A DNA stretch of 64,000 nucleotides from an uncultured Kordia sp. (GTDB lineage Bacteria; Bacteroidota; Bacteroidia; Flavobacteriales; Flavobacteriaceae), in NCBI RefSeq assembly GCF_947496985.1, contig NZ_CANMEZ010000002.1:496001-560000 (forward strand). The letters run 5' to 3'. The position numbers and the translations under genes are program-made. Under the pieces are notes generated by a model. The model was given only the letters and a program-made list of their open reading frames with translations, had not been told where the DNA came from and did not search any database. Every line of letters starts with the position of its first letter. Within the stretch, counting starts at the first letter, position 1. Positions 1 through 64,000 of this stretch are shown here, piece after piece.

Positions 1-21
1 TGGTATGTGTTGCTTTTACAC

Positions 22-1356
22 TCAAAAAGTACGCTTTGTAAATTTTAGTTGTAGATCTATTGGTTTTAATGTGATTAATGGCGCAACTTCTATGTCTGTT
101 TGATCTGTTTCTATATGATATTTTTTCAATACCGAATTTACAGATAACATCATTTCATATAATGCAAAACCATTTCCGATACACATTCTTGGACCTGCAC
201 CAAATGGAAAGTAGTGTCCGGCTGTTTTTTTACGATTTTCATCAGAGAAACGTTCTGGTATAAACGCATCTGGATTATCCCAATATTTTTTATTTCGATG
301 TAATTCATAAAATGAAATACCAATCATGGTTCCTTTTTCAATATTGAATTCTGCAAAAGAATCATCTTCAATCGCTACTCTGTCAGTAATCCACGCTGGT
401 GGATATAATCGCATAGATTCTTCTACGCAGTTTTTTACATAGTTTAACTTACTCAACTTTTCCATGTGTGGTAAGTTGTCATCCACCATATCTACTTCAG
501 CAACTGCTTTTTTCAGTATTTCTGGATTACTGGCTAATAAATGAAACGTAAATGTTAATGCATTTGCGGTTGTTTCATGTCCAGCAACAAAGAAGATTAA
601 AATTTCGTCAATTAATTGCTCATTAGTCATGGAAGTTTCATCATCTTCATATTTAGCCTCTAATAACATATCTAATAAATCGTCGTGCTGTTCTTTTGAC
701 AAACGACGTTCATCTATTACTTTGTTAATAATAGCTCTACTTTCATTGACTAACGCCATATGTTTCGCAACCAAACCACTTATTTGATACCACCATTTTT
801 TGTGTGGCTGACGAATTTCGCGAATAATAAAGTCTTGTAATTTTTCAATGATTTCTTGCAAACGATGCATTGTATTGTCGTCCGAAGAATAATTAAACAA
901 TGATTTTGCCACCACATGAAACGCCAGTTGGTTCATAATTGGATATAAATCTATTGTTTTGTTTTCTTGAATAGTTTCTAATTGCTTTTCAATTTCACCT
1001 TCCATAATAGCAACTAACTTTTGTAGTTTTTCTTTATGAAATGCTGGTTGAATGAGCCTGCGTTGTTTTAACCAATAATCACCACTCGCCGTTAACAAAC
1101 CTTTTCCAACATACTTAGATAAGTATTTTGTTTGAATTTTAGATTTGTTATAGTTTCGATGATTTTTTCGCAGAATGTGCTTTGTAATTTCGGCATCGCG
1201 TGTTAGCATGACCGTTTTTGCAAATGGTGCTTTTATTGAAAATGAATCCCCATGTTTATCAAAACCTTCTTTGTGAAACGGAATCGGATTTCGTGTAATC
1301 GACGAAGATCTAGATAACAATTTTAGGAAAGGAATTCTATTTGGATATTTATACAT
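22..1356 (-). CDS. cytochrome P450
   Basis: A 444-residue soluble-type cytochrome P450, a haem-thiolate monooxygenase that inserts one oxygen atom from O2 into an organic substrate. The family landmarks are all visible: the I-helix oxygen-binding motif AGHETT near residue 258, the K-helix ExxR in EESMRLYPP near residue 314, and the haem-cysteine loop FGAGPRMCIG near residue 390. Length is normal for the family and there is no signal peptide or N-terminal anchor. The general pattern resembles bacterial relatives of the CYP4/CYP102 type (fatty-acid or alkane hydroxylases), but the substrate cannot be read from sequence. No redox partner gene is adjacent; ruvB lies about 100 bases upstream on the same strand. 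Confidence 0.95.
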   Translation of the reverse strand: MYKYPNRIPFLKLLSRSSSITRNPIPFHKEGFDKHGDSFSIKAPFAKTVMLTRDAEITKHILRKNHRNYNKSKIQTKYLSKYVGKGLLTASGDYWLKQRRLIQPAFHKEKLQKLVAIMEGEIEKQLETIQENKTIDLYPIMNQLAFHVVAKSLFNYSSDDNTMHRLQEIIEKLQDFIIREIRQPHKKWWYQISGLVAKHMALVNESRAIINKVIDERRLSKEQHDDLLDMLLEAKYEDDETSMTNEQLIDEILIFFVAGHETTANALTFTFHLLASNPEILKKAVAEVDMVDDNLPHMEKLSKLNYVKNCVEESMRLYPPAWITDRVAIEDDSFAEFNIEKGTMIGISFYELHRNKKYWDNPDAFIPERFSDENRKKTAGHYFPFGAGPRMCIGNGFALYEMMLSVNSVLKKYHIETDQTDIEVAPLITLKPIDLQLKFTKRTF

Positions 1357-1458
1357 AGGTTGTTAGGTATTGAATTATGGCTTAATATCCTTTAAATTAA
1401 ACTTACATTGGTTATTTAAAAAACACTTTTACATTTAAAGGTTCAGTATTTATAATTC

Positions 1459-2481
1459 CTAAAAAAGTCCGCCTTGAGTTGCACCTTTGATTCTTCCTAG
1501 GTGTTTGTATGCAAGTTCCGTAACTTCTCTTCCTCTTGGTGTTCTGATAATGAATCCTTGTTGAATAAGAAATGGCTCGTATACTTCTTCAATCGTTTCT
1601 CCACTTTCAGAAACTGCAGTTGCCAATGTTGTGATTCCAACTGGTCCACCTTTGAATTTATCTATGATTGTAGATAGAATTCTATTGTCCATTTCATCTA
1701 ATCCATACGCATCTACATTTAATGCTTTTAAGCTGTAACGCGCTATTTCGATATCAATACTACCATTTCCTTTAATTTGCGCAAAATCACGCACTCTGCG
1801 CAATAATGCATTTGCGATACGAGGTGTTCCACGACTTCTTCCTGCAATTTCTATAGCAGCTTCCATACTAATTGGAACATTTAAGATTTGTGCACTTCGC
1901 TGCACTATTGTAGAAAGCAATTCTGTTGAATAGTATTGTAATCGGCTCGCAATTCCAAAACGTGCGCGCATAGGAGCTGTTAGCAATCCTGAACGCGTAG
2001 TTGCTCCTACTAAAGTAAATGGATTTAAGTTGATTTGAACCGTTCTGGCATTTGGACCTGATTCAATCATGATATCGATTTTGTAATCTTCCATTGCCGA
2101 ATAGAGATATTCTTCTACTATTGGGCTCAATCGATGTATTTCATCAATGAATAATACATCACGTTCGTCAAGATTTGTTAACAATCCTGCTAAATCACCT
2201 GGTTTGTCTAAAACTGGACCAGAAGTAACTTTGATACTTACTTCTAATTCGCTTGCTAATATATGCGCTAAGGTAGTTTTCCCCAATCCAGGAGGACCAT
2301 GAAATAAGGTATGATCTAATGCTTCTTCTCTCAGATTTGCAGCTTGTACAAAGACTTGTAGATTTTCTAATACTTGATCTTGTCCTGTAAAATCTTCAAA
2401 GGATAATGGTCTTAATGCTTTTTCAACGTCTAATTCTTCTGGCGAGTAGTTATCGCTATTGGGGTTTAAGTGTTCGTTCAT
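1459..2481 (-). CDS. ruvB: Holliday junction branch-migration helicase RuvB
   Basis: A 340-residue AAA+ motor that, with RuvA, drives branch migration of Holliday junctions during recombinational repair. Walker [10 protein letters not shown] is near residue 65, Walker B LFIDEIHR near residue 110, sensor 1 GATTR near residue 160 and the arginine-finger region MRARFG near residue 171. The C-terminal winged helix carries the usual RTPRGREVT near residue 313. Length matches the family. The gene stands without ruvA or ruvC next to it, which is common in Bacteroidota. A good -7 box lies about 60 bases upstream of the start. Confidence 0.98.
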
Positions 2482-2542
2482 AAAGATTTATATTCAAATA
2501 TAAGCTACTACTTTTCTTCTTCAACATGCAACAGCTTCATAA

Positions 2543-2550
2543 CAAAGATA
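2543..2550 (-). promoter_or_regulatory. candidate ruvB promoter, -7 box
   Basis: On the minus strand this reads TATCTTTG, an exact match to the Bacteroidota primary-sigma -7 consensus TAnnTTTG, about 61 bases upstream of the ruvB start. A clear TTG at -33 is not seen; the nearest is ATG at a suitable distance. Confidence 0.5.
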
Positions 2551-2667
2551 AGAGAAAAACGCCATAGCATCATGATTTTAGACTATGTAGTTTGCATTAT
2601 TTAAACATCATATTATATCACGATTTTTATAAAAACATAGATGTAAGATTTTTATTTCAATTTAAAA

Positions 2668-2682
2668 AGTAATACTATTATA
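2668..2682 (+). promoter_or_regulatory. 15-bp motif shared with the T1SS exporter promoter
   Basis: The sequence AGTAATACTATTATA lies 27 bases before the peptide gene at 2710. The identical 15 bases occur on the minus strand at 25319-25333 in the promoter of the ABC/HlyD/TolC exporter operon. At the exporter the motif is the right part of a 7-3-7 inverted repeat; here the left arm is only partly kept. I read it as a possible common regulator site; that is inference. Confidence 0.4.
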
Positions 2683-2709
2683 CTAAGTATAACCAAAAAT
2701 TATTTAATT

Positions 2710-2907
2710 ATGTTAAAAAACATTTTACAGTTAGAGGGTGCAAAATCTTTATCAAAGAAAGCACAAGGAGAAATTAATGGAGGTATGTTTCCGTTTATAT
2801 GCAACGTTTTATGTCCACGAGGATGCCATTGCGCAAGTCCTCCTTTTAATGATTACTGTTTGTTTAGTAGCGGACCAAAGCAAGGACAGTTTTGCCATGC
2901 TCTATAA
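2710..2907 (+). CDS. orphan GG-leader cysteine-rich peptide (bacteriocin-like)
   Basis: A 65-residue ribosomal peptide with a 25-residue leader that opens MLKNILQLEGAKSLS and ends in the double-glycine site EINGG, followed by a 40-residue core with six cysteines (FIC, LCP, GCHC, YC, FC). The leader matches the GG-leader peptides common in Flavobacteriaceae, usually exported and cleaved by ABC transporters and often annotated as bacteriocin-like. Cysteine spacing suggests disulfides or thioether rings, but no modification enzyme is adjacent. It stands alone between ruvB and coxA, with a strong terminator right after it. A 15-base upstream motif is shared with the exporter operon at 20.8-25.2 kb, which makes that operon a candidate partner. 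Function (antimicrobial, signal or toxin) is unknown. Confidence 0.8.
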   Translation: MLKNILQLEGAKSLSKKAQGEINGGMFPFICNVLCPRGCHCASPPFNDYCLFSSGPKQGQFCHAL

Positions 2908-2922
2908 ACAACTGTTTTAAAA

Positions 2923-2958
2923 AAAAAAGAGTCGTTTAAATTTTAAACGACTCTTTGT
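2923..2958. terminator. bidirectional terminator between the peptide gene and coxA
   Basis: The arms at 2926-2940 and 2942-2956 are a perfect inverted repeat (AAAGAGTCGTTTAAA and its complement), flanked by A-run and T-run. It sits between convergent genes and can serve both. Confidence 0.85.
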
Positions 2959-2977
2959 ATATGTGTGTATCTATTTT

Positions 2978-4777
2978 CTAGTGATGCAACTCCTCTTCAC
3001 CATCTTTCATTGGTGTATTCTGAGGAACGAAATCATCATCATGTCCTGGCTTACTGTAATCGTATGCCCAACGGTGCACATGAGGAATTTTGCCTGGCCA
3101 GTTTCCGTGTATATGCTCTACTGGTGCAGTCCATTCTAATGTGTTTGATCTCCATGGGTTTTGTGGCGCTTTCTTTCCAAAGAACATACTTCCGAAGAAG
3201 TTATACAGGAATACTAATTGGAAAATTCCACCAATGATAGCAAACATTGTAATTACTACGTTCACATTTGCTAAGTCATCAAATAATGGAAATTCAGAGT
3301 TTGTATAGTAACGTCTTGGTAAACCAGCCATTCCGATAAAGTGCATTGGGAAAAATACTCCGTATGCACAGATTGCTGTTACCCAGAAGTGAACATATCC
3401 TAAGTTTTTGTTCATCATTCTACCAAACATTCTTGGATACCAATGATATACACCTGCAAACATTCCATAAAGTGCAGAAATACCCATTACCAAGTGGAAA
3501 TGCGCTACTACAAAGTATGTATCATGAACGTTGATATCAAGTGTGCTATCTCCTAGTATAATTCCTGTTAAACCTCCTGTGATGAAGGTTGATACTAATC
3601 CGATAGAGAATAGCATAGCTGGATTCATCTGTAAGTTTCCTTTCCAGAGTGTAGTGATATAATTAAATGCTTTTACCGCTGATGGTATTGCAATTAATAG
3701 TGTTGTAAATGTAAATACAGATCCTAAGAATGGATTCATTCCTGAGATAAACATGTGGTGACCCCAAACAATTGTTGATAAGAAAGCAATTGCCAAGATA
3801 GAAGCTACCATGGCTCGATATCCAAATATTGGTTTTCGAGAGTTGGTGGCTATAATTTCTGAGGTAATACCTAATGCTGGAAGCAATACAATATATACTT
3901 CAGGGTGTCCTAAGAACCAGAATAAATGTTCAAATAGTACTGGCGAACCTCCTTGATAGTGTAATACTTCACCTTGTATAAATATATCGGATAGATAGAA
4001 TGACGTTCCGAAACTCCTATCAAATATCAATAATAATGCTGCTGATAATAATACTGGGAAAGATACAACACCAATAATAGCTGTTACAAAGAATGCCCAG
4101 ATTGTTAATGGTAATCTTGTCATAGACATTCCTTTTGTTCTAAGGTTGATTACCGTTACGATATAGTTTAATGACCCTAGTAGTGATGATGCAATGAATA
4201 TTGCCATCGACACTAACCATAGTGTCATTCCCAATCCTGATCCTGGAATTGCTTCTGGTAAGGCACTCAATGGAGGATAAATTGTCCAACCTGCTGATGC
4301 TGCTCCACCTTCTACAAATAAAGACAATACCATGATTACACTTGATATGAAGAATAACCAGTATGATACCATGTTTAAGAATCCTGAAGCCATATCACGT
4401 GCTCCAATTTGCAACGGAATTAGCAAGTTACTAAATGTACCACTTAGTCCTGCTGTTAGTACAAAAAATACCATGATAGTACCATGAATCGTAACTAAAG
4501 CTAAGTATTTATCTGCACTTAATACGCCACCAGGAGCCCAATTCCCTAAAAATATTTCAAAGATTGTAAATGATTCCTTTGGCCATGCAATTTGCATACG
4601 AAAAAATATAGACATCATGATTCCAATAACTCCCATTACTGTACCTGTTATTAGGTACTGCTTGGCAATCATTTTGTGATCTTGACTAAATATATATTTA
4701 GTAACAAATGTCTCTTTATGATGATGTCCGTGATCGTCGTGTCCGTGATCTTCTGCGTGTACTGCTGTTGCTGACAT
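2978..4777 (-). CDS. ctaD: cytochrome c oxidase subunit I
   Basis: A 599-residue haem-copper oxidase subunit I with about 12 transmembrane helices. It houses the low-spin haem and the binuclear haem-CuB centre where O2 is reduced and protons are pumped. Visible residues include the haem ligand region TIHGTIMVFF near residue 94, the CuB/Tyr motif GHPEVYI near residue 290, the HH pair GHHMF near residue 339, and HDTYFVVAHFH near residue 418 with the haem-ligand histidines. The N-terminus is histidine-rich (HAEDHGHDDHGHHHKE). It is the last gene of the act-cox operon, 37 bases after subunit II. No subunit III gene is in the window. Confidence 0.97.
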   Translation of the reverse strand: MSATAVHAEDHGHDDHGHHHKETFVTKYIFSQDHKMIAKQYLITGTVMGVIGIMMSIFFRMQIAWPKESFTIFEIFLGNWAPGGVLSADKYLALVTIHGTIMVFFVLTAGLSGTFSNLLIPLQIGARDMASGFLNMVSYWLFFISSVIMVLSLFVEGGAASAGWTIYPPLSALPEAIPGSGLGMTLWLVSMAIFIASSLLGSLNYIVTVINLRTKGMSMTRLPLTIWAFFVTAIIGVVSFPVLLSAALLLIFDRSFGTSFYLSDIFIQGEVLHYQGGSPVLFEHLFWFLGHPEVYIVLLPALGITSEIIATNSRKPIFGYRAMVASILAIAFLSTIVWGHHMFISGMNPFLGSVFTFTTLLIAIPSAVKAFNYITTLWKGNLQMNPAMLFSIGLVSTFITGGLTGIILGDSTLDINVHDTYFVVAHFHLVMGISALYGMFAGVYHWYPRMFGRMMNKNLGYVHFWVTAICAYGVFFPMHFIGMAGLPRRYYTNSEFPLFDDLANVNVVITMFAIIGGIFQLVFLYNFFGSMFFGKKAPQNPWRSNTLEWTAPVEHIHGNWPGKIPHVHRWAYDYSKPGHDDDFVPQNTPMKDGEEELHH

Positions 4778-4814
4778 ATCTATATATTATATCTTTTAAT
4801 TATTTCTTTTAATA

Positions 4815-5882
4815 TTATTCTTTTCCTCCGAAAGTTGCTTGTTCTGCAATCCACTTATCGTAGTCTTCTTGACTTTCAACAATTACTTTCATTTGCATGT
4901 TGTAGTGAGATTCACCACAAATTTTATTACATAGTAAAAGGAAATCGAATTCGTAAGCTTCCAATGCGTCTTCACCTTCTGCTAATAGTTTTTCACTTTT
5001 AGCAGCTCTGATATCATTGATACGTCTTACCTTGTTTGTAATTTTTGGTGTATCACGCATTTGCTCTGTCGTCATTGTTGGCTTCATTGCAAATTCTGTA
5101 ATCATACCAGGAACACAATTCATCTGCATTCTAAAGTGTGGCATATATGCTGAGTGTAGTACATCTTGCGAACGCATTTTGAATACTACTTTTCTATTTA
5201 CAGGCAAGTGTAGTTCTTGAACAACGATATCATCTTGTGCATATGGATCTTCTGTATCTAAACCTAAGATGTTTGCTGCAGGACCTAAATCGATCAAACG
5301 AACATTGGCCTTTCCTAACACATTATCTTCACCTGCATATCTAGCTTTCCAGTTGAACTGCTGTGCATATAATTCTACTACGATAGGATCATCTTCCATG
5401 TTTACATCCATAATTTCGTTCCACGTGAATAATCCGTAAAGGATTAAACCCGCTAACGTAATTACTGGAATGATAGTCCAAATAAATTCTAGTTTATCGT
5501 TATCAGCATAGTATAATGCTTTTTGACCTTCTTTTCCTCTGTATTTGAATGCAAAGTAGTGTAGTAATGCTTGTGTAAGTGTTTGCACAAAAAAGATCAA
5601 TACCATAGATATGATCATTAGTGTATCAACACTAGTACCATGTTCGGATGCGGCATTCCCAATTAATGGTAAATCACCCCATTTTACGAAACATATTATT
5701 GTGATAATGTATATGAACATCAAGAATCCCATCATGAGGTATCCATTGATATTGTTATCCTTGTCGTTCGCTACCTGAGAATTATCTGCTTTTGCTTGAG
5801 ATAAGTCAAAAATCTTCGTCAGCTGCCAAATTGCGATTGCAATGAGGATAATTACTATAAACGTTAGTAAACCAGTAGTCAT
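4815..5882 (-). CDS. ctaC: cytochrome c oxidase subunit II
   Basis: A 355-residue subunit II carrying the CuA electron-entry site. The CuA motif CNKICGESHYNM near residue 315 has the expected Cys-x3-Cys-x3-His-x2-Met. There are three hydrophobic segments: an N-terminal one (residues 3-22), which may be an uncleaved signal or extra helix, and two near residues 50-68 and 135-152. The N-terminal extension of about 90 residues before the usual two helices is typical of Bacteroidota versions joined to alternative complex III. It lies between actF (26 bases upstream) and subunit I, so the oxidase is probably expressed and assembled with ACIII as a supercomplex. Confidence 0.96.
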   Translation of the reverse strand: MTTGLLTFIVIILIAIAIWQLTKIFDLSQAKADNSQVANDKDNNINGYLMMGFLMFIYIITIICFVKWGDLPLIGNAASEHGTSVDTLMIISMVLIFFVQTLTQALLHYFAFKYRGKEGQKALYYADNDKLEFIWTIIPVITLAGLILYGLFTWNEIMDVNMEDDPIVVELYAQQFNWKARYAGEDNVLGKANVRLIDLGPAANILGLDTEDPYAQDDIVVQELHLPVNRKVVFKMRSQDVLHSAYMPHFRMQMNCVPGMITEFAMKPTMTTEQMRDTPKITNKVRRINDIRAAKSEKLLAEGEDALEAYEFDFLLLCNKICGESHYNMQMKVIVESQEDYDKWIAEQATFGGKE

Positions 5883-5908
5883 CTTATTTTATACTGTTTT
5901 GAGATTAA

Positions 5909-7291
5909 TTAATAATGAAATTGTTTACTTTCTTCAATAAACGGATTTCGCTTCGCCAATAATGGTGCTTTTGTCAGCGTAGTAAATACTACAAATATGA
6001 ATAGTCCTAAGAAGAATAATACTCCTCCTATTTCTGGCATTCCTAATGACCAGTGCGTTCCAACCGTAGCTGGCATTACCATATTGAACACATCAATATA
6101 GTGACCAAATAAGATCACGACACCTGCAATTACTATAATCCAATTAAGTCTCTTATAATCACTATTCATTAAGATCAATAATGGGAATATTAAGTTCAAT
6201 GCTATCATTCCGAAGAATGGTAAGTTATAGTCTTCAATACGTGTAATGAAGTATGTTACTTCTTCTGGAATGTTTGAATACCAGATTAACATGAATTGAG
6301 AGAACCATAAGTACGTCCAGAATATACTAACACCGAACATAAATTTTGCTAAATCGTGTAAGTGACTATCATTTACATATGGTAATAATCCTTTTGATTT
6401 AAGATATATCGTTACTAAAGCTATTACTGTGATTCCAGATACAAACATACTTGCAAATACATACCATCCAAATAGTGTACTAAACCAGTGGTGATCGAAA
6501 GACATGATCCAATCCCAAGACATCATTGATTCAGAGATTAGGAATAACACTAAGAATACAGCTGCTAATCTAAAGTTTTTCTTGAAGTTACTATTATCAC
6601 TAGATTCATCTTGACGTAAAGATAACTTTCTTGATATTACACGATATGCTATCCAAATTGAACTATAAATTACAGCTCTAATAATGAAACCAGTTGGATT
6701 TAACCATCCTTTTTTACCATAGGTAAGTTTATCAAAGTGGTCATGACCTGGTGTTACTAAGTCTGGATCCATCCAGTGAAACAAGTGATTTAAGTGTAAA
6801 CTTGGCAAACAAAGTATCAATAGTATGATGATACTAATTGTACCAGGAATGATATAAGCTGTGATTCCTTCCATTACTCTAAATAGTACTGGAGACCATC
6901 CTGCTTGCGCTGCACGTTGTATAGCATAGAATGCTAATACTCCTAATGATATCATCATAAAGAAGAATGCTGCTATGTATATAGCTGCCCAAGGTTTGTT
7001 TTTTAATTGAGTTAATTTATGCTCATCATGCTTTGCTGAATCGTGGTGACCAGCTTCTGCTGCGTGCGCATCTGTTGCATGTGCATCTGTTTTTTGATCG
7101 CCATGATGTGCTGTTTTACCATCGTCATGACTAGCTTTTTCTCCATGTCCGCCGTGACCATGAGAAGCTTCCTGTGCTTTCATTTCTTCTACTGTACTTG
7201 GTGTAGAAGCAAAACTCCATACGACCAAAAGCATTCCAAGAACCATGGAAATTATTGCGAAAAGTCTTAATCTATTTGAAAACGTATACAT
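5909..7291 (-). CDS. actF: alternative complex III subunit ActF (quinol:cytochrome c oxidoreductase)
   Basis: A 460-residue integral membrane protein of the NrfD/PsrC-like ActC/ActF family, with about 10 hydrophobic segments. In ACIII, ActC and ActF are the two large membrane subunits; quinol oxidation is usually assigned to ActC. After the first helix (residues 9-27) there is an unusually His/Asp-rich loop at about residues 42-92 (for example HGHGGHGEKASHDDG), which could bind metals or simply be a charged linker. It follows actE by 28 bases and precedes the oxidase subunits. Confidence 0.93.
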   Translation of the reverse strand: MYTFSNRLRLFAIISMVLGMLLVVWSFASTPSTVEEMKAQEASHGHGGHGEKASHDDGKTAHHGDQKTDAHATDAHAAEAGHHDSAKHDEHKLTQLKNKPWAAIYIAAFFFMMISLGVLAFYAIQRAAQAGWSPVLFRVMEGITAYIIPGTISIIILLILCLPSLHLNHLFHWMDPDLVTPGHDHFDKLTYGKKGWLNPTGFIIRAVIYSSIWIAYRVISRKLSLRQDESSDNSNFKKNFRLAAVFLVLFLISESMMSWDWIMSFDHHWFSTLFGWYVFASMFVSGITVIALVTIYLKSKGLLPYVNDSHLHDLAKFMFGVSIFWTYLWFSQFMLIWYSNIPEEVTYFITRIEDYNLPFFGMIALNLIFPLLILMNSDYKRLNWIIVIAGVVILFGHYIDVFNMVMPATVGTHWSLGMPEIGGVLFFLGLFIFVVFTTLTKAPLLAKRNPFIEESKQFHY

Positions 7292-7319
7292 TATATATAA
7301 TTCTGTTTCTTTATTGATC

Positions 7320-7892
7320 TTATTTTAAATCTGCTTTCAACTTTAATACATGTTGAACAACTTGCCAACGTTCTTGTGTATTTAATTGACTAGCGTGTGA
7401 TCCCATGTTGTTTTTACCATACATAATTACGTGGTAAATACTTCCTTCAGTAATCCCTCTTGCAGGATCGTTATATTTAGGAATACCCAAGAATTTTTCA
7501 CGCTTTGCTAAAGTTCCTTGTCCATCTCCTTTTTTCCCATGACATACAGCGCAGTAAATTCCGTAAAGTTCTTTACCTGCTGCCATGTTTTCTTCATTCG
7601 TTTCTAATGGAGATTGTAATTCCGCTTTTGCAGTGTCGTATCCTTCGTTTGTATTATCATACTCATAAGGCAACCAACCTCTTTTAACACTTCCTTCAGC
7701 AGGAAGTTGCGCTTCCATTTTCCCTTCAAATCCTCCGTAAGGAACTCCATCAACTTCTTGATAAGCTTCGTATCCTACAGACTCATACATATTTGGAAAA
7801 TACTGGTAGTTTGGCTGTGATTTATTAAAGCATGAAGTCATTAGCAATGCTGCTCCAAAAACGACTCCTATTTTTATAAGGTTCTTTATCAT
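7320..7892 (-). CDS. actE: alternative complex III cytochrome c subunit ActE
   Basis: A lipid-anchored monohaem cytochrome c of ACIII. I choose the start at 7892 (190 residues) rather than the in-frame ATG at 7934. From here the protein begins with a proper lipoprotein signal, MIKNLIKIGVVFGAALL with lipobox LMTSC, and the gene starts 4 bases after actD ends instead of overlapping it by 38. The haem-binding site CAVCH is near residue 119, followed by KKGDGQG, and a methionine ligand is plausible in MYGKNNMGSH. In ACIII this subunit is thought to hand electrons on toward the oxidase. Confidence 0.93.
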   Translation of the reverse strand: MIKNLIKIGVVFGAALLMTSCFNKSQPNYQYFPNMYESVGYEAYQEVDGVPYGGFEGKMEAQLPAEGSVKRGWLPYEYDNTNEGYDTAKAELQSPLETNEENMAAGKELYGIYCAVCHGKKGDGQGTLAKREKFLGIPKYNDPARGITEGSIYHVIMYGKNNMGSHASQLNTQERWQVVQHVLKLKADLK

Positions 7893-7896
7893 CTTA

Positions 7897-8427
7897 TTAA
7901 TGCTTTTTTTCAGTGACTTTAATTTCTGTAGCACCTGTTGCTTCCAACAATGCTGTTAATTCATCTTCGTTTCCTCCGTGAACTGCGACTTCCATTAGGA
8001 AGTGATCATCTGTAGTTCTTGGATCAGGATTTTCAGCTTCTTTAAATGGCCACAATTTACTTCTCATGTAAAATGTAATTACCATTAAATGCGCTGCAAA
8101 AAACACTGTCATTTCAAACATAATTGGCACGAATGCTGGCATGTTTTCTAAAAAACTAAAACTTGGCTTTCCTCCAATATTTTGTGGCCAGTCAACAATC
8201 ATGATATAATACATCATTGTTGATGCAACAGCCAATCCAACACATCCATACATGAATGCTGTGATTGCAAGTCGCGTAGGCTCAAGTCCCATAGCTTTGT
8301 CTAGTCCATGTACAGGAAATGGCGTATACACTTCTTCGATATGATGATTTTCTTGACGTACTTTTTTCACTGCTGACATTAGCACATCATCATCGGTATA
8401 CATTGCTTGTATTACTTTACTACTCAT
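7897..8427 (-). CDS. actD: alternative complex III subunit ActD (DUF3341)
   Basis: A 176-residue membrane protein of the DUF3341 family with two transmembrane helices near residues 57-77 and 98-118. In ACIII it is a small peripheral membrane subunit without cofactors. It overlaps the end of actC by 8 bases and ends 4 bases before actE, so translational coupling is likely. Confidence 0.94.
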   Translation of the reverse strand: MSSKVIQAMYTDDDVLMSAVKKVRQENHHIEEVYTPFPVHGLDKAMGLEPTRLAITAFMYGCVGLAVASTMMYYIMIVDWPQNIGGKPSFSFLENMPAFVPIMFEMTVFFAAHLMVITFYMRSKLWPFKEAENPDPRTTDDHFLMEVAVHGGNEDELTALLEATGATEIKVTEKKH

Positions 8428-9811
8428 GGTTACCGTCTCTTAGTTTTTTATATTTTTCTCCTGATGATTTTAAAATTGATTTTACTTCTGCCTGTGCAAT
8501 TACAGGGAATGTTCTAGAGTAAAGTAAGAACAATACAAAGAAGAATCCAATCGTACCTATAAATATTCCTATATCTACAAATGTTGGTGAGAACATTGTC
8601 CATGATGATGGAAGGTAATCTCTGTGTAATGATGTTACGATAATTACGAAACGTTCAAACCACATTCCAATGTTTACAACAATAGAGATTATAAAAGAGA
8701 ACATGATACTTGTTCTTAATTTCTTAGACCACATAAATTGTGGAGAGAACACGTTACATGTCATCATTGCCCAATATGCCCACCAGTAAGGACCAGTTGC
8801 TCTGTTTAAGAATGCGTATTGTTCGTATTCTACTCCTGAATACCAAGCAATAAATAACTCTGTGATATATGCACACCCAACAATAGAACCTGTAATCATA
8901 ATTACGATGTTCATTAATTCGATGTGTTGTAATGTGATATAGTCTTCCATATTACACACTTTACGCATGATGATTAATAAGGTGTTTACCATGGCAAATC
9001 CTGAGAAAATCGCTCCAGCCACAAAGTATGGTGGGAATATTGTTGTATGCCATCCTGGTATTACAGACGTTGCGAAGTCAAATGATACAATCGTATGTAC
9101 AGAAAGTACTAATGGTGTTGCTAAACCTGCTAATACCAATGATACTTCTTCAAAACGTTGCCAATCTTTAGCACGTCCACTCCAACCGAAACTTACTAAG
9201 CTGTATATTTTCTTTTGGAAAGGTTTTACTGCTCTATCTCTAATCATTGCAAAATCTGGTAATAAACCTGTCCACCAGAATACTAATGATACAGATAAAT
9301 ACGTAGAGATTGCAAATACATCCCAAAGTAGTGGTGAGTTAAAGTTTACCCATAGTGATCCGAATTGGTTTGGAATTGGTAATACCCAATATGCTAACCA
9401 TGGACGTCCCATGTGAATAATTGGGAATAATCCCGCTTGTACTACTGAGAAAATGGTCATTGCTTCCGCAGAACGGTTAATTGCCATTCTCCACTTCTGA
9501 CGGAAAAGTAATAGTACAGCAGAAATCAGTGTCCCTGCGTGACCAATACCAACCCACCAAACGAAGTTTGTGATATCCCAAGCCCAACCAACTGTTTTGT
9601 TAAGACCCCAAACTCCAATACCAGTAGATATTGTATAAATAATACATCCAATTCCCCAAAGGAATGCTACTAATGCAATAGAAAATACTATCCACCATTG
9701 CTTGTTGGCTTTTCCTTCTACAGGAGCAACAATATCAAGAGTTACATCGTGATATGATTTGTCTCCGGTTACTAAGGGTTTTCTTATAGGTGCTTCGTAA
9801 TGCGACGCCAT
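8420..9811 (-). CDS. actC: alternative complex III quinol-oxidising membrane subunit ActC (NrfD/PsrC family)
   Basis: A 463-residue NrfD/PsrC-family membrane protein with about ten helices. ActC is the subunit to which the periplasmic-side quinol site of ACIII is assigned. The conserved HAGTLISAVLLLFRQKWR segment near residues 91-108 and HMGRPWLAYW near residue 133 are typical. It sits 35 bases after actB and overlaps actD by 8 bases. Confidence 0.95.
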   Translation of the reverse strand: MASHYEAPIRKPLVTGDKSYHDVTLDIVAPVEGKANKQWWIVFSIALVAFLWGIGCIIYTISTGIGVWGLNKTVGWAWDITNFVWWVGIGHAGTLISAVLLLFRQKWRMAINRSAEAMTIFSVVQAGLFPIIHMGRPWLAYWVLPIPNQFGSLWVNFNSPLLWDVFAISTYLSVSLVFWWTGLLPDFAMIRDRAVKPFQKKIYSLVSFGWSGRAKDWQRFEEVSLVLAGLATPLVLSVHTIVSFDFATSVIPGWHTTIFPPYFVAGAIFSGFAMVNTLLIIMRKVCNMEDYITLQHIELMNIVIMITGSIVGCAYITELFIAWYSGVEYEQYAFLNRATGPYWWAYWAMMTCNVFSPQFMWSKKLRTSIMFSFIISIVVNIGMWFERFVIIVTSLHRDYLPSSWTMFSPTFVDIGIFIGTIGFFFVLFLLYSRTFPVIAQAEVKSILKSSGEKYKKLRDGNHE

Positions 9812-9846
9812 AATCCGTTTATAATTGTTTCTTATTAATTCTTTTT

Positions 9847-12800
9847 TTATGCTTCTTTTGTGTTCCTAACCTTCACGTGATATTGTACGTTTGGCTTGGT
9901 TCCTACGTGCTCTAGCAAATGATACATACGATCATCTTCTAGTAATTCAGCTACTTTGCTTTCTTTGTCATTGATATCTCCGAATACCATTGCACCTGAG
10001 CTACATGCTGCTGAACAAGCTGTTTGGAATTCTCCATCTTTAATTTGACGACCTTCACGTTTTGCATCAAGGATTGTTTTTTGTGTCATTTGAATACACA
10101 TAGAACATTTTTCCATAACTCCACGAGAACGAACTACCACATCTGGATTTAACACCATACGACCTAAATCGTCATTCATGTGATAATCAAATTCATCATT
10201 CTTATTATATAAGAACCAGTTGAATCGACGTACTTTGTAAGGACAGTTGTTTGCACAGTAACGAGTTCCTACACAACGGTTATACGCCATATGGTTTTGA
10301 CCTTGACGACCGTGTGATGTTGCAGCAACTGGACAAACCGTCTCACATGGAGCATGATTACAGTGCTGACACATTACAGGCTGGAATGCTACTTGTGGGT
10401 TTTCAGAAGGGTCCTCTAATCTAGCAAAACCAGAAAGTGATCCATTTCCTTCCCCATCTCCAAATACATAATTTCCAAGACCTAAACCTTCAAAGTTTTC
10501 TTTCTTTTGATCATCACCTGCAAATGTATCTTCTGAAGAATAGTATCTATCAATACGCAACCAGTGCATATCTCTACTTCTTCTTACTTCAGATTTACCA
10601 ACAACTGGCACATTATTTTCAGCGTGACAAGCTATTACACATGCTCCGCATCCTGTACAAGCATTTAAGTCAATTGACAAGTTGAAATGATGTCCGATAG
10701 AACGATCAAATTCATCCCATAAATCAGCATCTTTCGATGTAGCTGAGATCATTTCGTGATCTTTAGACACATGTGGAATTGGATTGTAAATTCCTGAATC
10801 GTGCTTTAAGTTCGCAGAGTTGAATATCTCTAAAGTTGTTTCTTTTACGATATCTCCTCTACCCATTAAAGTATTATGCAACTGTACACATGCAAATTCA
10901 TGCACTCCTGAAGCAGCAGCAACTGTTACCGTTTGTGTTGTATTGAAATTGTTGTAAACTACATACGCGTTTACACCAGTTTGCATGTCTTCTTTGATTC
11001 CTGCTTTTTTACCGTAACCTAAAGCTAAACCTACAGTTCCTTTTGCTTGACCTGGCTGAATGATTACTGGCACTTCTATTGGATTATTACCAGCTACTGT
11101 TATTGTTGCATAACTACCATTTAAACCACCATTAGCAACATTTTCATTTACTAATCCTAATTCAGCAGCATCTGCTTTAGAAACTGTTAAGTAGTTATCC
11201 CAAGAAGCTCTTGTGATTGGGTCTGGAAATTCTTGCAACCAAGGGTTATTTGCTTGCTGTCCGTCTCCCATTCCTGTTTTAGCATATAACACTAACTCCA
11301 TTCCTGAAGCAGCTTTTGTACTTGCTAATTTCCTAGCTTGTGAATTCGCATCCGCATTTTGAGAAACAACTTCTTCTGTTTCTCCTTCTCCTTGACCAGC
11401 ATCCGCTTCTTCAATAGCTTCAGTTGCTTCATCAGCCAAACTAGTTATAGCAGTTGTTTTAAAAACACCATCATGTACAGCTTTATTCCAAGAAGTACCT
11501 CCTAAAATATCAGTTGACCATGTTTCTTTTACATATTCGTAATATGCTTTTTCATTTCCAGTCCATTTTAATAAAGCATCTTGAAATTGTCTTGTATCAA
11601 ATAAAGGACGGATTGTAGGTTGCATTACACTGTAATGACCTTTTTTCATTTCTACATCTCCCCATGATTCCAAGTAGTGAGGAGCTGAAGCAATGTACTT
11701 TGTATGTAATGCTGTTTCGTCTTCTTTCATTGTAAACGTAACAGCCAATTCTAATTTTTGTAAACCTTCAGCAAACTGTTTTCCTTCTGCTAATGTGTAT
11801 ACTGGATTTACACCAGCCATAATAACTCCACCAACAGCTCCATTTTTAACATCTGCAACTAACTTAGCAACTGCTTTGTCATTACCTTGTCTTATTTTAC
11901 GAGGTGCATTTGAATCAAATACTTCACTATTGATATGTTCATTTATTGCTAATACTATGCTTTGTGCATCTACATCATTAATTCCAGATACAACAACTGC
12001 TTTTGTTTTAGCTTGCTTCAATTGACCAACTGCTTTTGTAATAGCAGCTTCAGCTTTGTCAGATAATTTTCTTCCAGAAACAGCATTCCCAGTAATTCCT
12101 GCATAAATTTTTGCCAAAGCAACTTTTTGATCAGATGGAGATAATGGTATACGCTTATCAGCATTTGCACCCGATAATGTCATGTTTGATTCAAACTGAA
12201 TATGTCTTGACATTTTCGCATGACCATTTTTTCCGTTAGGAACTCTTCCTTTTGCATATCCATCATCATATCCACCGCCTTGCCAATCTCCTAAGAAATC
12301 TGCTCCAACAGACACAATCACTTCTGCTTTAGAAAAATCATAGTCAGCTAAACCTCTTTCTCCGTATTTTGTTTCAAAAGCGTCTAACGCAGTAGACTCG
12401 GATATTGCATCATATACTACATGACGCACATTTGGGTATTTAGCTTTGAATTCTCCAACCAATTTAGACGTAGAAGGACTTGCAAAAGTTTGTGTTAACA
12501 ACACAACTGGTTTTCCAGCCGCATTTAAACTAGCTAGCTTTTGCCCAACTTCTTTGTCTAATTGTTCCCAAGAAGCATCTTCACCACCAATTTTTGGCTG
12601 CTTTACTCTCATGCTATCATATAAAGATAGTACTGATGCTTGAATTCTAGCATTCGCACTTCCTTTAACAGCTGCTTCCTTGTTGTTTTCAACTTTGATT
12701 GGACGACCTTCTCTTGTTTTAATTAAGATACTTGCAAAATCGTACCCATCTGCAATTGTTGTCGCATAGTAGTCTGCAACTCCTGGAATAATAGTTTCCG

Positions 12801-13053
12801 GCTGCACTACATAAGGGATAGATTTAATAACTGGTCCTTCACAGGCTGCTAATGTAGCTGCGGCTGTACTAAAACCAACATATTTAAGAAAGTCTCTACG
12901 AGAAGTTGAAGAAGACTCTAACGTCTCTTTATCCCCTAAGAATTCATCTACAGGAACTTCTTCTACAAACTCATTCTGTCTAAGCGTCTCAACAATGGCG
13001 CTATTCTCATTTAGCTCCTCAACACTTTTCCAGTATTTCTTGTTTGATGCCAT
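9847..13053 (-). CDS. actB: alternative complex III iron-sulfur subunit ActB (molybdopterin-oxidoreductase-like fusion)
   Basis: A 1068-residue periplasmic subunit fusing a molybdopterin-oxidoreductase-like domain (about residues 90-740, without a recognisable cofactor or Fe-S binding signature) to a ferredoxin-like domain (about 760-1060). The ferredoxin part shows four cysteine clusters: CTGCGACVIACH, CQHCNHAPCETVCP, CVGTRYCANNCP and CSMCIQ...CSAACSSG, as expected for three [4Fe-4S] and one [3Fe-4S] cluster. A Tat motif SRRDFLK is at residues 52-58 and is followed by a lipobox-like LAAC, so export is by Tat with possible lipid attachment. It transfers electrons from quinol to the ActA haems. 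A Glu/Asp-rich linker lies near residues 540-560. Confidence 0.96.
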   Translation of the reverse strand: MASNKKYWKSVEELNENSAIVETLRQNEFVEEVPVDEFLGDKETLESSSTSRRDFLKYVGFSTAAATLAACEGPVIKSIPYVVQPETIIPGVADYYATTIADGYDFASILIKTREGRPIKVENNKEAAVKGSANARIQASVLSLYDSMRVKQPKIGGEDASWEQLDKEVGQKLASLNAAGKPVVLLTQTFASPSTSKLVGEFKAKYPNVRHVVYDAISESTALDAFETKYGERGLADYDFSKAEVIVSVGADFLGDWQGGGYDDGYAKGRVPNGKNGHAKMSRHIQFESNMTLSGANADKRIPLSPSDQKVALAKIYAGITGNAVSGRKLSDKAEAAITKAVGQLKQAKTKAVVVSGINDVDAQSIVLAINEHINSEVFDSNAPRKIRQGNDKAVAKLVADVKNGAVGGVIMAGVNPVYTLAEGKQFAEGLQKLELAVTFTMKEDETALHTKYIASAPHYLESWGDVEMKKGHYSVMQPTIRPLFDTRQFQDALLKWTGNEKAYYEYVKETWSTDILGGTSWNKAVHDGVFKTTAITSLADEATEAIEEADAGQGEGETEEVVSQNADANSQARKLASTKAASGMELVLYAKTGMGDGQQANNPWLQEFPDPITRASWDNYLTVSKADAAELGLVNENVANGGLNGSYATITVAGNNPIEVPVIIQPGQAKGTVGLALGYGKKAGIKEDMQTGVNAYVVYNNFNTTQTVTVAAASGVHEFACVQLHNTLMGRGDIVKETTLEIFNSANLKHDSGIYNPIPHVSKDHEMISATSKDADLWDEFDRSIGHHFNLSIDLNACTGCGACVIACHAENNVPVVGKSEVRRSRDMHWLRIDRYYSSEDTFAGDDQKKENFEGLGLGNYVFGDGEGNGSLSGFARLEDPSENPQVAFQPVMCQHCNHAPCETVCPVAATSHGRQGQNHMAYNRCVGTRYCANNCPYKVRRFNWFLYNKNDEFDYHMNDDLGRMVLNPDVVVRSRGVMEKCSMCIQMTQKTILDAKREGRQIKDGEFQTACSAACSSGAMVFGDINDKESKVAELLEDDRMYHLLEHVGTKPNVQYHVKVRNTKEA

Positions 13054-13086
13054 ATTATATATATAAAATTAGCTTCTTAATTAATA

Positions 13087-14379
13087 TTAATAGTGACATT
13101 TTCCACATTCTAAAGCGCCCATTTCTGAAGCTTTGAATGATTCAACACCATATTTCTCTTTTAACTGCTCATGAATCTTTTCGTAGTAAGCACTTCCTTT
13201 TAGATTCACATCTGTATCTCTATGACAGTTGATACACCATCCCATTGTTAATGGAGCGTGTTGCTCAACTATTTCCATTTCTTGAATTTCTCCATGACAT
13301 TTCTGACATTCAACACCAGCCACTGTTACGTGTTGTGAGTGATTGAAGTACACAAAGTCTGGAAGGTTATGAATACGAACCCATTTTACTGGCTTCGGTT
13401 CATTCACGTATGCTTGTTCTGCCGGATCCCATCCTGTAGCATCATATATTTTTAAAATTTCTTTATCGTAGAAGTCTTTTGAATATTTAGCTGAAGTTTC
13501 CCCATTGTACTCACCGATGTTCATATGACAGTTCATACAGATATTTAATGATGGAATTCCCGAATGCTTACTTACTCTTGCAGAAGAGTGACAGTATTTA
13601 CATTCTATTTTATTATCTCCTGCGTGAATTTTGTGTGAGAAGTGAATTGGCTGAATTGGCTGATAACCTTGATCAACTCCAACTTGCATTAGATATCCGT
13701 ATGCAAAGTATGCAGATCCTAATAAGAAGAAGATTGTTGTTACAATTACTAAGAATTGATTTTGAGCAAATGCTTTCCAGATTGGCGTTCCTTTTACCTC
13801 TTCCTCAAGATTCAATGTTCCGTTAGCAGCCGCAAATTTACGAAGTGTCTTATTTACTAGGAACAATCCTAATGCTAACAATCCAAATAATACGATTAAT
13901 GCCCAAAGCACCATTTGGTTTGAAAAACCTCCTGATTGATCAACTGGATCAATTGGAGTAACGATTTCTCCACCACCAGACTCCTTCACTTGAGCTGTAT
14001 ACGCAAGAATGTTGTCGATATCCTCATTTTTCAATTGAGGAAAAGCAGTCATTGCTTTCTTTCCGTTTTTCTCATACGTTTTTACCGCGTATGCATCTCC
14101 GGACTTAATCATTGCCGAACTGTTCTTAATCCAGCTGTACAACCATTCCCTATCTAAACCTTCTTCATCAGACAAACGTTGCTCAATGTTCCTTAGATAA
14201 GGACCTGTTGAAGCTTTGTCTAGCTTATGACAAGCAGCACAGTTTGCATTAAATAAAGCCTTACCTGCTTTTGCAGCAGCATCATCCTGTGCAAAGAGAG
14301 AAGTTGAAAATGCCAGCATCAGCGCTAGCGCGATTCCTAAAATTCTTGAAATTGAATTACGGTGATTCACCTTTTTCAT
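13087..14379 (-). CDS. actA: alternative complex III multihaem cytochrome c ActA
   Basis: A 430-residue multihaem cytochrome c, the first gene of the act operon. It has an N-terminal signal segment (residues 11-30), a monohaem domain with CAACH near residue 46, a transmembrane helix at about 158-177, a second one near 210-230, and a C-terminal domain with five more CxxCH sites: CKYCH, CMNCH, CQKCH, CINCH and CGKCH. I count six haem sites in all, one in the N-terminal cytochrome domain and five in the pentahaem part. It accepts electrons from ActB and passes them to ActE or directly to the oxidase. Confidence 0.95.
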   Translation of the reverse strand: MKKVNHRNSISRILGIALALMLAFSTSLFAQDDAAAKAGKALFNANCAACHKLDKASTGPYLRNIEQRLSDEEGLDREWLYSWIKNSSAMIKSGDAYAVKTYEKNGKKAMTAFPQLKNEDIDNILAYTAQVKESGGGEIVTPIDPVDQSGGFSNQMVLWALIVLFGLLALGLFLVNKTLRKFAAANGTLNLEEEVKGTPIWKAFAQNQFLVIVTTIFFLLGSAYFAYGYLMQVGVDQGYQPIQPIHFSHKIHAGDNKIECKYCHSSARVSKHSGIPSLNICMNCHMNIGEYNGETSAKYSKDFYDKEILKIYDATGWDPAEQAYVNEPKPVKWVRIHNLPDFVYFNHSQHVTVAGVECQKCHGEIQEMEIVEQHAPLTMGWCINCHRDTDVNLKGSAYYEKIHEQLKEKYGVESFKASEMGALECGKCHY

Positions 14380-14460
14380 ATTTAAAAGTCTTCTTAATTT
14401 GGCATGATTTTTTCAGAGTTTATTTTAAACTTAGATGTTCATGCATTTTCCAAATTTGAG

Positions 14461-14468
14461 CAAAAATA
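14461..14468 (-). promoter_or_regulatory. candidate act-cox operon promoter, -7 box
   Basis: Minus strand reads TATTTTTG, a full match to TAnnTTTG, 81 bases upstream of the actA start. No convincing -33 TTG is seen at the usual distance. Confidence 0.4.
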
Positions 14469-14541
14469 CAAATAGCGTTTAATTTGAGAAATGTTAGAGA
14501 ACTCTTAATTTGTAATTTATAGTAATTCTAAATAAGATTTC

Positions 14542-14574
14542 TTGACTAAAGTTCGTTAGTATATTTTACATTTG
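14542..14574 (+). promoter_or_regulatory. promoter of the SPOR-domain gene
   Basis: A -33 TTG (14542-14544), 22 bases of spacer, and a perfect -7 box TACATTTG (14567-14574), 18 bases before the start codon. This fits the Bacteroidota TTG-N17-23-TAnnTTTG pattern well and implies a very short leader. Confidence 0.65.
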
Positions 14575-14592
14575 CACTAAATTGTATTCATT

Positions 14593-14994
14593 ATGAGATT
14601 TTTAACATTAAAAAAGATAAGCTTTATCGCAGCAGGTGCGTTTTTTTTCACAGGCATCAGCAGTGCTCAAGAAGGACAAATTAACTTGTCACAAGACCCG
14701 AAAATTGATAAATTACTTACATATAAGACAGAAATTAACCAAGAAACTGACAATGACAATCGTTACAGAATTCAAATTTTCAACGGAAATCGTCAGAATG
14801 CCGAGAAAGCAAGATCAAAGTTTCAATTAAAACATAGGGATATTACCACCAAATTAAAGTTTGAAACTCCAAATTATAAAGTTTGGGTAGGCAATTTTAG
14901 ATCAAGCTTAGAAGCGGATCGTTTTTTAGTTGAAGTAAAAAAGATATTCCCAAATGCTTTTTCTTTTATCCCACCAAAGAAGAAGAAAAAATAG
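14593..14994 (+). CDS. SPOR-domain secreted protein
   Basis: A 133-residue exported protein with an N-terminal signal peptide (cleavage probably after residues ISSAQ, about 26) and a C-terminal SPOR domain (about residues 55-127). The SPOR fold binds glycan strands stripped of peptide stems at division sites; the typical elements YRIQIFNGNR and YKVWVGNFRSSLEADRF are present. It ends in a run of lysines. It is a single-gene unit with its own promoter and a shared terminator, divergent from the act operon. A role in envelope or septal peptidoglycan biology is inferred from the domain. Confidence 0.85.
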   Translation: MRFLTLKKISFIAAGAFFFTGISSAQEGQINLSQDPKIDKLLTYKTEINQETDNDNRYRIQIFNGNRQNAEKARSKFQLKHRDITTKLKFETPNYKVWVGNFRSSLEADRFLVEVKKIFPNAFSFIPPKKKKK

Positions 14995-15017
14995 TCAACA
15001 CAATAAAAGGTATAAAC

Positions 15018-15052
15018 AAAAAAAAGGATCGCAAATTGCGATCCTTTTTTTA
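15018..15052. terminator. bidirectional terminator between the SPOR gene and infB
   Basis: A symmetric hairpin AAAGGATCGCAA / TTGCGATCCTTT flanked by A-run and T-run, between convergent genes. It can terminate both. Confidence 0.9.
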
Positions 15053-15070
15053 TGTATTTAAATTGAAAGT

Positions 15071-17971
15071 TTATTTCAATTTCTTTTTCACTTCCACTTC
15101 TTTGAAAGACTCTACGATATCACCAATTTTAATATCGTTGTAGTTCTTAACTTGTAATCCACAATCATATCCTTTACTCACATCCTTAACATCGTCCTTG
15201 AAACGTTTTAACGAAGCTAATTCACCTGTAAAGATTACAACTCCATCACGGATTAATCGGATACCAGAGTTTCTAAAGATCTTTCCATCTGTTACCATAC
15301 AACCAGCAATTGTTCCAATTTTAGATATTTTGAATGTTTCTCTAATTTCAGCATTACCAGTAATTTCTTCTTTAACTTCAGGAGATAACAACCCTTCCAT
15401 TGCATCTTTCACATCGTTAATTGCATCATAGATGATTGAGTATGCTCGGATATCAATTTCTTCTTTATCAGCCACAATTCTTGCATTTCCTGCTGGTCGC
15501 ACGTTAAATCCAATTATAATCGCATCAGAAGCACTTGCCAACAACACATCACTCTCTGTAATTGCACCAACTCCTTTATGAATAATTTTCACTTCAATCT
15601 CTTCCGTAGATAATTTTTGGAACGAATCTGTTAAAGCCTCAACCGAACCATCCACATCACCTTTAAGGATAATGTTTAATTCTTGGAAGTCTCCAATTTT
15701 GATTCTTCGACCAATATCTGTCAACGTAGTTCTTCTTTGCGTTCTTACAGACTGCTCTCTTAATAACTGCGTACGCTTTGCTGCAATTTGTTTTGCATCT
15801 TTTTCATCTACAAATACATTGAATTTATCACCTGCTTGCGGCGCTCCATCTAAACCAAGAATTGAAACTGGCGTTGAAGGATTTGCAGTCTTCACTTTGT
15901 TACCACGCTCATCAAACATTGCTTTGATTTTACCACTGTGTTTACCAGCAAGTAAATAATCTCCAATTTTTAATGTTCCGTTTTGCACTAGAATTGTTGA
16001 AACATATCCACGACCTTTATCAAGGAACGCTTCTACAACTGTACCAACTGCATTTTTATCCGGGTTTGCCTGTAACTCTAATAATTCAGCTTCAAGTAAT
16101 ACTTTTTCAAGTAATTCATCAACTCCTAATCCAGTTTTTGCAGAGATATCATGCGATTGAATTTTTCCTCCCCAATCTTCTACAAGAAGGTTCATTGCCG
16201 CTAGTTTCTCTTTTATCTTATCTGGGTTTGCTGTTGGTCTATCAATTTTGTTTATCGCAAATACAATAGGAACTCCAGCTGCTTGCGCGTGACTGATCGC
16301 TTCTTTTGTTTGTGGCATTACATCATCATCTGCCGCAATTACAATAATTGCAATATCCGTTACTTGTGCACCACGAGCACGCATCGCAGTAAACGCCTCG
16401 TGACCTGGTGTGTCTAAGAATGTAATTCGCTGACCACTCTCAAGCTGTACTCCATATGCTCCAATATGCTGTGTAATTCCTCCTGATTCACCTGCAATTA
16501 CATTTTCTTTACGAATATGATCCAGCAATGATGTTTTACCGTGATCCACGTGACCCATTACTGTCACAATTGGCGCTCTTGGAGATAAATCTTCCGGCGC
16601 ATCTTCTTCTTCCTGAATTGCTTCTTCAATATCAGCCGCAATGAAGTCTACACTAAATCCGAATTCTTCCGCAACTATTGATAATGTATCAGCATCTAAA
16701 CGTTGGTTCATAGTAACCATGATTCCCAACATCATACATTTAGAGATGATTTCGTTGATTCCAACATCCATCATTGTAGCAAGCTCACCAACAGTTACAA
16801 ATTCCGTTGCCTTTAGCACTTTACTTTCTGCCGCTTGTTGCTCTAGAGTTTCTTCGTTTTTCTGCCTACGTACATCACGCTTATCTTTACGATATTTAGC
16901 TCCTCTGGATTTGTTACTCTTTCCTTGCAGCTTTTCAAGCGTTTCACGTACTTGTTTTTGCACTTCTTCTTCTGTTGGCTCTACTTTAGCCACAGGAGCT
17001 TTTCTAGCATGTCCGCCTCGACGGTTTCCGCCACGGTTTCCACCACCACGATTTCCACCACGGTTGTTATTATTATTATTTCCGCCTGGACGGCCTGAAT
17101 TTGTTTTAGAGATACGCTTACGCTTCTTTCTCTTATCAGCTTCAGATTCTTTTTTATTATCTTCTTTCTTCTTTTTGGCCTTATTGAATTGTGTCAAGTC
17201 AATTTTTTGACCTGTCATCTTAGGACCTGAAAGCTTTTGATATTTAGTAGCAATTACTTTCTTTTCTGGCTCTGTAGTTTCTTCAGTTTTAGCAGGAGCT
17301 TGAGTTTGGGCAGGCTTTTCCGTCACTTTCGCTTTTGGTTCTACTTTTTTAACAGGCACTTTTTTAACCTCTACAGGTTTTTGAACTGGCGCTGCTTTTT
17401 CTGTTTTTACTACAGGAGTTTCCTTTTTAGAAACTTCTTTCTTAGGAGCTTCTTTCTTAGGAGTTTCTTTCTTAGGAGCTTCTTGCTTCTCCACTGCTTT
17501 CGGTTGTTCTTGTTGCTTTTTTGGCTGAGCTTGAACTTCCTTAACAGGCGTAGCTTTTGGAGCTTTTGGTGCTTTTTCTACTTTTTTCTGTACCGGTTCC
17601 GACTTGGTTTTTTGAGGGTTTAGATCTATTTTACCAACCGTTTTCGGTCCAGAAAGATTTGCTTTAGCACGCACCACTTCTTCGCGTTGCTCTCTTCTAC
17701 GTTGCGCTTCTTCTTGCTCTTTTACAAGTTGCTCTCTCAACGCTTCTTTCTCCTTCCTTTTTTCCTCTCCTAATTCCTTAGAAGCCACTTTTTTGCTTTT
17801 ATCGGTTTGAAAACCATCAAGCAGCACATTGTATATCTCCTGTGATATTTTCGTGGTCGGTCTTTTTTCCACAGAATGTCCATTCTGCGACAAGAAATCC
17901 ACAGCTCTATCAATTGAAATATTCAATTCGCGTAGTACTTTACTTAGCCTTATTTTGTTCTGTTCAGCCAT
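15071..17971 (-). CDS. infB: translation initiation factor IF-2
   Basis: A 966-residue translational GTPase that delivers initiator tRNA to the ribosome. The N-terminus has the IF2_N fold ([13 protein letters not shown]), then a long low-complexity Lys/Pro/Glu linker (about residues 60-260) and a Gly/Asn/Arg-rich stretch (about 290-330, [12 protein letters not shown]), both typical of Bacteroidota IF-2. The G domain shows [11 protein letters not shown] near residue 476, DTPGHEAF near 522 and NKID near 577. Domains II to IV follow. It is the third gene of rimP-nusA-infB; several long plus-strand frames opposite it are low-complexity shadows. Confidence 0.98.
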
Positions 17972-18022
17972 AAGCTATTTTAAATTTTTACCCTCTTTTA
18001 AATAAAAAAATTGCTTTTTCTA

Positions 18023-19255
18023 TTAATCTTCGAATTCTTCTTTTAGAATTCTAATTACTTCCCCTACGGTTTCTTCCTCTAAATCTGTTTGCTTTACAAG
18101 GAAGTCTAATTCTTGATCTAGTACACTTTTTGCAGTATCTAAACCAATTTTCTTAAATTCTTCAATTACCCAAGCTTCAATTTCATCAGAGAACTCAGTT
18201 AACTCAACATCTTCTTCAACACCTTCACGATATACATCTATTTCATATCCTGTAAGTTGTCCTGCTAATCGAATGTTAAATCCACCTTTTCCAATTGCTT
18301 TTGAAACTTCTTCTGGCTTTAAGAATACTTCAACACGCTTAGTTTCTTCGTTAATTTTTAACGAACTCACTCTTGCTGGACTTAAGGCACGTGTTATATA
18401 TAGCTGTAAGTTTGTTGTGTAATTGATTACATCTATATTTTCGTTCCCTAACTCTCTCACGATTCCATGGATACGAGAACCTTTCATTCCCACACATGCT
18501 CCAACTGGATCGATCCTATCATCATAAGAATCCACAGCTACTTTTGCTTTTTCGCCTGGTATTCTTACTACTTTTTTCACTGTAATTAATCCATCAAAAA
18601 CTTCTGGAATTTCTTGTTCGAATAATTTCTCCAAGAATTCAGGCGCCGTTCTTGACATGATAATCATAGGCTTATTTCCTTTTAAGTCTACCCTATCAAT
18701 AATCCCTCTTACATTTTCTCCTTTACGGAAGAAATCAGATGGAATTTGGTTTTCTTTTGGCAACACAATCTCATTCCCTTCATCATCTAATAATATCACA
18801 GCTCTGTGTCTAATGTGATGCACTTCTGCTGTATATATATCACCTACTAAATCTTTAAATTGCTTATAGATTGTTGTATTGTCGTGTTCGTGTATTTTAG
18901 AAATCAAATTTTGACGCAATGCTAAAATCGCTCTTCTTCCAAGGTCAATTAACTTTACTTCTTCCGACACATCCTCGTCTACTTCAAAATCTGGTTCAAT
19001 TTTTCTTGCCTCTGTAAGTTCAATTTCTTGATTTGGATCTTCTACTTCACCATCTGCAACAACTATTCTATTTCTCCAAATTTCTAAATCTCCTTTATCT
19101 GGATTTATAATGATATCAAAATTATCATCTGATCCAAATTTCTTTTTTAATGCATTTCTAAAAACATCTTCTAATATCGCCATTAGCGTTACACGATCTA
19201 TTAGCTTGTCGTCCTTAAATTCCGAAAACGACTCAATCAATGCTAGATTCTCCAT
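18023..19255 (-). CDS. nusA: transcription termination/antitermination factor NusA
   Basis: A 410-residue NusA, which binds RNA polymerase and RNA to adjust pausing, termination and antitermination. The order is N-terminal polymerase-binding domain (1-125), S1 domain (about 130-200), then KH domains with VGACVGMKGSRI near residue 252 and KAIGKGGFNIRLA near residue 321. It lacks the extra C-terminal acidic repeats of the E. coli protein, as is normal outside the proteobacteria. It lies 13 bases after rimP and 51 bases before infB. Confidence 0.97.
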   Translation of the reverse strand: MENLALIESFSEFKDDKLIDRVTLMAILEDVFRNALKKKFGSDDNFDIIINPDKGDLEIWRNRIVVADGEVEDPNQEIELTEARKIEPDFEVDEDVSEEVKLIDLGRRAILALRQNLISKIHEHDNTTIYKQFKDLVGDIYTAEVHHIRHRAVILLDDEGNEIVLPKENQIPSDFFRKGENVRGIIDRVDLKGNKPMIIMSRTAPEFLEKLFEQEIPEVFDGLITVKKVVRIPGEKAKVAVDSYDDRIDPVGACVGMKGSRIHGIVRELGNENIDVINYTTNLQLYITRALSPARVSSLKINEETKRVEVFLKPEEVSKAIGKGGFNIRLAGQLTGYEIDVYREGVEEDVELTEFSDEIEAWVIEEFKKIGLDTAKSVLDQELDFLVKQTDLEEETVGEVIRILKEEFED

Positions 19256-19268
19256 GACATGTCTTTAA

Positions 19269-19733
19269 TTAAAATGTTACCATAACTTTTGCTTTTACAA
19301 TATCTTTATAAGGTATTTCTTGTTCTTTTTGAACCGTCACTTTACCTTTTCCAATGGGCTTTGGCTCGCGCGCTTTCCATTGTAATTTAATCTTTTCATC
19401 ATCTGCTTCTACCAAAGTACCTTCTACTTTTTTGTTGTCAGCAATGATTACTTCCAATTTTCTATTTACATTTTTCTTGTACTGACGAATGTGTGTTAAT
19501 CCTTCAGAAACTCCCGAAGAATATACTTCCAATGAGAAATCTTCCTCTTCTCTATCTAAATTGTGTTCAATATGACGGCTTACTTTCATACAATCACTAA
19601 GCGTAACTCCATTATCACCATCAATGACAACTACAATTTTGTTTCCCGCTGTAATTTCTTTTGAAATTAGAAACAAAGATGGCTCTTCTGAGAGCACCTC
19701 TTTCAATAAATTATTAACCTTTTCTTTGAACAT
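19269..19733 (-). CDS. rimP: ribosome maturation factor RimP
   Basis: A 154-residue RimP, needed for 30S subunit maturation. The pattern VVVIDGDNGVTLSDC near residues 34-48 and the DFSLEVYSSGVSEGL region near residues 62-76 are the family signatures. It opens the conserved rimP-nusA-infB operon. A hairpin lies only 15 bases before its start codon and may be a regulatory element. Confidence 0.95.
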   Translation of the reverse strand: MFKEKVNNLLKEVLSEEPSLFLISKEITAGNKIVVVIDGDNGVTLSDCMKVSRHIEHNLDREEEDFSLEVYSSGVSEGLTHIRQYKKNVNRKLEVIIADNKKVEGTLVEADDEKIKLQWKAREPKPIGKGKVTVQKEQEIPYKDIVKAKVMVTF

Positions 19734-19748
19734 TTTTTAGTATGAAAA

Positions 19749-19769
19749 GAGGGGACTTAAAGTCCCCTC
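19749..19769. promoter_or_regulatory. hairpin in the rimP leader (possible attenuator)
   Basis: Arms GAGGGGACT and AGTCCCCTC around a 3-base loop, followed on the minus strand by TTTTC and then the rimP start 15 bases further on. There is no upstream minus-strand gene for it to terminate, since the next gene (19897) runs the other way. It could therefore act within the operon leader. It might also be a relic terminator. Confidence 0.5.
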
Positions 19770-19896
19770 ATTTTTATTCTTATCTTCGTACAACGGTGCA
19801 AATATACATAATTTTTCGAATTTTAAAAACTATTCGATCAAAGGATTTTATTTGTAACTTTAGTATTTATCAATATATTAAAATTTCAAGTCTATT

Positions 19897-20718
19897 ATGA
19901 AAAAAATCCTTCTTCCAACCGATTTTTCCGAACAAGCCGAATATGCACTTAAAGTTGCCGCTTCTTTAGCGAAACAAAATAATGCCGAAATTTACTTAAT
20001 GCACATGCTAGAACTTCCTTCACATTTGCTTTCTGGAGATACTAATTTGAACGTTCCTGAGCAGTTATTATTTATGAAGATTGCTAACGAGCGTTTTGAA
20101 AAAACAATGGAAAAAGAATACATGAAAGATGTTACAGTGCATGTCACTGTAGAATCACATAAAGCTTTTGACGGAATTACAGAAGCCATTATCCAACATG
20201 ATATCGACTTGGTTGTTATGGGATCTAGTGGAGCTTCTGGACTGAAAGAGATGTTCATTGGTTCCAATACAGAGAAAGTAGTACGAACTGCAGATGCACC
20301 TGTACTTGTGATTAAGAATGATATTGATGAGTTTAATGTAAATAATTTTGTGTTTGCCTCTGATTTTTCAGAAGATCAAAAACTTGTATTTGAACAAGCC
20401 CTTGATTTTGCAAACAGCTTTAATGCAAAATTACACTTACTTTATGTGAATACTCCAAATCGCTTTGCAAGTACCGCAAAGACAGAGAAAAAGATGAATG
20501 ATTTTATTGCTGATTTTGAAATCCCTAATTTTGAAAAACATATTTATAATGACGACACAATAGAACATGGGATTTTGAATTTTTCCAAGTCTATTGATGC
20601 CGATTTGATCGGAATGAGCACACATGGACGACAAGGTTTGGCACATTTTTTCAACGGAAGTATTAGTGAAGATTTGGTAAATCACGCCATGCGACCTGTG
20701 ATTACGTTTAAGATTTGA
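19897..20718 (+). CDS. tandem universal stress protein (UspA family)
   Basis: A 273-residue protein of two fused Usp domains (about 1-145 and 150-273). The first shows KKILLPTDFSEQAEYALK and the ATP-type loop VMGSSGASGLKEMFIGSNTEKV; the second shows FVFASDFSEDQK and GMSTHGRQGLAHFFNGSISE. Both domains keep the G-x2-G-x8-G(S/T) nucleotide-binding pattern, at least in part. Such tandem Usp proteins are common in Bacteroidota and are linked to stress and energy-limited states; the exact role is unknown. It is a single gene with its own terminator. Confidence 0.92.
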   Translation: MKKILLPTDFSEQAEYALKVAASLAKQNNAEIYLMHMLELPSHLLSGDTNLNVPEQLLFMKIANERFEKTMEKEYMKDVTVHVTVESHKAFDGITEAIIQHDIDLVVMGSSGASGLKEMFIGSNTEKVVRTADAPVLVIKNDIDEFNVNNFVFASDFSEDQKLVFEQALDFANSFNAKLHLLYVNTPNRFASTAKTEKKMNDFIADFEIPNFEKHIYNDDTIEHGILNFSKSIDADLIGMSTHGRQGLAHFFNGSISEDLVNHAMRPVITFKI

Positions 20719-20765
20719 TAATCTTTTAAATTGAAGATTAAATAATTCAAAAATATAAAATATAA

Positions 20766-20797
20766 AAAAATCCCAATCGTAGCTGATTGGGGTTTTT
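20766..20797 (+). terminator. terminator after the usp gene
   Basis: Stem CCCAATC / GATTGGG (20772-20778 and 20785-20791) followed by GTTTTT. The A-run on the left lets it also end the minus-strand exporter operon. Confidence 0.8.
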
Positions 20798-20822
20798 CAT
20801 GACTTCACTTTTTGTTTTACAC

Positions 20823-22217
20823 TTATAAAAGGTTCGCCATAATATTAAATAAACTTGCCTTTGTTTTAAAGTATTTGTTTTCTAAATCAATTGCTTTTAT
20901 GGTGTTCTCTATAAGTTTTGCTTCCCGCGAATTGACAAGAAATAATGAACTTTCTCCCAAGAAAAATTTACGCTCTTCCGCTTGCAACATCACTTCATAA
21001 TCAGCTACTAATTCTTCCGTTAATTGATTTTGTAAGTTATACGACTCTATTTCTTGTGTTACGGCATCAATTTTATTTTTGAGTGTTACACGTGTCGTTG
21101 AGATTTCAAATTCCAAGTCTTGCAGTTTTAGTTTTGCCAAGCGTAAATCTCCGCGTTCTTTTCTTAGAAATAATGGAAAACTTATATTAACACCACTCTT
21201 ATAGTTTGCAGAATTGAACGTTCCTATATTATCGGGCGTTTGTGATAAGAAATTGTATTGTAAATCTATTTGTGGCAGCAACATGTTTTGTTTCAAACGT
21301 TTATTAAGCTGTAAACTTTCATACTTAAAATCTAATGAACGTAATTTTGGATGTGCTTCAACATCAAAACTTTCACTATCAAATCCTGTTACTTTCAACA
21401 CATCATCAATACTAGTTACCGTCTCCACATCTGGATGTATCGTTTCTTTTATTTCTACAGGAGTATTATCATTCAACCATAAAAAATTCGACAATTCTAA
21501 CGACGTTTTTACATACTTGATCCGTGCTTTTTCCAACCCAAGTTTTCGTGTATTAAGTGTCAATCGAGCTTCCAAGGTATCAATAGCTGCTTTTTCTCCT
21601 TCGCGATAGCTTTTCTTTATTCCTTCAAAACGAATGTTTGCATTAGAAAGAAACGAACTGTACACCTGCTTGTTCCTGTAAGCCTTCAACCAATTGAAAT
21701 ACGTCAACGAAGCTTCATATAATATTTCATTAACCAATAACTGTTGATCTGCTTTTGCTTGCTGCGTGAATAGTTTTGCTTGTTTTAGCATTGCCATTCG
21801 CTCATTGATCAGAAACCCTCTTGCCAAAGAAATTGAAACTCCTGCACTATACAACCCATCTGTTGGCACTGAAAATTCAGGGTTTAGAAATTCTCCAGTG
21901 TTTTCTTCAAAGTTCGCTTTGAATTCAATTCCGTACCAAGTTGGGATTTTAAACGTAGCATTTAATTTATCGTAATACTCAGTGTTTTTGAATTTCTTAC
22001 GATCGTAATCAACTTCCAATTTCGGATCAAATGCTCCGCGAGCTTTCAACAATTTAGCTTCACTTTCGTTGATAATCAAGTTTGCTTGTTTCACAATTGG
22101 ATGATATGTTTTTACATACCCCAAATACTCGTTCAATGTCATGATTGAATCTATTGAGTTTTGCGCAAACAGTGTTCCGCTGAAAAGAAATACAATGAGA
22201 TAAAAGTAATTTCGCAT
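20823..22217 (-). CDS. TolC-like outer-membrane efflux protein
   Basis: A 464-residue outer-membrane channel of the TolC family. It has a signal peptide (cleavage near residue 19, LFAQN), long coiled-coil helices (about 160-250 and 350-440) and beta segments such as YNFLSQTPDNIGTF. It is the last gene of the exporter operon, 6 bases after the HlyD-like adaptor. It would form the exit duct of the type I secretion complex. Confidence 0.9.
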   Translation of the reverse strand: MRNYFYLIVFLFSGTLFAQNSIDSIMTLNEYLGYVKTYHPIVKQANLIINESEAKLLKARGAFDPKLEVDYDRKKFKNTEYYDKLNATFKIPTWYGIEFKANFEENTGEFLNPEFSVPTDGLYSAGVSISLARGFLINERMAMLKQAKLFTQQAKADQQLLVNEILYEASLTYFNWLKAYRNKQVYSSFLSNANIRFEGIKKSYREGEKAAIDTLEARLTLNTRKLGLEKARIKYVKTSLELSNFLWLNDNTPVEIKETIHPDVETVTSIDDVLKVTGFDSESFDVEAHPKLRSLDFKYESLQLNKRLKQNMLLPQIDLQYNFLSQTPDNIGTFNSANYKSGVNISFPLFLRKERGDLRLAKLKLQDLEFEISTTRVTLKNKIDAVTQEIESYNLQNQLTEELVADYEVMLQAEERKFFLGESSLFLVNSREAKLIENTIKAIDLENKYFKTKASLFNIMANLL

Positions 22218-22223
22218 GGTATA

Positions 22224-23576
22224 TTATTTCTTCTTTTTTGAATCTTTTTTATTTGTTGGCTGATAGAAGTTTGGCGGAAAACTGTTTAATTGCCTCCACA
22301 ACTCAAACCAAATTGGAACATCATCTAATAAGGCAATTGTTCTTGCTCCTGAACCAACACGAATCGCTTCTGGCCATTTATGATCACTTTCATCTGGTGC
22401 TAATAGTATTCTGTATTTTCCGTTATCACTGATGAAGTTTTCAATAGCCACTACTTCCGCTCCATATGTTCCGTATGACACATTAGGCCAACCGCTGAAT
22501 ACAATTGCAGGCCAACCATCAAATTGCACACGTACTTTTTCACCTATGTGAAGTAATGGCAAGTCGATTGGGCGCACATAACTTTCTACTGCCAACTCAT
22601 ATTTTGACGGCATGATTCCCACCAGTTTTTCTCCTTCTTTGAATGTTTCTCCAATTCCGCCTTTTAATGCTTTATTAATAAATCCGTCTTGCGGTGCTAA
22701 TATGTACAATAATCCATTTCGGACTTTATAGTTTGTGTATTGGTTTTCAAGTTTTGTTACTTGCGCTTCTGTATCGTATTGACTCGATTGCGCTGTAAAC
22801 ATGTTACTCTGCGCTTTGGATATTTTATCTGCATAGGTTGCTTCCGTTCGCGATAATTCTATTTGCGCATTGATTAATTGATTTTTGTTTGCTAGGTATT
22901 TATTTTCTAAAGAGATTAATTTTGCTTGTGTTTCCTGTAATTTCAAACGCTTTTCTTCTACATCCTTTACTGCTTTCAATCCTTCTTTTTGCAAGGTTTC
23001 TGTACGATCGTATCGACGCTTCGCGATTTTTTCATTGATTCGAGCCGCTTCAACATCAATACTATCTCCTTTAATTTTCAACTTCGCCTGCACAAGTTTA
23101 TTTTGCGCTTGTTTTAGCTTTAAGTTTCGCTCATTTTGTAACGCAGCAACTTGCCTTTCCAAAGCACTAATTTTTCCTTTATAAGCAATTACTGAAGATG
23201 ATTTCGCTTTGATTTGATCATTGGTTCGCTCCACTAGCTTATCATCAAAGTAATCACTTTTTATTTCAGATATTTTTAAAATCGTATCTCCTTTTCTTAC
23301 TGAATCACCTTCACGAACATACCATTGCTCTATTCGCCCTGGAATTTGCGATTGAATGGTTTGCGGACGCTGATCTGGCCGTAAAGTTGTCACCTGTCCT
23401 TGCCCAGAAATATTCTGTGTCCAAGGCAAGAATAACACAATAAGCCCTATAACTGCAAACGCTAATAAGAACTTATTAAACTGCTTGTAATATTCTTTTG
23501 TAAAAATCTTTTTACCCGATTTAAATTTGGTAAGATCGACTTTTTTGTTGAGTTGATTATGCGATATATTTAACAT
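22224..23576 (-). CDS. HlyD-family membrane-fusion (periplasmic adaptor) protein
   Basis: A 450-residue periplasmic adaptor with one N-terminal transmembrane helix (about residues 34-52), a biotinyl-lipoyl-like half motif near residues 80-105 (PGRIEQWYVREGDSVRKGD), and a long coiled coil (about 125-280). The second lipoyl half is ILAPQDGFINKALKGGIGE near residue 295. It joins the ABC protein to the outer-membrane channel. It overlaps the end of the ABC gene by 7 bases, so the two are translationally coupled. Confidence 0.92.
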   Translation of the reverse strand: MLNISHNQLNKKVDLTKFKSGKKIFTKEYYKQFNKFLLAFAVIGLIVLFLPWTQNISGQGQVTTLRPDQRPQTIQSQIPGRIEQWYVREGDSVRKGDTILKISEIKSDYFDDKLVERTNDQIKAKSSSVIAYKGKISALERQVAALQNERNLKLKQAQNKLVQAKLKIKGDSIDVEAARINEKIAKRRYDRTETLQKEGLKAVKDVEEKRLKLQETQAKLISLENKYLANKNQLINAQIELSRTEATYADKISKAQSNMFTAQSSQYDTEAQVTKLENQYTNYKVRNGLLYILAPQDGFINKALKGGIGETFKEGEKLVGIMPSKYELAVESYVRPIDLPLLHIGEKVRVQFDGWPAIVFSGWPNVSYGTYGAEVVAIENFISDNGKYRILLAPDESDHKWPEAIRVGSGARTIALLDDVPIWFELWRQLNSFPPNFYQPTNKKDSKKKK

Positions 23577-25240
23577 GCTTTTCGACTTTTAATTTCCCCT
23601 TTTTCTAGCGTTAATGTTCCTCCACAACTTGTTGACCAACGTTCGTTGCTACTAACAACAATTAATGCCCACGGATTTGATGGATCGGTTAAGAAATCAA
23701 TGATTTTATTACTTTCATCAACATTAAACTGATCGAGTGGATCTTCTAGAACTAATATTTTTGGCTTTTTTATAATTGCTCTTGCCAAAACTATTTTTTT
23801 AGAAATGTTATACGAAATTTGTTTTCCTTCAGGATTTAATACCGTTTTTAACCCTTTGGGTTGTTCTTTTATAAACTGTGCTAAGCCAACTTTTTCTAGT
23901 GCCCAAAAAATGGTTTTATCTGAAATATTTTCATTTCCAAAGGATAAATTTTCTCTAATAGTCCCTTCAAATGGTGTTTCTTCTGAAAGCGATAAACCTA
24001 AATGTGATCTGTAATGATTTAAGTGTAAACTTTCCATAGAAAACTTATTTACATAGATACTTCCCGCAGTCGGCTCTACAACCGCAGTAATTAATCGCAA
24101 TAAACTTGATTTTCCCGAACCACTTTCTCCCTGTATTAATATTCTACTTTTTGGAGTTACTTTGAGTGAAATATTTTTTAGAATTGGCTTTTCACGATTT
24201 GACACTTGATAAGACACATTATCCAATTCAATTGCCATTCCTTCTTCATAGCTTGGCATTTCACCTTCTTGCGCTTCTAATTCTTTATCTACTACTTGCC
24301 CAAGTTTCTCTATAGATGTCAACACGTCGTAGAATGATTCGAGTCCAACAATTAATTTTTCAACAGAAGCAATTACCAACAGAATGATAATTTCTGCCGC
24401 TACAAACTGTCCAATGTTCATTTCCTGATTTAACACTAACGCTCCTCCAATTAACAACAAAGAAGCTGTTACTAGCACTTTAAATGAAATCATTTGTATG
24501 AACTGCAACACCAACACACGAAAGTGGCTTTCACGTGCTTTTAAGTAACTTTCAACCAAAGCATCATTCTTTTTCAACGCTAAATTGGTATTTCCTGAAA
24601 GTTTAAAACTTACCATTGTACGAGCTACTTCTTGAATCCAGTGCGCTACTTTATATTTATTTTTAGATTCATCCAAACTTGTTTGCAACCCTTTTTGTGC
24701 TGTGAATTTGAACACAAAATAGATCAAAACCAATAATAGGATTCCAAAAATGATAAAGAACGGATGGTAAAATGATAATAGTATTAATGCAAAAAGTATT
24801 TGCAATAAGGCAGATGGCACATCTATTAATATTTTTGATAGTCCTTTTTGAATTGTAAGTGTATCAAAAAATCTGTTTGCTAACTCTGGCGGATAATAAT
24901 TACGCAGCTCATTCATTTTTATTTTTGGAAAACGATAACTCAATTCAAACGATGCACGCATGAAAATTCGCTGCTGAATTGTTTCAATAATCCGCATTTG
25001 CATCAACTGCAATGCTCCTGAGAAAATAACTCCTAAGGTTACCAGCACAACTAATACAATCCAAGAAGTTGAAATTTGCGCCCCCTGTATTAAGTTTATA
25101 ATTGACTGAATTCCAAGCGGCAAGGATAGCGCTACGATTCCTGCAAAAATAGCATAATACAATATTTGAAAAATATCTTTTTTCTCTAATTGTAGTAAAC
25201 CAACAAAACGTTGCCAAGGTGTTAATTGAGTTTTTTCCAT
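23570..25240 (-). CDS. ABC transporter (permease-ATPase fusion) with atypical ATPase motifs
   Basis: A 556-residue half-transporter: six transmembrane helices (residues about 20-315), then a nucleotide-binding domain (330-550). There is no N-terminal C39 peptidase domain. Walker A is good (GESGSGKSS near residue 375). The signature motif, normally LSGGQ, reads ISYNI. Walker B reads LVLED where LxLDE is normal, so Asp and Glu are swapped. The switch histidine position reads VVSSNERW, with no His. ATP binding looks intact but hydrolysis chemistry may differ, or this may be a lineage-specific variant of the family. With HlyD and TolC-like partners it forms a type I exporter; the cargo is not encoded next to it. 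Confidence 0.9.
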   Translation of the reverse strand: MEKTQLTPWQRFVGLLQLEKKDIFQILYYAIFAGIVALSLPLGIQSIINLIQGAQISTSWIVLVVLVTLGVIFSGALQLMQMRIIETIQQRIFMRASFELSYRFPKIKMNELRNYYPPELANRFFDTLTIQKGLSKILIDVPSALLQILFALILLSFYHPFFIIFGILLLVLIYFVFKFTAQKGLQTSLDESKNKYKVAHWIQEVARTMVSFKLSGNTNLALKKNDALVESYLKARESHFRVLVLQFIQMISFKVLVTASLLLIGGALVLNQEMNIGQFVAAEIIILLVIASVEKLIVGLESFYDVLTSIEKLGQVVDKELEAQEGEMPSYEEGMAIELDNVSYQVSNREKPILKNISLKVTPKSRILIQGESGSGKSSLLRLITAVVEPTAGSIYVNKFSMESLHLNHYRSHLGLSLSEETPFEGTIRENLSFGNENISDKTIFWALEKVGLAQFIKEQPKGLKTVLNPEGKQISYNISKKIVLARAIIKKPKILVLEDPLDQFNVDESNKIIDFLTDPSNPWALIVVSSNERWSTSCGGTLTLEKGEIKSRKAC

Positions 25241-25314
25241 GTTTTTATATTAAAAAATGTTATTTTTTGTGATGAAAAATTCTTTTCTACACACTATTTT
25301 AATATTTACGAACG

Positions 25315-25337
25315 CAAATATAATAGTATTACTATTA
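25315..25337 (-). promoter_or_regulatory. exporter operon promoter with inverted-repeat operator and shared 15-bp motif
   Basis: On the minus strand a perfect -7 box TATATTTG (25315-25322) is overlapped by a 7-3-7 inverted repeat, TAATAGT-AAT-ACTATTA (25321-25337). The segment 25319-25333 is identical to 15 bases upstream of the orphan peptide gene (2668-2682). A regulator binding here would cover the -7 to -33 region. Confidence 0.5.
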
Positions 25338-25448
25338 ACTTAGCGTATCAAAGTATTAATATTAACATTAAATTAATTTATAGTATTGATTAACAATAGC
25401 TTATTAAAGCTCATTTTTGCAAAATTTTAACAAATAAATCATGTAGAA

Positions 25449-25565
25449 ATGGGAATAGCCTTTAATTCTTATCAAAGAGTCTCTAAATATTTGGCTTTAA
25501 ACCATTTAATTGAAAGAATAAAAAAATACATTCAAGTACAACCAAGCTATATGCGTAAATACTAA
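25449..25565 (+). CDS. possible 38-residue small protein
   Basis: An ATG-started frame in the long gap, encoding a basic, amphipathic peptide (opens MGIAFNSYQRVSKYLALNH, ends YMRKY). Composition is more protein-like than random A/T-rich frames, with few of the Phe/Leu/Asn/Lys runs expected of spurious ones. There is no recognised family, promoter or terminator, so it could equally be a gene remnant. Confidence 0.25.
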   Translation: MGIAFNSYQRVSKYLALNHLIERIKKYIQVQPSYMRKY

Positions 25566-25802
25566 AAAAGATTTCAGAGTGAATTCAATACATTTAGAAA
25601 TAAAAAAATGCTTTTTTTTCGGTAAAACGCGCAACATGAACTACCCACTCTTACCGCTCTCACATATTTACGTAAACAAAAAAAATCGCTATCGAATGAT
25701 CGGGATTTTTTACTGTTATTCCATTTGGGCTTATTTCTACAAATACGCAATATAAATTTCTCACCTAAAAATCATCCTGAATACCAACATATTAGAAATA
25801 AA

Positions 25803-25833
25803 AAAAGCTCCTTTCGTATCGAAAGGAGCTTTT
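25803..25833 (-). terminator. terminator of tRNA-Gln
   Basis: Perfect 14-bp arms AAAAGCTCCTTTCG / CGAAAGGAGCTTTT around TAT, just after the tRNA on the minus strand and followed there by a T-run. Confidence 0.85.
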
Positions 25834-25835
25834 CG

Positions 25836-25908
25836 TTGGCCTACTAGGGCTCGAACCTAGACTCTTCTGGACCAAAACCAGACGTGTTGCCAGTTACACC
25901 ATAGGCCA
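25836..25908 (-). tRNA. tRNA-Gln (anticodon TTG)
   Basis: On the minus strand a full cloverleaf begins TGGCCTA and ends TAGGCCA plus discriminator A, so the acceptor stem pairs perfectly over 7 bases. The anticodon arm TCTGG-TTTTGGT-CCAGA gives anticodon TTG. The T arm contains GGTTCGAGCC. CCA is not encoded. It is a single tRNA with its own terminator. Confidence 0.95.
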
Positions 25909-25967
25909 ATGCTGTAATGCGGATGCAAATTTAAAACAAAGTTTGAAATGACCAAAGGTTTTTTAAA

Positions 25968-26003
25968 AAAAACGAGATAAATTTTAAAATTCATCTCGTT
26001 TTT
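25968..26003 (-). terminator. terminator downstream of a decayed peptide frame
   Basis: Stem AAAAACGAGAT / ATCTCGTTTTT with a 14-base loop. On the minus strand it comes 15 bases after the stop codon of the peptide remnant at 26019-26144, which suggests a former transcription unit. Confidence 0.65.
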
Positions 26004-26018
26004 AGAATTTAGCTTACT

Positions 26019-26144
26019 TTAAATAACTGCTTCACAACCTTTTGATTTAAGAACGGTTGGGTTCAGACAATTAATCTCTATTTTCACTTTACAATAAATT
26101 GGAGTTGTTTTACAATGAGTCTCAGAATCTCTAAGTCCATTTCC
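26019..26144 (-). pseudogene. possible decayed cysteine-containing peptide gene
   Basis: An open minus-strand frame of 41 codons without a usable start. It begins GNGLRDSETHCKTT and continues with cysteines in PIYCKV, INCLN and KGCEA before its stop. In a different frame about 45-65 bases upstream is MKKQLKKEY followed by stops, which resembles the start of a peptide leader. Together with the terminator just downstream this looks like a small GG-type peptide gene broken by stops and a frameshift. It is a weak call based on resemblance to the intact peptide genes elsewhere in the window. Confidence 0.3.
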
Positions 26145-26410
26145 TCATCATTGTACTTTTTATTATATTTAAATTATTAATACTCTTTTTTTAATTGCTT
26201 TTTCATAAATATTTATTTTGATCCGAATAATAAACAAGTATACTATTTGACATCATTATGAGTTTTATTGAATTCGCTAACGCGACAAATATTTGACAAG
26301 CATCTAATTTTAAAACTTTTATATTGATTTTATTAAGCTTTTCTAAAAAAATAGAGTTCCTAAATGATAAATTCTTAAATTCGCCGTTAGTCTTAATTAA
26401 ATGAACATTC

Positions 26411-29400
26411 ATGACTTCTTTAAATTTTAAGAAATGGAATACTATCCTAGGATGGGGAGTTTTTCTAATTGCCTTACTAACTTTCAGCTTAACTGTAGAA
26501 CCAACTGCAAGTTATTGGGATTGTACTGAATATATAGCTACAGCAGCCAAACTTCAAGTTGGGCATCCACCAGGCGCTCCTTTTTATCAAATGATGGGTG
26601 CAGTTTTTGCAACTTTTGCTTCAGGACCTGAACAAGTTGCTTTAATGGTCAATTATTTGTCTGTTTTTTCTAGTGCTTTTACAATTCTATTTATGTTTTG
26701 GTCTATTACCAATTTAGTGAAGAAAGTAGCCTTGAAAAAGTTACCGAATCAGGAAGAGGAAGAAGTAGAGTTTACATTTGGAAAACAAATTGCAGTACTT
26801 GGAAGCGGATTGGTTGGTTCATTGGCCTTTACATTTTCAGATAGTTTTTGGTTTAGTGCAGTAGAAGCCGAAGTATATGCTATGGCTGCTTGCCTAATGT
26901 CTGTTTTATTCTGGATGGTATTGCGCTGGTCAGATGAAATGCACAAACCTAGAGGCGATCGTTGGTTAATTTTAATCTCTTTAATGATTGGATTGGCATT
27001 TGGAGTGCATTTAATGGGATTATTAACAATTCCTGCATTAGGAATGATTTATTATTTCAAGAATTATAAAAAAGTTACTCCAAAAGGGTTTGTCCTAGCA
27101 AATATTATCTCTGTTGCTGTTTTATTTTTTGTATTTAAATTTATACCACCAACTACATTGAGTTTTTTCTGGAATATGGAAGTGTTCTTTGTAAATACCT
27201 TTGGAATGCCTTTTAATACAGGTTATTTTATGGCCGCATTATCTTTTATTGCATTTTTCTATTTTGTTTTACAGTATACTAAAAAGAATAATTACCGCTT
27301 ATTAAATACTATCACTCTTTGTTTGGCTTTTATTTTAATGGGATTTTCTACATGGTTAATGATTCCTATTCGTGCAAACTCTGATATTGTAGTTAATGAA
27401 AATCAACCTTCTAATGCACATTTACTTTTAGCTTATTATAATTTAGAACAATATCCTGAAACGCATGTTTTATACGGACCAATGTATACTGATATTTATG
27501 GAGGTTTAGATGCTGAAGAACCATATGTTGACGACAAACCACGTTATGAAAAAGATATTACTTTAGATAAGTATGTAATTGTAAACTCTTGGAAAGGAGC
27601 AAAACAGAATTCAGATAGTAATCACAGAGGTTTTTTACCAAGAATGTGGAGTTCTGATCATGCTGTGAATTATATGGAATATGCTGGTTTACTAGATTTT
27701 GATATTAAACCTCAGTATCGTGGTGATAAACAAATTGTAGACATCATTAACGATTTCAAAACTAGAGCAAATAATGGAGAAATTTATGCAGACGACTTTG
27801 AAAAACATATCAAAAGAATTCGTGATTACATCGATATAAAACCGCCAACTTTTGGACAAAATTTATACTATATGCTCAGTTATCAAATGAGCTATATGTA
27901 TTGGCGCTATTTTATGTGGAATTTTGCAGGTAGACAAGATGATATTCAAGGAAAATTAGACAATCATGGAAATTGGATTAGTGGAATCAATTTTGTTGAT
28001 GAAATACACTTGGGTGCTTCACAAGATAATTTACCTTCTGATGTTTTAAACAACAAAGCAAGAAATACATACTTCTTTTTACCATTAATTTTAGGAATTA
28101 TTGGTTTTGTATTTTTATTATTAAGAGCTCCAAAACAATTTTGGGTATTACTCATATTTTTCCTTTTTACAGGACTAGCCTTAAAAGTATTTTTAAGTGA
28201 ACGACCTTTTGAACCAAGAGAACGTGATTATGCTTTAGTAGGGTCTTTTTATGTATTTGCTATTTGGATAGGTTATGGAGTGTACGCACTTTTCGACACA
28301 CTACGCACATATGTTGATGGAAAAATTGCCGCAGGTGCAGTAACAGCTGTTACCTTATTAGCAGTTCCATTATTAATGGCTTCTCAAAACTGGGATGATC
28401 ATGATAGATCACATCGTTATATGGCACAATCTACCGCAAAAGCTTATTTAAGTTCTATGGAAAAAGACGTTGGCGCTATCGTTTTTACCATTGGTGATAA
28501 TGATTCATTCCCACTTTGGTATGCCCAAAGTGTTGAAGGCTATAGAACTGACGTAAGAACGATCAACACAAGTCTTTTAGGAACCGATTGGTACATTGAT
28601 CAGATGAAAAAGAAAGCGTTTGACAGTGATCCTGTTCCTTCAGAAATGACACATGACAAATACAAACACGGAACTCGTAATTATATTCGTTATCAAGAAC
28701 ATCCTGCTGTTTCAGACAGTACTGTTTGGGAGTTAGATCGATTTATGGATTGGGTTTTAAGTGATCGTAAAGAAACTAAATATGGCTATTTAATAGATAA
28801 TATTTATGAAGTGGAAGATCCTAACATTCCTCAAAGTCAACGAAATATTATTTACTATCCTGTAAATAAAGTTCGTGTTCCTGTAAATAAAGAAAATGCA
28901 GCAAAGTATGTTGATCCAAAAGATCATCATTTAATGGTAGATTATATTGATATAGAATTACCAAAAACTGCATTGTACAAAAACAATCTAATGATGTTAG
29001 ATATCTTAAATCAAAATGATTGGGAACGCCCAATTCACTTTACTGGTGGAAGTTTTGATAAAGCCGAATACATATGGATGAAAGATTATTTACAACTTGA
29101 TGGATTAGTACTGAAGTTAATTCCTATTAAAACTAAAAATGCTAGCGAATATGAATTAGGTCGTGTAAATAGCGAACTAATGTATAAAAATGTAATGATG
29201 TGGGATTGGGGAAATGCTGATAGCGATGCTATTTATCATGATCCTCAAACACGAAGACAAAGTATTTCATACCGATCAAATCTAGCAAAATTAACAGAGC
29301 AACTAATTAGAGAAGGCAAAAACGATAAAGCTGAAGACATTATTGACTTAGCACTTGAAAAAATGCCAATCAAATATTTTGGTTATTATATTTTCACTGA

Positions 29401-29689
29401 GCCTTTTATTGATGGTTATTTCAAAATTGGAAAACCTGAAAAAGGAATTGCTGTTTTTAATGAAGTAAAAGCTAAATACATTGAATATTTAGAATATTAT
29501 AAAAGTGTAAAGCTGAGTCAACAATATGATGACATTGAAGATATTTATCAATATTTAGAAAAGTATAAGAGTCTTGTTAGTATTTTAGATGTAAACGATC
29601 AAAAAGTATTATTAGAGAAAGAAAGAATGCTTTTCCAAGGTTACGTAGAGCAGTTTCGACACCTATTTGGTCCAGAAGATGCTGAATAA
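26411..29689 (+). CDS. DUF2723 (GT117-type) multi-pass membrane protein
   Basis: A 1092-residue membrane protein of the DUF2723 family, related to GT-C glycosyltransferases (protein O-mannosyltransferase-like, GT117). The N-terminal signature is clear: TVEPTASYWDCTEYIATAAKL near residues 28-48 and GHPPGAPFYQM near residue 52. About 12-13 helices lie in two groups (residues 10-330 and 575-680), with a large soluble C-terminal part (690-1092). The lipid-linked donor and the acceptor are unknown. Such proteins are near-universal in Bacteroidota and probably act in surface glycosylation. It is followed 11 bases later by a polysaccharide deacetylase. Confidence 0.9.
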   Translation: MTSLNFKKWNTILGWGVFLIALLTFSLTVEPTASYWDCTEYIATAAKLQVGHPPGAPFYQMMGAVFATFASGPEQVALMVNYLSVFSSAFTILFMFWSITNLVKKVALKKLPNQEEEEVEFTFGKQIAVLGSGLVGSLAFTFSDSFWFSAVEAEVYAMAACLMSVLFWMVLRWSDEMHKPRGDRWLILISLMIGLAFGVHLMGLLTIPALGMIYYFKNYKKVTPKGFVLANIISVAVLFFVFKFIPPTTLSFFWNMEVFFVNTFGMPFNTGYFMAALSFIAFFYFVLQYTKKNNYRLLNTITLCLAFILMGFSTWLMIPIRANSDIVVNENQPSNAHLLLAYYNLEQYPETHVLYGPMYTDIYGGLDAEEPYVDDKPRYEKDITLDKYVIVNSWKGAKQNSDSNHRGFLPRMWSSDHAVNYMEYAGLLDFDIKPQYRGDKQIVDIINDFKTRANNGEIYADDFEKHIKRIRDYIDIKPPTFGQNLYYMLSYQMSYMYWRYFMWNFAGRQDDIQGKLDNHGNWISGINFVDEIHLGASQDNLPSDVLNNKARNTYFFLPLILGIIGFVFLLLRAPKQFWVLLIFFLFTGLALKVFLSERPFEPRERDYALVGSFYVFAIWIGYGVYALFDTLRTYVDGKIAAGAVTAVTLLAVPLLMASQNWDDHDRSHRYMAQSTAKAYLSSMEKDVGAIVFTIGDNDSFPLWYAQSVEGYRTDVRTINTSLLGTDWYIDQMKKKAFDSDPVPSEMTHDKYKHGTRNYIRYQEHPAVSDSTVWELDRFMDWVLSDRKETKYGYLIDNIYEVEDPNIPQSQRNIIYYPVNKVRVPVNKENAAKYVDPKDHHLMVDYIDIELPKTALYKNNLMMLDILNQNDWERPIHFTGGSFDKAEYIWMKDYLQLDGLVLKLIPIKTKNASEYELGRVNSELMYKNVMMWDWGNADSDAIYHDPQTRRQSISYRSNLAKLTEQLIREGKNDKAEDIIDLALEKMPIKYFGYYIFTEPFIDGYFKIGKPEKGIAVFNEVKAKYIEYLEYYKSVKLSQQYDDIEDIYQYLEKYKSLVSILDVNDQKVLLEKERMLFQGYVEQFRHLFGPEDAE

Positions 29690-29700
29690 GATGTATTGAT

Positions 29701-30354
29701 ATGAAATTATACACAGTAAAAACTCCCAAACTAGTGAAATCTTTGTTTCCAAAACTAGTTTGGGAGTTTTCTGTTACTTCCAAAATAATATACCTAACTT
29801 TTGATGATGGACCAATTCCAGAAGTAACACCTTGGGTTTTGCAACAACTTTCCAAATACAATGCAAAAGCCACGTTTTTCTGTATTGGTGATAATGTAGA
29901 AAAGCATCCTGAAATTTTCAATCAATTGATTTCTGAAGGACACAGTATTGGAAATCACACACAACATCATGTAAACGCCTGGAAAGTTTCTAATGATCAA
30001 TATATTTTAGATAGTATACATTGTAATGAAACGTTTAAAAATGCTTTAAATTCCTCCAAAAACACAACTACAAAGCTATTTCGTCCTCCATATGGAAAAA
30101 TAACACCTCATCTCGTAAAGAAACTTCGAGAACTTGATTATAAAATTATCATGTGGAATGTATTGAGTGGAGATTTTGACACCGCATTATCTCCCGAAAA
30201 ATGTTTAGCCAACGTTATTGAGCATACAGAAACAGGAAGCATAGTTGTTTTTCACGACAGCTTAAAAGCACAGAAAAAGATACGCTATGCGCTACCAAAA
30301 GTATTGGCGCACTTTAGCAATAAAGGATATACATTTAAAAGTATTCCTATGTAG
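29701..30354 (+). CDS. polysaccharide deacetylase family protein
   Basis: A 217-residue NodB-homology (carbohydrate esterase 4) protein that removes acetyl groups from N-acetylated glycans using a metal. Motif 1 TFDDGP is near residue 35, motif 2 HSIGNHTQHH near residue 81, motif 3 RPPYGK near residue 126, and the later motifs W.VLSGDFD and VVFHDS follow. The conserved opening VKTPKLVKSLFPKLVW supports the start at 29701, although it contains a strong inverted repeat at 29719-29770. There is no obvious signal peptide. It is probably co-transcribed with the DUF2723 gene. It meets the minus-strand thioredoxin gene with only 2 bases between them. Confidence 0.92.
   Translation: MKLYTVKTPKLVKSLFPKLVWEFSVTSKIIYLTFDDGPIPEVTPWVLQQLSKYNAKATFFCIGDNVEKHPEIFNQLISEGHSIGNHTQHHVNAWKVSNDQYILDSIHCNETFKNALNSSKNTTTKLFRPPYGKITPHLVKKLRELDYKIIMWNVLSGDFDTALSPEKCLANVIEHTETGSIVVFHDSLKAQKKIRYALPKVLAHFSNKGYTFKSIPM
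29719..29770 (+). repeat. 16-bp perfect inverted repeat inside a coding start
   Basis: Arms 29719-29734 and 29755-29770 (AAAACTCCCAAACTAG and its exact complement) with a 20-base loop. It lies in codons 7-24 of the deacetylase and, read on the plus strand, ends in GTTTTCTG like a terminator. It could reduce read-through from the upstream DUF2723 gene or affect translation. Confidence 0.85.
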
Positions 30355-30356
30355 AA

Positions 30357-30653
30357 TTAGACGTGTTCGGTAATTAAACCAATAAGCGTATTAGCATCTT
30401 GCTCTCCACTTTGTCTCCAAACCATTTCTCCACCTTTATAAATCATGAGTGTTGGTAATCCTTTGACACGAAGTGCTTCTGCTAATTCTTTGTTTTTATC
30501 AACGTCTATTTTAATAACTTTGGCGCTATCGCCAATGGCAGCCGCAACATCGCGTAATACGGGATGCATAGCTTTTGACTGCTCATTCCATTCTGTATAA
30601 AAATCTAACAGAATAGGCATATCTGAACTAATTAATTCACCAAATTTTGACAT
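30357..30653 (-). CDS. thioredoxin-fold protein lacking the CxxC active site
   Basis: A 98-residue thioredoxin-fold protein. The usual WCGPC is replaced by WNEQS (near residues 22-26), so no redox cysteines remain, while the cis-proline loop VKGLPTLMIYKGG near residue 68 is kept. It has no signal peptide. Without the cysteines it cannot be a standard disulfide reductase; a binding or chaperone-like role is more likely. It has its own -7 box upstream and ends 2 bases from the convergent deacetylase gene. Confidence 0.88.
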   Translation of the reverse strand: MSKFGELISSDMPILLDFYTEWNEQSKAMHPVLRDVAAAIGDSAKVIKIDVDKNKELAEALRVKGLPTLMIYKGGEMVWRQSGEQDANTLIGLITEHV

Positions 30654-30719
30654 AAGCGAATGTTTTAATTTTTATGGAATTACTATTTTTTTAACGAAAA
30701 ATATAGCAGTTCACTTCTA

Positions 30720-30727
30720 CAAATGTA
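30720..30727 (-). promoter_or_regulatory. candidate promoter of the thioredoxin-like gene, -7 box
   Basis: Minus strand TACATTTG, a perfect TAnnTTTG, 66 bases upstream of the start at 30653. There is no clear -33 element. Confidence 0.4.
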
Positions 30728-30741
30728 CTATTTTCTAGCAA

Positions 30742-32040
30742 TTAAGCTATATTCTTGCGTTTTTTAAGCTCTATTACAGTGATTTCAGGCCATATTCCTA
30801 CACGCCCAGGAAACGCCAACACACCAAATCCACGGTTTACATGCAAGTATTTTCCAGCTTCTTCATACAAGCCTGCCCAACGTGGATATCTATATTTTAC
30901 AGGACTCCATTTAAAGTTTAGAAATGGAATTTCTATTCCAAACTGCATTCCATGTGTATGTCCTGCTAATGTAAGTTGAATCTTTTTTTCGAAATTGATG
31001 ATATTTGTTTCATCAGTAACAACTTCCGGATCTTTCTTTTCTTTTTCACGAATCTCCATTTCTTTATAATCAAAGTGTGAAGGATCATGCGATAGTAAAA
31101 TATTAAATTCTCCATCAACAACATCTTGCGTTGCTTTTTTCAAACTTCCTCTTTTTGGAAAATGACGTGAAGCTCCCCAATTTTCTACACCTAAGATATT
31201 TAATTTTTGACCGTTTCGCTCTAAGGTCCTTTTTTCGTTCAATAATAAATTGAAACCTATATCCTTGTGAACTTTTTCTATTTTTTGATGATTTCCTGCT
31301 ATTTCTTCTTGTGTACGATACGCGTAATATCCGTAATCGTGATTTCCTAAAATAGAATACAAACCGTCTTTCGCTTCCATACGCTTGAAAGTATCAATCC
31401 ACGGATACATTTCTTCTGCAACTGCATTTACAATATCTCCTGTAAACACAATAATGTCACTTTTTTGCTCATTGATTAAATCAACAGCATATTCTATTTT
31501 TTCTTTGTTATCAAAACTTCCCGAATGAATATCTGAAATCTGCGTCAGCGTATAACCATCAAATTCATCTGGCAAATCGTCAAAAAACATTGTATGTCTA
31601 ATTACTCTATAATTGTACTTCCCTTTGAAAATACCATATAGAAAACCTGCAAATGGTATTGCCGCAATTCCTAATGCGAGTTGACTTAAAAATTTTCTTC
31701 TTGAAGGTATTGCTTCTCCAACCGTCATTCCACTGTGTTGAAAGTAATTAAATAAAGAAGCAAAAAATCGGAAGATATCTTCTATGAAAAGGATTGCAAA
31801 TATGAATATTTTTGGAACAATTACTGTAAGTGCTAATCCAATTGCATATCCTGTAGACAAACTAAAACGTCCTTCACGTTGTGTTAAGCTCATTTGATAG
31901 AAAAAGATACCATATACAACTATTGTAAGAACCCAAAATCCTATGAGAATAAATTTATTACTGGTTATAGCACGTATTGAAAAAAACGTATACAGCTCTA
32001 AGATGAGAACAATTATAATTGGGACTAAAAATCTTAACAT
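30742..32040 (-). CDS. membrane-anchored metallophosphoesterase
   Basis: A 432-residue calcineurin-like phosphoesterase. Four hydrophobic helices (residues about 2-20, 30-50, 68-90 and 115-135) precede the catalytic domain. Metal-site motifs are QISDIHSG near residue 168, FTGDIVN near 199, LGNHDYGYY near 233 and AGHTHGMQFG near 362. This arrangement resembles the YkuE/YaeI-type phosphodiesterases that act on lipid phosphates such as UDP-diacylglucosamine-like substrates, but the substrate here is unknown. It stands as a single gene with its own -7 box. Confidence 0.9.
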   Translation of the reverse strand: MLRFLVPIIIVLILELYTFFSIRAITSNKFILIGFWVLTIVVYGIFFYQMSLTQREGRFSLSTGYAIGLALTVIVPKIFIFAILFIEDIFRFFASLFNYFQHSGMTVGEAIPSRRKFLSQLALGIAAIPFAGFLYGIFKGKYNYRVIRHTMFFDDLPDEFDGYTLTQISDIHSGSFDNKEKIEYAVDLINEQKSDIIVFTGDIVNAVAEEMYPWIDTFKRMEAKDGLYSILGNHDYGYYAYRTQEEIAGNHQKIEKVHKDIGFNLLLNEKRTLERNGQKLNILGVENWGASRHFPKRGSLKKATQDVVDGEFNILLSHDPSHFDYKEMEIREKEKKDPEVVTDETNIINFEKKIQLTLAGHTHGMQFGIEIPFLNFKWSPVKYRYPRWAGLYEEAGKYLHVNRGFGVLAFPGRVGIWPEITVIELKKRKNIA

Positions 32041-32054
32041 TTACTAAATTTTAA

Positions 32055-32062
32055 CAAATTTA
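32055..32062 (-). promoter_or_regulatory. candidate metallophosphoesterase promoter, -7 box
   Basis: Minus strand TAAATTTG, a perfect TAnnTTTG, 14 bases before the start at 32040. This would leave almost no leader. Confidence 0.35.
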
Positions 32063-32138
32063 CTTCTTCTATGTAAATTGATTTTACGATTTACAGGAAC
32101 TTTAACACTTTACAGCTTTAGAAATGAGTGTAATTAAA

Positions 32139-32167
32139 AAACTCCCGAATGATTTCGAGAGTTTTTA
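32139..32167 (-). terminator. terminator of cphA
   Basis: Arms AAAACTCCCGAA / TTCGAGAGTTTT. The single mismatch becomes a G-U wobble only in minus-strand RNA, so it serves cphA, which ends 9 bases upstream of it. Confidence 0.8.
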
Positions 32168-32175
32168 AGATGTTG

Positions 32176-34830
32176 TTATTGTAAGTTTGGTATATCATCA
32201 GGCGTAAAATCATATAAATCGTTTGCCTCTTCCTCTTTTAATTTTTTGACTAAATCCAATGCATCAGGAATTACATCACTACACAATACAATAAGTGCGC
32301 CTTTTTCTGCATTTTTTACGGCATGTAGTATCGCTTCTTTTTCTGATGGAATAATGGTTGTTTTCTTATTTGGATCTTTCATTTTGATTCCATCATCCAA
32401 CATTTTGATCAGTTCTTCTTCTGTTTTTCCACGTAAACGCTTGTCTTGACGAATAATTACTTCATCAAACATTTCAGCGGCAATACCTCCCATTTCATTA
32501 TTATCTTCTACACGTCTATCCCCAATTCCTGCAATTATTCCAACTTTCACAGAAGCATTTAAATTATCAACAAACTGTTTTAAAGCTCGCATTCCGGCTG
32601 GATTGTGCGCATAATCGACTAAGATTTGGAAGTTTTTAAATTTGAATAAATTCAAACGTCCTGGCGTTTGCGAAGCCGAAGGAATAAATGTTTCTAAGGC
32701 AACTTTCATGTCATCAATAGAGAATCCTTTTAAGTATGCCGTAATAACTGCTGGCAATACATTTTGAATCATAAATGTAGCTTTTCCGCCAAATGTCAAT
32801 GGAACATTTACCGCTTTAATGACACGCATTTTCCATTCTCCTCTACATAAAGTAATGTATCCATTTTCATAAATTGCTGAAATTCCGCCACGCTTTTGCA
32901 TTGCTTTTATTCGCGGATTATTTTCGTCAAGCGAGAATAACGCCACATTACACTCTACATTTTTACGCATTGCATATACCAAATCGTCATCAGCATTCAA
33001 AATAGCTGTTCCGTCTGGTAAAACTGTTTCTGGAATCACTCCTTTCACTTTTGCTAATTGTTCTATAGTATGAATTCCTTTTAAACCTAAGTGATCGGCT
33101 GCAACATTAGTTACAATTCCGATATCACAATTTTTGAATCCTAAACCGGCTCTTAACAATCCACCTCGTGCACATTCTAATACAGCAAAGTTTACTGTTG
33201 GATCTTTTAGCACAAATTCTGTACTTGCAGGACCAGTACAATCACCCGTCATTAATAAACGGTTTTGAATGTATACACCATCACTAGTTGTATATCCAAC
33301 TCTATAACCTTTCATTTTTGCCATGTGTGCAATCAATCGAGTCGTTGTAGTTTTTCCGTTGGTTCCAGAAATTGCTATAATTGGAATCCGTGATGTTGAT
33401 CCTGGAGGAAATAATTTATCTATTACTGGCGCAGCAACGTTTCTTGGCAATCCTTCTGTTGGCGCCAAGTGCATACGAAATCCTGGACCTGCATTTACTT
33501 CTAATACTGCGCCACCTGTTTTTGATAGTGGCTTACTTATATCTGAAGTCATAACGTCTATTCCGCAAATATCTAAATCAATGATTTTTGATATACGTTC
33601 TGCCATAAACACATTTGCAGGATGCACCATATCGGTTACATCTTCTGCGGTTCCTCCTGTACTTAGGTTTGCAGTATCTTTTAACTCCATTACCTCGTCT
33701 TTTTCTAAGACAGTTTCTAATGTATATCCTTTAGCAGCAATGAGCGTTTGTGTGAGATCATTTACTTTAATCATGGTCAATACTTTTTCATGACCATATC
33801 CTCTGCGTGGATCTTTATTTACCTCATCAATTAATTCTTGAATGGTTGATTTTCCATCTCCAATTACATGCGCAGGTGTTCTTTTGGCAGCAGCTACTAA
33901 TTTATTATTGATTACAAGTAAACGATAATCGTCTCCGGTAATATATTTTTCTACAATTACAGATCGAGATATTTCTTGTGCAGCTTTAAATGCTACTAAT
34001 GCTTCATCATATGTATTTATATCTACTGTAATTCCACGTCCGTGATTTCCATTAATTGGTTTTATCACCAATGGAAAGCCTACATAATCACACGCACCTT
34101 TAAGGCTACGCTCTCTACGAATAATATCTCCACGTGGCACTTCTACTTCTGCTTGTTCGAGTAAATACTTTGTATCTTCTTTATCACAAGCAATTTCAAC
34201 ACCTATATTACTTGTTTCACTCGTTACAGTTGCCTGAATACGCTTTTGATTTGCACCATAACCTAATTGACATAATGAATATTTATTTAAACGAATCCAA
34301 GGAATTCCTCTACTTGCCGCTTCTTCAACAATAGAGCCTGTACTTGGACCCAAACGTGCTTCTTCACGAATTTCTCGCATTTCCTGAATATCTTCTGCCA
34401 AATCATAATCTTCACCAGAAATCAACGCTTCACAGATACGAACTGCGGCTTTTGCTGCATAACGACCTACTTTTTCTTCCATGTATGAGAAAACCACGTT
34501 GTAAACACCTTCTTCCCCATAACCACGTGTTCTTCCAAAACCTGTATCCATTCCTGCCAAGGTTTGAATTTCTAATGCAATATGTTCAATTACATGCCCC
34601 ATCCAAGTTCCGTCATCAACACGCATAAAAAATCCTCCTTCACAACCTTCAGAACATCTGTGTGAATACATGGAGGGAAACATAGCTTTTAATCGATCTC
34701 CAAAACCTTCTACTTTATTGGTTGGATATTCTTCCATCTCTTGCAGATCCAAGACCATTACGATTAATTTATGTCTTCTTATCGACCAATAATTTGGCCC
34801 TCGCATTGCGTTTATACTTCTTATTTCCAT
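32176..34830 (-). CDS. cphA: cyanophycin synthetase
   Basis: An 884-residue enzyme that builds multi-L-arginyl-poly-L-aspartate from Asp and Arg with ATP. The architecture is an N-terminal domain (1-160), an ATP-grasp domain (about 190-470, with VIKPINGNHGRGITVD near residue 255) that adds Asp to the backbone, and a Mur-ligase domain (about 490-870, with ISGTNGKTTTTRL near residue 493 and LVDYAHNPAG near residue 732) that adds Arg side chains. Length is normal for CphA. The gene diverges from cphB 184 bases away, and an isoaspartyl peptidase lies 4 kb beyond cphB, together a storage and breakdown set for nitrogen. Confidence 0.96.
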   Translation of the reverse strand: MEIRSINAMRGPNYWSIRRHKLIVMVLDLQEMEEYPTNKVEGFGDRLKAMFPSMYSHRCSEGCEGGFFMRVDDGTWMGHVIEHIALEIQTLAGMDTGFGRTRGYGEEGVYNVVFSYMEEKVGRYAAKAAVRICEALISGEDYDLAEDIQEMREIREEARLGPSTGSIVEEAASRGIPWIRLNKYSLCQLGYGANQKRIQATVTSETSNIGVEIACDKEDTKYLLEQAEVEVPRGDIIRRERSLKGACDYVGFPLVIKPINGNHGRGITVDINTYDEALVAFKAAQEISRSVIVEKYITGDDYRLLVINNKLVAAAKRTPAHVIGDGKSTIQELIDEVNKDPRRGYGHEKVLTMIKVNDLTQTLIAAKGYTLETVLEKDEVMELKDTANLSTGGTAEDVTDMVHPANVFMAERISKIIDLDICGIDVMTSDISKPLSKTGGAVLEVNAGPGFRMHLAPTEGLPRNVAAPVIDKLFPPGSTSRIPIIAISGTNGKTTTTRLIAHMAKMKGYRVGYTTSDGVYIQNRLLMTGDCTGPASTEFVLKDPTVNFAVLECARGGLLRAGLGFKNCDIGIVTNVAADHLGLKGIHTIEQLAKVKGVIPETVLPDGTAILNADDDLVYAMRKNVECNVALFSLDENNPRIKAMQKRGGISAIYENGYITLCRGEWKMRVIKAVNVPLTFGGKATFMIQNVLPAVITAYLKGFSIDDMKVALETFIPSASQTPGRLNLFKFKNFQILVDYAHNPAGMRALKQFVDNLNASVKVGIIAGIGDRRVEDNNEMGGIAAEMFDEVIIRQDKRLRGKTEEELIKMLDDGIKMKDPNKKTTIIPSEKEAILHAVKNAEKGALIVLCSDVIPDALDLVKKLKEEEANDLYDFTPDDIPNLQ

Positions 34831-34984
34831 GTGCTGTTGGTTTGGTTAATTGACAGATTTGTTTTTTTTAACAAGTCTGATCATAAATATAGAAAAATTT
34901 CACAGATTTCAGACTCCTTTTTAAGATTCTATAGCTGTAGATTAAGATTAGGCTAAAAAAAGGTTAAGAGATAAAAATTTATTT

Positions 34985-34992
34985 TACTTTTG
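34985..34992 (+). promoter_or_regulatory. cphB promoter, -7 box
   Basis: Perfect -7 box TACTTTTG, 22 bases before the start codon. A near-consensus -33 TTA lies at 34964-34966 with an 18-base spacer. Confidence 0.55.
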
Positions 34993-35014
34993 CACTCACA
35001 AAAATCACGATAAC

Positions 35015-35878
35015 ATGCAGCAGATCAAAGGTACATTGATTCCAATAGGAGGAAATGAAGATAAAGGTATTGAGGAAAATGAACAATATACACTAGAATT
35101 TATAGACGAAGGGATTTTATTTCACGTTGTTAAAGAAGCTGGTGGTGTGGATGCAAATATTGTGGTAATTCCAACGGCTTCTAGCATTCCTGTGGAAGTT
35201 GGAGAAAATTATTTAGATGCTTTTGATAAGTTAGGCTGTACAAATGTTACGGTTTTAGATATTAGAAGTAAAGAGGATTCTGAAAAAGACTCTTCTATTG
35301 AATTGATCAAAAATGCAGATTGTATTATGTTTTCTGGCGGAGATCAATCAAAAATTACAAATAAAATTGGAGGCACTCAAATACATGATATTTTAGTAGA
35401 TCGTTACCAAAATGAAGAAGGTTTTGTGATTGCAGGTACAAGCGCTGGTGCAATGGCTATGGCTACTCAAATGATTGCTGGCGGAAGTGCTTCAGAAGCC
35501 TTTATTAAAGGCGCTGTACGTATGTATAAAGGTTTAAATTTGATTCCTGAGCTGATTGTAGACACACATTTTATTCGTAGAGGACGTTTTGGCCGTCAAT
35601 CTGAAGCAGTAGCAAAGTTTCCTAATCTAATCGGAATTGGATTAGCTGAAGATACAGGAATGATTATCAAAAACGGAAACGATTGTACTGTAATTGGTTC
35701 TGGAATGGTGATTGTTTTCGATGGCGCTACACTAACACACAATAATGAAAAAGTATTGAAAGAAGGAACGCCAATGACAATGGCAAATATGACGATTCAT
35801 GTACTTTCAAACGGAGACAAGTTTGATATTAAAAATCGTACGGTTTCTGTTTTACCTATTGAGGCACCTTTTATTTAA
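35015..35878 (+). CDS. cphB: cyanophycinase
   Basis: A 287-residue serine-type exopeptidase (S51 family) that cuts cyanophycin into beta-Asp-Arg dipeptides. The nucleophile elbow GTSAGAMAM is near residue 140, with the family signatures IPIGGNEDKG near residue 12, FSGGDQSKI near residue 109 and DTHFIRRGRFGR near residue 182. No signal peptide is present, so it acts in the cytoplasm on stored polymer. It is divergent from cphA and has its own promoter, which allows opposite control of synthesis and breakdown. Confidence 0.96.
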   Translation: MQQIKGTLIPIGGNEDKGIEENEQYTLEFIDEGILFHVVKEAGGVDANIVVIPTASSIPVEVGENYLDAFDKLGCTNVTVLDIRSKEDSEKDSSIELIKNADCIMFSGGDQSKITNKIGGTQIHDILVDRYQNEEGFVIAGTSAGAMAMATQMIAGGSASEAFIKGAVRMYKGLNLIPELIVDTHFIRRGRFGRQSEAVAKFPNLIGIGLAEDTGMIIKNGNDCTVIGSGMVIVFDGATLTHNNEKVLKEGTPMTMANMTIHVLSNGDKFDIKNRTVSVLPIEAPFI

Positions 35879-36017
35879 TAGATGTTAGACCGCTGCGCTA
35901 TTAGATGTTAGATCGCTGCGCTTTTAGACTTTCTCACTCTTGCTTGATTTTTTTGCTTTCGCTGAATTGTCTTAGATTTAACACGTCATAAAGGAGATGT
36001 TAGATTGCTTCGCTTTT
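35879..36017. repeat. three copies of a short imperfect repeat
   Basis: The unit (T)AGATGTTAGAccGCTgCGCT occurs at 35879-35900, 35902-35923 and 35995-36017 with a few changes. The first two are adjacent. There are no spacers of even length and no cas genes, so it is not a CRISPR array. It looks like a dispersed intergenic repeat family. Confidence 0.7.
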
Positions 36018-36095
36018 AGATTTGTTGCTTTTGAGAATGGAATTTTCGATGTATTCTTTCCCTATTATTTTTGATTCACTCTGATAAATAGAAAA

Positions 36096-36129
36096 AGGCA
36101 CTACAATTCCTTTTGTCATTATAGCGCCT
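36096..36129 (-). terminator. terminator of the S41 peptidase gene
   Basis: Arms AGGCACTACAA and TTATAGCGCCT; the two non-Watson-Crick positions are G-U pairs only in minus-strand RNA, and a T-run follows on that strand. It lies 22 bases after the S41 stop codon. Confidence 0.7.
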
Positions 36130-36150
36130 AATGTATTTATTGGTTTAAGG

Positions 36151-37602
36151 TTAGTTTTCTTTTAATAGTTCGAGTACTTTTTCAACAGCTTCATCTTTCT
36201 TTTGCTCTTGTAGTTTACTGACAAATTTATAGCCACTTTCTCGATTGTATTCTATATGATGATGTGCAGGAATTCCAATGTTCTCATAATTAACTCCATC
36301 TGTACTTTCATAGATTTCATTTGACAGTCCATAACTCCAACCATTTGGCAATTGTTTGTCTAGTATATCAGAAAAAATTCCTTCCGTATTAGAACCTATT
36401 CGAATTGCATTTGGCGCAGCTTTCAATGAACTTAATACAAATATTTCGGTAGCGCTTGCCGACAATGGACTTGTTAGGATATACAACTCTCCATTAAATA
36501 CTTTTTTTGCAGGCGAAATACGAATTACATTTGCTGTAGTATATTCTCCTTCTTTGACATACGCTTTCTTTGAAAATACAGTAGTTTCTTCTTTTGTAAA
36601 ATAGCTTAGTATTTTTAAAGCCACTTCATCTGTTCCTCCACCATTAAATCGTAAATCAATAATACATGCTTTTGTTTTTACCAATTCTGGAAAAATAGTG
36701 TCCATAATATATGCTGCGCCATCAACTTCATCTTGTGTTTGATTGTCACTTTCCTCAGTATATTGTTCATACAATGCTTCTGCTTTTTCAGGATCATCAC
36801 CTAAATCGTAATGAGCAAATCCCATCATTCCGTTAATTTGAAGAAACATAACATCTTCATTGATCAATCCCCAATTCAGTATTCCATAATTGTAGGTTTT
36901 ATAATCAGATACATATTTTCCAAATTGCTCAAACTTAAATTCATCAAAATTAATTTTCTTTCGTTGCTTTTTAGGATTGCTTGGAGTTTCAGATTTTTTG
37001 TACGCTACATATTCTTCTGCAATCTCTTCTGGTAATGGAATTCCAACATGTCCATCTTTCATTTCTTTAAGCATATCTTGTAATACAACATATAATTCTA
37101 AAGAAGAAGACTCTGAAGATAGTTTGCTTTTATATTTAGATTTCATCACATTCCAATCAATATTTCTTTCCTTGAAATAGCTGTAATGTTCATTAAATGT
37201 TTGCCACAATGATTCAAAATTAAATAAGGGATCATTTTTTTCTGCTTCACTTAATGGGGCACAATTTTTAGGCATTTTTTCTAAACGTACAAAATCATAC
37301 GTAGTGATTCCCATTTTCACTTTTAGTGTATTTTCATTTTTCAGCTTTAACGAAAGAAACTGTTCTGCTACTTCACGAGGAAATTCTTCAGACGGCAAAC
37401 AATTTATATTGTTTACATCATATAACGATACAACTTCATCCGTAATGTTTACTATTCTTCCGTATCCAATACTTTTCCATGTTCCGTTTATAGTAGCGGT
37501 GATTTCACTTGTTTTGTTTTCCGTTTTTTGACGTGTATTGCTTTTGCATTTTAAAAGGAAAATAATCGTTACTAGAAAAATTAATGTCTTCAGTTTTTTC
37601 AT
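36151..37602 (-). CDS. S41-family peptidase lipoprotein
   Basis: A 483-residue C-terminal-processing-like peptidase. The lipoprotein signal MKKLKTLIFLVTIIFLLKC has its cysteine at residue 19. The mature protein contains a tricorn-like N-terminal helical region (about residues 120-200), then the catalytic core with IIDLRFNGGGTDEVA near residue 318 and the Ser loop LTSPLSASATEIFVL near residue 379, followed by GSNTEGIFSD. There is no obvious PDZ domain. The serine nucleophile is in SASAT; the lysine partner is less clear. It lies inside the cyanophycin locus but has no established link to it. Confidence 0.88.
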   Translation of the reverse strand: MKKLKTLIFLVTIIFLLKCKSNTRQKTENKTSEITATINGTWKSIGYGRIVNITDEVVSLYDVNNINCLPSEEFPREVAEQFLSLKLKNENTLKVKMGITTYDFVRLEKMPKNCAPLSEAEKNDPLFNFESLWQTFNEHYSYFKERNIDWNVMKSKYKSKLSSESSSLELYVVLQDMLKEMKDGHVGIPLPEEIAEEYVAYKKSETPSNPKKQRKKINFDEFKFEQFGKYVSDYKTYNYGILNWGLINEDVMFLQINGMMGFAHYDLGDDPEKAEALYEQYTEESDNQTQDEVDGAAYIMDTIFPELVKTKACIIDLRFNGGGTDEVALKILSYFTKEETTVFSKKAYVKEGEYTTANVIRISPAKKVFNGELYILTSPLSASATEIFVLSSLKAAPNAIRIGSNTEGIFSDILDKQLPNGWSYGLSNEIYESTDGVNYENIGIPAHHHIEYNRESGYKFVSKLQEQKKDEAVEKVLELLKEN

Positions 37603-37705
37603 TTGATACTTGTTTTTGTTTTAGATTGATGATATTTATTTTTACCACAAACTAAGGTCATTATAGTGTACCAAACGCTCCAATGCTTCTATTGGAACCT
37701 ATTTT

Positions 37706-38845
37706 CTAGCTTAAATTGGCTTTTTTGTATTGTGACGGAGAAAGTCCCGTTTCTTTTTTGAAGATTCTGTTGAAACTTGTTTTTGACTTAAATCCACATT
37801 CGTATGCAATTCCTAAAAGTGTATAATTTTCAAAATCTTTTGACGCTAATTTGTCTTTTACAGCAGCCACACGATATTTATTTATGATGTCGTAAAAAGT
37901 GATTTTCATATGCTGATTTAGCATTCCAGATAGTTTTTTATCCGTGGTTGAAATCATCTGCGCCAATTTATTCAATGTTAACGCTTCATCTAAATATGGC
38001 TTATCTGAAATAAAAATGTTTTCTAATCGTGTTTGCAATTCTTGAAACATTTCTTCATCAACAATAGATGTCACTTTGCTTTTTTCTACAATTTTTGATT
38101 GCAAAACAGGTTCTTGAATCAAAAAGTCAGGCACAAATATTTTAGATTGTCGCACTCCATAGTATCCTAAATACCCTATTAATATAACAACTAATATTAG
38201 CGTAATAAAACTAGTATCTATGGCATCTTCGCCTACATATATTTCATAACAAGTTCCTAGTAAATCCAATATTGCTACTAGTAATGTTCCTAGCAACATT
38301 TGTTTTACCCAACCAAAATCTGTTTCAGAAATTGTAGAAAAGTTAGCTTCCATTGCTTTTTTATATCTGTAAAACAGTTTTAGTGAGAATACTAAATAGA
38401 TAAGCAAATACACTATCAAACTCATAAAAAAGACTGCATTGTTATCATTTAAAACCTTTAAATAGTTGAAGACAAATTTTTTATTTACAATTGAAATGAT
38501 AAATGGAATACTAATTACGCCTATATATATAATCAAAGGAATAAAATGAATCCAATTTTTCCTAAGCAGTGTTTTATGATCTTCAAATAATGATTTTATG
38601 TATATATATAATAACGGACCAATAAAAAGTTCTATGGTATCATTAAAAATAAAGGTAATAATATAGAGCAACTTAACTTTATGCACTTCAGCATACGCAT
38701 GAAACATATATAAAAATATAATTCCAAAAAAGAGTATTAATAACTTTTGGGGAAGTTCTTTTTTCTTTGACTTAAATAATATGAGAAGAATCAGGGCGTT
38801 AATTACAATTCCTCCAATTAGCATAAAGTCAATGAGTAGTTTCAT
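37706..38845 (-). CDS. membrane-bound AraC-family transcriptional regulator
   Basis: A 379-residue protein with about seven transmembrane helices (residues 1-235) joined to a C-terminal AraC-type double helix-turn-helix (about 275-375). The second HTH reads LLGIAYECGFKSKTSFNRIFKKETGLSPSQYKK, a strong family match. Such regulators in Bacteroidota are thought to sense signals at the membrane and bind DNA directly. Its neighbours are the S41 peptidase and the isoaspartyl peptidase, so it may control one of these or the cyanophycin genes; that is inference from position. Confidence 0.9.
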   Translation of the reverse strand: MKLLIDFMLIGGIVINALILLILFKSKKKELPQKLLILFFGIIFLYMFHAYAEVHKVKLLYIITFIFNDTIELFIGPLLYIYIKSLFEDHKTLLRKNWIHFIPLIIYIGVISIPFIISIVNKKFVFNYLKVLNDNNAVFFMSLIVYLLIYLVFSLKLFYRYKKAMEANFSTISETDFGWVKQMLLGTLLVAILDLLGTCYEIYVGEDAIDTSFITLILVVILIGYLGYYGVRQSKIFVPDFLIQEPVLQSKIVEKSKVTSIVDEEMFQELQTRLENIFISDKPYLDEALTLNKLAQMISTTDKKLSGMLNQHMKITFYDIINKYRVAAVKDKLASKDFENYTLLGIAYECGFKSKTSFNRIFKKETGLSPSQYKKANLS

Positions 38846-38866
38846 AAAATTTGGCTACTGTGAATA

Positions 38867-39802
38867 TTAGTTACCTTTGTAGATAGAAACTTCTTCTGTT
38901 CCGTTTGAAGATTTACAGGCTCTGTACATTCCCTCGGTGTTGAAAGGCATTGCAATATTTCCTTTAGCATCAACAGCAATTAATCCTCCATCTCCACCAA
39001 TTTTTAGAATGCGCTCGTTAATTACCGTATCTGCTGCTTTTTCTAGTGAATACTCTTTATACTCCATTAAGCTAGATACATCATACGCTACAACGCCACG
39101 AATGAAATACTCACCACTTCCTGTACATGAAACTGCACAAGTTTCATTGTTTGCATAATTTCCAGCGCCAATCATTGGAGAATCTCCTACTCTACCAAAA
39201 CGTTTATTTGTCATACCTCCTGTAGAAGTAGCGGCAGCAATATTTCCATCTTGATCGCACGCAACAGCACCAACAGTTCCAAATTTTGAATCTTTCTTTA
39301 ATGAATGATCTAATTGAAATGTATCTGTATCTTTAATTTCTTGCCATTGATTATATCGTAATTCATCGTAAAAATACGATGGATTTTCTAATTCATAATT
39401 ATGCATTTTAGCAAAATACATTGCGCCTTCTCCCGCCATAAACACATGCTCGCTTTTATCCATTACATCACGTGCTAATGAAACAGGGTTTTTTATTCCT
39501 GTAATTAACGAAACTGCACCTGCATTCAATGTTTTCCCTTCCATAATAGCAGCGTCCATTTCATGTGTTCCTTCCGCAGTAAATACACTTCCTTTTCCAG
39601 CATTAAATAGATGTGAATTCTCCAGTAATTTAACTGCTGTTTCTACCGCTTCTACAGACGACTTCCCTTTTTCAAGCAATTGATAACCTGCATCCAACGC
39701 TTTTTTCAAAGCTGCTTTATATTCAGCTTCTAGTTGTGGTGTCATCATTCCTTTTACTAATGTTCCTGCGCCTCCGTGAATGGCAATTGAGATCGTTTGC
39801 AT
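38867..39802 (-). CDS. isoaspartyl peptidase/L-asparaginase (Ntn hydrolase)
   Basis: A 311-residue plant-type asparaginase. It self-cleaves before a threonine that becomes the nucleophile, here in KFGTVGAVACD near residue 172; IAIHGGAGT near residue 6 and GRVGDSPMIGAGNYAN near residue 208 are family signatures. There is no signal peptide, so it is cytoplasmic. Members split isoaspartyl dipeptides, including the beta-Asp-Arg released by cyanophycinase, which fits with cphA and cphB nearby. It is the only other clear nitrogen-storage gene in the region. Confidence 0.93.
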   Translation of the reverse strand: MQTISIAIHGGAGTLVKGMMTPQLEAEYKAALKKALDAGYQLLEKGKSSVEAVETAVKLLENSHLFNAGKGSVFTAEGTHEMDAAIMEGKTLNAGAVSLITGIKNPVSLARDVMDKSEHVFMAGEGAMYFAKMHNYELENPSYFYDELRYNQWQEIKDTDTFQLDHSLKKDSKFGTVGAVACDQDGNIAAATSTGGMTNKRFGRVGDSPMIGAGNYANNETCAVSCTGSGEYFIRGVVAYDVSSLMEYKEYSLEKAADTVINERILKIGGDGGLIAVDAKGNIAMPFNTEGMYRACKSSNGTEEVSIYKGN

Positions 39803-39823
39803 AGATTTAAAAAGTTAAGGCTC

Positions 39824-39857
39824 GAAAATTACGAATTTGTTATCATTTAAAAAGCAA
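39824..39857 (-). promoter_or_regulatory. candidate promoter of the isoaspartyl peptidase gene
   Basis: Minus strand: -33 TTG (39855-39857), 23-base spacer, and -7 box TAATTTTC (39824-39831), one base off consensus. It lies 22 bases before the start codon. Confidence 0.4.
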
Positions 39858-39916
39858 AATTCAAGAAACTATATCAAAATATTTCACTTCCTATTTAGTC
39901 TTTTTTATGTAAAAAG

Positions 39917-39938
39917 AAAAGCGATCCGAAGATCGCTC
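39917..39938 (-). terminator. terminator of the lanthipeptide-like gene
   Basis: On the minus strand GCGATC-TTCG-GATCGC is followed by TTTTCTTTTT, just after the peptide stop codon. The TTCG loop is shared with the terminators at about 40985 and, with one base changed, 44697. Confidence 0.85.
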
Positions 39939-39945
39939 TCAATAA

Positions 39946-40101
39946 TTAGTCATCACATGGATCACATTTATGATAGATATCTCCTGAAGAGCAAAACAAG
40001 GTATCCCAAGTTCCTCCTTTAATATTTTTTAAGTTTTCAGCTAAAAGAGTTGAAATAGATTCTTTGTTGAGAGACAACGATTTTAAATTTCTTTTTTTCA
40101 T
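39946..40101 (-). CDS. lanthipeptide-like GG-leader peptide
   Basis: A 51-residue peptide. Its leader opens MKKRNLKSLSLNKESIS and ends LKNIKGG at about residue 30. The 21-residue core contains three cysteines and several Ser/Thr (TWDTLFCSSGDIYHKC then DPCDD). The MKK-NLKSL-LNK-SIS pattern is the leader type found on predicted class I lanthipeptides and related GG peptides in Flavobacteriia. No LanB/LanC-like or radical SAM maturase is adjacent, so the enzyme must be elsewhere or the peptide is unmodified. It has its own terminator. Confidence 0.75.
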   Translation of the reverse strand: MKKRNLKSLSLNKESISTLLAENLKNIKGGTWDTLFCSSGDIYHKCDPCDD

Positions 40102-40250
40102 GATTTAAAATTTTGATTAATAAACCTAAAGGTAAGAAAAATAACACCTCTATTTAAAAAAAGTAAATTAGAATTCATTCATTTTCTACAAAGACGAAGA
40201 TGATGATAACGTTTAGCGTATAAAACAGAAAATCAAGAAAATTATATTCT

Positions 40251-40661
40251 TTAATTTATTTTGGAATTTATATTATGAATTAAAAGAGCAACTCCAAATA
40301 AAAATGAAAATAAGAGTATACTTATTCCGAAACTATTACTCATAGGGGTAAATATAAAACATAACAAAACTGAAATAATCAATGAAATCGAATATATGAA
40401 ATCGATCATTTTAGACAGTTTCAATAAAAATAATTTCAAAAATGTATATGATCGATTTTTATATATTGTGAATATAAAGCTGTTTACACTTAAGACTAAA
40501 AGTATAGGTGGTATTAATAAAGTATTGTCTCTTTTCATTCGTATGTATTTTGATAAACTAAACTCATACGGTTCTAACTCAAAATAAACGAAAATTGAAA
40601 GAATAATTATTAGGATAAGTAAGCAAATAAATAAGAAGTTTGATAAATAATTTATTTTCAT
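40251..40661 (-). CDS. small four-helix membrane protein, unknown function
   Basis: A 136-residue, very hydrophobic protein with four predicted helices (residues about 7-27, 48-65, 87-105 and 110-130), flanked by Lys/Arg-rich turns such as RMKRDN and IYKNRSYTF. I recognise no family. It lies directly downstream of the three tandem GG peptides on the same strand, about 100 bases after the last one, so an immunity or transport-helper role is possible but not shown. It could also be an unrelated orphan. Confidence 0.55.
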   Translation of the reverse strand: MKINYLSNFLFICLLILIIILSIFVYFELEPYEFSLSKYIRMKRDNTLLIPPILLVLSVNSFIFTIYKNRSYTFLKLFLLKLSKMIDFIYSISLIISVLLCFIFTPMSNSFGISILLFSFLFGVALLIHNINSKIN

Positions 40662-40762
40662 AAATCAAATATAACAAATATAATTAGCTCAATATTTAGG
40701 TCATCCAATTCATTGAATGTTGTCAATATATAAATTAAACATCTTGGAAATAAAGATAGGCT

Positions 40763-40870
40763 TTACGCTATATTATTAGGTTTCGTTCTATCAACATCAT
40801 CGACTTCTTGCGCTCCGCCGTAAATAGTATTCATTTGTATTTTCGTTAATTCTTGAAATTTTTCTAACAT
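40763..40870 (-). CDS. GG-leader peptide A of a tandem set
   Basis: A 35-residue peptide: leader MLEKFQELTKIQMNTIYGG, then a 16-residue acidic core without cysteine (AQEVDDVDRTKPNNIA). Its leader length, MLxxF start and GG site match peptides B and C upstream. Promoter and 5' region are nearly the same as those of peptide B, showing recent tandem duplication. No family or activity is known to me. Confidence 0.65.
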   Translation of the reverse strand: MLEKFQELTKIQMNTIYGGAQEVDDVDRTKPNNIA

Positions 40871-40900
40871 AACTAAAAAATTTAAAATTAATATATAGTA

Positions 40901-40931
40901 TGAAAGTAAAACAGCAAAAAAGCGAAAACAA
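40901..40931 (-). promoter_or_regulatory. promoter of peptide A
   Basis: Minus strand: -33 TTG (40929-40931), 20-base spacer, TACTTTCA (40901-40908). Spacing and boxes are identical in the promoter of peptide B at 41134-41164. The -7 box departs from TAnnTTTG in its last two bases. Confidence 0.5.
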
Positions 40932-40984
40932 GAATCGTTACATTTGGTTTATAAAACAAAGGTGATTAAAAAAGTAGAAAAGAA

Positions 40985-41006
40985 AAAGCGAACCGAAGTT
41001 CGCTTT
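40985..41006 (-). terminator. terminator of peptide B
   Basis: Minus strand AAAGCGAAC-TTCG-GTTCGCTTT followed by TTCTTTT, 8 bases after the peptide B stop codon. Confidence 0.85.
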
Positions 41007-41014
41007 AAAGAAGA

Positions 41015-41104
41015 TTACAACAAAATAGCATCTTCAATAATGACATACCCTCCAGTAATAGAGTTAGAATTCTGAATCTCGAATTTTTCAAATTGTGATA
41101 ACAT
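41015..41104 (-). CDS. GG-leader peptide B of a tandem set
   Basis: A 29-residue peptide: leader MLSQFEKFEIQNSNSITGG, then a 10-residue hydrophobic core (YVIIEDAILL). It is the shortest of the three and is too small for ordinary gene calling. Evidence that it is real: leader similarity to peptide C (FEKFEI against FKNFEI), a promoter copied in peptide A, and a terminator 8 bases after the stop. The core is so short that a signalling peptide is as likely as a bacteriocin. Confidence 0.65.
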   Translation of the reverse strand: MLSQFEKFEIQNSNSITGGYVIIEDAILL

Positions 41105-41133
41105 AATAATAAATTTTAAAATTAATAATGATA

Positions 41134-41164
41134 TGAAAGTAAAACAGGAAAGAATGAGAAACAA
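41134..41164 (-). promoter_or_regulatory. promoter of peptide B
   Basis: Minus strand: TTG (41162-41164), 20-base spacer, TACTTTCA (41134-41141). The surrounding 100 bases align well with the region upstream of peptide A, including CCTTTGATTCATAAACC against CCTTTGTTTTATAAACC. Confidence 0.5.
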
Positions 41165-41224
41165 GAATCACCACCTAAGGTTTATGAATCAAAGGTTATA
41201 AAAACAGTAGTATGAAAAAAGAAA

Positions 41225-41288
41225 AAGCGGCCCGAAAGTCAGTCACGGTCAGAATTTCTTCCGACCGTGACTGAACCGAAGCCCGCTT
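41225..41288 (-). terminator. compound terminator of peptide C with a nested hairpin
   Basis: Outer stem AAGCGG/CCGCTT (41225-41230 and 41283-41288), inner perfect 10-bp stem AGTCACGGTC/GACCGTGACT (41241-41250 and 41263-41272). The sequence CCGAA appears on both sides of the inner hairpin (41232-41236 and 41276-41280), as though a hairpin was inserted in the loop of the usual CGAA-loop terminator. Confidence 0.75.
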
Positions 41289-41318
41289 AAATTAAAAAAC
41301 TATAAATCACCCGCCGTC

Positions 41319-41501
41319 TTAGCTATTGTTTTGCGACTGTTCTTCATTATGCTCCGGGTCAGTAATGTAAGTACTCCAATTGGCTGATTTTTCGTGATAA
41401 TCAGTATTAGACGACTCTTCTTCATTATGCTCTGGATCAGTAATCCCTCCATATACATTTTGTGGTTTTTCAATTTCGAAATTTTTAAATTTTTCTAACA
41501 T
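41319..41501 (-). CDS. GG-leader peptide C with duplicated acidic core
   Basis: A 60-residue peptide: leader MLEKFKNFEIEKPQNVYGG (19 residues), then a core in which ITDPEHNEE occurs twice, at about residues 20-28 and 46-54. The two copies are also near-identical in DNA (26 bases with 2 changes, 41341-41366 and 41419-41444), so the duplication is recent or conserved. The Thr followed by Asp/Glu pattern, in repeats, recalls multi-core graspetides (ester-linked peptides made by ATP-grasp ligases), but no such ligase is adjacent. There are no cysteines. Confidence 0.75.
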   Translation of the reverse strand: MLEKFKNFEIEKPQNVYGGITDPEHNEEESSNTDYHEKSANWSTYITDPEHNEEQSQNNS

Positions 41502-41780
41502 AATAATTGATTTTTTAAATTAATAATGTCTAATGTAGAAATAAAGTGATTACAGTTTATATACGAGTTTATAAGTGTAAAGTAGTAATCAATAAACGTT
41601 CAGCGGAAATTTATAAACGTAAAACTGATAACAGTATATTTACACGATAACTTTCAATTCATAAGCGAATTGATATAAAATAGTTATGATGAAATATACT
41701 ATCTAGTGTGAAACATTCTTTTTTTATTAGAGAATCTTAGTAATATTCTTAAATTTGAATTTCCATCAAATTTTCAACCC
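41502..41780. other. intergenic region between peptide C and polA
   Basis: About 280 A/T-rich bases with the leader of peptide C on the minus strand and the polA promoter on the plus strand. No further small gene is recognised. Confidence 0.6.
41727..41757 (+). promoter_or_regulatory. polA promoter
   Basis: Near-consensus -33 TTA (41727-41729), 20-base spacer, and a perfect -7 box TAAATTTG (41750-41757), 23 bases before the start codon. Confidence 0.55.
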
Positions 41781-44612
41781 ATGGCAGACCAAAAACGACT
41801 TTTTTTACTAGATGCGTACGCACTTATTTTTAGAGGATATTACGCGTTTATTAAAAACCCAAGAATTAACTCTAAAGGACTAGATACTTCAGCAATTTTA
41901 GGATTCACAAATTCTTTATTAGATGTCATCAAACGGGAACGTCCAGATCATTTAGCAGTATGTTTTGATAAAGGTGGAAGTGTAGATCGTGTGGAAGCTT
42001 TTCCAGCATATAAAGCCAATAGACAAGAAACCCCAGAAGCCATCAGATTAGCTGTTCCATATATTGAAAATATTCTGAGAGCCATGCATATTCCTATTAT
42101 TGTAAAAGAAGGATATGAAGCTGATGATATTATTGGAACGCTTTCTAAAATGGCAGAAAAGGAAGGATATAAAACTTTTATGGTTACGCCTGATAAGGAT
42201 TTTGCTCAGTTGGTTTCTGAAAATATATTTATGTATCGCCCACGATTTGGTGGTGGATACGAAACTTGGGGAATTCCAGAAGTACAAGAAAAATTTGGTG
42301 TAGAACGCCCAGAGCAAGTAATTGATTTCTTAGGAATGATGGGAGATTCTGTAGATAATATCCCTGGGTTACCTGGTGTTGGAGAAAAAACAGCTAAGAA
42401 ATTTTTAGCTGCGTATGGTAGTATGGAAGGATTACTTGCCAATACACATGAACTAAAAGGAAAGATGAAGGAGAAAGTGGAAGCAAGTAAAGAATTAGGT
42501 TTGCTCTCGAAACAATTGGCAACCATTATGCTAGATGTCCCTGTAGAATTTCATGAAAAAGATTTTGAATTATCGCAACCAAATATTGAGGAAGTAACTG
42601 AAATATTTATGGATTTAGAATTCCGCAGATTACTCGATAATTTGATTAAAACATTCAAAGCTCCTGAGGAAAATTCAGCGGAAGCAAACACAAAAACCAC
42701 TTCAAAGACAACTAAAACAGCAGCTCCAACTGGGCAATTTGACTTATTTGCGGTTCCTGGAAGTGGAAATACAACAGAAGAAGCAACCGTTTCTGGCTAT
42801 CAAACTATAAAAACAACTGAACATTTTTACCAATTGGCAAATACGCCACTATCGCGAAAAATGTTACTACAAAAATTACTGAAACAACAAAGCGTTTGTT
42901 TTGACACAGAAACTACAGGTTTAAAAGCACTAGAAGTAGAATTGGTTGGTGTTGCATTTTCTTGGGAGAAAGGAAAAGGATATTATGTCGCTTTCCCAGA
43001 AGATCAAGCTGAAACGAAAGCTATTTTAGAAGAGTTCCGTCCGTTTTTTGAAAATACTACGATTGAAAAAGTTGGACAAAATTTAAAATACGATATCAAA
43101 GTATTATCAAGCTATGATATGCCTGTAAAAGGGCCAATTTTCGATACGATGATTGCACACTATTTGATTAATCCGGATATGCGCCATAATATGGACATTT
43201 TATCGGAAACCTATTTAAATTATCAACCAGTTTCTATTGTAGAATTGATTGGTAAAAAAGGAAAAAATCAATTGTCTATGCGACAAGTTCCATTGGAGCA
43301 GCAAACAGAATATGCAGTTGAAGACGCAGATATTACGTATCAGTTAAAAGAACATTTCATTAAAGAATTGGAAAGTGGTCATTTGACAAAATTATTTACA
43401 GATGTAGAAGTTCCATTAGTAAGCGTACTTTCAGCTATGGAAATTGAAGGAATCAATATAGATCCTGGCTTTTTAGGTGAATTATCTAAGGAGTTAACTA
43501 TGGATGTTGATCGTTTAGAGAAAGGAATTTTTGAGCAAGCAGGTGAAGAATTCAACTTAGCTTCTCCAAAACAGTTAGGTCCAATTTTGTTTGACAAACT
43601 AAAGTTAGTAGACAAGCCTAAGAAGACAAAAACTGGTCAGTATTCTACTGCTGAAGATGTACTTTCATACCTAGCAAAAGATCATCAAATTGTTGCCGAT
43701 ATTTTAGAATGGCGTCAATATAGAAAATTACAAAGCACCTATGTAGATGCGTTGCCAAATGAAATAAACCCAAAAACAAATCGTATTCATACAGTATATG
43801 CACAAGCGGTTGCCGCAACAGGACGATTGAGTTCTAACAATCCGAATTTACAGAACATTCCAATCCGAACAGAGCGTGGACGACAAGTTCGAAAAGCATT
43901 TGTACCAAGAGATGAAAATTATGTATTACTTGCTGCCGATTATTCTCAGATTGAATTACGAATTATTGCAGCTTTGAGTAAAGAAGACACCATGATTGAA
44001 GCTTTTAAAAATGGCGCAGATATTCACGCTTCTACAGCTTCTAAAGTATTTGATATTGGTTTGGATGAAGTAACTCGTGAGCAACGTAGCAATGCAAAAA
44101 CAGTAAACTTTGGAATAATTTATGGCGTTTCTGCTTTTGGATTAAGTAATCAAACTTCACTTACGAGAAGTGAATCTAAAGAATTGATTGACACCTATTA
44201 TGAAACCTATCCAAAGTTAAGAGCATACATGTCGAATCAAGTGGCGTTTGCACGTGAAAATGGATATGTAGAAACGGTTTTAGGAAGACGTCGTTATTTA
44301 AAAGATATCAATTCGCGTAATGCCATTGTACGTGGAGCCGCTGAACGAAATGCTGTCAATGCACCTATTCAGGGAAGCGCAGCTGATATTATAAAATTAG
44401 CAATGATTAATATTCACAATCGTTTTTCAACAGAAGGTTTTAAATCAAAAATGTTATTACAAGTTCATGATGAATTGGTGTTTGACGCGCATAAAGATGA
44501 ATTAGAAATCATAAAACCAATCATTAAAGAAGAAATGGAAAATGCTTTCAAAATAGATGTTCCATTAGATGTTGAAATAGGTATTGGACAAAATTGGCTG
44601 GAAGCGCATTAA
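41781..44612 (+). CDS. polA: DNA polymerase I
   Basis: A 943-residue family A polymerase for repair and Okazaki-fragment processing. The order is a 5'-nuclease domain (1-290, with AVCFDKGG near residue 59 and the metal site KEGYEADDIIG near residue 112), a 3'-5' exonuclease domain (about 345-530, with intact VCFDTETTGL near residue 373), and the polymerase domain with motif A LLAADYSQIELR near residue 716, motif B RSNAKTVNFGIIYG near residue 773 and motif C LQVHDELVF near residue 893. All three activities seem intact. Length is normal for Bacteroidota. Confidence 0.98.
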   Translation: MADQKRLFLLDAYALIFRGYYAFIKNPRINSKGLDTSAILGFTNSLLDVIKRERPDHLAVCFDKGGSVDRVEAFPAYKANRQETPEAIRLAVPYIENILRAMHIPIIVKEGYEADDIIGTLSKMAEKEGYKTFMVTPDKDFAQLVSENIFMYRPRFGGGYETWGIPEVQEKFGVERPEQVIDFLGMMGDSVDNIPGLPGVGEKTAKKFLAAYGSMEGLLANTHELKGKMKEKVEASKELGLLSKQLATIMLDVPVEFHEKDFELSQPNIEEVTEIFMDLEFRRLLDNLIKTFKAPEENSAEANTKTTSKTTKTAAPTGQFDLFAVPGSGNTTEEATVSGYQTIKTTEHFYQLANTPLSRKMLLQKLLKQQSVCFDTETTGLKALEVELVGVAFSWEKGKGYYVAFPEDQAETKAILEEFRPFFENTTIEKVGQNLKYDIKVLSSYDMPVKGPIFDTMIAHYLINPDMRHNMDILSETYLNYQPVSIVELIGKKGKNQLSMRQVPLEQQTEYAVEDADITYQLKEHFIKELESGHLTKLFTDVEVPLVSVLSAMEIEGINIDPGFLGELSKELTMDVDRLEKGIFEQAGEEFNLASPKQLGPILFDKLKLVDKPKKTKTGQYSTAEDVLSYLAKDHQIVADILEWRQYRKLQSTYVDALPNEINPKTNRIHTVYAQAVAATGRLSSNNPNLQNIPIRTERGRQVRKAFVPRDENYVLLAADYSQIELRIIAALSKEDTMIEAFKNGADIHASTASKVFDIGLDEVTREQRSNAKTVNFGIIYGVSAFGLSNQTSLTRSESKELIDTYYETYPKLRAYMSNQVAFARENGYVETVLGRRRYLKDINSRNAIVRGAAERNAVNAPIQGSAADIIKLAMINIHNRFSTEGFKSKMLLQVHDELVFDAHKDELEIIKPIIKEEMENAFKIDVPLDVEIGIGQNWLEAH

Positions 44613-44696
44613 TGATTTAAGATTATTCATGTACGATTTTCTAGATCGTTTTCACCATATTGAATACATAAAGCATTTTACTTACACGAAAAAGAA

Positions 44697-44717
44697 AGCG
44701 ATCCAAAGATCGCCGCT
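44697..44717 (-). terminator. terminator of the DUF5916 gene
   Basis: Minus strand AGCGGCGATC-TTTG-GATCGCT followed by TTCTTTTT. It lies between the convergent polA and DUF5916 genes and has the same stem as the terminator at 39917-39938. Confidence 0.75.
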
Positions 44718-44767
44718 AACGAATCACAATAAGATTTCTACCTACTCAGGAATCGGAAACAATAAAT

Positions 44768-47395
44768 CTAAAGCACAAATCGATACGTAAACTTCATCAA
44801 GAAGATATTTTCAGGTTGTTGCCCTAAAATCTGATTGTCTAAACTTTGCAGTAAATGATCTCTGGCGTTTCCAAAACCTGTAGTTCCTTGTGACCAAACC
44901 AAAAAGAGTTCAGAACCGGGAATATATTCCCAACGCAATACTAAATTTGAACGAAATTGCACAAAAGAGAAATCAGGATTTCCAAAAGAGTAGTTTGTAG
45001 TTCCATCTCCACCTTCATCTACTAAGTAAGAACCTGAAGTTTCATCAAAAGTGATTTCATTGGGTTGATACTGATAAAAACGATCGTATAGATTATCTGC
45101 GATAGAATTGGTTACATATTTAAAATCTTTATATCGACCTATAGAAACAAAAGGTTGTCCATAATATTGAATAGACAAATTCGGGTTGATGGTATAATTA
45201 AAACGAATCGCCGCACTTAAAGTCTGATTATCAATATCTCCTAAAATATAACGCGTAGTTCCATTATTATCTGTTTGTGTTACGTATTGTGTTTTATTTG
45301 GATTGTAATTATACTGTGGACTGATAGATATACGCATTGCATTTGTGGGCTGATATGTAACATCTCCACTAACTTCTAAAAATTGAAAGTTATTTTGTTT
45401 TGCTTGTGAATACACCATTCCCCAACTTGTACGCAGTTTTTTACGTTCGTCTGTTCCAAAAAAGGCATATCCAAAATTTTCTTGCGAATATCGCCAACGT
45501 GGTCCACCACGTAAAAACGTATTAATATAAATTCTAGGTTTATGTGCGCCACCAAAATCAATCCACCAGTTATTTAAAAAGCGTAAGTTTCCATTCACTT
45601 CATATTGAATTCGATTAAAATTCCCTTCAAAATCATATGTTGTAAATTGTGAAAAACGTGCTGAAATCCTTCTAAAATTTCCAACCGATTTTGTAGTTTG
45701 ATATCCTACATTTGCATATTGACGAATTTCATCTGCTTGACGTAGAAATCCGATATCATTTAATTCCAATTCTGGCGAACGCCAAATAACTCCTGTGTCA
45801 TAACGCCAAGTTCCGCCACCTGTTTTTCCAAACTCTAACTTTCCTCCTGTTCCTGTCAAAGATGTTTTATTTGGGTCAACATCAACATGACTCGCATCTA
45901 CACGTTGAAATAAATGGGTTAATGAATTTTGTGTGTTTGCAATGGCTTCTTTACTTCCTGCGACATGACTCGCAACAACATTTCCTTCTAAATAAAATGT
46001 TCTGTCTTTCCAATTGTGTCTAAAATCTAAACCTCCAGAATAGGCAGCTCTGTGTAAAAAACTAAGATGATCTTCCAATCGTCGATTGGTTGCTGTAAAA
46101 ATTCCACCTACAAAAGTATTTCGTTCGTTAAAATCTTTTTGCAATCGTCCGACAAAATAATTTGTTAGTGGCTCTACTAACTCTTTTCTACGTGTCCCAT
46201 TGTTGTCAATTTCGGCAAACTCTCTTCCTGTAACACTTTCTAACACACCAATAGACCAACCATTTTTAGTTTTCCCACTAAATTTTGCAGCTCCTAAAAT
46301 AGTAGAATTTTGCGGTTGATCTACAAATTCACCTGAGCTTGTATTTGGAAAACTTTGTGGATTTCTTCCAATACGTCTCGAATAGAATACATTATCTTGT
46401 CCATTAGCAAATTGGTAATCAAATATATTTTTATTTTCAACAAAGAAAGGCCGTTGTTCTCGGAAGAATATTTGAAAACCATCTAGTGCTATTGCTGCCG
46501 GATCTGCTTCTACTTGTCCAAAATCTGGATTGATCGTGAAATCTAACGTTAAATCGTTTGTAACTCCAATTTTACCATCAATTCCTCCATTCAAGGTAAA
46601 ATCATTACCATCACGAAACGGATTTCCTGCTTCTTCAGGATAAGTATCTAATTGTGTTACAACATAGGGTTGAATTTCAACTTGTTTTTGTGGTTCTATA
46701 TTTTTTAACCCATGCAATTCTCCAAACTCACTTACCCAACCTGGTGCATCTTGTGGAATTCGTTGCCAAATAGAACGTTCTTCTTTTCGAAAAAAACGAC
46801 GTTGCACTTGCAGTCCCCAAATTTGTTCTTCACTTTTTCCAAAACGTAACTGACTTAATGGAATTTTCATTTCAGCTGTCCAACCTTCATTATCTACATT
46901 TGTTTTAGTATACCAAATAGGATTCCAGCTTCCATCCCAATTATTACCATTATTCGAAATAAATTCATCTCCTTTTACACCAGCTGCAGTAACTGTAAAT
47001 GAAAAACCCGTACGTAAATCGTGATAACTATCAATATTAATTTCAACCCAATCTCCGTCAAAACCATCTCTACGAGATAAACGCTTCACAATTTTATCTG
47101 GTTCAGCGTCATAAGCACGTATAGCAACATACAGAAACTTTGCATCATACATTATTTTAAACTTCGTCTGTTCAGTTGGTGGCGTATTTTCATCTGGTCG
47201 ATTTTCTATAAAATCGGTTTCCCATTCCACAGAACTCCAACTTGGATCATTTATGATTCCATCTATCTTTGGAGATTCACCATTAACAACATTTGTAGTG
47301 TATATTCTTTTTGGAATAGATTTTGTGCCTTCTTGAGAAAAGCTTAAAAAAGGAACACAAAATAGTCCTACGCAAAAAAATAAGAGCGATTTCAT
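44768..47395 (-). CDS. DUF5916 outer-membrane protein with CBM9-like domain
   Basis: An 875-residue exported protein. The signal peptide ends near residue 20 (FLSFSQ). Next comes a family 9 carbohydrate-binding-like domain (about 30-225, with PKIDGIINDPSW and DGDWVEINIDSYHD), then a DUF5916 beta-barrel (about 240-875) rich in aromatic alternating strands and ending in Phe-rich MKFTYRFVL, as expected for outer-membrane insertion. Ligand and function are unknown; these proteins are widespread in Bacteroidota and are suspected to act in envelope transport or glycan binding. It is a single gene. Confidence 0.88.
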   Translation of the reverse strand: MKSLLFFCVGLFCVPFLSFSQEGTKSIPKRIYTTNVVNGESPKIDGIINDPSWSSVEWETDFIENRPDENTPPTEQTKFKIMYDAKFLYVAIRAYDAEPDKIVKRLSRRDGFDGDWVEINIDSYHDLRTGFSFTVTAAGVKGDEFISNNGNNWDGSWNPIWYTKTNVDNEGWTAEMKIPLSQLRFGKSEEQIWGLQVQRRFFRKEERSIWQRIPQDAPGWVSEFGELHGLKNIEPQKQVEIQPYVVTQLDTYPEEAGNPFRDGNDFTLNGGIDGKIGVTNDLTLDFTINPDFGQVEADPAAIALDGFQIFFREQRPFFVENKNIFDYQFANGQDNVFYSRRIGRNPQSFPNTSSGEFVDQPQNSTILGAAKFSGKTKNGWSIGVLESVTGREFAEIDNNGTRRKELVEPLTNYFVGRLQKDFNERNTFVGGIFTATNRRLEDHLSFLHRAAYSGGLDFRHNWKDRTFYLEGNVVASHVAGSKEAIANTQNSLTHLFQRVDASHVDVDPNKTSLTGTGGKLEFGKTGGGTWRYDTGVIWRSPELELNDIGFLRQADEIRQYANVGYQTTKSVGNFRRISARFSQFTTYDFEGNFNRIQYEVNGNLRFLNNWWIDFGGAHKPRIYINTFLRGGPRWRYSQENFGYAFFGTDERKKLRTSWGMVYSQAKQNNFQFLEVSGDVTYQPTNAMRISISPQYNYNPNKTQYVTQTDNNGTTRYILGDIDNQTLSAAIRFNYTINPNLSIQYYGQPFVSIGRYKDFKYVTNSIADNLYDRFYQYQPNEITFDETSGSYLVDEGGDGTTNYSFGNPDFSFVQFRSNLVLRWEYIPGSELFLVWSQGTTGFGNARDHLLQSLDNQILGQQPENIFLMKFTYRFVL

Positions 47396-47551
47396 TGGTG
47401 GTTTTTGATTGATTGATTGTTATAAAAGTAGTAAACCTTGTAAAATCAAGTACACTTTTATGTAAAAATTAACACTTATCAAGAAAGACAATAAATAAAA
47501 ATCCTTTCTTTTTTTATTGGATATACGTACTAACACGTAGGTAATTTTAAG

Positions 47552-47559
47552 TATTTTTG
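47552..47559 (+). promoter_or_regulatory. candidate promoter of the surface cluster, -7 box
   Basis: Perfect -7 box TATTTTTG, 19 bases before the GTG start at 47579. The -33 element is not clear. Confidence 0.45.
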
Positions 47560-47578
47560 AACCGAAAACAAAAAATTA

Positions 47579-48484
47579 GTGAGCGCCTTAAAAACTATAT
47601 TATATTTTTCCCTTTTTAAGTATCCGTTGACGAGAACAGAAATTTTTCAATTCTCCAACAATACGAATCAAAAAGAAATCAATAGCGAAATAGATTTGCT
47701 ATTGGAAAAAGGTGTCATTTTCAATTTTGATGGCTTTTATGTTGATGTAAACGATCCTGATCGTGTAGAACGTAGGTTGAAAGGAAATGAAATGGCACGA
47801 AATATTATGCCTAAAGCAATAAAAGTTTCTAAAAAAATAGCCAAATTCCCATATGTAAAAGGCGTGTGTTTATCTGGTGCATTGTCAAAAGGTTTTTATG
47901 ATGATGATGGTGATTTTGACTTTTTTATCATTACCAAGCCAAATCGTTTATGGATTGCTAGAACACTACTGGTTTTATACAAAAAAATATTCTTGTTCAA
48001 TTCTAAGAAATATTTCTGTGTCAACTATTTTGTCAGCACCGACAAATTAGAGATTCCTGAAAAAAATATTTTCACAGCTACTGAAATAGTAACGTTGATT
48101 CCTTTATATGGAAAAGAAACATTTGAAGCCTTCCAAGTAGCAAATACATGGTCTGATCCATATTTCCCGAATAAACCAGTTACAAAAACAAGTACTATAA
48201 GAAATACCGAAAAGAGTAGCTTTTCCAAACTGATCCAAAAAACATTTAATGGTTCTTTTGGACTTACGTTTGATAAGTTTTTACAAAAGCTTACACTCAA
48301 AAAGTGGGTTAAAAAGTTTAAACACTTGGCAAAAGAAGATTTCGATATTGCTATGAAATCTACTAGACATGTATCTAAACATCACCCGCAAAACTTTCAA
48401 CGAAAAGTAATTACTCGACTTGACGAAAGATATAAAGACATCGTAAAACAGTACAACCTGAAATTACCCGAAGAACATGCTTGA
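47579..48484 (+). CDS. nucleotidyltransferase-like protein
   Basis: A 301-residue protein starting at GTG; no earlier in-frame start is available and the first ATG would drop about 70 residues. An N-terminal winged-helix-like part (1-80) precedes a nucleotidyltransferase fold with SGALSKGFYDDDGDFDFFII near residues 100-119, where the S-G-x4-G and D-x-D pattern fits the metal site of the MNT/Pol-beta superfamily. A basic helical tail follows (residues 200-300). It begins the surface-glycan cluster and overlaps the next gene by 8 bases. Its target is unknown. Confidence 0.75.
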   Translation: MSALKTILYFSLFKYPLTRTEIFQFSNNTNQKEINSEIDLLLEKGVIFNFDGFYVDVNDPDRVERRLKGNEMARNIMPKAIKVSKKIAKFPYVKGVCLSGALSKGFYDDDGDFDFFIITKPNRLWIARTLLVLYKKIFLFNSKKYFCVNYFVSTDKLEIPEKNIFTATEIVTLIPLYGKETFEAFQVANTWSDPYFPNKPVTKTSTIRNTEKSSFSKLIQKTFNGSFGLTFDKFLQKLTLKKWVKKFKHLAKEDFDIAMKSTRHVSKHHPQNFQRKVITRLDERYKDIVKQYNLKLPEEHA

Positions 48485-49940
48485 TATTGTTTTTTCACAT
48501 TCTTACTATTATAAGTTTGACGCCAAACAATGGAAAAATCAAACGCCATATCCGCCACTTGGAACCCTATATGCTGCTTCCTATTTACGTGAAAACAATT
48601 ATAACGTTGGTGTGTTTGATGCGAATCTTTTAGATGACCCTAAAACGATTCAACCTTATTTAGAAGAACACAAACCTAACACATTCGTAATTTACGATGA
48701 TGGCTTTAATTATTTAACAAAAATGTGCTTAACCACTATGCGTGAAGCCGCTTTTGAAATGATTAAAATTGCCAAAAATTTAGCGTGTCACGTGATTGTT
48801 TGTAGTTCAGATTCAACAGATCATTATGAAAAATATTTAGAAGCTGGTGCAGATTTTATTATTCAAGGTGAAGGTGAGATTTCTTTAAAAGAATTGGTAG
48901 ATGCTTTGTCTAACAATGAAGATACTTCAAAAATTAAAGGATTGGTTTTTGAAAAAGAAGGTGAAATTATCAAAAATCCAAAACACCCCGTTTTGCGTAA
49001 TTTAGATGAATTGCCAATGCCTGCTTGGGATTTAATTGACATTGAACCATATCGTGAAATTTGGGAAAATGGAGGAAATGAATTTACATTAAATATGGCG
49101 ACAACACGTGGTTGCCCATTTAAGTGTAATTGGTGTGCAAAACCAATCTATGGAAATCGTTACAACTCACATTCTCCAGAATACATTACAAAACACATTA
49201 AATATTTGAGCGAAACCTATGGTGTAAATCGTTTTTGGATGTGTGATGATATTTTTGGCTTAAAGCCTAATTGGGTTCAGAATTTTAATAAAGAACTCAA
49301 AAAAGAAAAACTATCCATATCCTATTATATACAAAGTCGCGTTGATTTATTATTAAAAGAAGATACTATTGATGCGTTGGCAGAAAGTGGCTTGGAAGAA
49401 GTTTGGGTTGGTGCAGAAAGTGGTTCGCAAGCCATTTTAGATGCAATGGATAAAGAAACTAAAGTGGAACAAATTTATGAAGCAACGCATTTGTTGAAAG
49501 AAAAAAACGTTCGTGTAGCATTCTTTATTCAGTTTGGTTATTTAGAAGAAACCAAAGAAGATATTCAGAAAACAATTGACATGATTAAAGAATTGGTTCC
49601 TGACAATATTGGTGTTTCTGTTTCCTATCCGCTTCCAGGAACTAAATTTTATGATAAAGTAAAAGATGATCTAAAGCTAAAAGCAAATTGGACTGATTCT
49701 GACGATTTAGCTATGATGTTCAAAGGAACTTACAACACACAATTTTACAGAAAATTACAACGTTACGTTCACAAAGAATTTCGTAAAAGTCAGGCTGTTC
49801 AAAACTTTAAAAAATTCTTTAAAAACCCGTTTTCAATTTCTAAATCTGAGTTACGATTGATGATTTTGTTAGGGTATTATGTACCAGCCGCCTTCATCGA
49901 TAAATTGCAATTGAAAAATATGGAGAATACAAATGCATAG
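48477..49940 (+). CDS. B12-binding radical SAM protein
   Basis: A 487-residue enzyme with an N-terminal cobalamin-binding domain (about 1-170) and a radical SAM TIM barrel (about 195-420). The [4Fe-4S] motif is CPFKCNWC in TRGCPFKCNWCAKPIYG near residue 215, and the second SAM-binding element VWVGAESGSQAILDAMDK near residue 320 is typical. Such enzymes often methylate unreactive carbons or rearrange skeletons of lipids and natural products. A methyltransferase gene overlaps its end by 8 bases, and a second pair of the same kind follows. Confidence 0.93.
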   Translation: MLDIVFSHSYYYKFDAKQWKNQTPYPPLGTLYAASYLRENNYNVGVFDANLLDDPKTIQPYLEEHKPNTFVIYDDGFNYLTKMCLTTMREAAFEMIKIAKNLACHVIVCSSDSTDHYEKYLEAGADFIIQGEGEISLKELVDALSNNEDTSKIKGLVFEKEGEIIKNPKHPVLRNLDELPMPAWDLIDIEPYREIWENGGNEFTLNMATTRGCPFKCNWCAKPIYGNRYNSHSPEYITKHIKYLSETYGVNRFWMCDDIFGLKPNWVQNFNKELKKEKLSISYYIQSRVDLLLKEDTIDALAESGLEEVWVGAESGSQAILDAMDKETKVEQIYEATHLLKEKNVRVAFFIQFGYLEETKEDIQKTIDMIKELVPDNIGVSVSYPLPGTKFYDKVKDDLKLKANWTDSDDLAMMFKGTYNTQFYRKLQRYVHKEFRKSQAVQNFKKFFKNPFSISKSELRLMILLGYYVPAAFIDKLQLKNMENTNA

Positions 49941-50715
49941 TGATTTTGATATAGCAGCTTCACAATACGATTCTATTTTCACGTATTCTAATATTGGCAA
50001 AGCACAACGCAAATTGGTATTTAAATATATCAATCCAATTATTAAACAAGAAAAAAAACGTTCAATTTTAGAGTTAAATTGTGGCACTGGTGCTGATGCA
50101 ATTGAATTTGCAAAACTAAACCACGATGTAATTGCAACCGACATTTCCTCAGGAATGATCGAAAAAGCAAAAGCAAAAGCGCATCCAGAAAATGTAACGT
50201 TTAAAGTCCAAGATATTAATACCATTACAAAAGATACATTCAACAAAAAGTTTGACTTTATTTTTTCAGATTTTGGTGGTTTAAATTGTCTCTCAAAAAA
50301 ACAATTAACTACCTTTTTAGAAACATCTACAGGCTTACTAAATCCAAAAGGAAAATTAGTAATGATCATTATGCCCAAACATTGCTTGTGGGAACGTTTA
50401 TATTTTAATCTAAAAGGAGATCGCATAAAAGCTAATAGAAGAAACACAAACAAAAGTGTTATAGCCAACGTGGATGGTGTAGGTGTAGAAACTTGGTATT
50501 TTAACCCTAAAGAAATTATTGAATTAGCGCCTTCAAACTACACCAAAGGACTTATAAAACCTATTGGACTTACAATTCCGCCATCTTATTTAGAAAATTC
50601 TTTTTTAGCAAAAACACCTTTCCTATCAATTTTTAAAGGTTTAGATTCAATATTAACACATTCATCATTAGCAAAATACGCAGATCATTTTTTGATTGAA
50701 TTACAAAAAGCATAA
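49933..50715 (+). CDS. class I SAM-dependent methyltransferase
   Basis: A 260-residue Rossmann-fold methyltransferase; the SAM motif ILELNCGTGADAIEFA is near residue 45, followed by ATDISSGMIEKA. The acidic loop and the DFGGLNCL post-motif are typical of small-molecule methyltransferases. It overlaps the upstream radical SAM gene by 8 bases, so the two may act on one substrate. The methyl acceptor is unknown. Confidence 0.9.
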   Translation: MHSDFDIAASQYDSIFTYSNIGKAQRKLVFKYINPIIKQEKKRSILELNCGTGADAIEFAKLNHDVIATDISSGMIEKAKAKAHPENVTFKVQDINTITKDTFNKKFDFIFSDFGGLNCLSKKQLTTFLETSTGLLNPKGKLVMIIMPKHCLWERLYFNLKGDRIKANRRNTNKSVIANVDGVGVETWYFNPKEIIELAPSNYTKGLIKPIGLTIPPSYLENSFLAKTPFLSIFKGLDSILTHSSLAKYADHFLIELQKA

Positions 50716-50859
50716 CAGTTTTCCACAGTTCGATTATCCAAAAACTATTGGATTCTAAATAAGCAAAGACAACTCATTTTAACTTTATAAGTACCTAAAA
50801 CATCTTTATATTTACATCAGCTAAAAGCTGAAATAACCAGAAACTAGCAACAAGAATAC

Positions 50860-52245
50860 ATGAGCATCATTCTTACACATACTTATTTTTTATTTGAAGA
50901 TGAAAAAGAACAAAGCATCATGCGCCCGTATGCGCCGTTGGGATTGTTATATATTTCTTCATATTTAAACGAAAACAAAGTTGAAAATCATGTGTATGAT
51001 TCTACGTTTTATTCCAAAGTAGATCAACTTCGATTTATAGAAGAAAAACAACCTAAAGCAATTGCTATTTACACCAATTTAATGACAAAAATTAATGTAA
51101 TTGAATTGGTTAAAATTCTAAATACTGATGACAAATATGGCTTCCCTAAAATTATTTTAGGTGGACCTGATATTACATATAACTTAGAAAATTACCTAAA
51201 TACAGGTGTTGATTTTTTAGTGATTGGAGAAGGCGAACAAACAACGCTAGAACTTTATCAAGCAATTATTCATGATAAAGACTTTAATGAAATTCACGGG
51301 ATTGCATATTTAAAAAATGGTGAAGTTAAAAAAACACCACCACGAATGCGCATGAAAAGCTTGAAAGAATTGCCATTACCAAACAGAGCTGCCATTCCTG
51401 TAGAAAAATATTTAGACACTTGGAAAACACATCACGGGCAAAGTTCTATGACGGTTAGTACACAACGTGGCTGTCCGTATACATGTAAATGGTGTAGTAC
51501 GGCAGTTTATGGACAAAGTTATAGAAGGCGTCCACCAGACATGGTTGCAGCCGAATTAAAAATGCTGAAAGAAACCTATAATCCAGATGGAATTTGGTTT
51601 GTGGACGATGTTTTTAGTGTAAGTCATAAATGGATTGAAAAATTTCATGAAGAAGTTATCAAGCAAGATGCCATTATTCCGTTTGAATGTATTACGCGTG
51701 CAGAACGCTTAAACGATCAAATTTTACAATTATTGAAAGAAGCTGGTTGTTTCCGAATTTGGATTGGTGCCGAAAGTGGTTCACAAAAAATAATTGATGC
51801 CATGGATCGTCGTGTGGATGTAAATGTGGTAAAAGAAGCTATTCAAAAAACAAACGCACTGGGTATGGAAACTGGCACGTTTATTATGGTAGGTTATCCT
51901 GGCGAAGATGAGCAAGATATCAAAGAAACAATTGATTATTTGAAAGCTGCAGATCCAACACATTTTACCATTACAGTAGCGTATCCAATCAAAGGAACTT
52001 CTTTATATACTGAAATTGAAGACAAAATTACGGTCAAGCCAGATTGGGATACATCTACTGATCGTGAAATAGATTTTACACGAACATATTCGAGAAAATT
52101 TTATGACTACGCAGTACGTCGTATTGTAAATGAAGTCAATTATAACAAAGAATTGTTAAAAGGAAAAAATCGTAACTTCATCACATCGTTAAAGCTTAAA
52201 ACAAAATCAGTTTTAGCACGAACAGGAATGCTTTTACACAAATAA
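50860..52245 (+). CDS. second B12-binding radical SAM protein
   Basis: A 461-residue paralogue of the enzyme at 48477. It has a cobalamin-binding domain (1-165, with SSYLNENKVENHVYDS) and a radical SAM domain with CPYTCKWC in QRGCPYTCKWCSTAVYGQSY near residue 203, then IWIGAESGSQKIIDAMDR near residue 303 and VGYPGEDEQDI. Like its paralogue it is followed directly by a methyltransferase (1-base overlap), making a repeated two-gene module. A gap of 144 bases with a possible promoter precedes it. Confidence 0.93.
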   Translation: MSIILTHTYFLFEDEKEQSIMRPYAPLGLLYISSYLNENKVENHVYDSTFYSKVDQLRFIEEKQPKAIAIYTNLMTKINVIELVKILNTDDKYGFPKIILGGPDITYNLENYLNTGVDFLVIGEGEQTTLELYQAIIHDKDFNEIHGIAYLKNGEVKKTPPRMRMKSLKELPLPNRAAIPVEKYLDTWKTHHGQSSMTVSTQRGCPYTCKWCSTAVYGQSYRRRPPDMVAAELKMLKETYNPDGIWFVDDVFSVSHKWIEKFHEEVIKQDAIIPFECITRAERLNDQILQLLKEAGCFRIWIGAESGSQKIIDAMDRRVDVNVVKEAIQKTNALGMETGTFIMVGYPGEDEQDIKETIDYLKAADPTHFTITVAYPIKGTSLYTEIEDKITVKPDWDTSTDREIDFTRTYSRKFYDYAVRRIVNEVNYNKELLKGKNRNFITSLKLKTKSVLARTGMLLHK

Positions 52246-52994
52246 TGATAGATTTTAGTCGTACAACTCAACAGCAAAATGTTTACTATCTGACGCCTGA
52301 AAACCCTGATTTTTCTAGGTATTACCTCGCCGTACGCGAAAAAGAAGATCGAATTTTATCAGATTACGAAGTTCGACAACTTCCATATATAAAACGTTAC
52401 GAATGGGAGTTTCGTGAAAAATCTACAGAACGCTTCATTCAATACATTTCAGACAAAAATAAATCATTAAAAATTTTAGATATTGGCTGTGGAAATGGTT
52501 GGTTTTCGAATAAAATTGCAAAAATTTCAGAAACTATTCAAATAATTGGATTAGATATAAATCGTGAAGAACTGGAACAAGCAGCACGTATTTTTAAAAC
52601 GAAGAATCTTTATTTTGTATATGCAGATATTTTTAAAGTTTCTACAAAGCTTGAAGCACAATTTGATATTATCACCTTAAATGGTGCGATTCAATATTTT
52701 GAAGATTTTAAAGGATTTATCACTCTTTTACAAACATTTTTAAAGCCTAATGGAGAAATCCATATTATAGACAGTCCATTTTACAAAACAGCTTCAGTTG
52801 CAGACGCAAAAGAACGGACAAAAGAATATTATACAGAGATTGGTGTTCCGGAAATGGCTGAAAATTATTTCCATCATGACGAAAAATTGATTGCCGAGTT
52901 TGATCTTTTATACAAATACAGATGGAATATTATTCATAAGATTTTAGGTAAAAAAGATTCTCCTTTTTCTTGGTATCGATTCACAAAAAAGTAA
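52245..52994 (+). CDS. class I SAM-dependent methyltransferase
   Basis: A 249-residue methyltransferase. The SAM-binding motif ILDIGCGNGWFSNKIA is near residue 77, followed by GLDINREELEQA and the LNGAIQYFEDF post-motif. It starts within the stop codon of the preceding radical SAM gene. It is related in type, but not closely in sequence, to the methyltransferase at 49933. Confidence 0.9.
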   Translation: MIDFSRTTQQQNVYYLTPENPDFSRYYLAVREKEDRILSDYEVRQLPYIKRYEWEFREKSTERFIQYISDKNKSLKILDIGCGNGWFSNKIAKISETIQIIGLDINREELEQAARIFKTKNLYFVYADIFKVSTKLEAQFDIITLNGAIQYFEDFKGFITLLQTFLKPNGEIHIIDSPFYKTASVADAKERTKEYYTEIGVPEMAENYFHHDEKLIAEFDLLYKYRWNIIHKILGKKDSPFSWYRFTKK

Positions 52995-52998
52995 ACAC

Positions 52999-54108
52999 AT
53001 GAAACGAAAACAATTTTTTAAAAAAATAATCGGCTTTGGAATATCAACATTCGTTTTTTTGGTTATTGCAGAAATTGTGCTTTCTTTTTTTTCTATATTC
53101 CCTAATGGATATTTTACAGCTACGCCCAATTCAGGTTTTGTATGGGAAATAAAACCAAATGACTTGGATGGTATTTCAGGAAAATCAACTATTTCTTTTG
53201 ATGCTTTAGGCGCACGCTCTACTTCAAATTACGCAGAAAAAAAACATAAAATTGTCGCGCTAGGTGGAAGTACAACTGCCTGTTTTGCATTGACACAGGA
53301 GAAAACCTGGTCAAATTTATTAGAAAAAAAACTAGGAGATTTATATTGGATTGGAAATTTTGGAAGACCCGGAAACAGCAGCAATCACAATGTATTACAG
53401 TTTGAACATCTACTTAAAAAAACAGAATTAGAAGATGTCAAAACGGTATTGATTATGCAAGGAGGAAATGACTTTTTAGGCTATCTTATTTCTGCTGAAA
53501 AGTATACAAATCAACCTAAACTTGAAACCAAGAAAGCTGCTTTTAAACATTTACCTAATCACGATTATCCATTTCACAAACGACTTACCTTATATAAACT
53601 ACTAAAAAGTGCCAAACAAAAACTTTCATTCTTTTTTTATAAAGGTTCCTTAACAGACAAAGCTATAGAAATCAAAGAGGCAAGACAAAACGCCACATTA
53701 GTAAACACATTACCATCATTAACCGTTGGATTAAATCACTTTGAAAAAAACATCCAACAAATTATTGACATGGCAAAACAACGAAATATTGAAGTGGTTT
53801 TTATGACGCAAGCGACCTTATGGCAATCTGGTTTAGCTCCTGAACTTGAGAAATTATTATTATTAAGCGGTTTTCAAAATAACGAAAGTTTTTACAGTAC
53901 TGAAGCACTTAGCAAAGGAATGAACTTATTTAATAAGCGCTTACAAAATATATGTAAAAAAAATAATGTTTCATGTATTGATTTAGCTACTAAACTTCCA
54001 AAAAATACAACGGTTTTTTACGATGATTTACATTTTAATGAATCCGGAGCCAAATTAGTCTCTGATATAGTGTATACATTTTTAATAACAAATAATTTTA
54101 CCAAGTAA
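52999..54108 (+). CDS. SGNH-hydrolase-like membrane-anchored protein
   Basis: A 369-residue protein with one N-terminal transmembrane helix (residues about 11-30) and a periplasmic SGNH-type domain. The block I serine is in ALGGSTTACF near residue 89, the block III pattern is MQGGNDFLGY near residue 152, and the Asp-His pair is in YDDLHFNESG near residue 345. Such domains hydrolyse or transfer acyl groups on sugars (compare AlgJ/AlgX type). It is the first of a tandem pair with the gene at 54111. Confidence 0.85.
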   Translation: MKRKQFFKKIIGFGISTFVFLVIAEIVLSFFSIFPNGYFTATPNSGFVWEIKPNDLDGISGKSTISFDALGARSTSNYAEKKHKIVALGGSTTACFALTQEKTWSNLLEKKLGDLYWIGNFGRPGNSSNHNVLQFEHLLKKTELEDVKTVLIMQGGNDFLGYLISAEKYTNQPKLETKKAAFKHLPNHDYPFHKRLTLYKLLKSAKQKLSFFFYKGSLTDKAIEIKEARQNATLVNTLPSLTVGLNHFEKNIQQIIDMAKQRNIEVVFMTQATLWQSGLAPELEKLLLLSGFQNNESFYSTEALSKGMNLFNKRLQNICKKNNVSCIDLATKLPKNTTVFYDDLHFNESGAKLVSDIVYTFLITNNFTK

Positions 54109-54110
54109 GC

Positions 54111-55235
54111 ATGCCTCCTTTTTTTAAAAAGTTGTTGACGATTGTTCTGAGTGTTCTGATAACATTACTACTCGTAGAAGTCTGTCTACGTATGTTTATT
54201 TCTTCTCCATTCGCGCTTAAAAGACCAAATACAACTTTTGAATTAATAGTTGATACAACTTATTTTACAGGTATCAACTCGGTAGTAAAAAAACATATAA
54301 ATGAAGATGGTTTTATTGGAAAAAACTATGATAAAGAAGCTAATTTACATATACTAACCATTGGAGGAAGCACAACAGAATGTTTTTTATTAAACGATGA
54401 AGAATCATGGCCAGTACTTCTTGAAAAAAAGTTAACTACTGAACTTTCAAAAAAAGTATGGATTGGAAATTTAGGAAAAAGTGGATTCAATACACAACAT
54501 CATGTTGTGCAAATGCAAACACAAGTACCAACATTTCCTAGAGTTGATTTGATCATTGTGCTAATAGGTGTTAATGATATGCTTCGCGAATTAAAATATA
54601 CACCAAATTATATACCATTGACAGAAGCGCAGACATTACGTTCAACATATTCTTACTATTCAAATACTGCAAACGCAACATTTCCTCGAAATTTAAAATT
54701 AACCGAATATATTTTAAGAACTAACACTTTCTATTTCCCTAAAAAAATAGAAACAATACAGGTAGATGGAAAAAGTGTCCATGAAGCCAGGCAACATCGA
54801 TTCAAAGCAAAAACTACTATTTTAGAAGTACCTGATTTAAAAAATGCTTTGCTTAGGTATGAACAGAATATTACACAACTTATAACACTTGCTGAAGAAC
54901 AAAATATCAAAATCGTTTTTGCCACACAGCCAACTTTGTGGAAAGAACAAATGCATAATAAAGAAAAATCGCTACTTTGGCTAGGCTCAAAAGGCGAACA
55001 TGGAAAAAATGGAGAAGTTTATTTTCACCATTCTGTATTAAAACGCTGTATGGATTTGTACAATAAAAAGCTTTTAGATGTTGCTCAAGCACATAGTATT
55101 CCCGTAGTAGATTTGGCAAATACTTTAGAAAAATCTACTCTAAACTTTTATGACGGCATGCATTTTAACATAAAAGGAGCTAAAAATGTAAGTACTTCAT
55201 TAGAAAAACCAGTTCTAAAAATAATTCGTCAATAG
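54111..55235 (+). CDS. SGNH-hydrolase-like membrane-anchored protein (paralogue)
   Basis: A 374-residue paralogue of the preceding gene, 2 bases after it. N-terminal helix at residues about 7-26; block I TIGGSTTECF near residue 85, block III LIGVNDML near residue 148 and Asp-His in YDGMHFNIKG near residue 345. Active-site residues seem complete. Two copies in tandem suggest two acyl positions or a heteromeric enzyme, which is inference. Confidence 0.85.
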   Translation: MPPFFKKLLTIVLSVLITLLLVEVCLRMFISSPFALKRPNTTFELIVDTTYFTGINSVVKKHINEDGFIGKNYDKEANLHILTIGGSTTECFLLNDEESWPVLLEKKLTTELSKKVWIGNLGKSGFNTQHHVVQMQTQVPTFPRVDLIIVLIGVNDMLRELKYTPNYIPLTEAQTLRSTYSYYSNTANATFPRNLKLTEYILRTNTFYFPKKIETIQVDGKSVHEARQHRFKAKTTILEVPDLKNALLRYEQNITQLITLAEEQNIKIVFATQPTLWKEQMHNKEKSLLWLGSKGEHGKNGEVYFHHSVLKRCMDLYNKKLLDVAQAHSIPVVDLANTLEKSTLNFYDGMHFNIKGAKNVSTSLEKPVLKIIRQ

Positions 55236-55237
55236 TA

Positions 55238-55978
55238 TTATTTAAATAATCTTGAAGATTTTAATTTCTTCTTGTGTAGAAAGTATTGAATTGAAACTTT
55301 TAGCACACCCAAACCGTACGTTACACTACGCTTAAAGTTAATAGAAGAACTTTCATTAGTATACGTTGTTGGACAAGTAATTTCTCCTATTTCAAATCCT
55401 TTATTGAAAATTTGACATAACATTTGATTATCAAATATGAAATCGTCAGAATTATGCTCTAACGAAAGTGCTTCCAAAACTTCTCTCGAAAATGCACGAA
55501 ATCCTGTATGATATTCAGATAGTTTTTGACCAATTAATATATTTTGAAATAAAGTTAAAAAGCGATTTGAAATGTATTTATACATTGGCATTCCTCCACG
55601 CAACGCTCCTTTTCCTAAAATTCGAGAACCTAATACCACAGGATATACCTCATTTGCAATTAAATACGACATGGAATGAATCAACTTTGGAGTATACTGA
55701 TAGTCAGGATGTAACATCACCACAACATCAGCTTCTAACTCTAATGCTTTTGCATAACAACTTTTCTGATTGGCACCATATCCTTTGTTTTGATCGTGTT
55801 TTAAAACATGTTTAATACCGATTTCTTTGGCAACTTTCAAGGTTTCATCAGTACTATTATCATCAACCAGCACAACCTCGTCTACAATATCAAAAGGAAT
55901 TTCTTGATAGGTTTGTTCTAATGTTTTTGAAGCATTATATGCAGGTAAAACAACTATGACTCTTTTAGTATTGATCAT
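55238..55978 (-). CDS. family 2 glycosyltransferase
   Basis: A 246-residue GT-A fold glycosyltransferase. The N-terminus VVLPAYNASKTLEQTY and VLVDDNSTDETLKVA near residue 36 bind the nucleotide sugar; a DxD-like HPDYQY is near residue 94. The segment GSRILGKGALRGGMP and the lack of a long C-terminal membrane region are like dolichol/polyprenyl-phosphate sugar synthases. It is read on the minus strand with the next gene, against the rest of the cluster. Confidence 0.9.
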   Translation of the reverse strand: MINTKRVIVVLPAYNASKTLEQTYQEIPFDIVDEVVLVDDNSTDETLKVAKEIGIKHVLKHDQNKGYGANQKSCYAKALELEADVVVMLHPDYQYTPKLIHSMSYLIANEVYPVVLGSRILGKGALRGGMPMYKYISNRFLTLFQNILIGQKLSEYHTGFRAFSREVLEALSLEHNSDDFIFDNQMLCQIFNKGFEIGEITCPTTYTNESSSINFKRSVTYGLGVLKVSIQYFLHKKKLKSSRLFK

Positions 55979-56937
55979 TATTTTGGTTGATATCTAAAGG
56001 TATATTCGACAGTAGCAGATTTTTTAAATAGACTTTCGAAAAGATCTACTAATAAAAACAATGGCAAGGTAATTCCAGCAAATAAAACATGCAACCCTAT
56101 TTGAAATAAATTACGTTTACCAAACGCACTTTTTTCATTCGTTTTTAAAAACTCATATAAAAAATTATGCTTCTTAGAGAGAACATTTAAGCTAGACTGA
56201 ATATATCCGTACGGATTTTGTTCCCAAGAAATATATCGTTCTGTTTCAATTTCAAAACCTTTGGCTTGCATCATTCTCTTAAAATCTTTTGGTTTAAAGA
56301 AAATTAAATGACGTGGCACATCTAAGTGAAACCAATCATCTTTGAAAAACTTCGCTTGCCAACTATCAATATTTGGCATTGAAATGACCAAACGCCCATT
56401 GGGTTTTAAAATTTGCTGAATTTTGCCTAAATCTTCATTTGGTGTCAACAAATGTTCAAACACATGATATATAGTTATAACATCAAAAGTTTCTTTGCTA
56501 AAATCAGTCGTTTGTAAAAAACCAGTGTACAATGTAAATCCTTTATTTTGATCTGCCGCACGCAAGGCTGCATCTCCTTCAATTTCTAAACCTGAAAGTT
56601 GAAGATTGTATTTTTTATGTAAGAAATTTAAAAAAGCACCACTTCCACAACCAATATCAAGCAGTTTTCCACTTTCAGGAATACCTTTTACAGCGCGTGA
56701 AGCTCTCATACTTCTAAATAGATTTACGCCAAATTCTATAATCGGATTGAACTTAGCTTCGCCTTCTCCATAATATCCTGTATTGTACGCTTTATCTAAT
56801 TGCTCCGTTGTTGGTGTTGGAGCTAATGTATACGCATGACAGTGTGTACACTTCTGAAGTGCGTACGGAAATGAATGCGTTTTTATCTTAAAAAACACTT
56901 TTTGTTCGTCTTCGTTACAAAATATACATTGCGTCAC
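55978..56937 (-). CDS. methyltransferase with N-terminal zinc-ribbon-like motif
   Basis: A 319-residue protein. It starts with CIFCNEDEQ and CTHCHAYT (two Cys pairs, a likely zinc ribbon), then a class I methyltransferase core with LLDIGCGSGAFLNFL near residue 92 and IYHVFEHLLTPNEDL near residue 153. A hydrophobic C-terminal part (about 272-300) may bind the membrane. Similar proteins sit in LPS and sugar-modification clusters. It overlaps the GT2 gene by 1 base. Confidence 0.88.
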   Translation of the reverse strand: MTQCIFCNEDEQKVFFKIKTHSFPYALQKCTHCHAYTLAPTPTTEQLDKAYNTGYYGEGEAKFNPIIEFGVNLFRSMRASRAVKGIPESGKLLDIGCGSGAFLNFLHKKYNLQLSGLEIEGDAALRAADQNKGFTLYTGFLQTTDFSKETFDVITIYHVFEHLLTPNEDLGKIQQILKPNGRLVISMPNIDSWQAKFFKDDWFHLDVPRHLIFFKPKDFKRMMQAKGFEIETERYISWEQNPYGYIQSSLNVLSKKHNFLYEFLKTNEKSAFGKRNLFQIGLHVLFAGITLPLFLLVDLFESLFKKSATVEYTFRYQPK

Positions 56938-56969
56938 AAAATTCTATTTATCTTTTTTCACTTTTTTAA

Positions 56970-56998
56970 TTGAAATAACGTGTATTTTTATAGCTTTG
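56970..56998 (+). promoter_or_regulatory. promoter of the second half of the surface cluster
   Basis: A near-ideal promoter: TTG (56970-56972), 18-base spacer, TAGCTTTG (56991-56998), about 70 bases before the TTG start at 57070. It restarts plus-strand transcription after the two minus-strand genes. Confidence 0.7.
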
Positions 56999-57069
56999 AA
57001 CCACTTAAATACAGCAAATAAGCAAGCTAAAGTAACAACTATATTTAGATACACAAAATAAAAAGAACA

Positions 57070-58503
57070 TTGAAAATTCAACAACTCATAACGTATAAAT
57101 TTTACATCTTTTTAGGTGTGCCATTTTTGTTATTTTTTGCACTACAACTACTAGGTTTTGATGGTTTATACGGGCAAGATTCTTATGAGTATTTACGGTA
57201 TACAAAAGCCATTCAAAATTACTTTACTACAGGAGAACATCCTAATGCTTTTTATTGGCCTGTATTATATCCTTTCATTGGAAGTATTCTTGGTTTCATT
57301 TTTGGAAATGTTGTATTTGGACTCCACTTTTTATCAGCTATATCCATAGGAATCTCCTGTGTATATTTGTATAAAACATTAGAAATTTTATACCCTAAAA
57401 AAACCACTACTAATTTTTATTACGTTTTTACATTCGGATTACTTTCACCTTATTTTCTTCGCGCAGGCTTGTTAGTAATGTCTGATATGTTTGCAGCAAT
57501 GTGCATTGTATTAACGACATATCAATTTATAAAATCATATATAAAGAAAACATCAATCAGCTATGTTTTCATCTTTGCTACCTGTGCATTAATGGTTAGG
57601 TATGCAACTCTAGTTATTACATTTCCTATGATTATTTTTTCATTGTATTTTGTTATAAAACAGCGAAATTGGAAAGCTATTATTGTTGGAAGTATATGGA
57701 GTCTAATTATCTGTATTCCTTTTATTATTTTACAATGGGACAATTTGGTTGGAGGCACTTCTAATTATTTTTTAAATGCCTGGTCTATTGAAAATTACTT
57801 TAAAACCAGTCATACTTCTGTTGACGGAACCTCAACATATTTATTACCAAACATACTATTTGTATTTTCTATTCTCGTACATCCTGGCTTCTTGTTTTTT
57901 GGAGTATTCGCACTGTATTTTATACTAAAAAGATACAATGTACTCTTTACATTTTCTCAAAAAATAATTACAATCAGTATTGCTTGTTATCTTTTATTTT
58001 TAGCAGGGATTCCATTTCAAAATATTCGTGTACTTACACTTATATTTCCATTAGTTTTATTATTCTTTTTTCTTCCTTTTTATGAAATCACACAATTTAA
58101 ATTAATTAAAAAACATACAATTAGCATAGCAATTTTATGTATCCTATTCCAATTAGCACTCAGCGGCTATGGATTTAATACAGTTTTTAAACGTACATTT
58201 TTCGAAAAAGAAATTGCGATTTCACTACAACCTTATCAAGGAAAAAAGTTGTATAGTTTTGAATACACACCAGCTTTAAAAGGTCGTGGATTAAATTTTG
58301 ATTTTCGGAGTTTATATTACGAAGTGCACGATGATTATAAAGAAAATGATTTAATATTTTTCAATCCTACAAAATTAGCAGCGCAATGGAATGATAAAAA
58401 TCCTATGAAAAACTGGAATCATATTAACACATCATTTCAATTAGAAGTTTTAGAATCGTTTGAAGGTGGATGGAATTTATATCAAATTATATCTAAAAAA
58501 TAG
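57070..58503 (+). CDS. GT-C-type membrane glycosyltransferase
   Basis: A 477-residue protein with about ten transmembrane helices, starting at TTG. The first periplasmic loop carries LYGQDSYEYLRY near residue 38, where Asp matches the catalytic acid position of GT-C enzymes (ArnT/PMT-like, DUF2029-type). A short soluble C-terminal domain follows (about 380-477). It would use a lipid-phosphate sugar donor, which the GT2 enzyme nearby could make. Confidence 0.82.
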   Translation: MKIQQLITYKFYIFLGVPFLLFFALQLLGFDGLYGQDSYEYLRYTKAIQNYFTTGEHPNAFYWPVLYPFIGSILGFIFGNVVFGLHFLSAISIGISCVYLYKTLEILYPKKTTTNFYYVFTFGLLSPYFLRAGLLVMSDMFAAMCIVLTTYQFIKSYIKKTSISYVFIFATCALMVRYATLVITFPMIIFSLYFVIKQRNWKAIIVGSIWSLIICIPFIILQWDNLVGGTSNYFLNAWSIENYFKTSHTSVDGTSTYLLPNILFVFSILVHPGFLFFGVFALYFILKRYNVLFTFSQKIITISIACYLLFLAGIPFQNIRVLTLIFPLVLLFFFLPFYEITQFKLIKKHTISIAILCILFQLALSGYGFNTVFKRTFFEKEIAISLQPYQGKKLYSFEYTPALKGRGLNFDFRSLYYEVHDDYKENDLIFFNPTKLAAQWNDKNPMKNWNHINTSFQLEVLESFEGGWNLYQIISKK

Positions 58504-58507
58504 TTCT

Positions 58508-59494
58508 ATGCTTTGGATTCGAATAAAATCGCGTTTACTACTTTCTTACCGAAAGTTTATGCTTAGATCAGGTTTCAAAAAATGGATGCTTCGCAACCGT
58601 TACGGAGAACGTATTTTGGTGTTTCATGGTGTTGACAGTGTTGGTGAAACACGTTATAACAGTCGTTTTTTCTCAAAGGAATATTTTGAAACATTTATTC
58701 AATATATCACGGAACATTACAATGTAATTCCATTAGATGATTTTTATCAAAAAAAATTTAAACCTAATACTTTAAATATCGCATTAACATTTGATGATGG
58801 CTATTTGAACAACTATGAATACGTTGTCCCTATTTTAAAAAAGCACAACGTTCCTGCATGTTTTTATATTACTACAATTCATGAAAAAACTTCATATCTG
58901 TTTCCAGATTTTATAGATTTAGTTGAATTTCACAGCCCTAAAAAAGAATTGGTTTTTGAACGAAATGTGTATCAAAGAAGCTCCAGGAATGAATTTGTAT
59001 GGAATGGCGTTTCGTTAAAAAATATAGCCAAAGCGCTTCCGTATGAAGTATTAGAACTATTATATAAAAGCTTACAACAAGACTGGCTTAATCTAAAACC
59101 AGAATCGCTTGCCGAATATTGGAAATTGATGAAACCCAAACAAATTAAAGAAATTGCTGATGACCCATTATTTACTATTGGCGCTCATGGTGAAACACAT
59201 GCTAGTTTGATAGATATTCCTATAGAACGTGCAAAAGCTGAAATTTTGAACAGCAAACAGTCATTAGAAACTATTTGTAAGCAATCTATTGACGAATTCG
59301 CTTTTCCTTTTGGATTTTACACAAAAGAATTGGCTGATTATTGTCTGGAAATTGGCTATAAGAAGGTTTTATTAGTAGATTATAATACAATTAGTGACAA
59401 AAAACAGGAAGCATTGCAAAATCGTTTTGTCATGAATCCGTATATTTCTATGGACTTACAATTGGTTTGTTTGTTGCAAAATTCTTATTATTAA
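58508..59494 (+). CDS. polysaccharide deacetylase family protein
   Basis: A 328-residue NodB-type deacetylase. I start it at the ATG at 58508, 4 bases after the previous stop, rather than the upstream in-frame ATG at 58460 that would overlap the GT-C gene. Motif 1 LTFDDGYLNNYEY is near residue 97 and motif 2 GAHGETHASL near residue 223; a helical insertion lies between them (about 145-215). It has no signal peptide. It would remove acetyl groups from a glycan intermediate. Confidence 0.87.
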   Translation: MLWIRIKSRLLLSYRKFMLRSGFKKWMLRNRYGERILVFHGVDSVGETRYNSRFFSKEYFETFIQYITEHYNVIPLDDFYQKKFKPNTLNIALTFDDGYLNNYEYVVPILKKHNVPACFYITTIHEKTSYLFPDFIDLVEFHSPKKELVFERNVYQRSSRNEFVWNGVSLKNIAKALPYEVLELLYKSLQQDWLNLKPESLAEYWKLMKPKQIKEIADDPLFTIGAHGETHASLIDIPIERAKAEILNSKQSLETICKQSIDEFAFPFGFYTKELADYCLEIGYKKVLLVDYNTISDKKQEALQNRFVMNPYISMDLQLVCLLQNSYY

Positions 59495-59498
59495 AAAT

Positions 59499-60428
59499 AT
59501 GGCATATACAATTGTTCCGCTTTCTTCTGAAAACATAAAAGATCTCACGTTTCTTTACAAGCGTGTTTTCGGAAACAAAATGACCTTAGAAATGGTGAAA
59601 ACCAAATTTGATACTTCCTATTTGGAAATGAGTCACTTTGGGCATCTTGCCTATGATGGAACATTGCCTATTGCATTTCATGGAGCCATTCCTGTGTTGA
59701 TGAAGTATAAGGAGACTAAAATACTTGCCGCACAATATGGTGACGCCATGACCTTACCAGATTATACTGGCAAAGGATTGTTTACAAAGCTTGGAAAACA
59801 CACAGATGAACAGTTGAAGAAAGCAAATATTAGCTTTGTTTGGGGATTTCCTAATCAGAATTCAGAATATGGCTATCTGAATAAATTAGATTGGATTTAT
59901 AAAGAACGAATGCAGCGATTTAATATAAAAACAGGAACACTTCCAATAGAAAAAATTGCTAAAAAAAGTGCGCTAACGCATCGTATATATGATTCACATA
60001 TTTTAAACGTATTCAAAAAATATAAAACTCAGAAAATAATTAAAGGCAGTGTATATACAAATAACGAAGTTGTGTCTACAGTGAGAGATGAAGCATATTA
60101 TGCCTATAAATCATTTACTGGGAATTTCACAATAGAACTTGACGATGTACTATTTTGGATAAAAATAAAAAATGGGTTGATGATTGGTGATATTGAAACG
60201 CCTTCTGAAGAGAAATTTCATATTGCTTTTGAAAAATTAAAAAAGATTGCTCAAAATAACGGTATTGGAGAAATCAATATTCAAGCTTCTCCAAATACAC
60301 TTATTTACAACCTGATGCAACGTTATCAAACTCCATTAGATTCTTGGGTTGTAGGGTTTAAAAACTTTAATTCCGATTTTCCTTTAGAACATTTAAAATT
60401 AACATTAGGAGATTTAGATACTTTTTAA
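59499..60428 (+). CDS. GNAT-type acyltransferase
   Basis: A 309-residue protein. The region AAQYGDAMTLPDYTGKGLFTKLGKH near residues 82-105 resembles the acyl-CoA loop of GNAT enzymes (Q/R-x2-G-x-G/A), and the fold seems doubled, with a second, weaker half (about 195-309). Such proteins in glycan clusters N-acylate amino sugars, which would pair with the deacetylase just upstream: remove acetyl, then add another acyl group. It is 4 bases downstream of it. Confidence 0.78.
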   Translation: MAYTIVPLSSENIKDLTFLYKRVFGNKMTLEMVKTKFDTSYLEMSHFGHLAYDGTLPIAFHGAIPVLMKYKETKILAAQYGDAMTLPDYTGKGLFTKLGKHTDEQLKKANISFVWGFPNQNSEYGYLNKLDWIYKERMQRFNIKTGTLPIEKIAKKSALTHRIYDSHILNVFKKYKTQKIIKGSVYTNNEVVSTVRDEAYYAYKSFTGNFTIELDDVLFWIKIKNGLMIGDIETPSEEKFHIAFEKLKKIAQNNGIGEINIQASPNTLIYNLMQRYQTPLDSWVVGFKNFNSDFPLEHLKLTLGDLDTF

Positions 60429-60477
60429 ATTCGATTCAAAATTGATTTTAATTTTCATAAAAATTACACTATAAACA

Positions 60478-61524
60478 TTGAGTACACAGGAACAACATAT
60501 AGTCTTTTTAACACCTATGTTTCCCGAATCGGAAGCTGATTCGGTTTCAATTCCTGCGTTACAAGTATTCCTAAAAACTATTCGAAAAGCAGTACCTCAT
60601 TGCAAAATGACGGCAATATCTTTTCAATATCCATTTACTAAGAAACAGTATGATTGGCACGGAATTGATGTAATTCCTTTAAATGGGCAGACCAAACGCT
60701 TGAAAAAATTATTTGTTTGGAATAAAGCGTTGCGTCATCTTAAAAAATTACACAAACAGCAAGCCATCACAACTATTCATAGTTTTTGGATTGGTGAATG
60801 TTCAAGTATTGGACAACGATTTGCAAAAAAACATGTCATCAATCATGTAGTGACAGTTATGGGACAAGACGCATTGGCTGGTAATTTACATGTAAAATAT
60901 TTGCTTGACACGAATACAAAGTTGGTTACACTTTCTGAGAATCATCGCAATACATTGCAACAAAATTATCAGTTATCATCTGAAATAATTCCATGGTATG
61001 TAGACACGACAGAATATCCTGAAATGCAAAAAAATACCATTGATGTTTTAGCAGTTGGTTCTTTAATTGATTTGAAAAACTATCCGCTTTGTATTGATGT
61101 TGTTTCCGAACTAGTAAAAAAACATCCGAAGTTAACTGTAAATTTTATTGGTGGTGGACCAAATTTAAGCCAACTCAACTCGTTGATTGAACAAAAAGAG
61201 CTCGATAAACACATTACATTCTCTGGAGAAATGCACCGAGAAAAAGTCCTTGAACATATGGCTACAGCTAATATATTATTGCACACAAGCAGTTACGAGT
61301 CTTTTGGATACGTGTACATTGAAGCTTTATATTCTGGAATGGTAATTGTGTCAAAAAATGTAGGTTTTACCCAAAACACTTCTGAATGGGCTATCGCTAA
61401 TACGAAAGAAGAAATGGTGGCAGCATGCAATCATTTTCTAACGAAAGACGCTTCAAAAAAACGCGTATTGGTATCCTCTGAAAAAGAATCACTAACGGAC
61501 TATTTAAAATTATACAATGGATAA
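60478..61524 (+). CDS. family 4 glycosyltransferase
   Basis: A 348-residue GT-B fold glycosyltransferase starting at TTG. The C-terminal donor domain shows VGSLIDLKNYPLCIDV near residue 190, FIGGGPNLSQL near residue 222 and HTSSYESFGYVYIEALYSG near residue 264, the usual EX7E-like region of GT4 enzymes. It retains the anomeric configuration if it follows the family. It overlaps the flippase gene by 8 bases. Confidence 0.9.
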   Translation: MSTQEQHIVFLTPMFPESEADSVSIPALQVFLKTIRKAVPHCKMTAISFQYPFTKKQYDWHGIDVIPLNGQTKRLKKLFVWNKALRHLKKLHKQQAITTIHSFWIGECSSIGQRFAKKHVINHVVTVMGQDALAGNLHVKYLLDTNTKLVTLSENHRNTLQQNYQLSSEIIPWYVDTTEYPEMQKNTIDVLAVGSLIDLKNYPLCIDVVSELVKKHPKLTVNFIGGGPNLSQLNSLIEQKELDKHITFSGEMHREKVLEHMATANILLHTSSYESFGYVYIEALYSGMVIVSKNVGFTQNTSEWAIANTKEEMVAACNHFLTKDASKKRVLVSSEKESLTDYLKLYNG

Positions 61525-62668
61525 GCTCAAAATTTCCATTATGAATACAATTCGTGGGTTTTCTGCGCCAGTTTTCGGGTTCTTAATTGCCGTTTTTGGA
61601 ATTAAGAATTTTGGAAAAGACAGTTGGGGAATTGTTATTAATGCAATGCTTTGGATATTTTTCATTGCTTTTAGTTTAGGATGGGGAAACCGAAGTCATT
61701 TAGTTCGAAAATACAGTAGAGAACCTTCAAAAATTGCACATAGTTTCTATTCTAATTTTTTCTCTAGAAGCCTTTTATTACCCGTTGCATTATTATTATT
61801 CTTTTTCTTTCCTTACGAAATTGCTATAAAATGTATCCTTTTAGTTGTATTGATGCACACATACACTGCTTTAGACAGCTTGGTAGTGTATCATCAAAAG
61901 TTTGGCCCACAATTTTTAGGAGAATTGATTGCTTTTACAATTGTATTTGCAGGACTGTTTTGGGTAGAAAATTTCGACTTATCCACTTTTTTGCTCTTGT
62001 ATTGTATAAGTTTTACGACTAAAATTACTGTTGTTTTAATTTCGCTACAATTATGGAAAGAATCATTTTCATTTCAACTTTCGTTGAGTGAATTTAAAGA
62101 TGGGTTTTGGTTTTTTGCTATTGGTTTTAGCGGCTGGATTTTCTCTAAAATAGATATTTACATTGTTGATTTTTATCTTCCAAAAGCGCAATTATCAGAA
62201 TATCAATTACTAATCACTGCATTCCTTATGTTGCAATCTGTTTCCGGCTATATTGTACTACCATTTCAAAAACACATGTATAGATCGTCTCCAGATTTGC
62301 TTAAAAACATTCAAAAGAAACTCAATATTGCAGCTATTCCGTTATGCATTCTTGGCGGTTTTGGTATTTGGATTATTATGGAACTATTTGTCAGCTTAAA
62401 CCTTCCTTTAAGCTACTATATCTTAGGAGTTTTCATTGCAATTCCGTCCTTTTTTTACAGCATGAATATCATGGAACTAATGAAGAATAACAATGAACAA
62501 AAAATTATTTATTTAAACCTCATCGGGTTTGGGATCAACTTTATGAGTATTGTATTCCTAATCAAAACTTACGGAGTTTTTGGTGTATTGGTGAGTGTTT
62601 GTATTACACAATGGATCATTTTACTTTTATTTAAGTTAAAATTCAAAAACAAGAAACCTTTAGCGTGA
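61517..62668 (+). CDS. Wzx-like polysaccharide/lipid flippase
   Basis: A 383-residue membrane protein with 11-12 helices, of the polysaccharide-biosynthesis (MOP superfamily) type. It starts MDKLKISIMNTIRGFSAP, typical of Wzx-like proteins, and carries RSHLVRKYSREPSK in a cytoplasmic loop. It would flip the lipid-linked glycan made by this cluster across the inner membrane. It overlaps the next gene by 4 bases. Confidence 0.85.
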   Translation: MDKLKISIMNTIRGFSAPVFGFLIAVFGIKNFGKDSWGIVINAMLWIFFIAFSLGWGNRSHLVRKYSREPSKIAHSFYSNFFSRSLLLPVALLLFFFFPYEIAIKCILLVVLMHTYTALDSLVVYHQKFGPQFLGELIAFTIVFAGLFWVENFDLSTFLLLYCISFTTKITVVLISLQLWKESFSFQLSLSEFKDGFWFFAIGFSGWIFSKIDIYIVDFYLPKAQLSEYQLLITAFLMLQSVSGYIVLPFQKHMYRSSPDLLKNIQKKLNIAAIPLCILGGFGIWIIMELFVSLNLPLSYYILGVFIAIPSFFYSMNIMELMKNNNEQKIIYLNLIGFGINFMSIVFLIKTYGVFGVLVSVCITQWIILLLFKLKFKNKKPLA

Positions 62669-63732
62669 AATATATTCGATTAGTATTTATAAATTTAGGA
62701 GTTTTACTAGCCTTATTATTTGTGGTAGCAATTATTGCATACTTTGTAGGCAAGCATCAAATAAATACTTTTTTTGACATGACTACTCCAAGAAAAGCAG
62801 CATATTTTCAAAAGGACTCACTCGCCATGTTTATTCATAAACCAAACATACATATTTTTGATCGTTGGGGAACAAATATTAGTAAAATTACCACGGAAAG
62901 ACGAACGAATAATTTAGGATTTCGAGAAAATGAAGATATCATTGCAAAAAAAACAACAGAATATCGTGTATTAATTACTGGAGATTCACATACAGATGGT
63001 GTCCTAAAATATAATCATATGTCGTTTATAAATCGTTGGGAAGCTTTGCTAAATGAAGCTGATTGTGATATCAATTACAATTGTATCAATGGAGGAAATG
63101 GTTTCTATACTTTTCGTAACTACGCTGGTTTTCTAAAAAAATACACTTATTTGCAACCTGATACTTTTCTTATTAATGTTTTTACTGGAAATGATTTTAG
63201 AGAAGCCTCTATTTATGAAGACGACCGAACTAGTATTCCCAATGTATTTAAAAATATTTATTCACGTATATCTAGAAGATTCTATTCTACTGAACAAAAA
63301 TCAATTTCATATACACAAGGGCTTGAGCAAATTTTACATTTTAAGTCGTTTCCTAATGACAAAAAAGCAGCACTTGAACTTGCTAAGAAATACATACGGG
63401 ATATCAAACAATTATGCACACAAAACAATATTCAATTAGTTGTAACATTGCAACCGTCTAAAATTGAAGCACGGCCAGATTTTAAAAAGTATCTTCAAGA
63501 ATTATTCGATTTAACCGATGAAGACATGTTGACTAATCAACAACTCACCAATGAGTTTGCTTCTTGGCTCTCTTCCGAAGGTATTACACATTATAATTTA
63601 TTGGCTCCATTAAAAGACGCTGAAGGCATCGTATTTTGGACCGAAGATTTACACATTAATCCGGAAGGACACCGTATTATAGGTGAATATCTTTTTAATC
63701 AAGTAGAACTACAAAATAATAGGCTCCAATGA
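62665..63732 (+). CDS. SGNH-hydrolase-like membrane-anchored protein (third copy)
   Basis: A 355-residue protein starting at GTG, 4 bases inside the flippase gene. N-terminal helix at about residues 9-27. The block I motif is LITGDSHTDG near residue 109, FTGNDFREA follows near residue 171, and TEDLHINPEGHRI near residue 329 provides the Asp-His pair. It resembles the genes at 52999 and 54111 in layout but has GDSH rather than GGST at the nucleophile. Confidence 0.85.
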   Translation: MKYIRLVFINLGVLLALLFVVAIIAYFVGKHQINTFFDMTTPRKAAYFQKDSLAMFIHKPNIHIFDRWGTNISKITTERRTNNLGFRENEDIIAKKTTEYRVLITGDSHTDGVLKYNHMSFINRWEALLNEADCDINYNCINGGNGFYTFRNYAGFLKKYTYLQPDTFLINVFTGNDFREASIYEDDRTSIPNVFKNIYSRISRRFYSTEQKSISYTQGLEQILHFKSFPNDKKAALELAKKYIRDIKQLCTQNNIQLVVTLQPSKIEARPDFKKYLQELFDLTDEDMLTNQQLTNEFASWLSSEGITHYNLLAPLKDAEGIVFWTEDLHINPEGHRIIGEYLFNQVELQNNRLQ

Positions 63733-64000
63733 AAGAATTAAAACTCAAAGTAATTGCTATTTCGATTGGTTTGCTATTTAGTTTTTTAATTGGCGAATTG
63801 ATAGCACGTGTCTATTTTTTTGGTGGCGCTGCTTTTTCGTATTCGAAAACAAATTCTTTCGGTATTTTTAATAATTCTGGAGTGAGTAAATATTCAGAAA
63901 CAGAAGGTTTACGTTATGAATTAACACCAAATTTAGACACCAAATATAAGCTTGTCGATTTTAAAACGAATGCTGAAGGTTTTCGTGACAAAGATCACAA
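63729..64000 (+). CDS. SGNH-hydrolase-like protein, N-terminal part (runs off window)
   Basis: The first 90 codons of a further gene, overlapping the previous stop as ATGA. It has an N-terminal helix (about residues 7-25) and then ETEGLRYELTPN and FKTNAEGFRDKDH. That Thr/Asn-x-x-Gly-Phe-Arg pattern just after the anchor is the same as in the upstream SGNH proteins (TNNLGFREN at 62665). The active site lies outside the window, so the call rests on this N-terminal similarity and on context. Confidence 0.65.
   Translation, partial: MKELKLKVIAISIGLLFSFLIGELIARVYFFGGAAFSYSKTNSFGIFNNSGVSKYSETEGLRYELTPNLDTKYKLVDFKTNAEGFRDKDH

Follow-up and report, generated by a model that had tools for sequence, protein, structure and literature searches.

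The window, a 64,000-nucleotide stretch from an uncultured Kordia sp. (contig NZ_CANMEZ010000002.1), holds three small peptide genes, A, B and C, placed on the minus strand between the gene of DNA polymerase I (polA) and that of a beta-aspartyl peptidase (Table 1). In their translations each leader counts 19 residues of the form MLxxF...GG and the cores are mutually unrelated, which bears out the original prediction of three orphan GG-leader peptides at this place. The repeat announced for the core of C is also real, with 91% identity over 33 nt. None of the three peptides matches a Pfam or NCBIfam model above cut-off. The same island contains an orphan precursor with an L1a-type lanthipeptide leader, which has a 76% identical orthologue at the same locus of K. 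aestuariivivens, and a small membrane-protein-like ORF. Farther from A, B and C, elsewhere in the window, lie a cyanophycin-type ligase and two radical SAM proteins.

Table 1 Genes and predicted features of the peptide island and its flanks, in window coordinates.
Feature	Position	Strand	Description
AraC-type regulator	37706..38845	minus	379 aa, without TPR match
Beta-aspartyl peptidase type protein (Asparaginase_2)	38867..39802	minus	island flank
L1a-leader class I lanthipeptide-type precursor	39946..40101	minus	orphan; NF038153, 32.2 bits, cut-off 22
Membrane-protein-like ORF	40251..40661	minus	136 aa, lies among the peptide genes; no family model reaches its cut-off
Peptide A	40763..40870	minus	35 aa, leader MLEKFQELTKIQMNTIYGG, core AQEVDDVDRTKPNNIA
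Control region of A	40874..40988	minus	74% identity to that of B
Promoter-like TTG-N20-TACTTT upstream of A	40903..40931	minus	string at chance frequency in the window
Predicted palindromic operator of A	40940..40963	minus	24 bp, ACCTTTGTTTTATAAACCAAATGT, centre 81 nt before ATG
Terminator-like hairpin after B	40985..41006	minus	AAAGCGAACTTCGGTTCGCTTT with T-rich tail, z -5.16
Peptide B	41015..41104	minus	29 aa from ATG, leader MLSQFEKFEIQNSNSITGG, core YVIIEDAILL
Control region of B	41107..41221	minus	
Promoter-like TTG-N20-TACTTT upstream of B	41136..41164	minus	string at chance frequency in the window
Predicted palindromic operator of B	41173..41196	minus	24 bp, ACCTTTGATTCATAAACCTTAGGT, centre 80 nt before ATG
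Long terminator-like hairpin after C	41225..41288	minus	z -5.15, T-rich tail; missed by pattern scan
Peptide C	41319..41501	minus	60 aa, leader MLEKFKNFEIEKPQNVYGG, core with repeated ITDPEHNEE segment
DNA polymerase I (polA)	41781..44612	plus	opposite island flank

Double-glycine leaders carry hydrophobic residues at positions -4, -12 and -15. A, B and C do so as well, with the GG end in place and Leu or Phe at -12, and the consensus of their family reads MLEKFxxFxIxNxxxIxGG. Searched with a model built from 45 such leaders (E<=0.01), 10 of 11 Kordia genomes yield 76 matches; a model of this genome's five leaders reaches all 11, at the loose threshold of E<=10. Across Flavobacteriaceae, at least 12 of 397 genomes match the leader at E<=0.001, three of them Kordia, a count that is a lower bound given the limited number of candidates scored per genome. 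For three of the nine non-Kordia genomes (G154, G276 and G285) the leader matrix finds no peptide. This 19-residue matrix separates the family sharply: 65 distinct peptides score at least 33 and the next ORF 5.7, among 12,614 ATG ORFs from stretches picked via the leader model, so that the gap speaks for the sharpness of the matrix and is not an unbiased screen. A scan of GTDB contigs with the leader DNA pattern yielded 46 stretches, of which 37, all from Bacteroidota, bear family-like peptides and nine bear none. They come from K. aestuariivivens, K. algicida, K. jejudonensis, K. periserrulae and other Kordia, from Lacinutrix, Dokdonia, Aquimarina and Winogradskyella, and, weakly, from two Mucilaginibacter. 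The predicted orphan, dispersed family with a conserved leader thus withstands the search for relatives beyond this genome, found in most Kordia and sporadically in other Bacteroidota. By their leaders, A, B and C are members of a dispersed, Kordia-centred family of GG-leader precursor peptides.

Several core types recur in the family: LTTVEYIIIL, ATEYIIL, TATDDL(W/A)KWR, the A type AQxVxDxDRTxP, the E type DHxxxxGxPPDN, and others. The LTTVEYIIIL core is present in four Kordia peptides and in two from one Dokdonia MAG, and the E type in Kordia, Lacinutrix and Aquimarina. Over the full core, pN/pS amounts to 0.09/0.57 for the A type (four peptides), 0.01/0.43 for LTTVEYIIIL (six) and 0.08/0.71 for ATEYIIL (five); the small groups EIKTKV (three peptides) and CDAYG (two) give 0.15/0.44 and 0.11/0.72. 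The leaders of these groups have pN of 0.08 to 0.23. A conserved leader followed by a diverging core had been predicted: the leader is indeed conserved, and the core of C has no relative across the 11 Kordia genomes, but several other cores are kept across species or genera with pN well below pS. Judged by these ratios, cores do not diverge freely and several types, that of A included, are constrained across species.

Genes of 29 to 60 codons are often overlooked by length-based gene callers, and this size, with no curated family match above cut-off, would equally suit chance ORFs in AT-rich intergenic DNA. Such an origin is extremely improbable given the leader and core conservation across genera, the synonymous excess and the orthologous locus of A. 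The conserved A-type, TATDDL and other cores largely refute it; for the cores of B and C it is the leader alone that makes the case. Among the recurrent types, a darobactin-like WxWxK crosslink was considered for the TATDDLWKWRKN cores and given up, as several members have A in place of the first W. A second motif, TAAATCATCTAATTTA, is seen upstream of TATDDL-type genes.

As predicted, the regions upstream of A and B are alike, with 74% identity across 115 nt ending just short of the ATGs. The common TTG-N20 promoter proposed for them is present as a string before both genes, but TTG-N20-TAnTTT occurs 15 times in the window versus 13.6 expected by chance, so the string alone is no promoter evidence. 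A terminator of its own had been assigned to each unit, and this is seen for B and C but not for A, after which no strong hairpin is found (z -0.36).

The polA locus is a hot spot for family peptides. They adjoin polA in this genome, in K. aestuariivivens (L063) and in the Kordia genomes G008 (L042), G009 (L069) and G006 (L071); at L063, L069 and L071 a beta-aspartyl peptidase gene borders the opposite side. An orthologue of A, in leader and core, stands next to polA in L063, L069 and L042, while the other peptides there differ. None of these three orthologues has the 24-bp palindrome described below at up to three mismatches or, by eye, a B-type control region. A recent duplication is hence an unlikely origin for A and B: with A orthologues beside polA in three Kordia, the two genes share a control region and not a recent common gene. 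The shared block looks like a control region put before an old peptide gene, rather than a young peptide duplication.

The main feature of this block, absent from the original prediction, is the 24-bp palindrome. Its near-palindromic pattern ACCTTTGATTYATAAACCAAAGGT has three matches at two places in the window at up to three mismatches, with 0 expected. At the same tolerance it marks 24 distinct sites in seven of 11 Kordia genomes, compared with one match for the reversed control pattern. We inspected 23 of them by eye (G001:C1:494777 was left out). Downstream lies a strict GG peptide at 18 sites, a peptide ending its leader in GM, AG or GS at three, and neither at two; strict GG ORFs stand at a comparable distance from only 18 of 4000 random window positions. 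The peptides behind the palindrome belong to several leader families, namely MLEKF (six sites), L1a-like MKKRNL, MKKQ...KPPKTYRYCESD, MKRKSIVLRL and MLKKISSIKDVEV.

Five of the 23 copies run into the 3' end of a gene coding for a TPR-membrane-AraC regulator, with the peptide gene coming next. Part of the conservation there could be coding, from which the orphan sites are free. One such copy is in the present genome, at the end of the TPR-AraC gene of locus L213 on contig C1, followed by a GG-peptide gene. The A operator differs from the L213 operator at five of 24 positions and the B operator at four, whereas the operators of the other 32 regulator-peptide cassettes differ from those of A and B by at least nine mismatches. 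An alternative controller of A and B, in place of the distant TPR-AraC protein, would be the local AraC-type regulator at the island's edge, whose 80% identical orthologue in Kordia sp. 2-867 occupies the same position next to the peptide genes. We hold this to be very unlikely, since the peptides of the Kordia sp. 2-867 locus, an A orthologue among them, have no palindrome at up to three mismatches, and since in five genomes the palindrome is found at the end of TPR-AraC genes. The best reading of these sequences is that A and B, and not demonstrably C, belong to a dispersed, palindrome-defined regulon together with a TPR-AraC regulator and that regulator's own peptide gene.

This placement does not extend to the whole family. 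For C, D and the peptides in loci L041 and L051 of this genome, no convincing cognate operator exists among the cassette palindromes. Over 90 family members, palindromes of at least 9/12 pairs centred 68-95 nt before the ATG number five, against 4.7 in shuffles, so that palindrome regulons can take in no more than a fraction of the family. With at least 8/12 pairs, 12 are found at 78-82 nt versus 4.7 (one of 500 shuffles reaches 12; other bands hold 1 to 6), in a band picked after the positions were known. We consequently rejected palindrome control of the entire MLEKF family; most members may be controlled otherwise.

To what extent are such regulators tied to peptides in general? Starting from 54 HTH matches in this genome (E<=1e-8), we collected 38 distinct TPR-membrane-AraC regulator ORFs, 35 of them longer than 500 aa. 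A strict GG ORF follows within 260 nt in 28 of the 38, versus one of 88 other genes (those of at least 300 aa in the stretches compared). Under a looser rule applied by reading, which admits GA, AG and GK and one start 248 nt off, the proportion rises to 34 of 38, and the remaining four regulators lack any small peptide ORF over that distance. Of 33 cassettes, 19 have a palindrome with 9/12 or more pairs upstream of the peptide ATG, where 200 shuffling runs gave 4.6 on average and never more than 9; 17 of these 19 are centred 73-93 nt before the ATG. Half-sites vary among cassettes, and the centre is often TTTATAAA.

A perfect palindrome belonging to a second regulator, that of L219, behaves alike, so that more than one case ties operator, regulator and GG peptide together. 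It is found at 20 sites in nine of 11 Kordia genomes, the reversed control giving 0. Among the 16 sites inspected (four were left out), 14 stand 61-92 nt upstream of a GG-type peptide, a tally that admits GG, GA, AG, GK and GM and in which one peptide has an internal start. Nine of the 16 lie at the end of an orthologous regulator gene, and both peptide-less sites are regulator cassettes. Peptide gene E (contig C3) was tried as a target of the L219 operator and left unassigned: the likeness covers one half only (3/20 mismatches), with no match at up to 3/24. Outside Kordia, a related regulator occurs in 40 of 119 sampled genomes (E<=1e-18). Taking one locus per genome, a strict GG ORF follows the regulator at eight of 29 loci, seven of which we accept (L264 looks false), and the other 21 top loci show no such ORF.

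The L213 regulator has 566 aa, with a signal-peptide-like N-terminus, a TPR superhelix of about 300 residues, one TM helix and an AraC-type HTH. In its structure model (mean pLDDT 89), TPR helices span residues 31-326 and a long helix residues 330-437, and the HTH comes after. The full-length regulators share these parts: HTH_18 is matched in 35 of 35 and TPR_12 in 33, a hydrophobic N-terminal stretch is present in 29, and all 35 have a TM segment ahead of the HTH, with K/R richer after the TM than before. From this arrangement the TPR domain is predicted to lie outside the cytoplasmic membrane and the HTH in the cytoplasm. The closest TPR structures are those of eukaryotic LGN/Pins, which rank first, and designed TPRs; NprR and Rap come later and weaker (E ~1e-5), and a profile search behaves alike. 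With LGN/Pins above NprR and Rap, peptide binding is compatible with the fold and not specifically indicated by it. We found no description of TPR-AraC regulators paired with GG peptides in the open full-text literature that we searched.

As the original prediction had it, no modifying enzyme adjoins the peptides and any machinery would have to act in trans: among the scanned flanking genes (polA, the asparaginase-type peptidase and AraC), we recognised no peptide maturase. Of the kinds of gene suggested for a search elsewhere, ATP-grasp and C39 are matched on other contigs or loci of the same genome, with a C39 peptidase-transporter above cut-off at C1:484719 and a single TIGR04192 match on contig C8. 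C39 matches exist in all 11 Kordia genomes, each time including one open frame of about 740 codons. Genome G004 has a single C39 match (E<=1e-5) and yet possesses family peptides, which makes the ~740-codon exporter the best candidate for their processing. Exactly one LanB match is found in each of the 11 genomes, in every case within about 10 kb of this C39 frame. At the six loci that we read by eye (the own genome, G001, G004, G006, G009 and G010), the exporter of 735-736 aa adjoins an HlyD-like gene and has genes resembling TPR regulators nearby, the Pfam check covering the locus of the own genome (L216) alone. Grasp-with-spasm ATP-grasp proteins are matched in 10 of 11 genomes, and above the family cut-off in nine. 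Family members are absent from G010, which nevertheless encodes the exporter and LanB and carries a regulator-linked operator; the machinery is thus independent of the family peptides.

The presence of LanB in every genome and of grasp-with-spasm proteins in nearly all, with precursors scattered, invites the thought that A, B and C are substrates of a maturase in trans (LanB or grasp-with-spasm) that would turn them into crosslinked products. The cores of A and C have Thr or Ser plus Asp and Glu, for which ATP-grasp links are conceivable, and in another genome an ATP-grasp gene is found some 1.5 kb away from one family peptide. Against this, the cores of A, B and C have no Cys, so no lanthionine is possible; the core types have, by eye, no common modification motif; and of 45 twenty-residue leaders no more than three, all weakly, are matched by the lanthipeptide leader models, TIGR04149 and bacteriocin_sig. 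We consider such maturation unlikely. A lanthipeptide or grasp-modified product was set aside as the default reading of these three peptides for want of Cys, of a leader match above cut-off and of a recognised flanking maturase.

We now propose how these elements could work together. The C39 peptidase-transporter (PCAT) encoded elsewhere would remove the leaders after GG and release peptides of 16, 10 and 41 residues from A, B and C. Each regulator dimer would bind its own palindrome and activate the adjacent peptide gene as well as satellite peptide genes elsewhere, such as A and B. The external TPR domain would in turn sense exported peptides, giving many parallel peptide-signal circuits. 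The peptide family, its conserved cores, the operator at its set position, the association of operator and regulator with GG peptides and the domains of the regulator are what the sequences demonstrate; what we infer from them is that the neighbouring regulator binds the palindrome and acts as an activator, and that the peptides undergo C39 processing and are sensed. The whole of this reading, in which GG-family precursors are exported by C39 and A and B belong to the palindrome regulon of a peptide-sensing TPR-AraC protein, we lean towards with modest confidence. A and B bear a switch resembling the one at a distant membrane-sensor gene that has its own peptide gene, and this likeness hints at a control network of peptides, perhaps one of signalling, that has so far gone unrecognised.

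A rival account retains the switch and drops the sensing of peptides. In it, the TPR-AraC regulator would respond to an unrelated cue (envelope state, nutrients or another organism) and switch on secreted bioactive or antimicrobial peptides that are products and not signals. AraC-type regulators frequently control biosynthetic clusters, many cassette peptides are long, Cys-rich and lanthipeptide-like (although just one of the seven cassette or operator-linked peptides scanned reaches the cut-off for class I lanthipeptide leaders), several leader families stand behind one operator, as in a coordinated arsenal, and the 136-aa membrane ORF of the island could be an immunity protein. The adjacency of one regulator to one peptide, strict in 28 of 38 and often accompanied by a palindrome, resembles instead signal-receptor pairs. 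We regard this output-only account as a serious possibility that falls short of being probable.

Peptide sensing by the regulators would have wider consequences. Short-peptide quorum sensing is mostly a matter of Gram-positive bacteria. Kordia may have a Gram-negative peptide-signalling network, with about 38 membrane-anchored TPR-AraC receptors in the present genome, each with its own GG-leader pheromone and private palindromic operator, and with satellites that can be re-wired; we offer this extension tentatively and would not yet bet on it. Satellite genes such as A and B would come under another receptor when an operator-promoter block is gained in front of a peptide gene already there. 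If true, the dozens of cassettes in one Flavobacteriaceae genus would mean that Bacteroidota have large-scale peptide signalling of their own. Many regulator-peptide cassettes would also help to explain GG-leader precursors found far from any maturase or exporter. In practice, the palindrome is a handle that leads from an orphan peptide gene to a candidate regulator by sequence alone, which makes its function testable.

Several known systems share parts of this arrangement. Like class I lanthipeptides, the Kordia peptides have a GG leader; L1a-type precursors use the same operator as MLEKF peptides, and one precursor of this type (NF038153) sits within the A/B/C island. Unlike them, A, B and C lack both an NF038153 match and Cys, and on the 45 twenty-residue leaders this model finds one match (E 0.057). 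According to part of the account in PMC8939145, the grasp-with-spasm graspetides of Bacteroidota combine GG leaders with diverse cores, and genes for TPR proteins, of unclear role, occur near their loci. In contrast to graspetide loci, the scanned neighbours of A, B and C include no ATP-grasp/SPASM peptide maturase, and a TPR-AraC operator network does not figure in that part of the account. FimS-type sensors (NF053520) match weakly over the TPR region of the regulator (25.9 bits, with a cut-off of 600); FimS is a histidine kinase, whereas the Kordia regulator is an AraC-type one-component protein.

The double-glycine pheromones ComC and BlpC, which go with ComAB and ComDE, resemble the Kordia peptides in the GG leader with its hydrophobic pattern, the short core, the C39-class exporter and weak matches to NF033214 and NF033215. 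A scores 13.1 bits against the bacteriocin_sig model (TIGR01847, cut-off 15.7) and 16.4 against BlpC (cut-off 70); B and C match neither these nor ComC, and at most three of 45 leaders match the three models at E<=1. The candidate receptor in Kordia differs from theirs in not being a histidine kinase pair, and the exporter does not adjoin the peptide genes.

RRNPP genomes have many paralogous receptor-peptide pairs. The Kordia regulators recall these systems in their TPR fold, which matches NprR and Rap. In PMC10075063, on RRNPP systems (Rap, NprR, PlcR and PrgX), the receptor gene is adjacent to a short propeptide gene, and the survey there covered complete Firmicutes genomes. A TPR receptor gene with an adjoining short propeptide gene is likewise the rule in Kordia cassettes (28/38 strict, 34/38 loose), although A, B and C themselves are not next to one. 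RRNPP receptors are cytoplasmic and receive their peptides through an oligopeptide permease, and the predicted topology in Kordia is another (hydrophobic N-terminal stretch in 29/35, pre-HTH TM in 35/35). Unlike RRNPP, the Kordia version would thus combine a membrane-anchored regulator, its TPR domain outside and an AraC-type HTH within, with GG-leader propeptides in a Gram-negative host.

The genome that contains the window encodes at least 38 paralogous regulators combining a predicted TPR domain, a transmembrane helix and an AraC-type HTH (loci L213-L250). Most of these are directly followed by GG-peptide genes, in some cases two or three in succession, and the peptides are in many cases Cys-rich.

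Features of the window and of two other Kordia loci
Location	Feature
Window 32176-35878, 38867-39802	Neighbouring genes: cyanophycin-synthetase-like ligase, S51 peptidase, beta-aspartyl peptidase
Window 40251-40661	Membrane-protein-like ORF, 136 aa
Window 47579-55235	Run of plus-strand genes
L049:9528-10139	Kordia sp. 2-867, head-to-tail tandem array of five MLEKF-family genes
L062:9426-14850	Kordia ALOHA_ZT_18, ATP-grasp (TIGR04192) gene and MLEKF-family peptide

Within the peptide island, the membrane-protein-like ORF matched no family above cut-off; a ATTCAATGAAT palindrome is placed ~50 nt 5' of it. The ligase and the two peptidases possibly form a cyanophycin storage and breakdown set. 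The plus-strand run, starting ~3 kb past polA, does not look like a peptide maturase set. It encodes two methyltransferases, two GDSL hydrolases and two radical SAM proteins; each radical SAM protein also matches the B12-binding domain, in one case below cut-off.

In Kordia ALOHA_ZT_18, the ATP-grasp gene lies ~1.5 kb from the MLEKF-family peptide on the opposite strand, accompanied by two small ORFs of MKTSLF..KKEAG..GG type and a gene similar by eye to the TPR regulators. The five cores of the Kordia sp. 2-867 array are related and PECF-type. Finally, a second palindromic motif, approximately TTAAATCATCTAATTTAA, occurs in one or the other orientation ~80 nt 5' of other MLEKF-family genes (L029, L022, L018, L124 and L173); Kordia (L029) and Lacinutrix (L173) have it in common, together with a similar LPxGW...CNSDG core.
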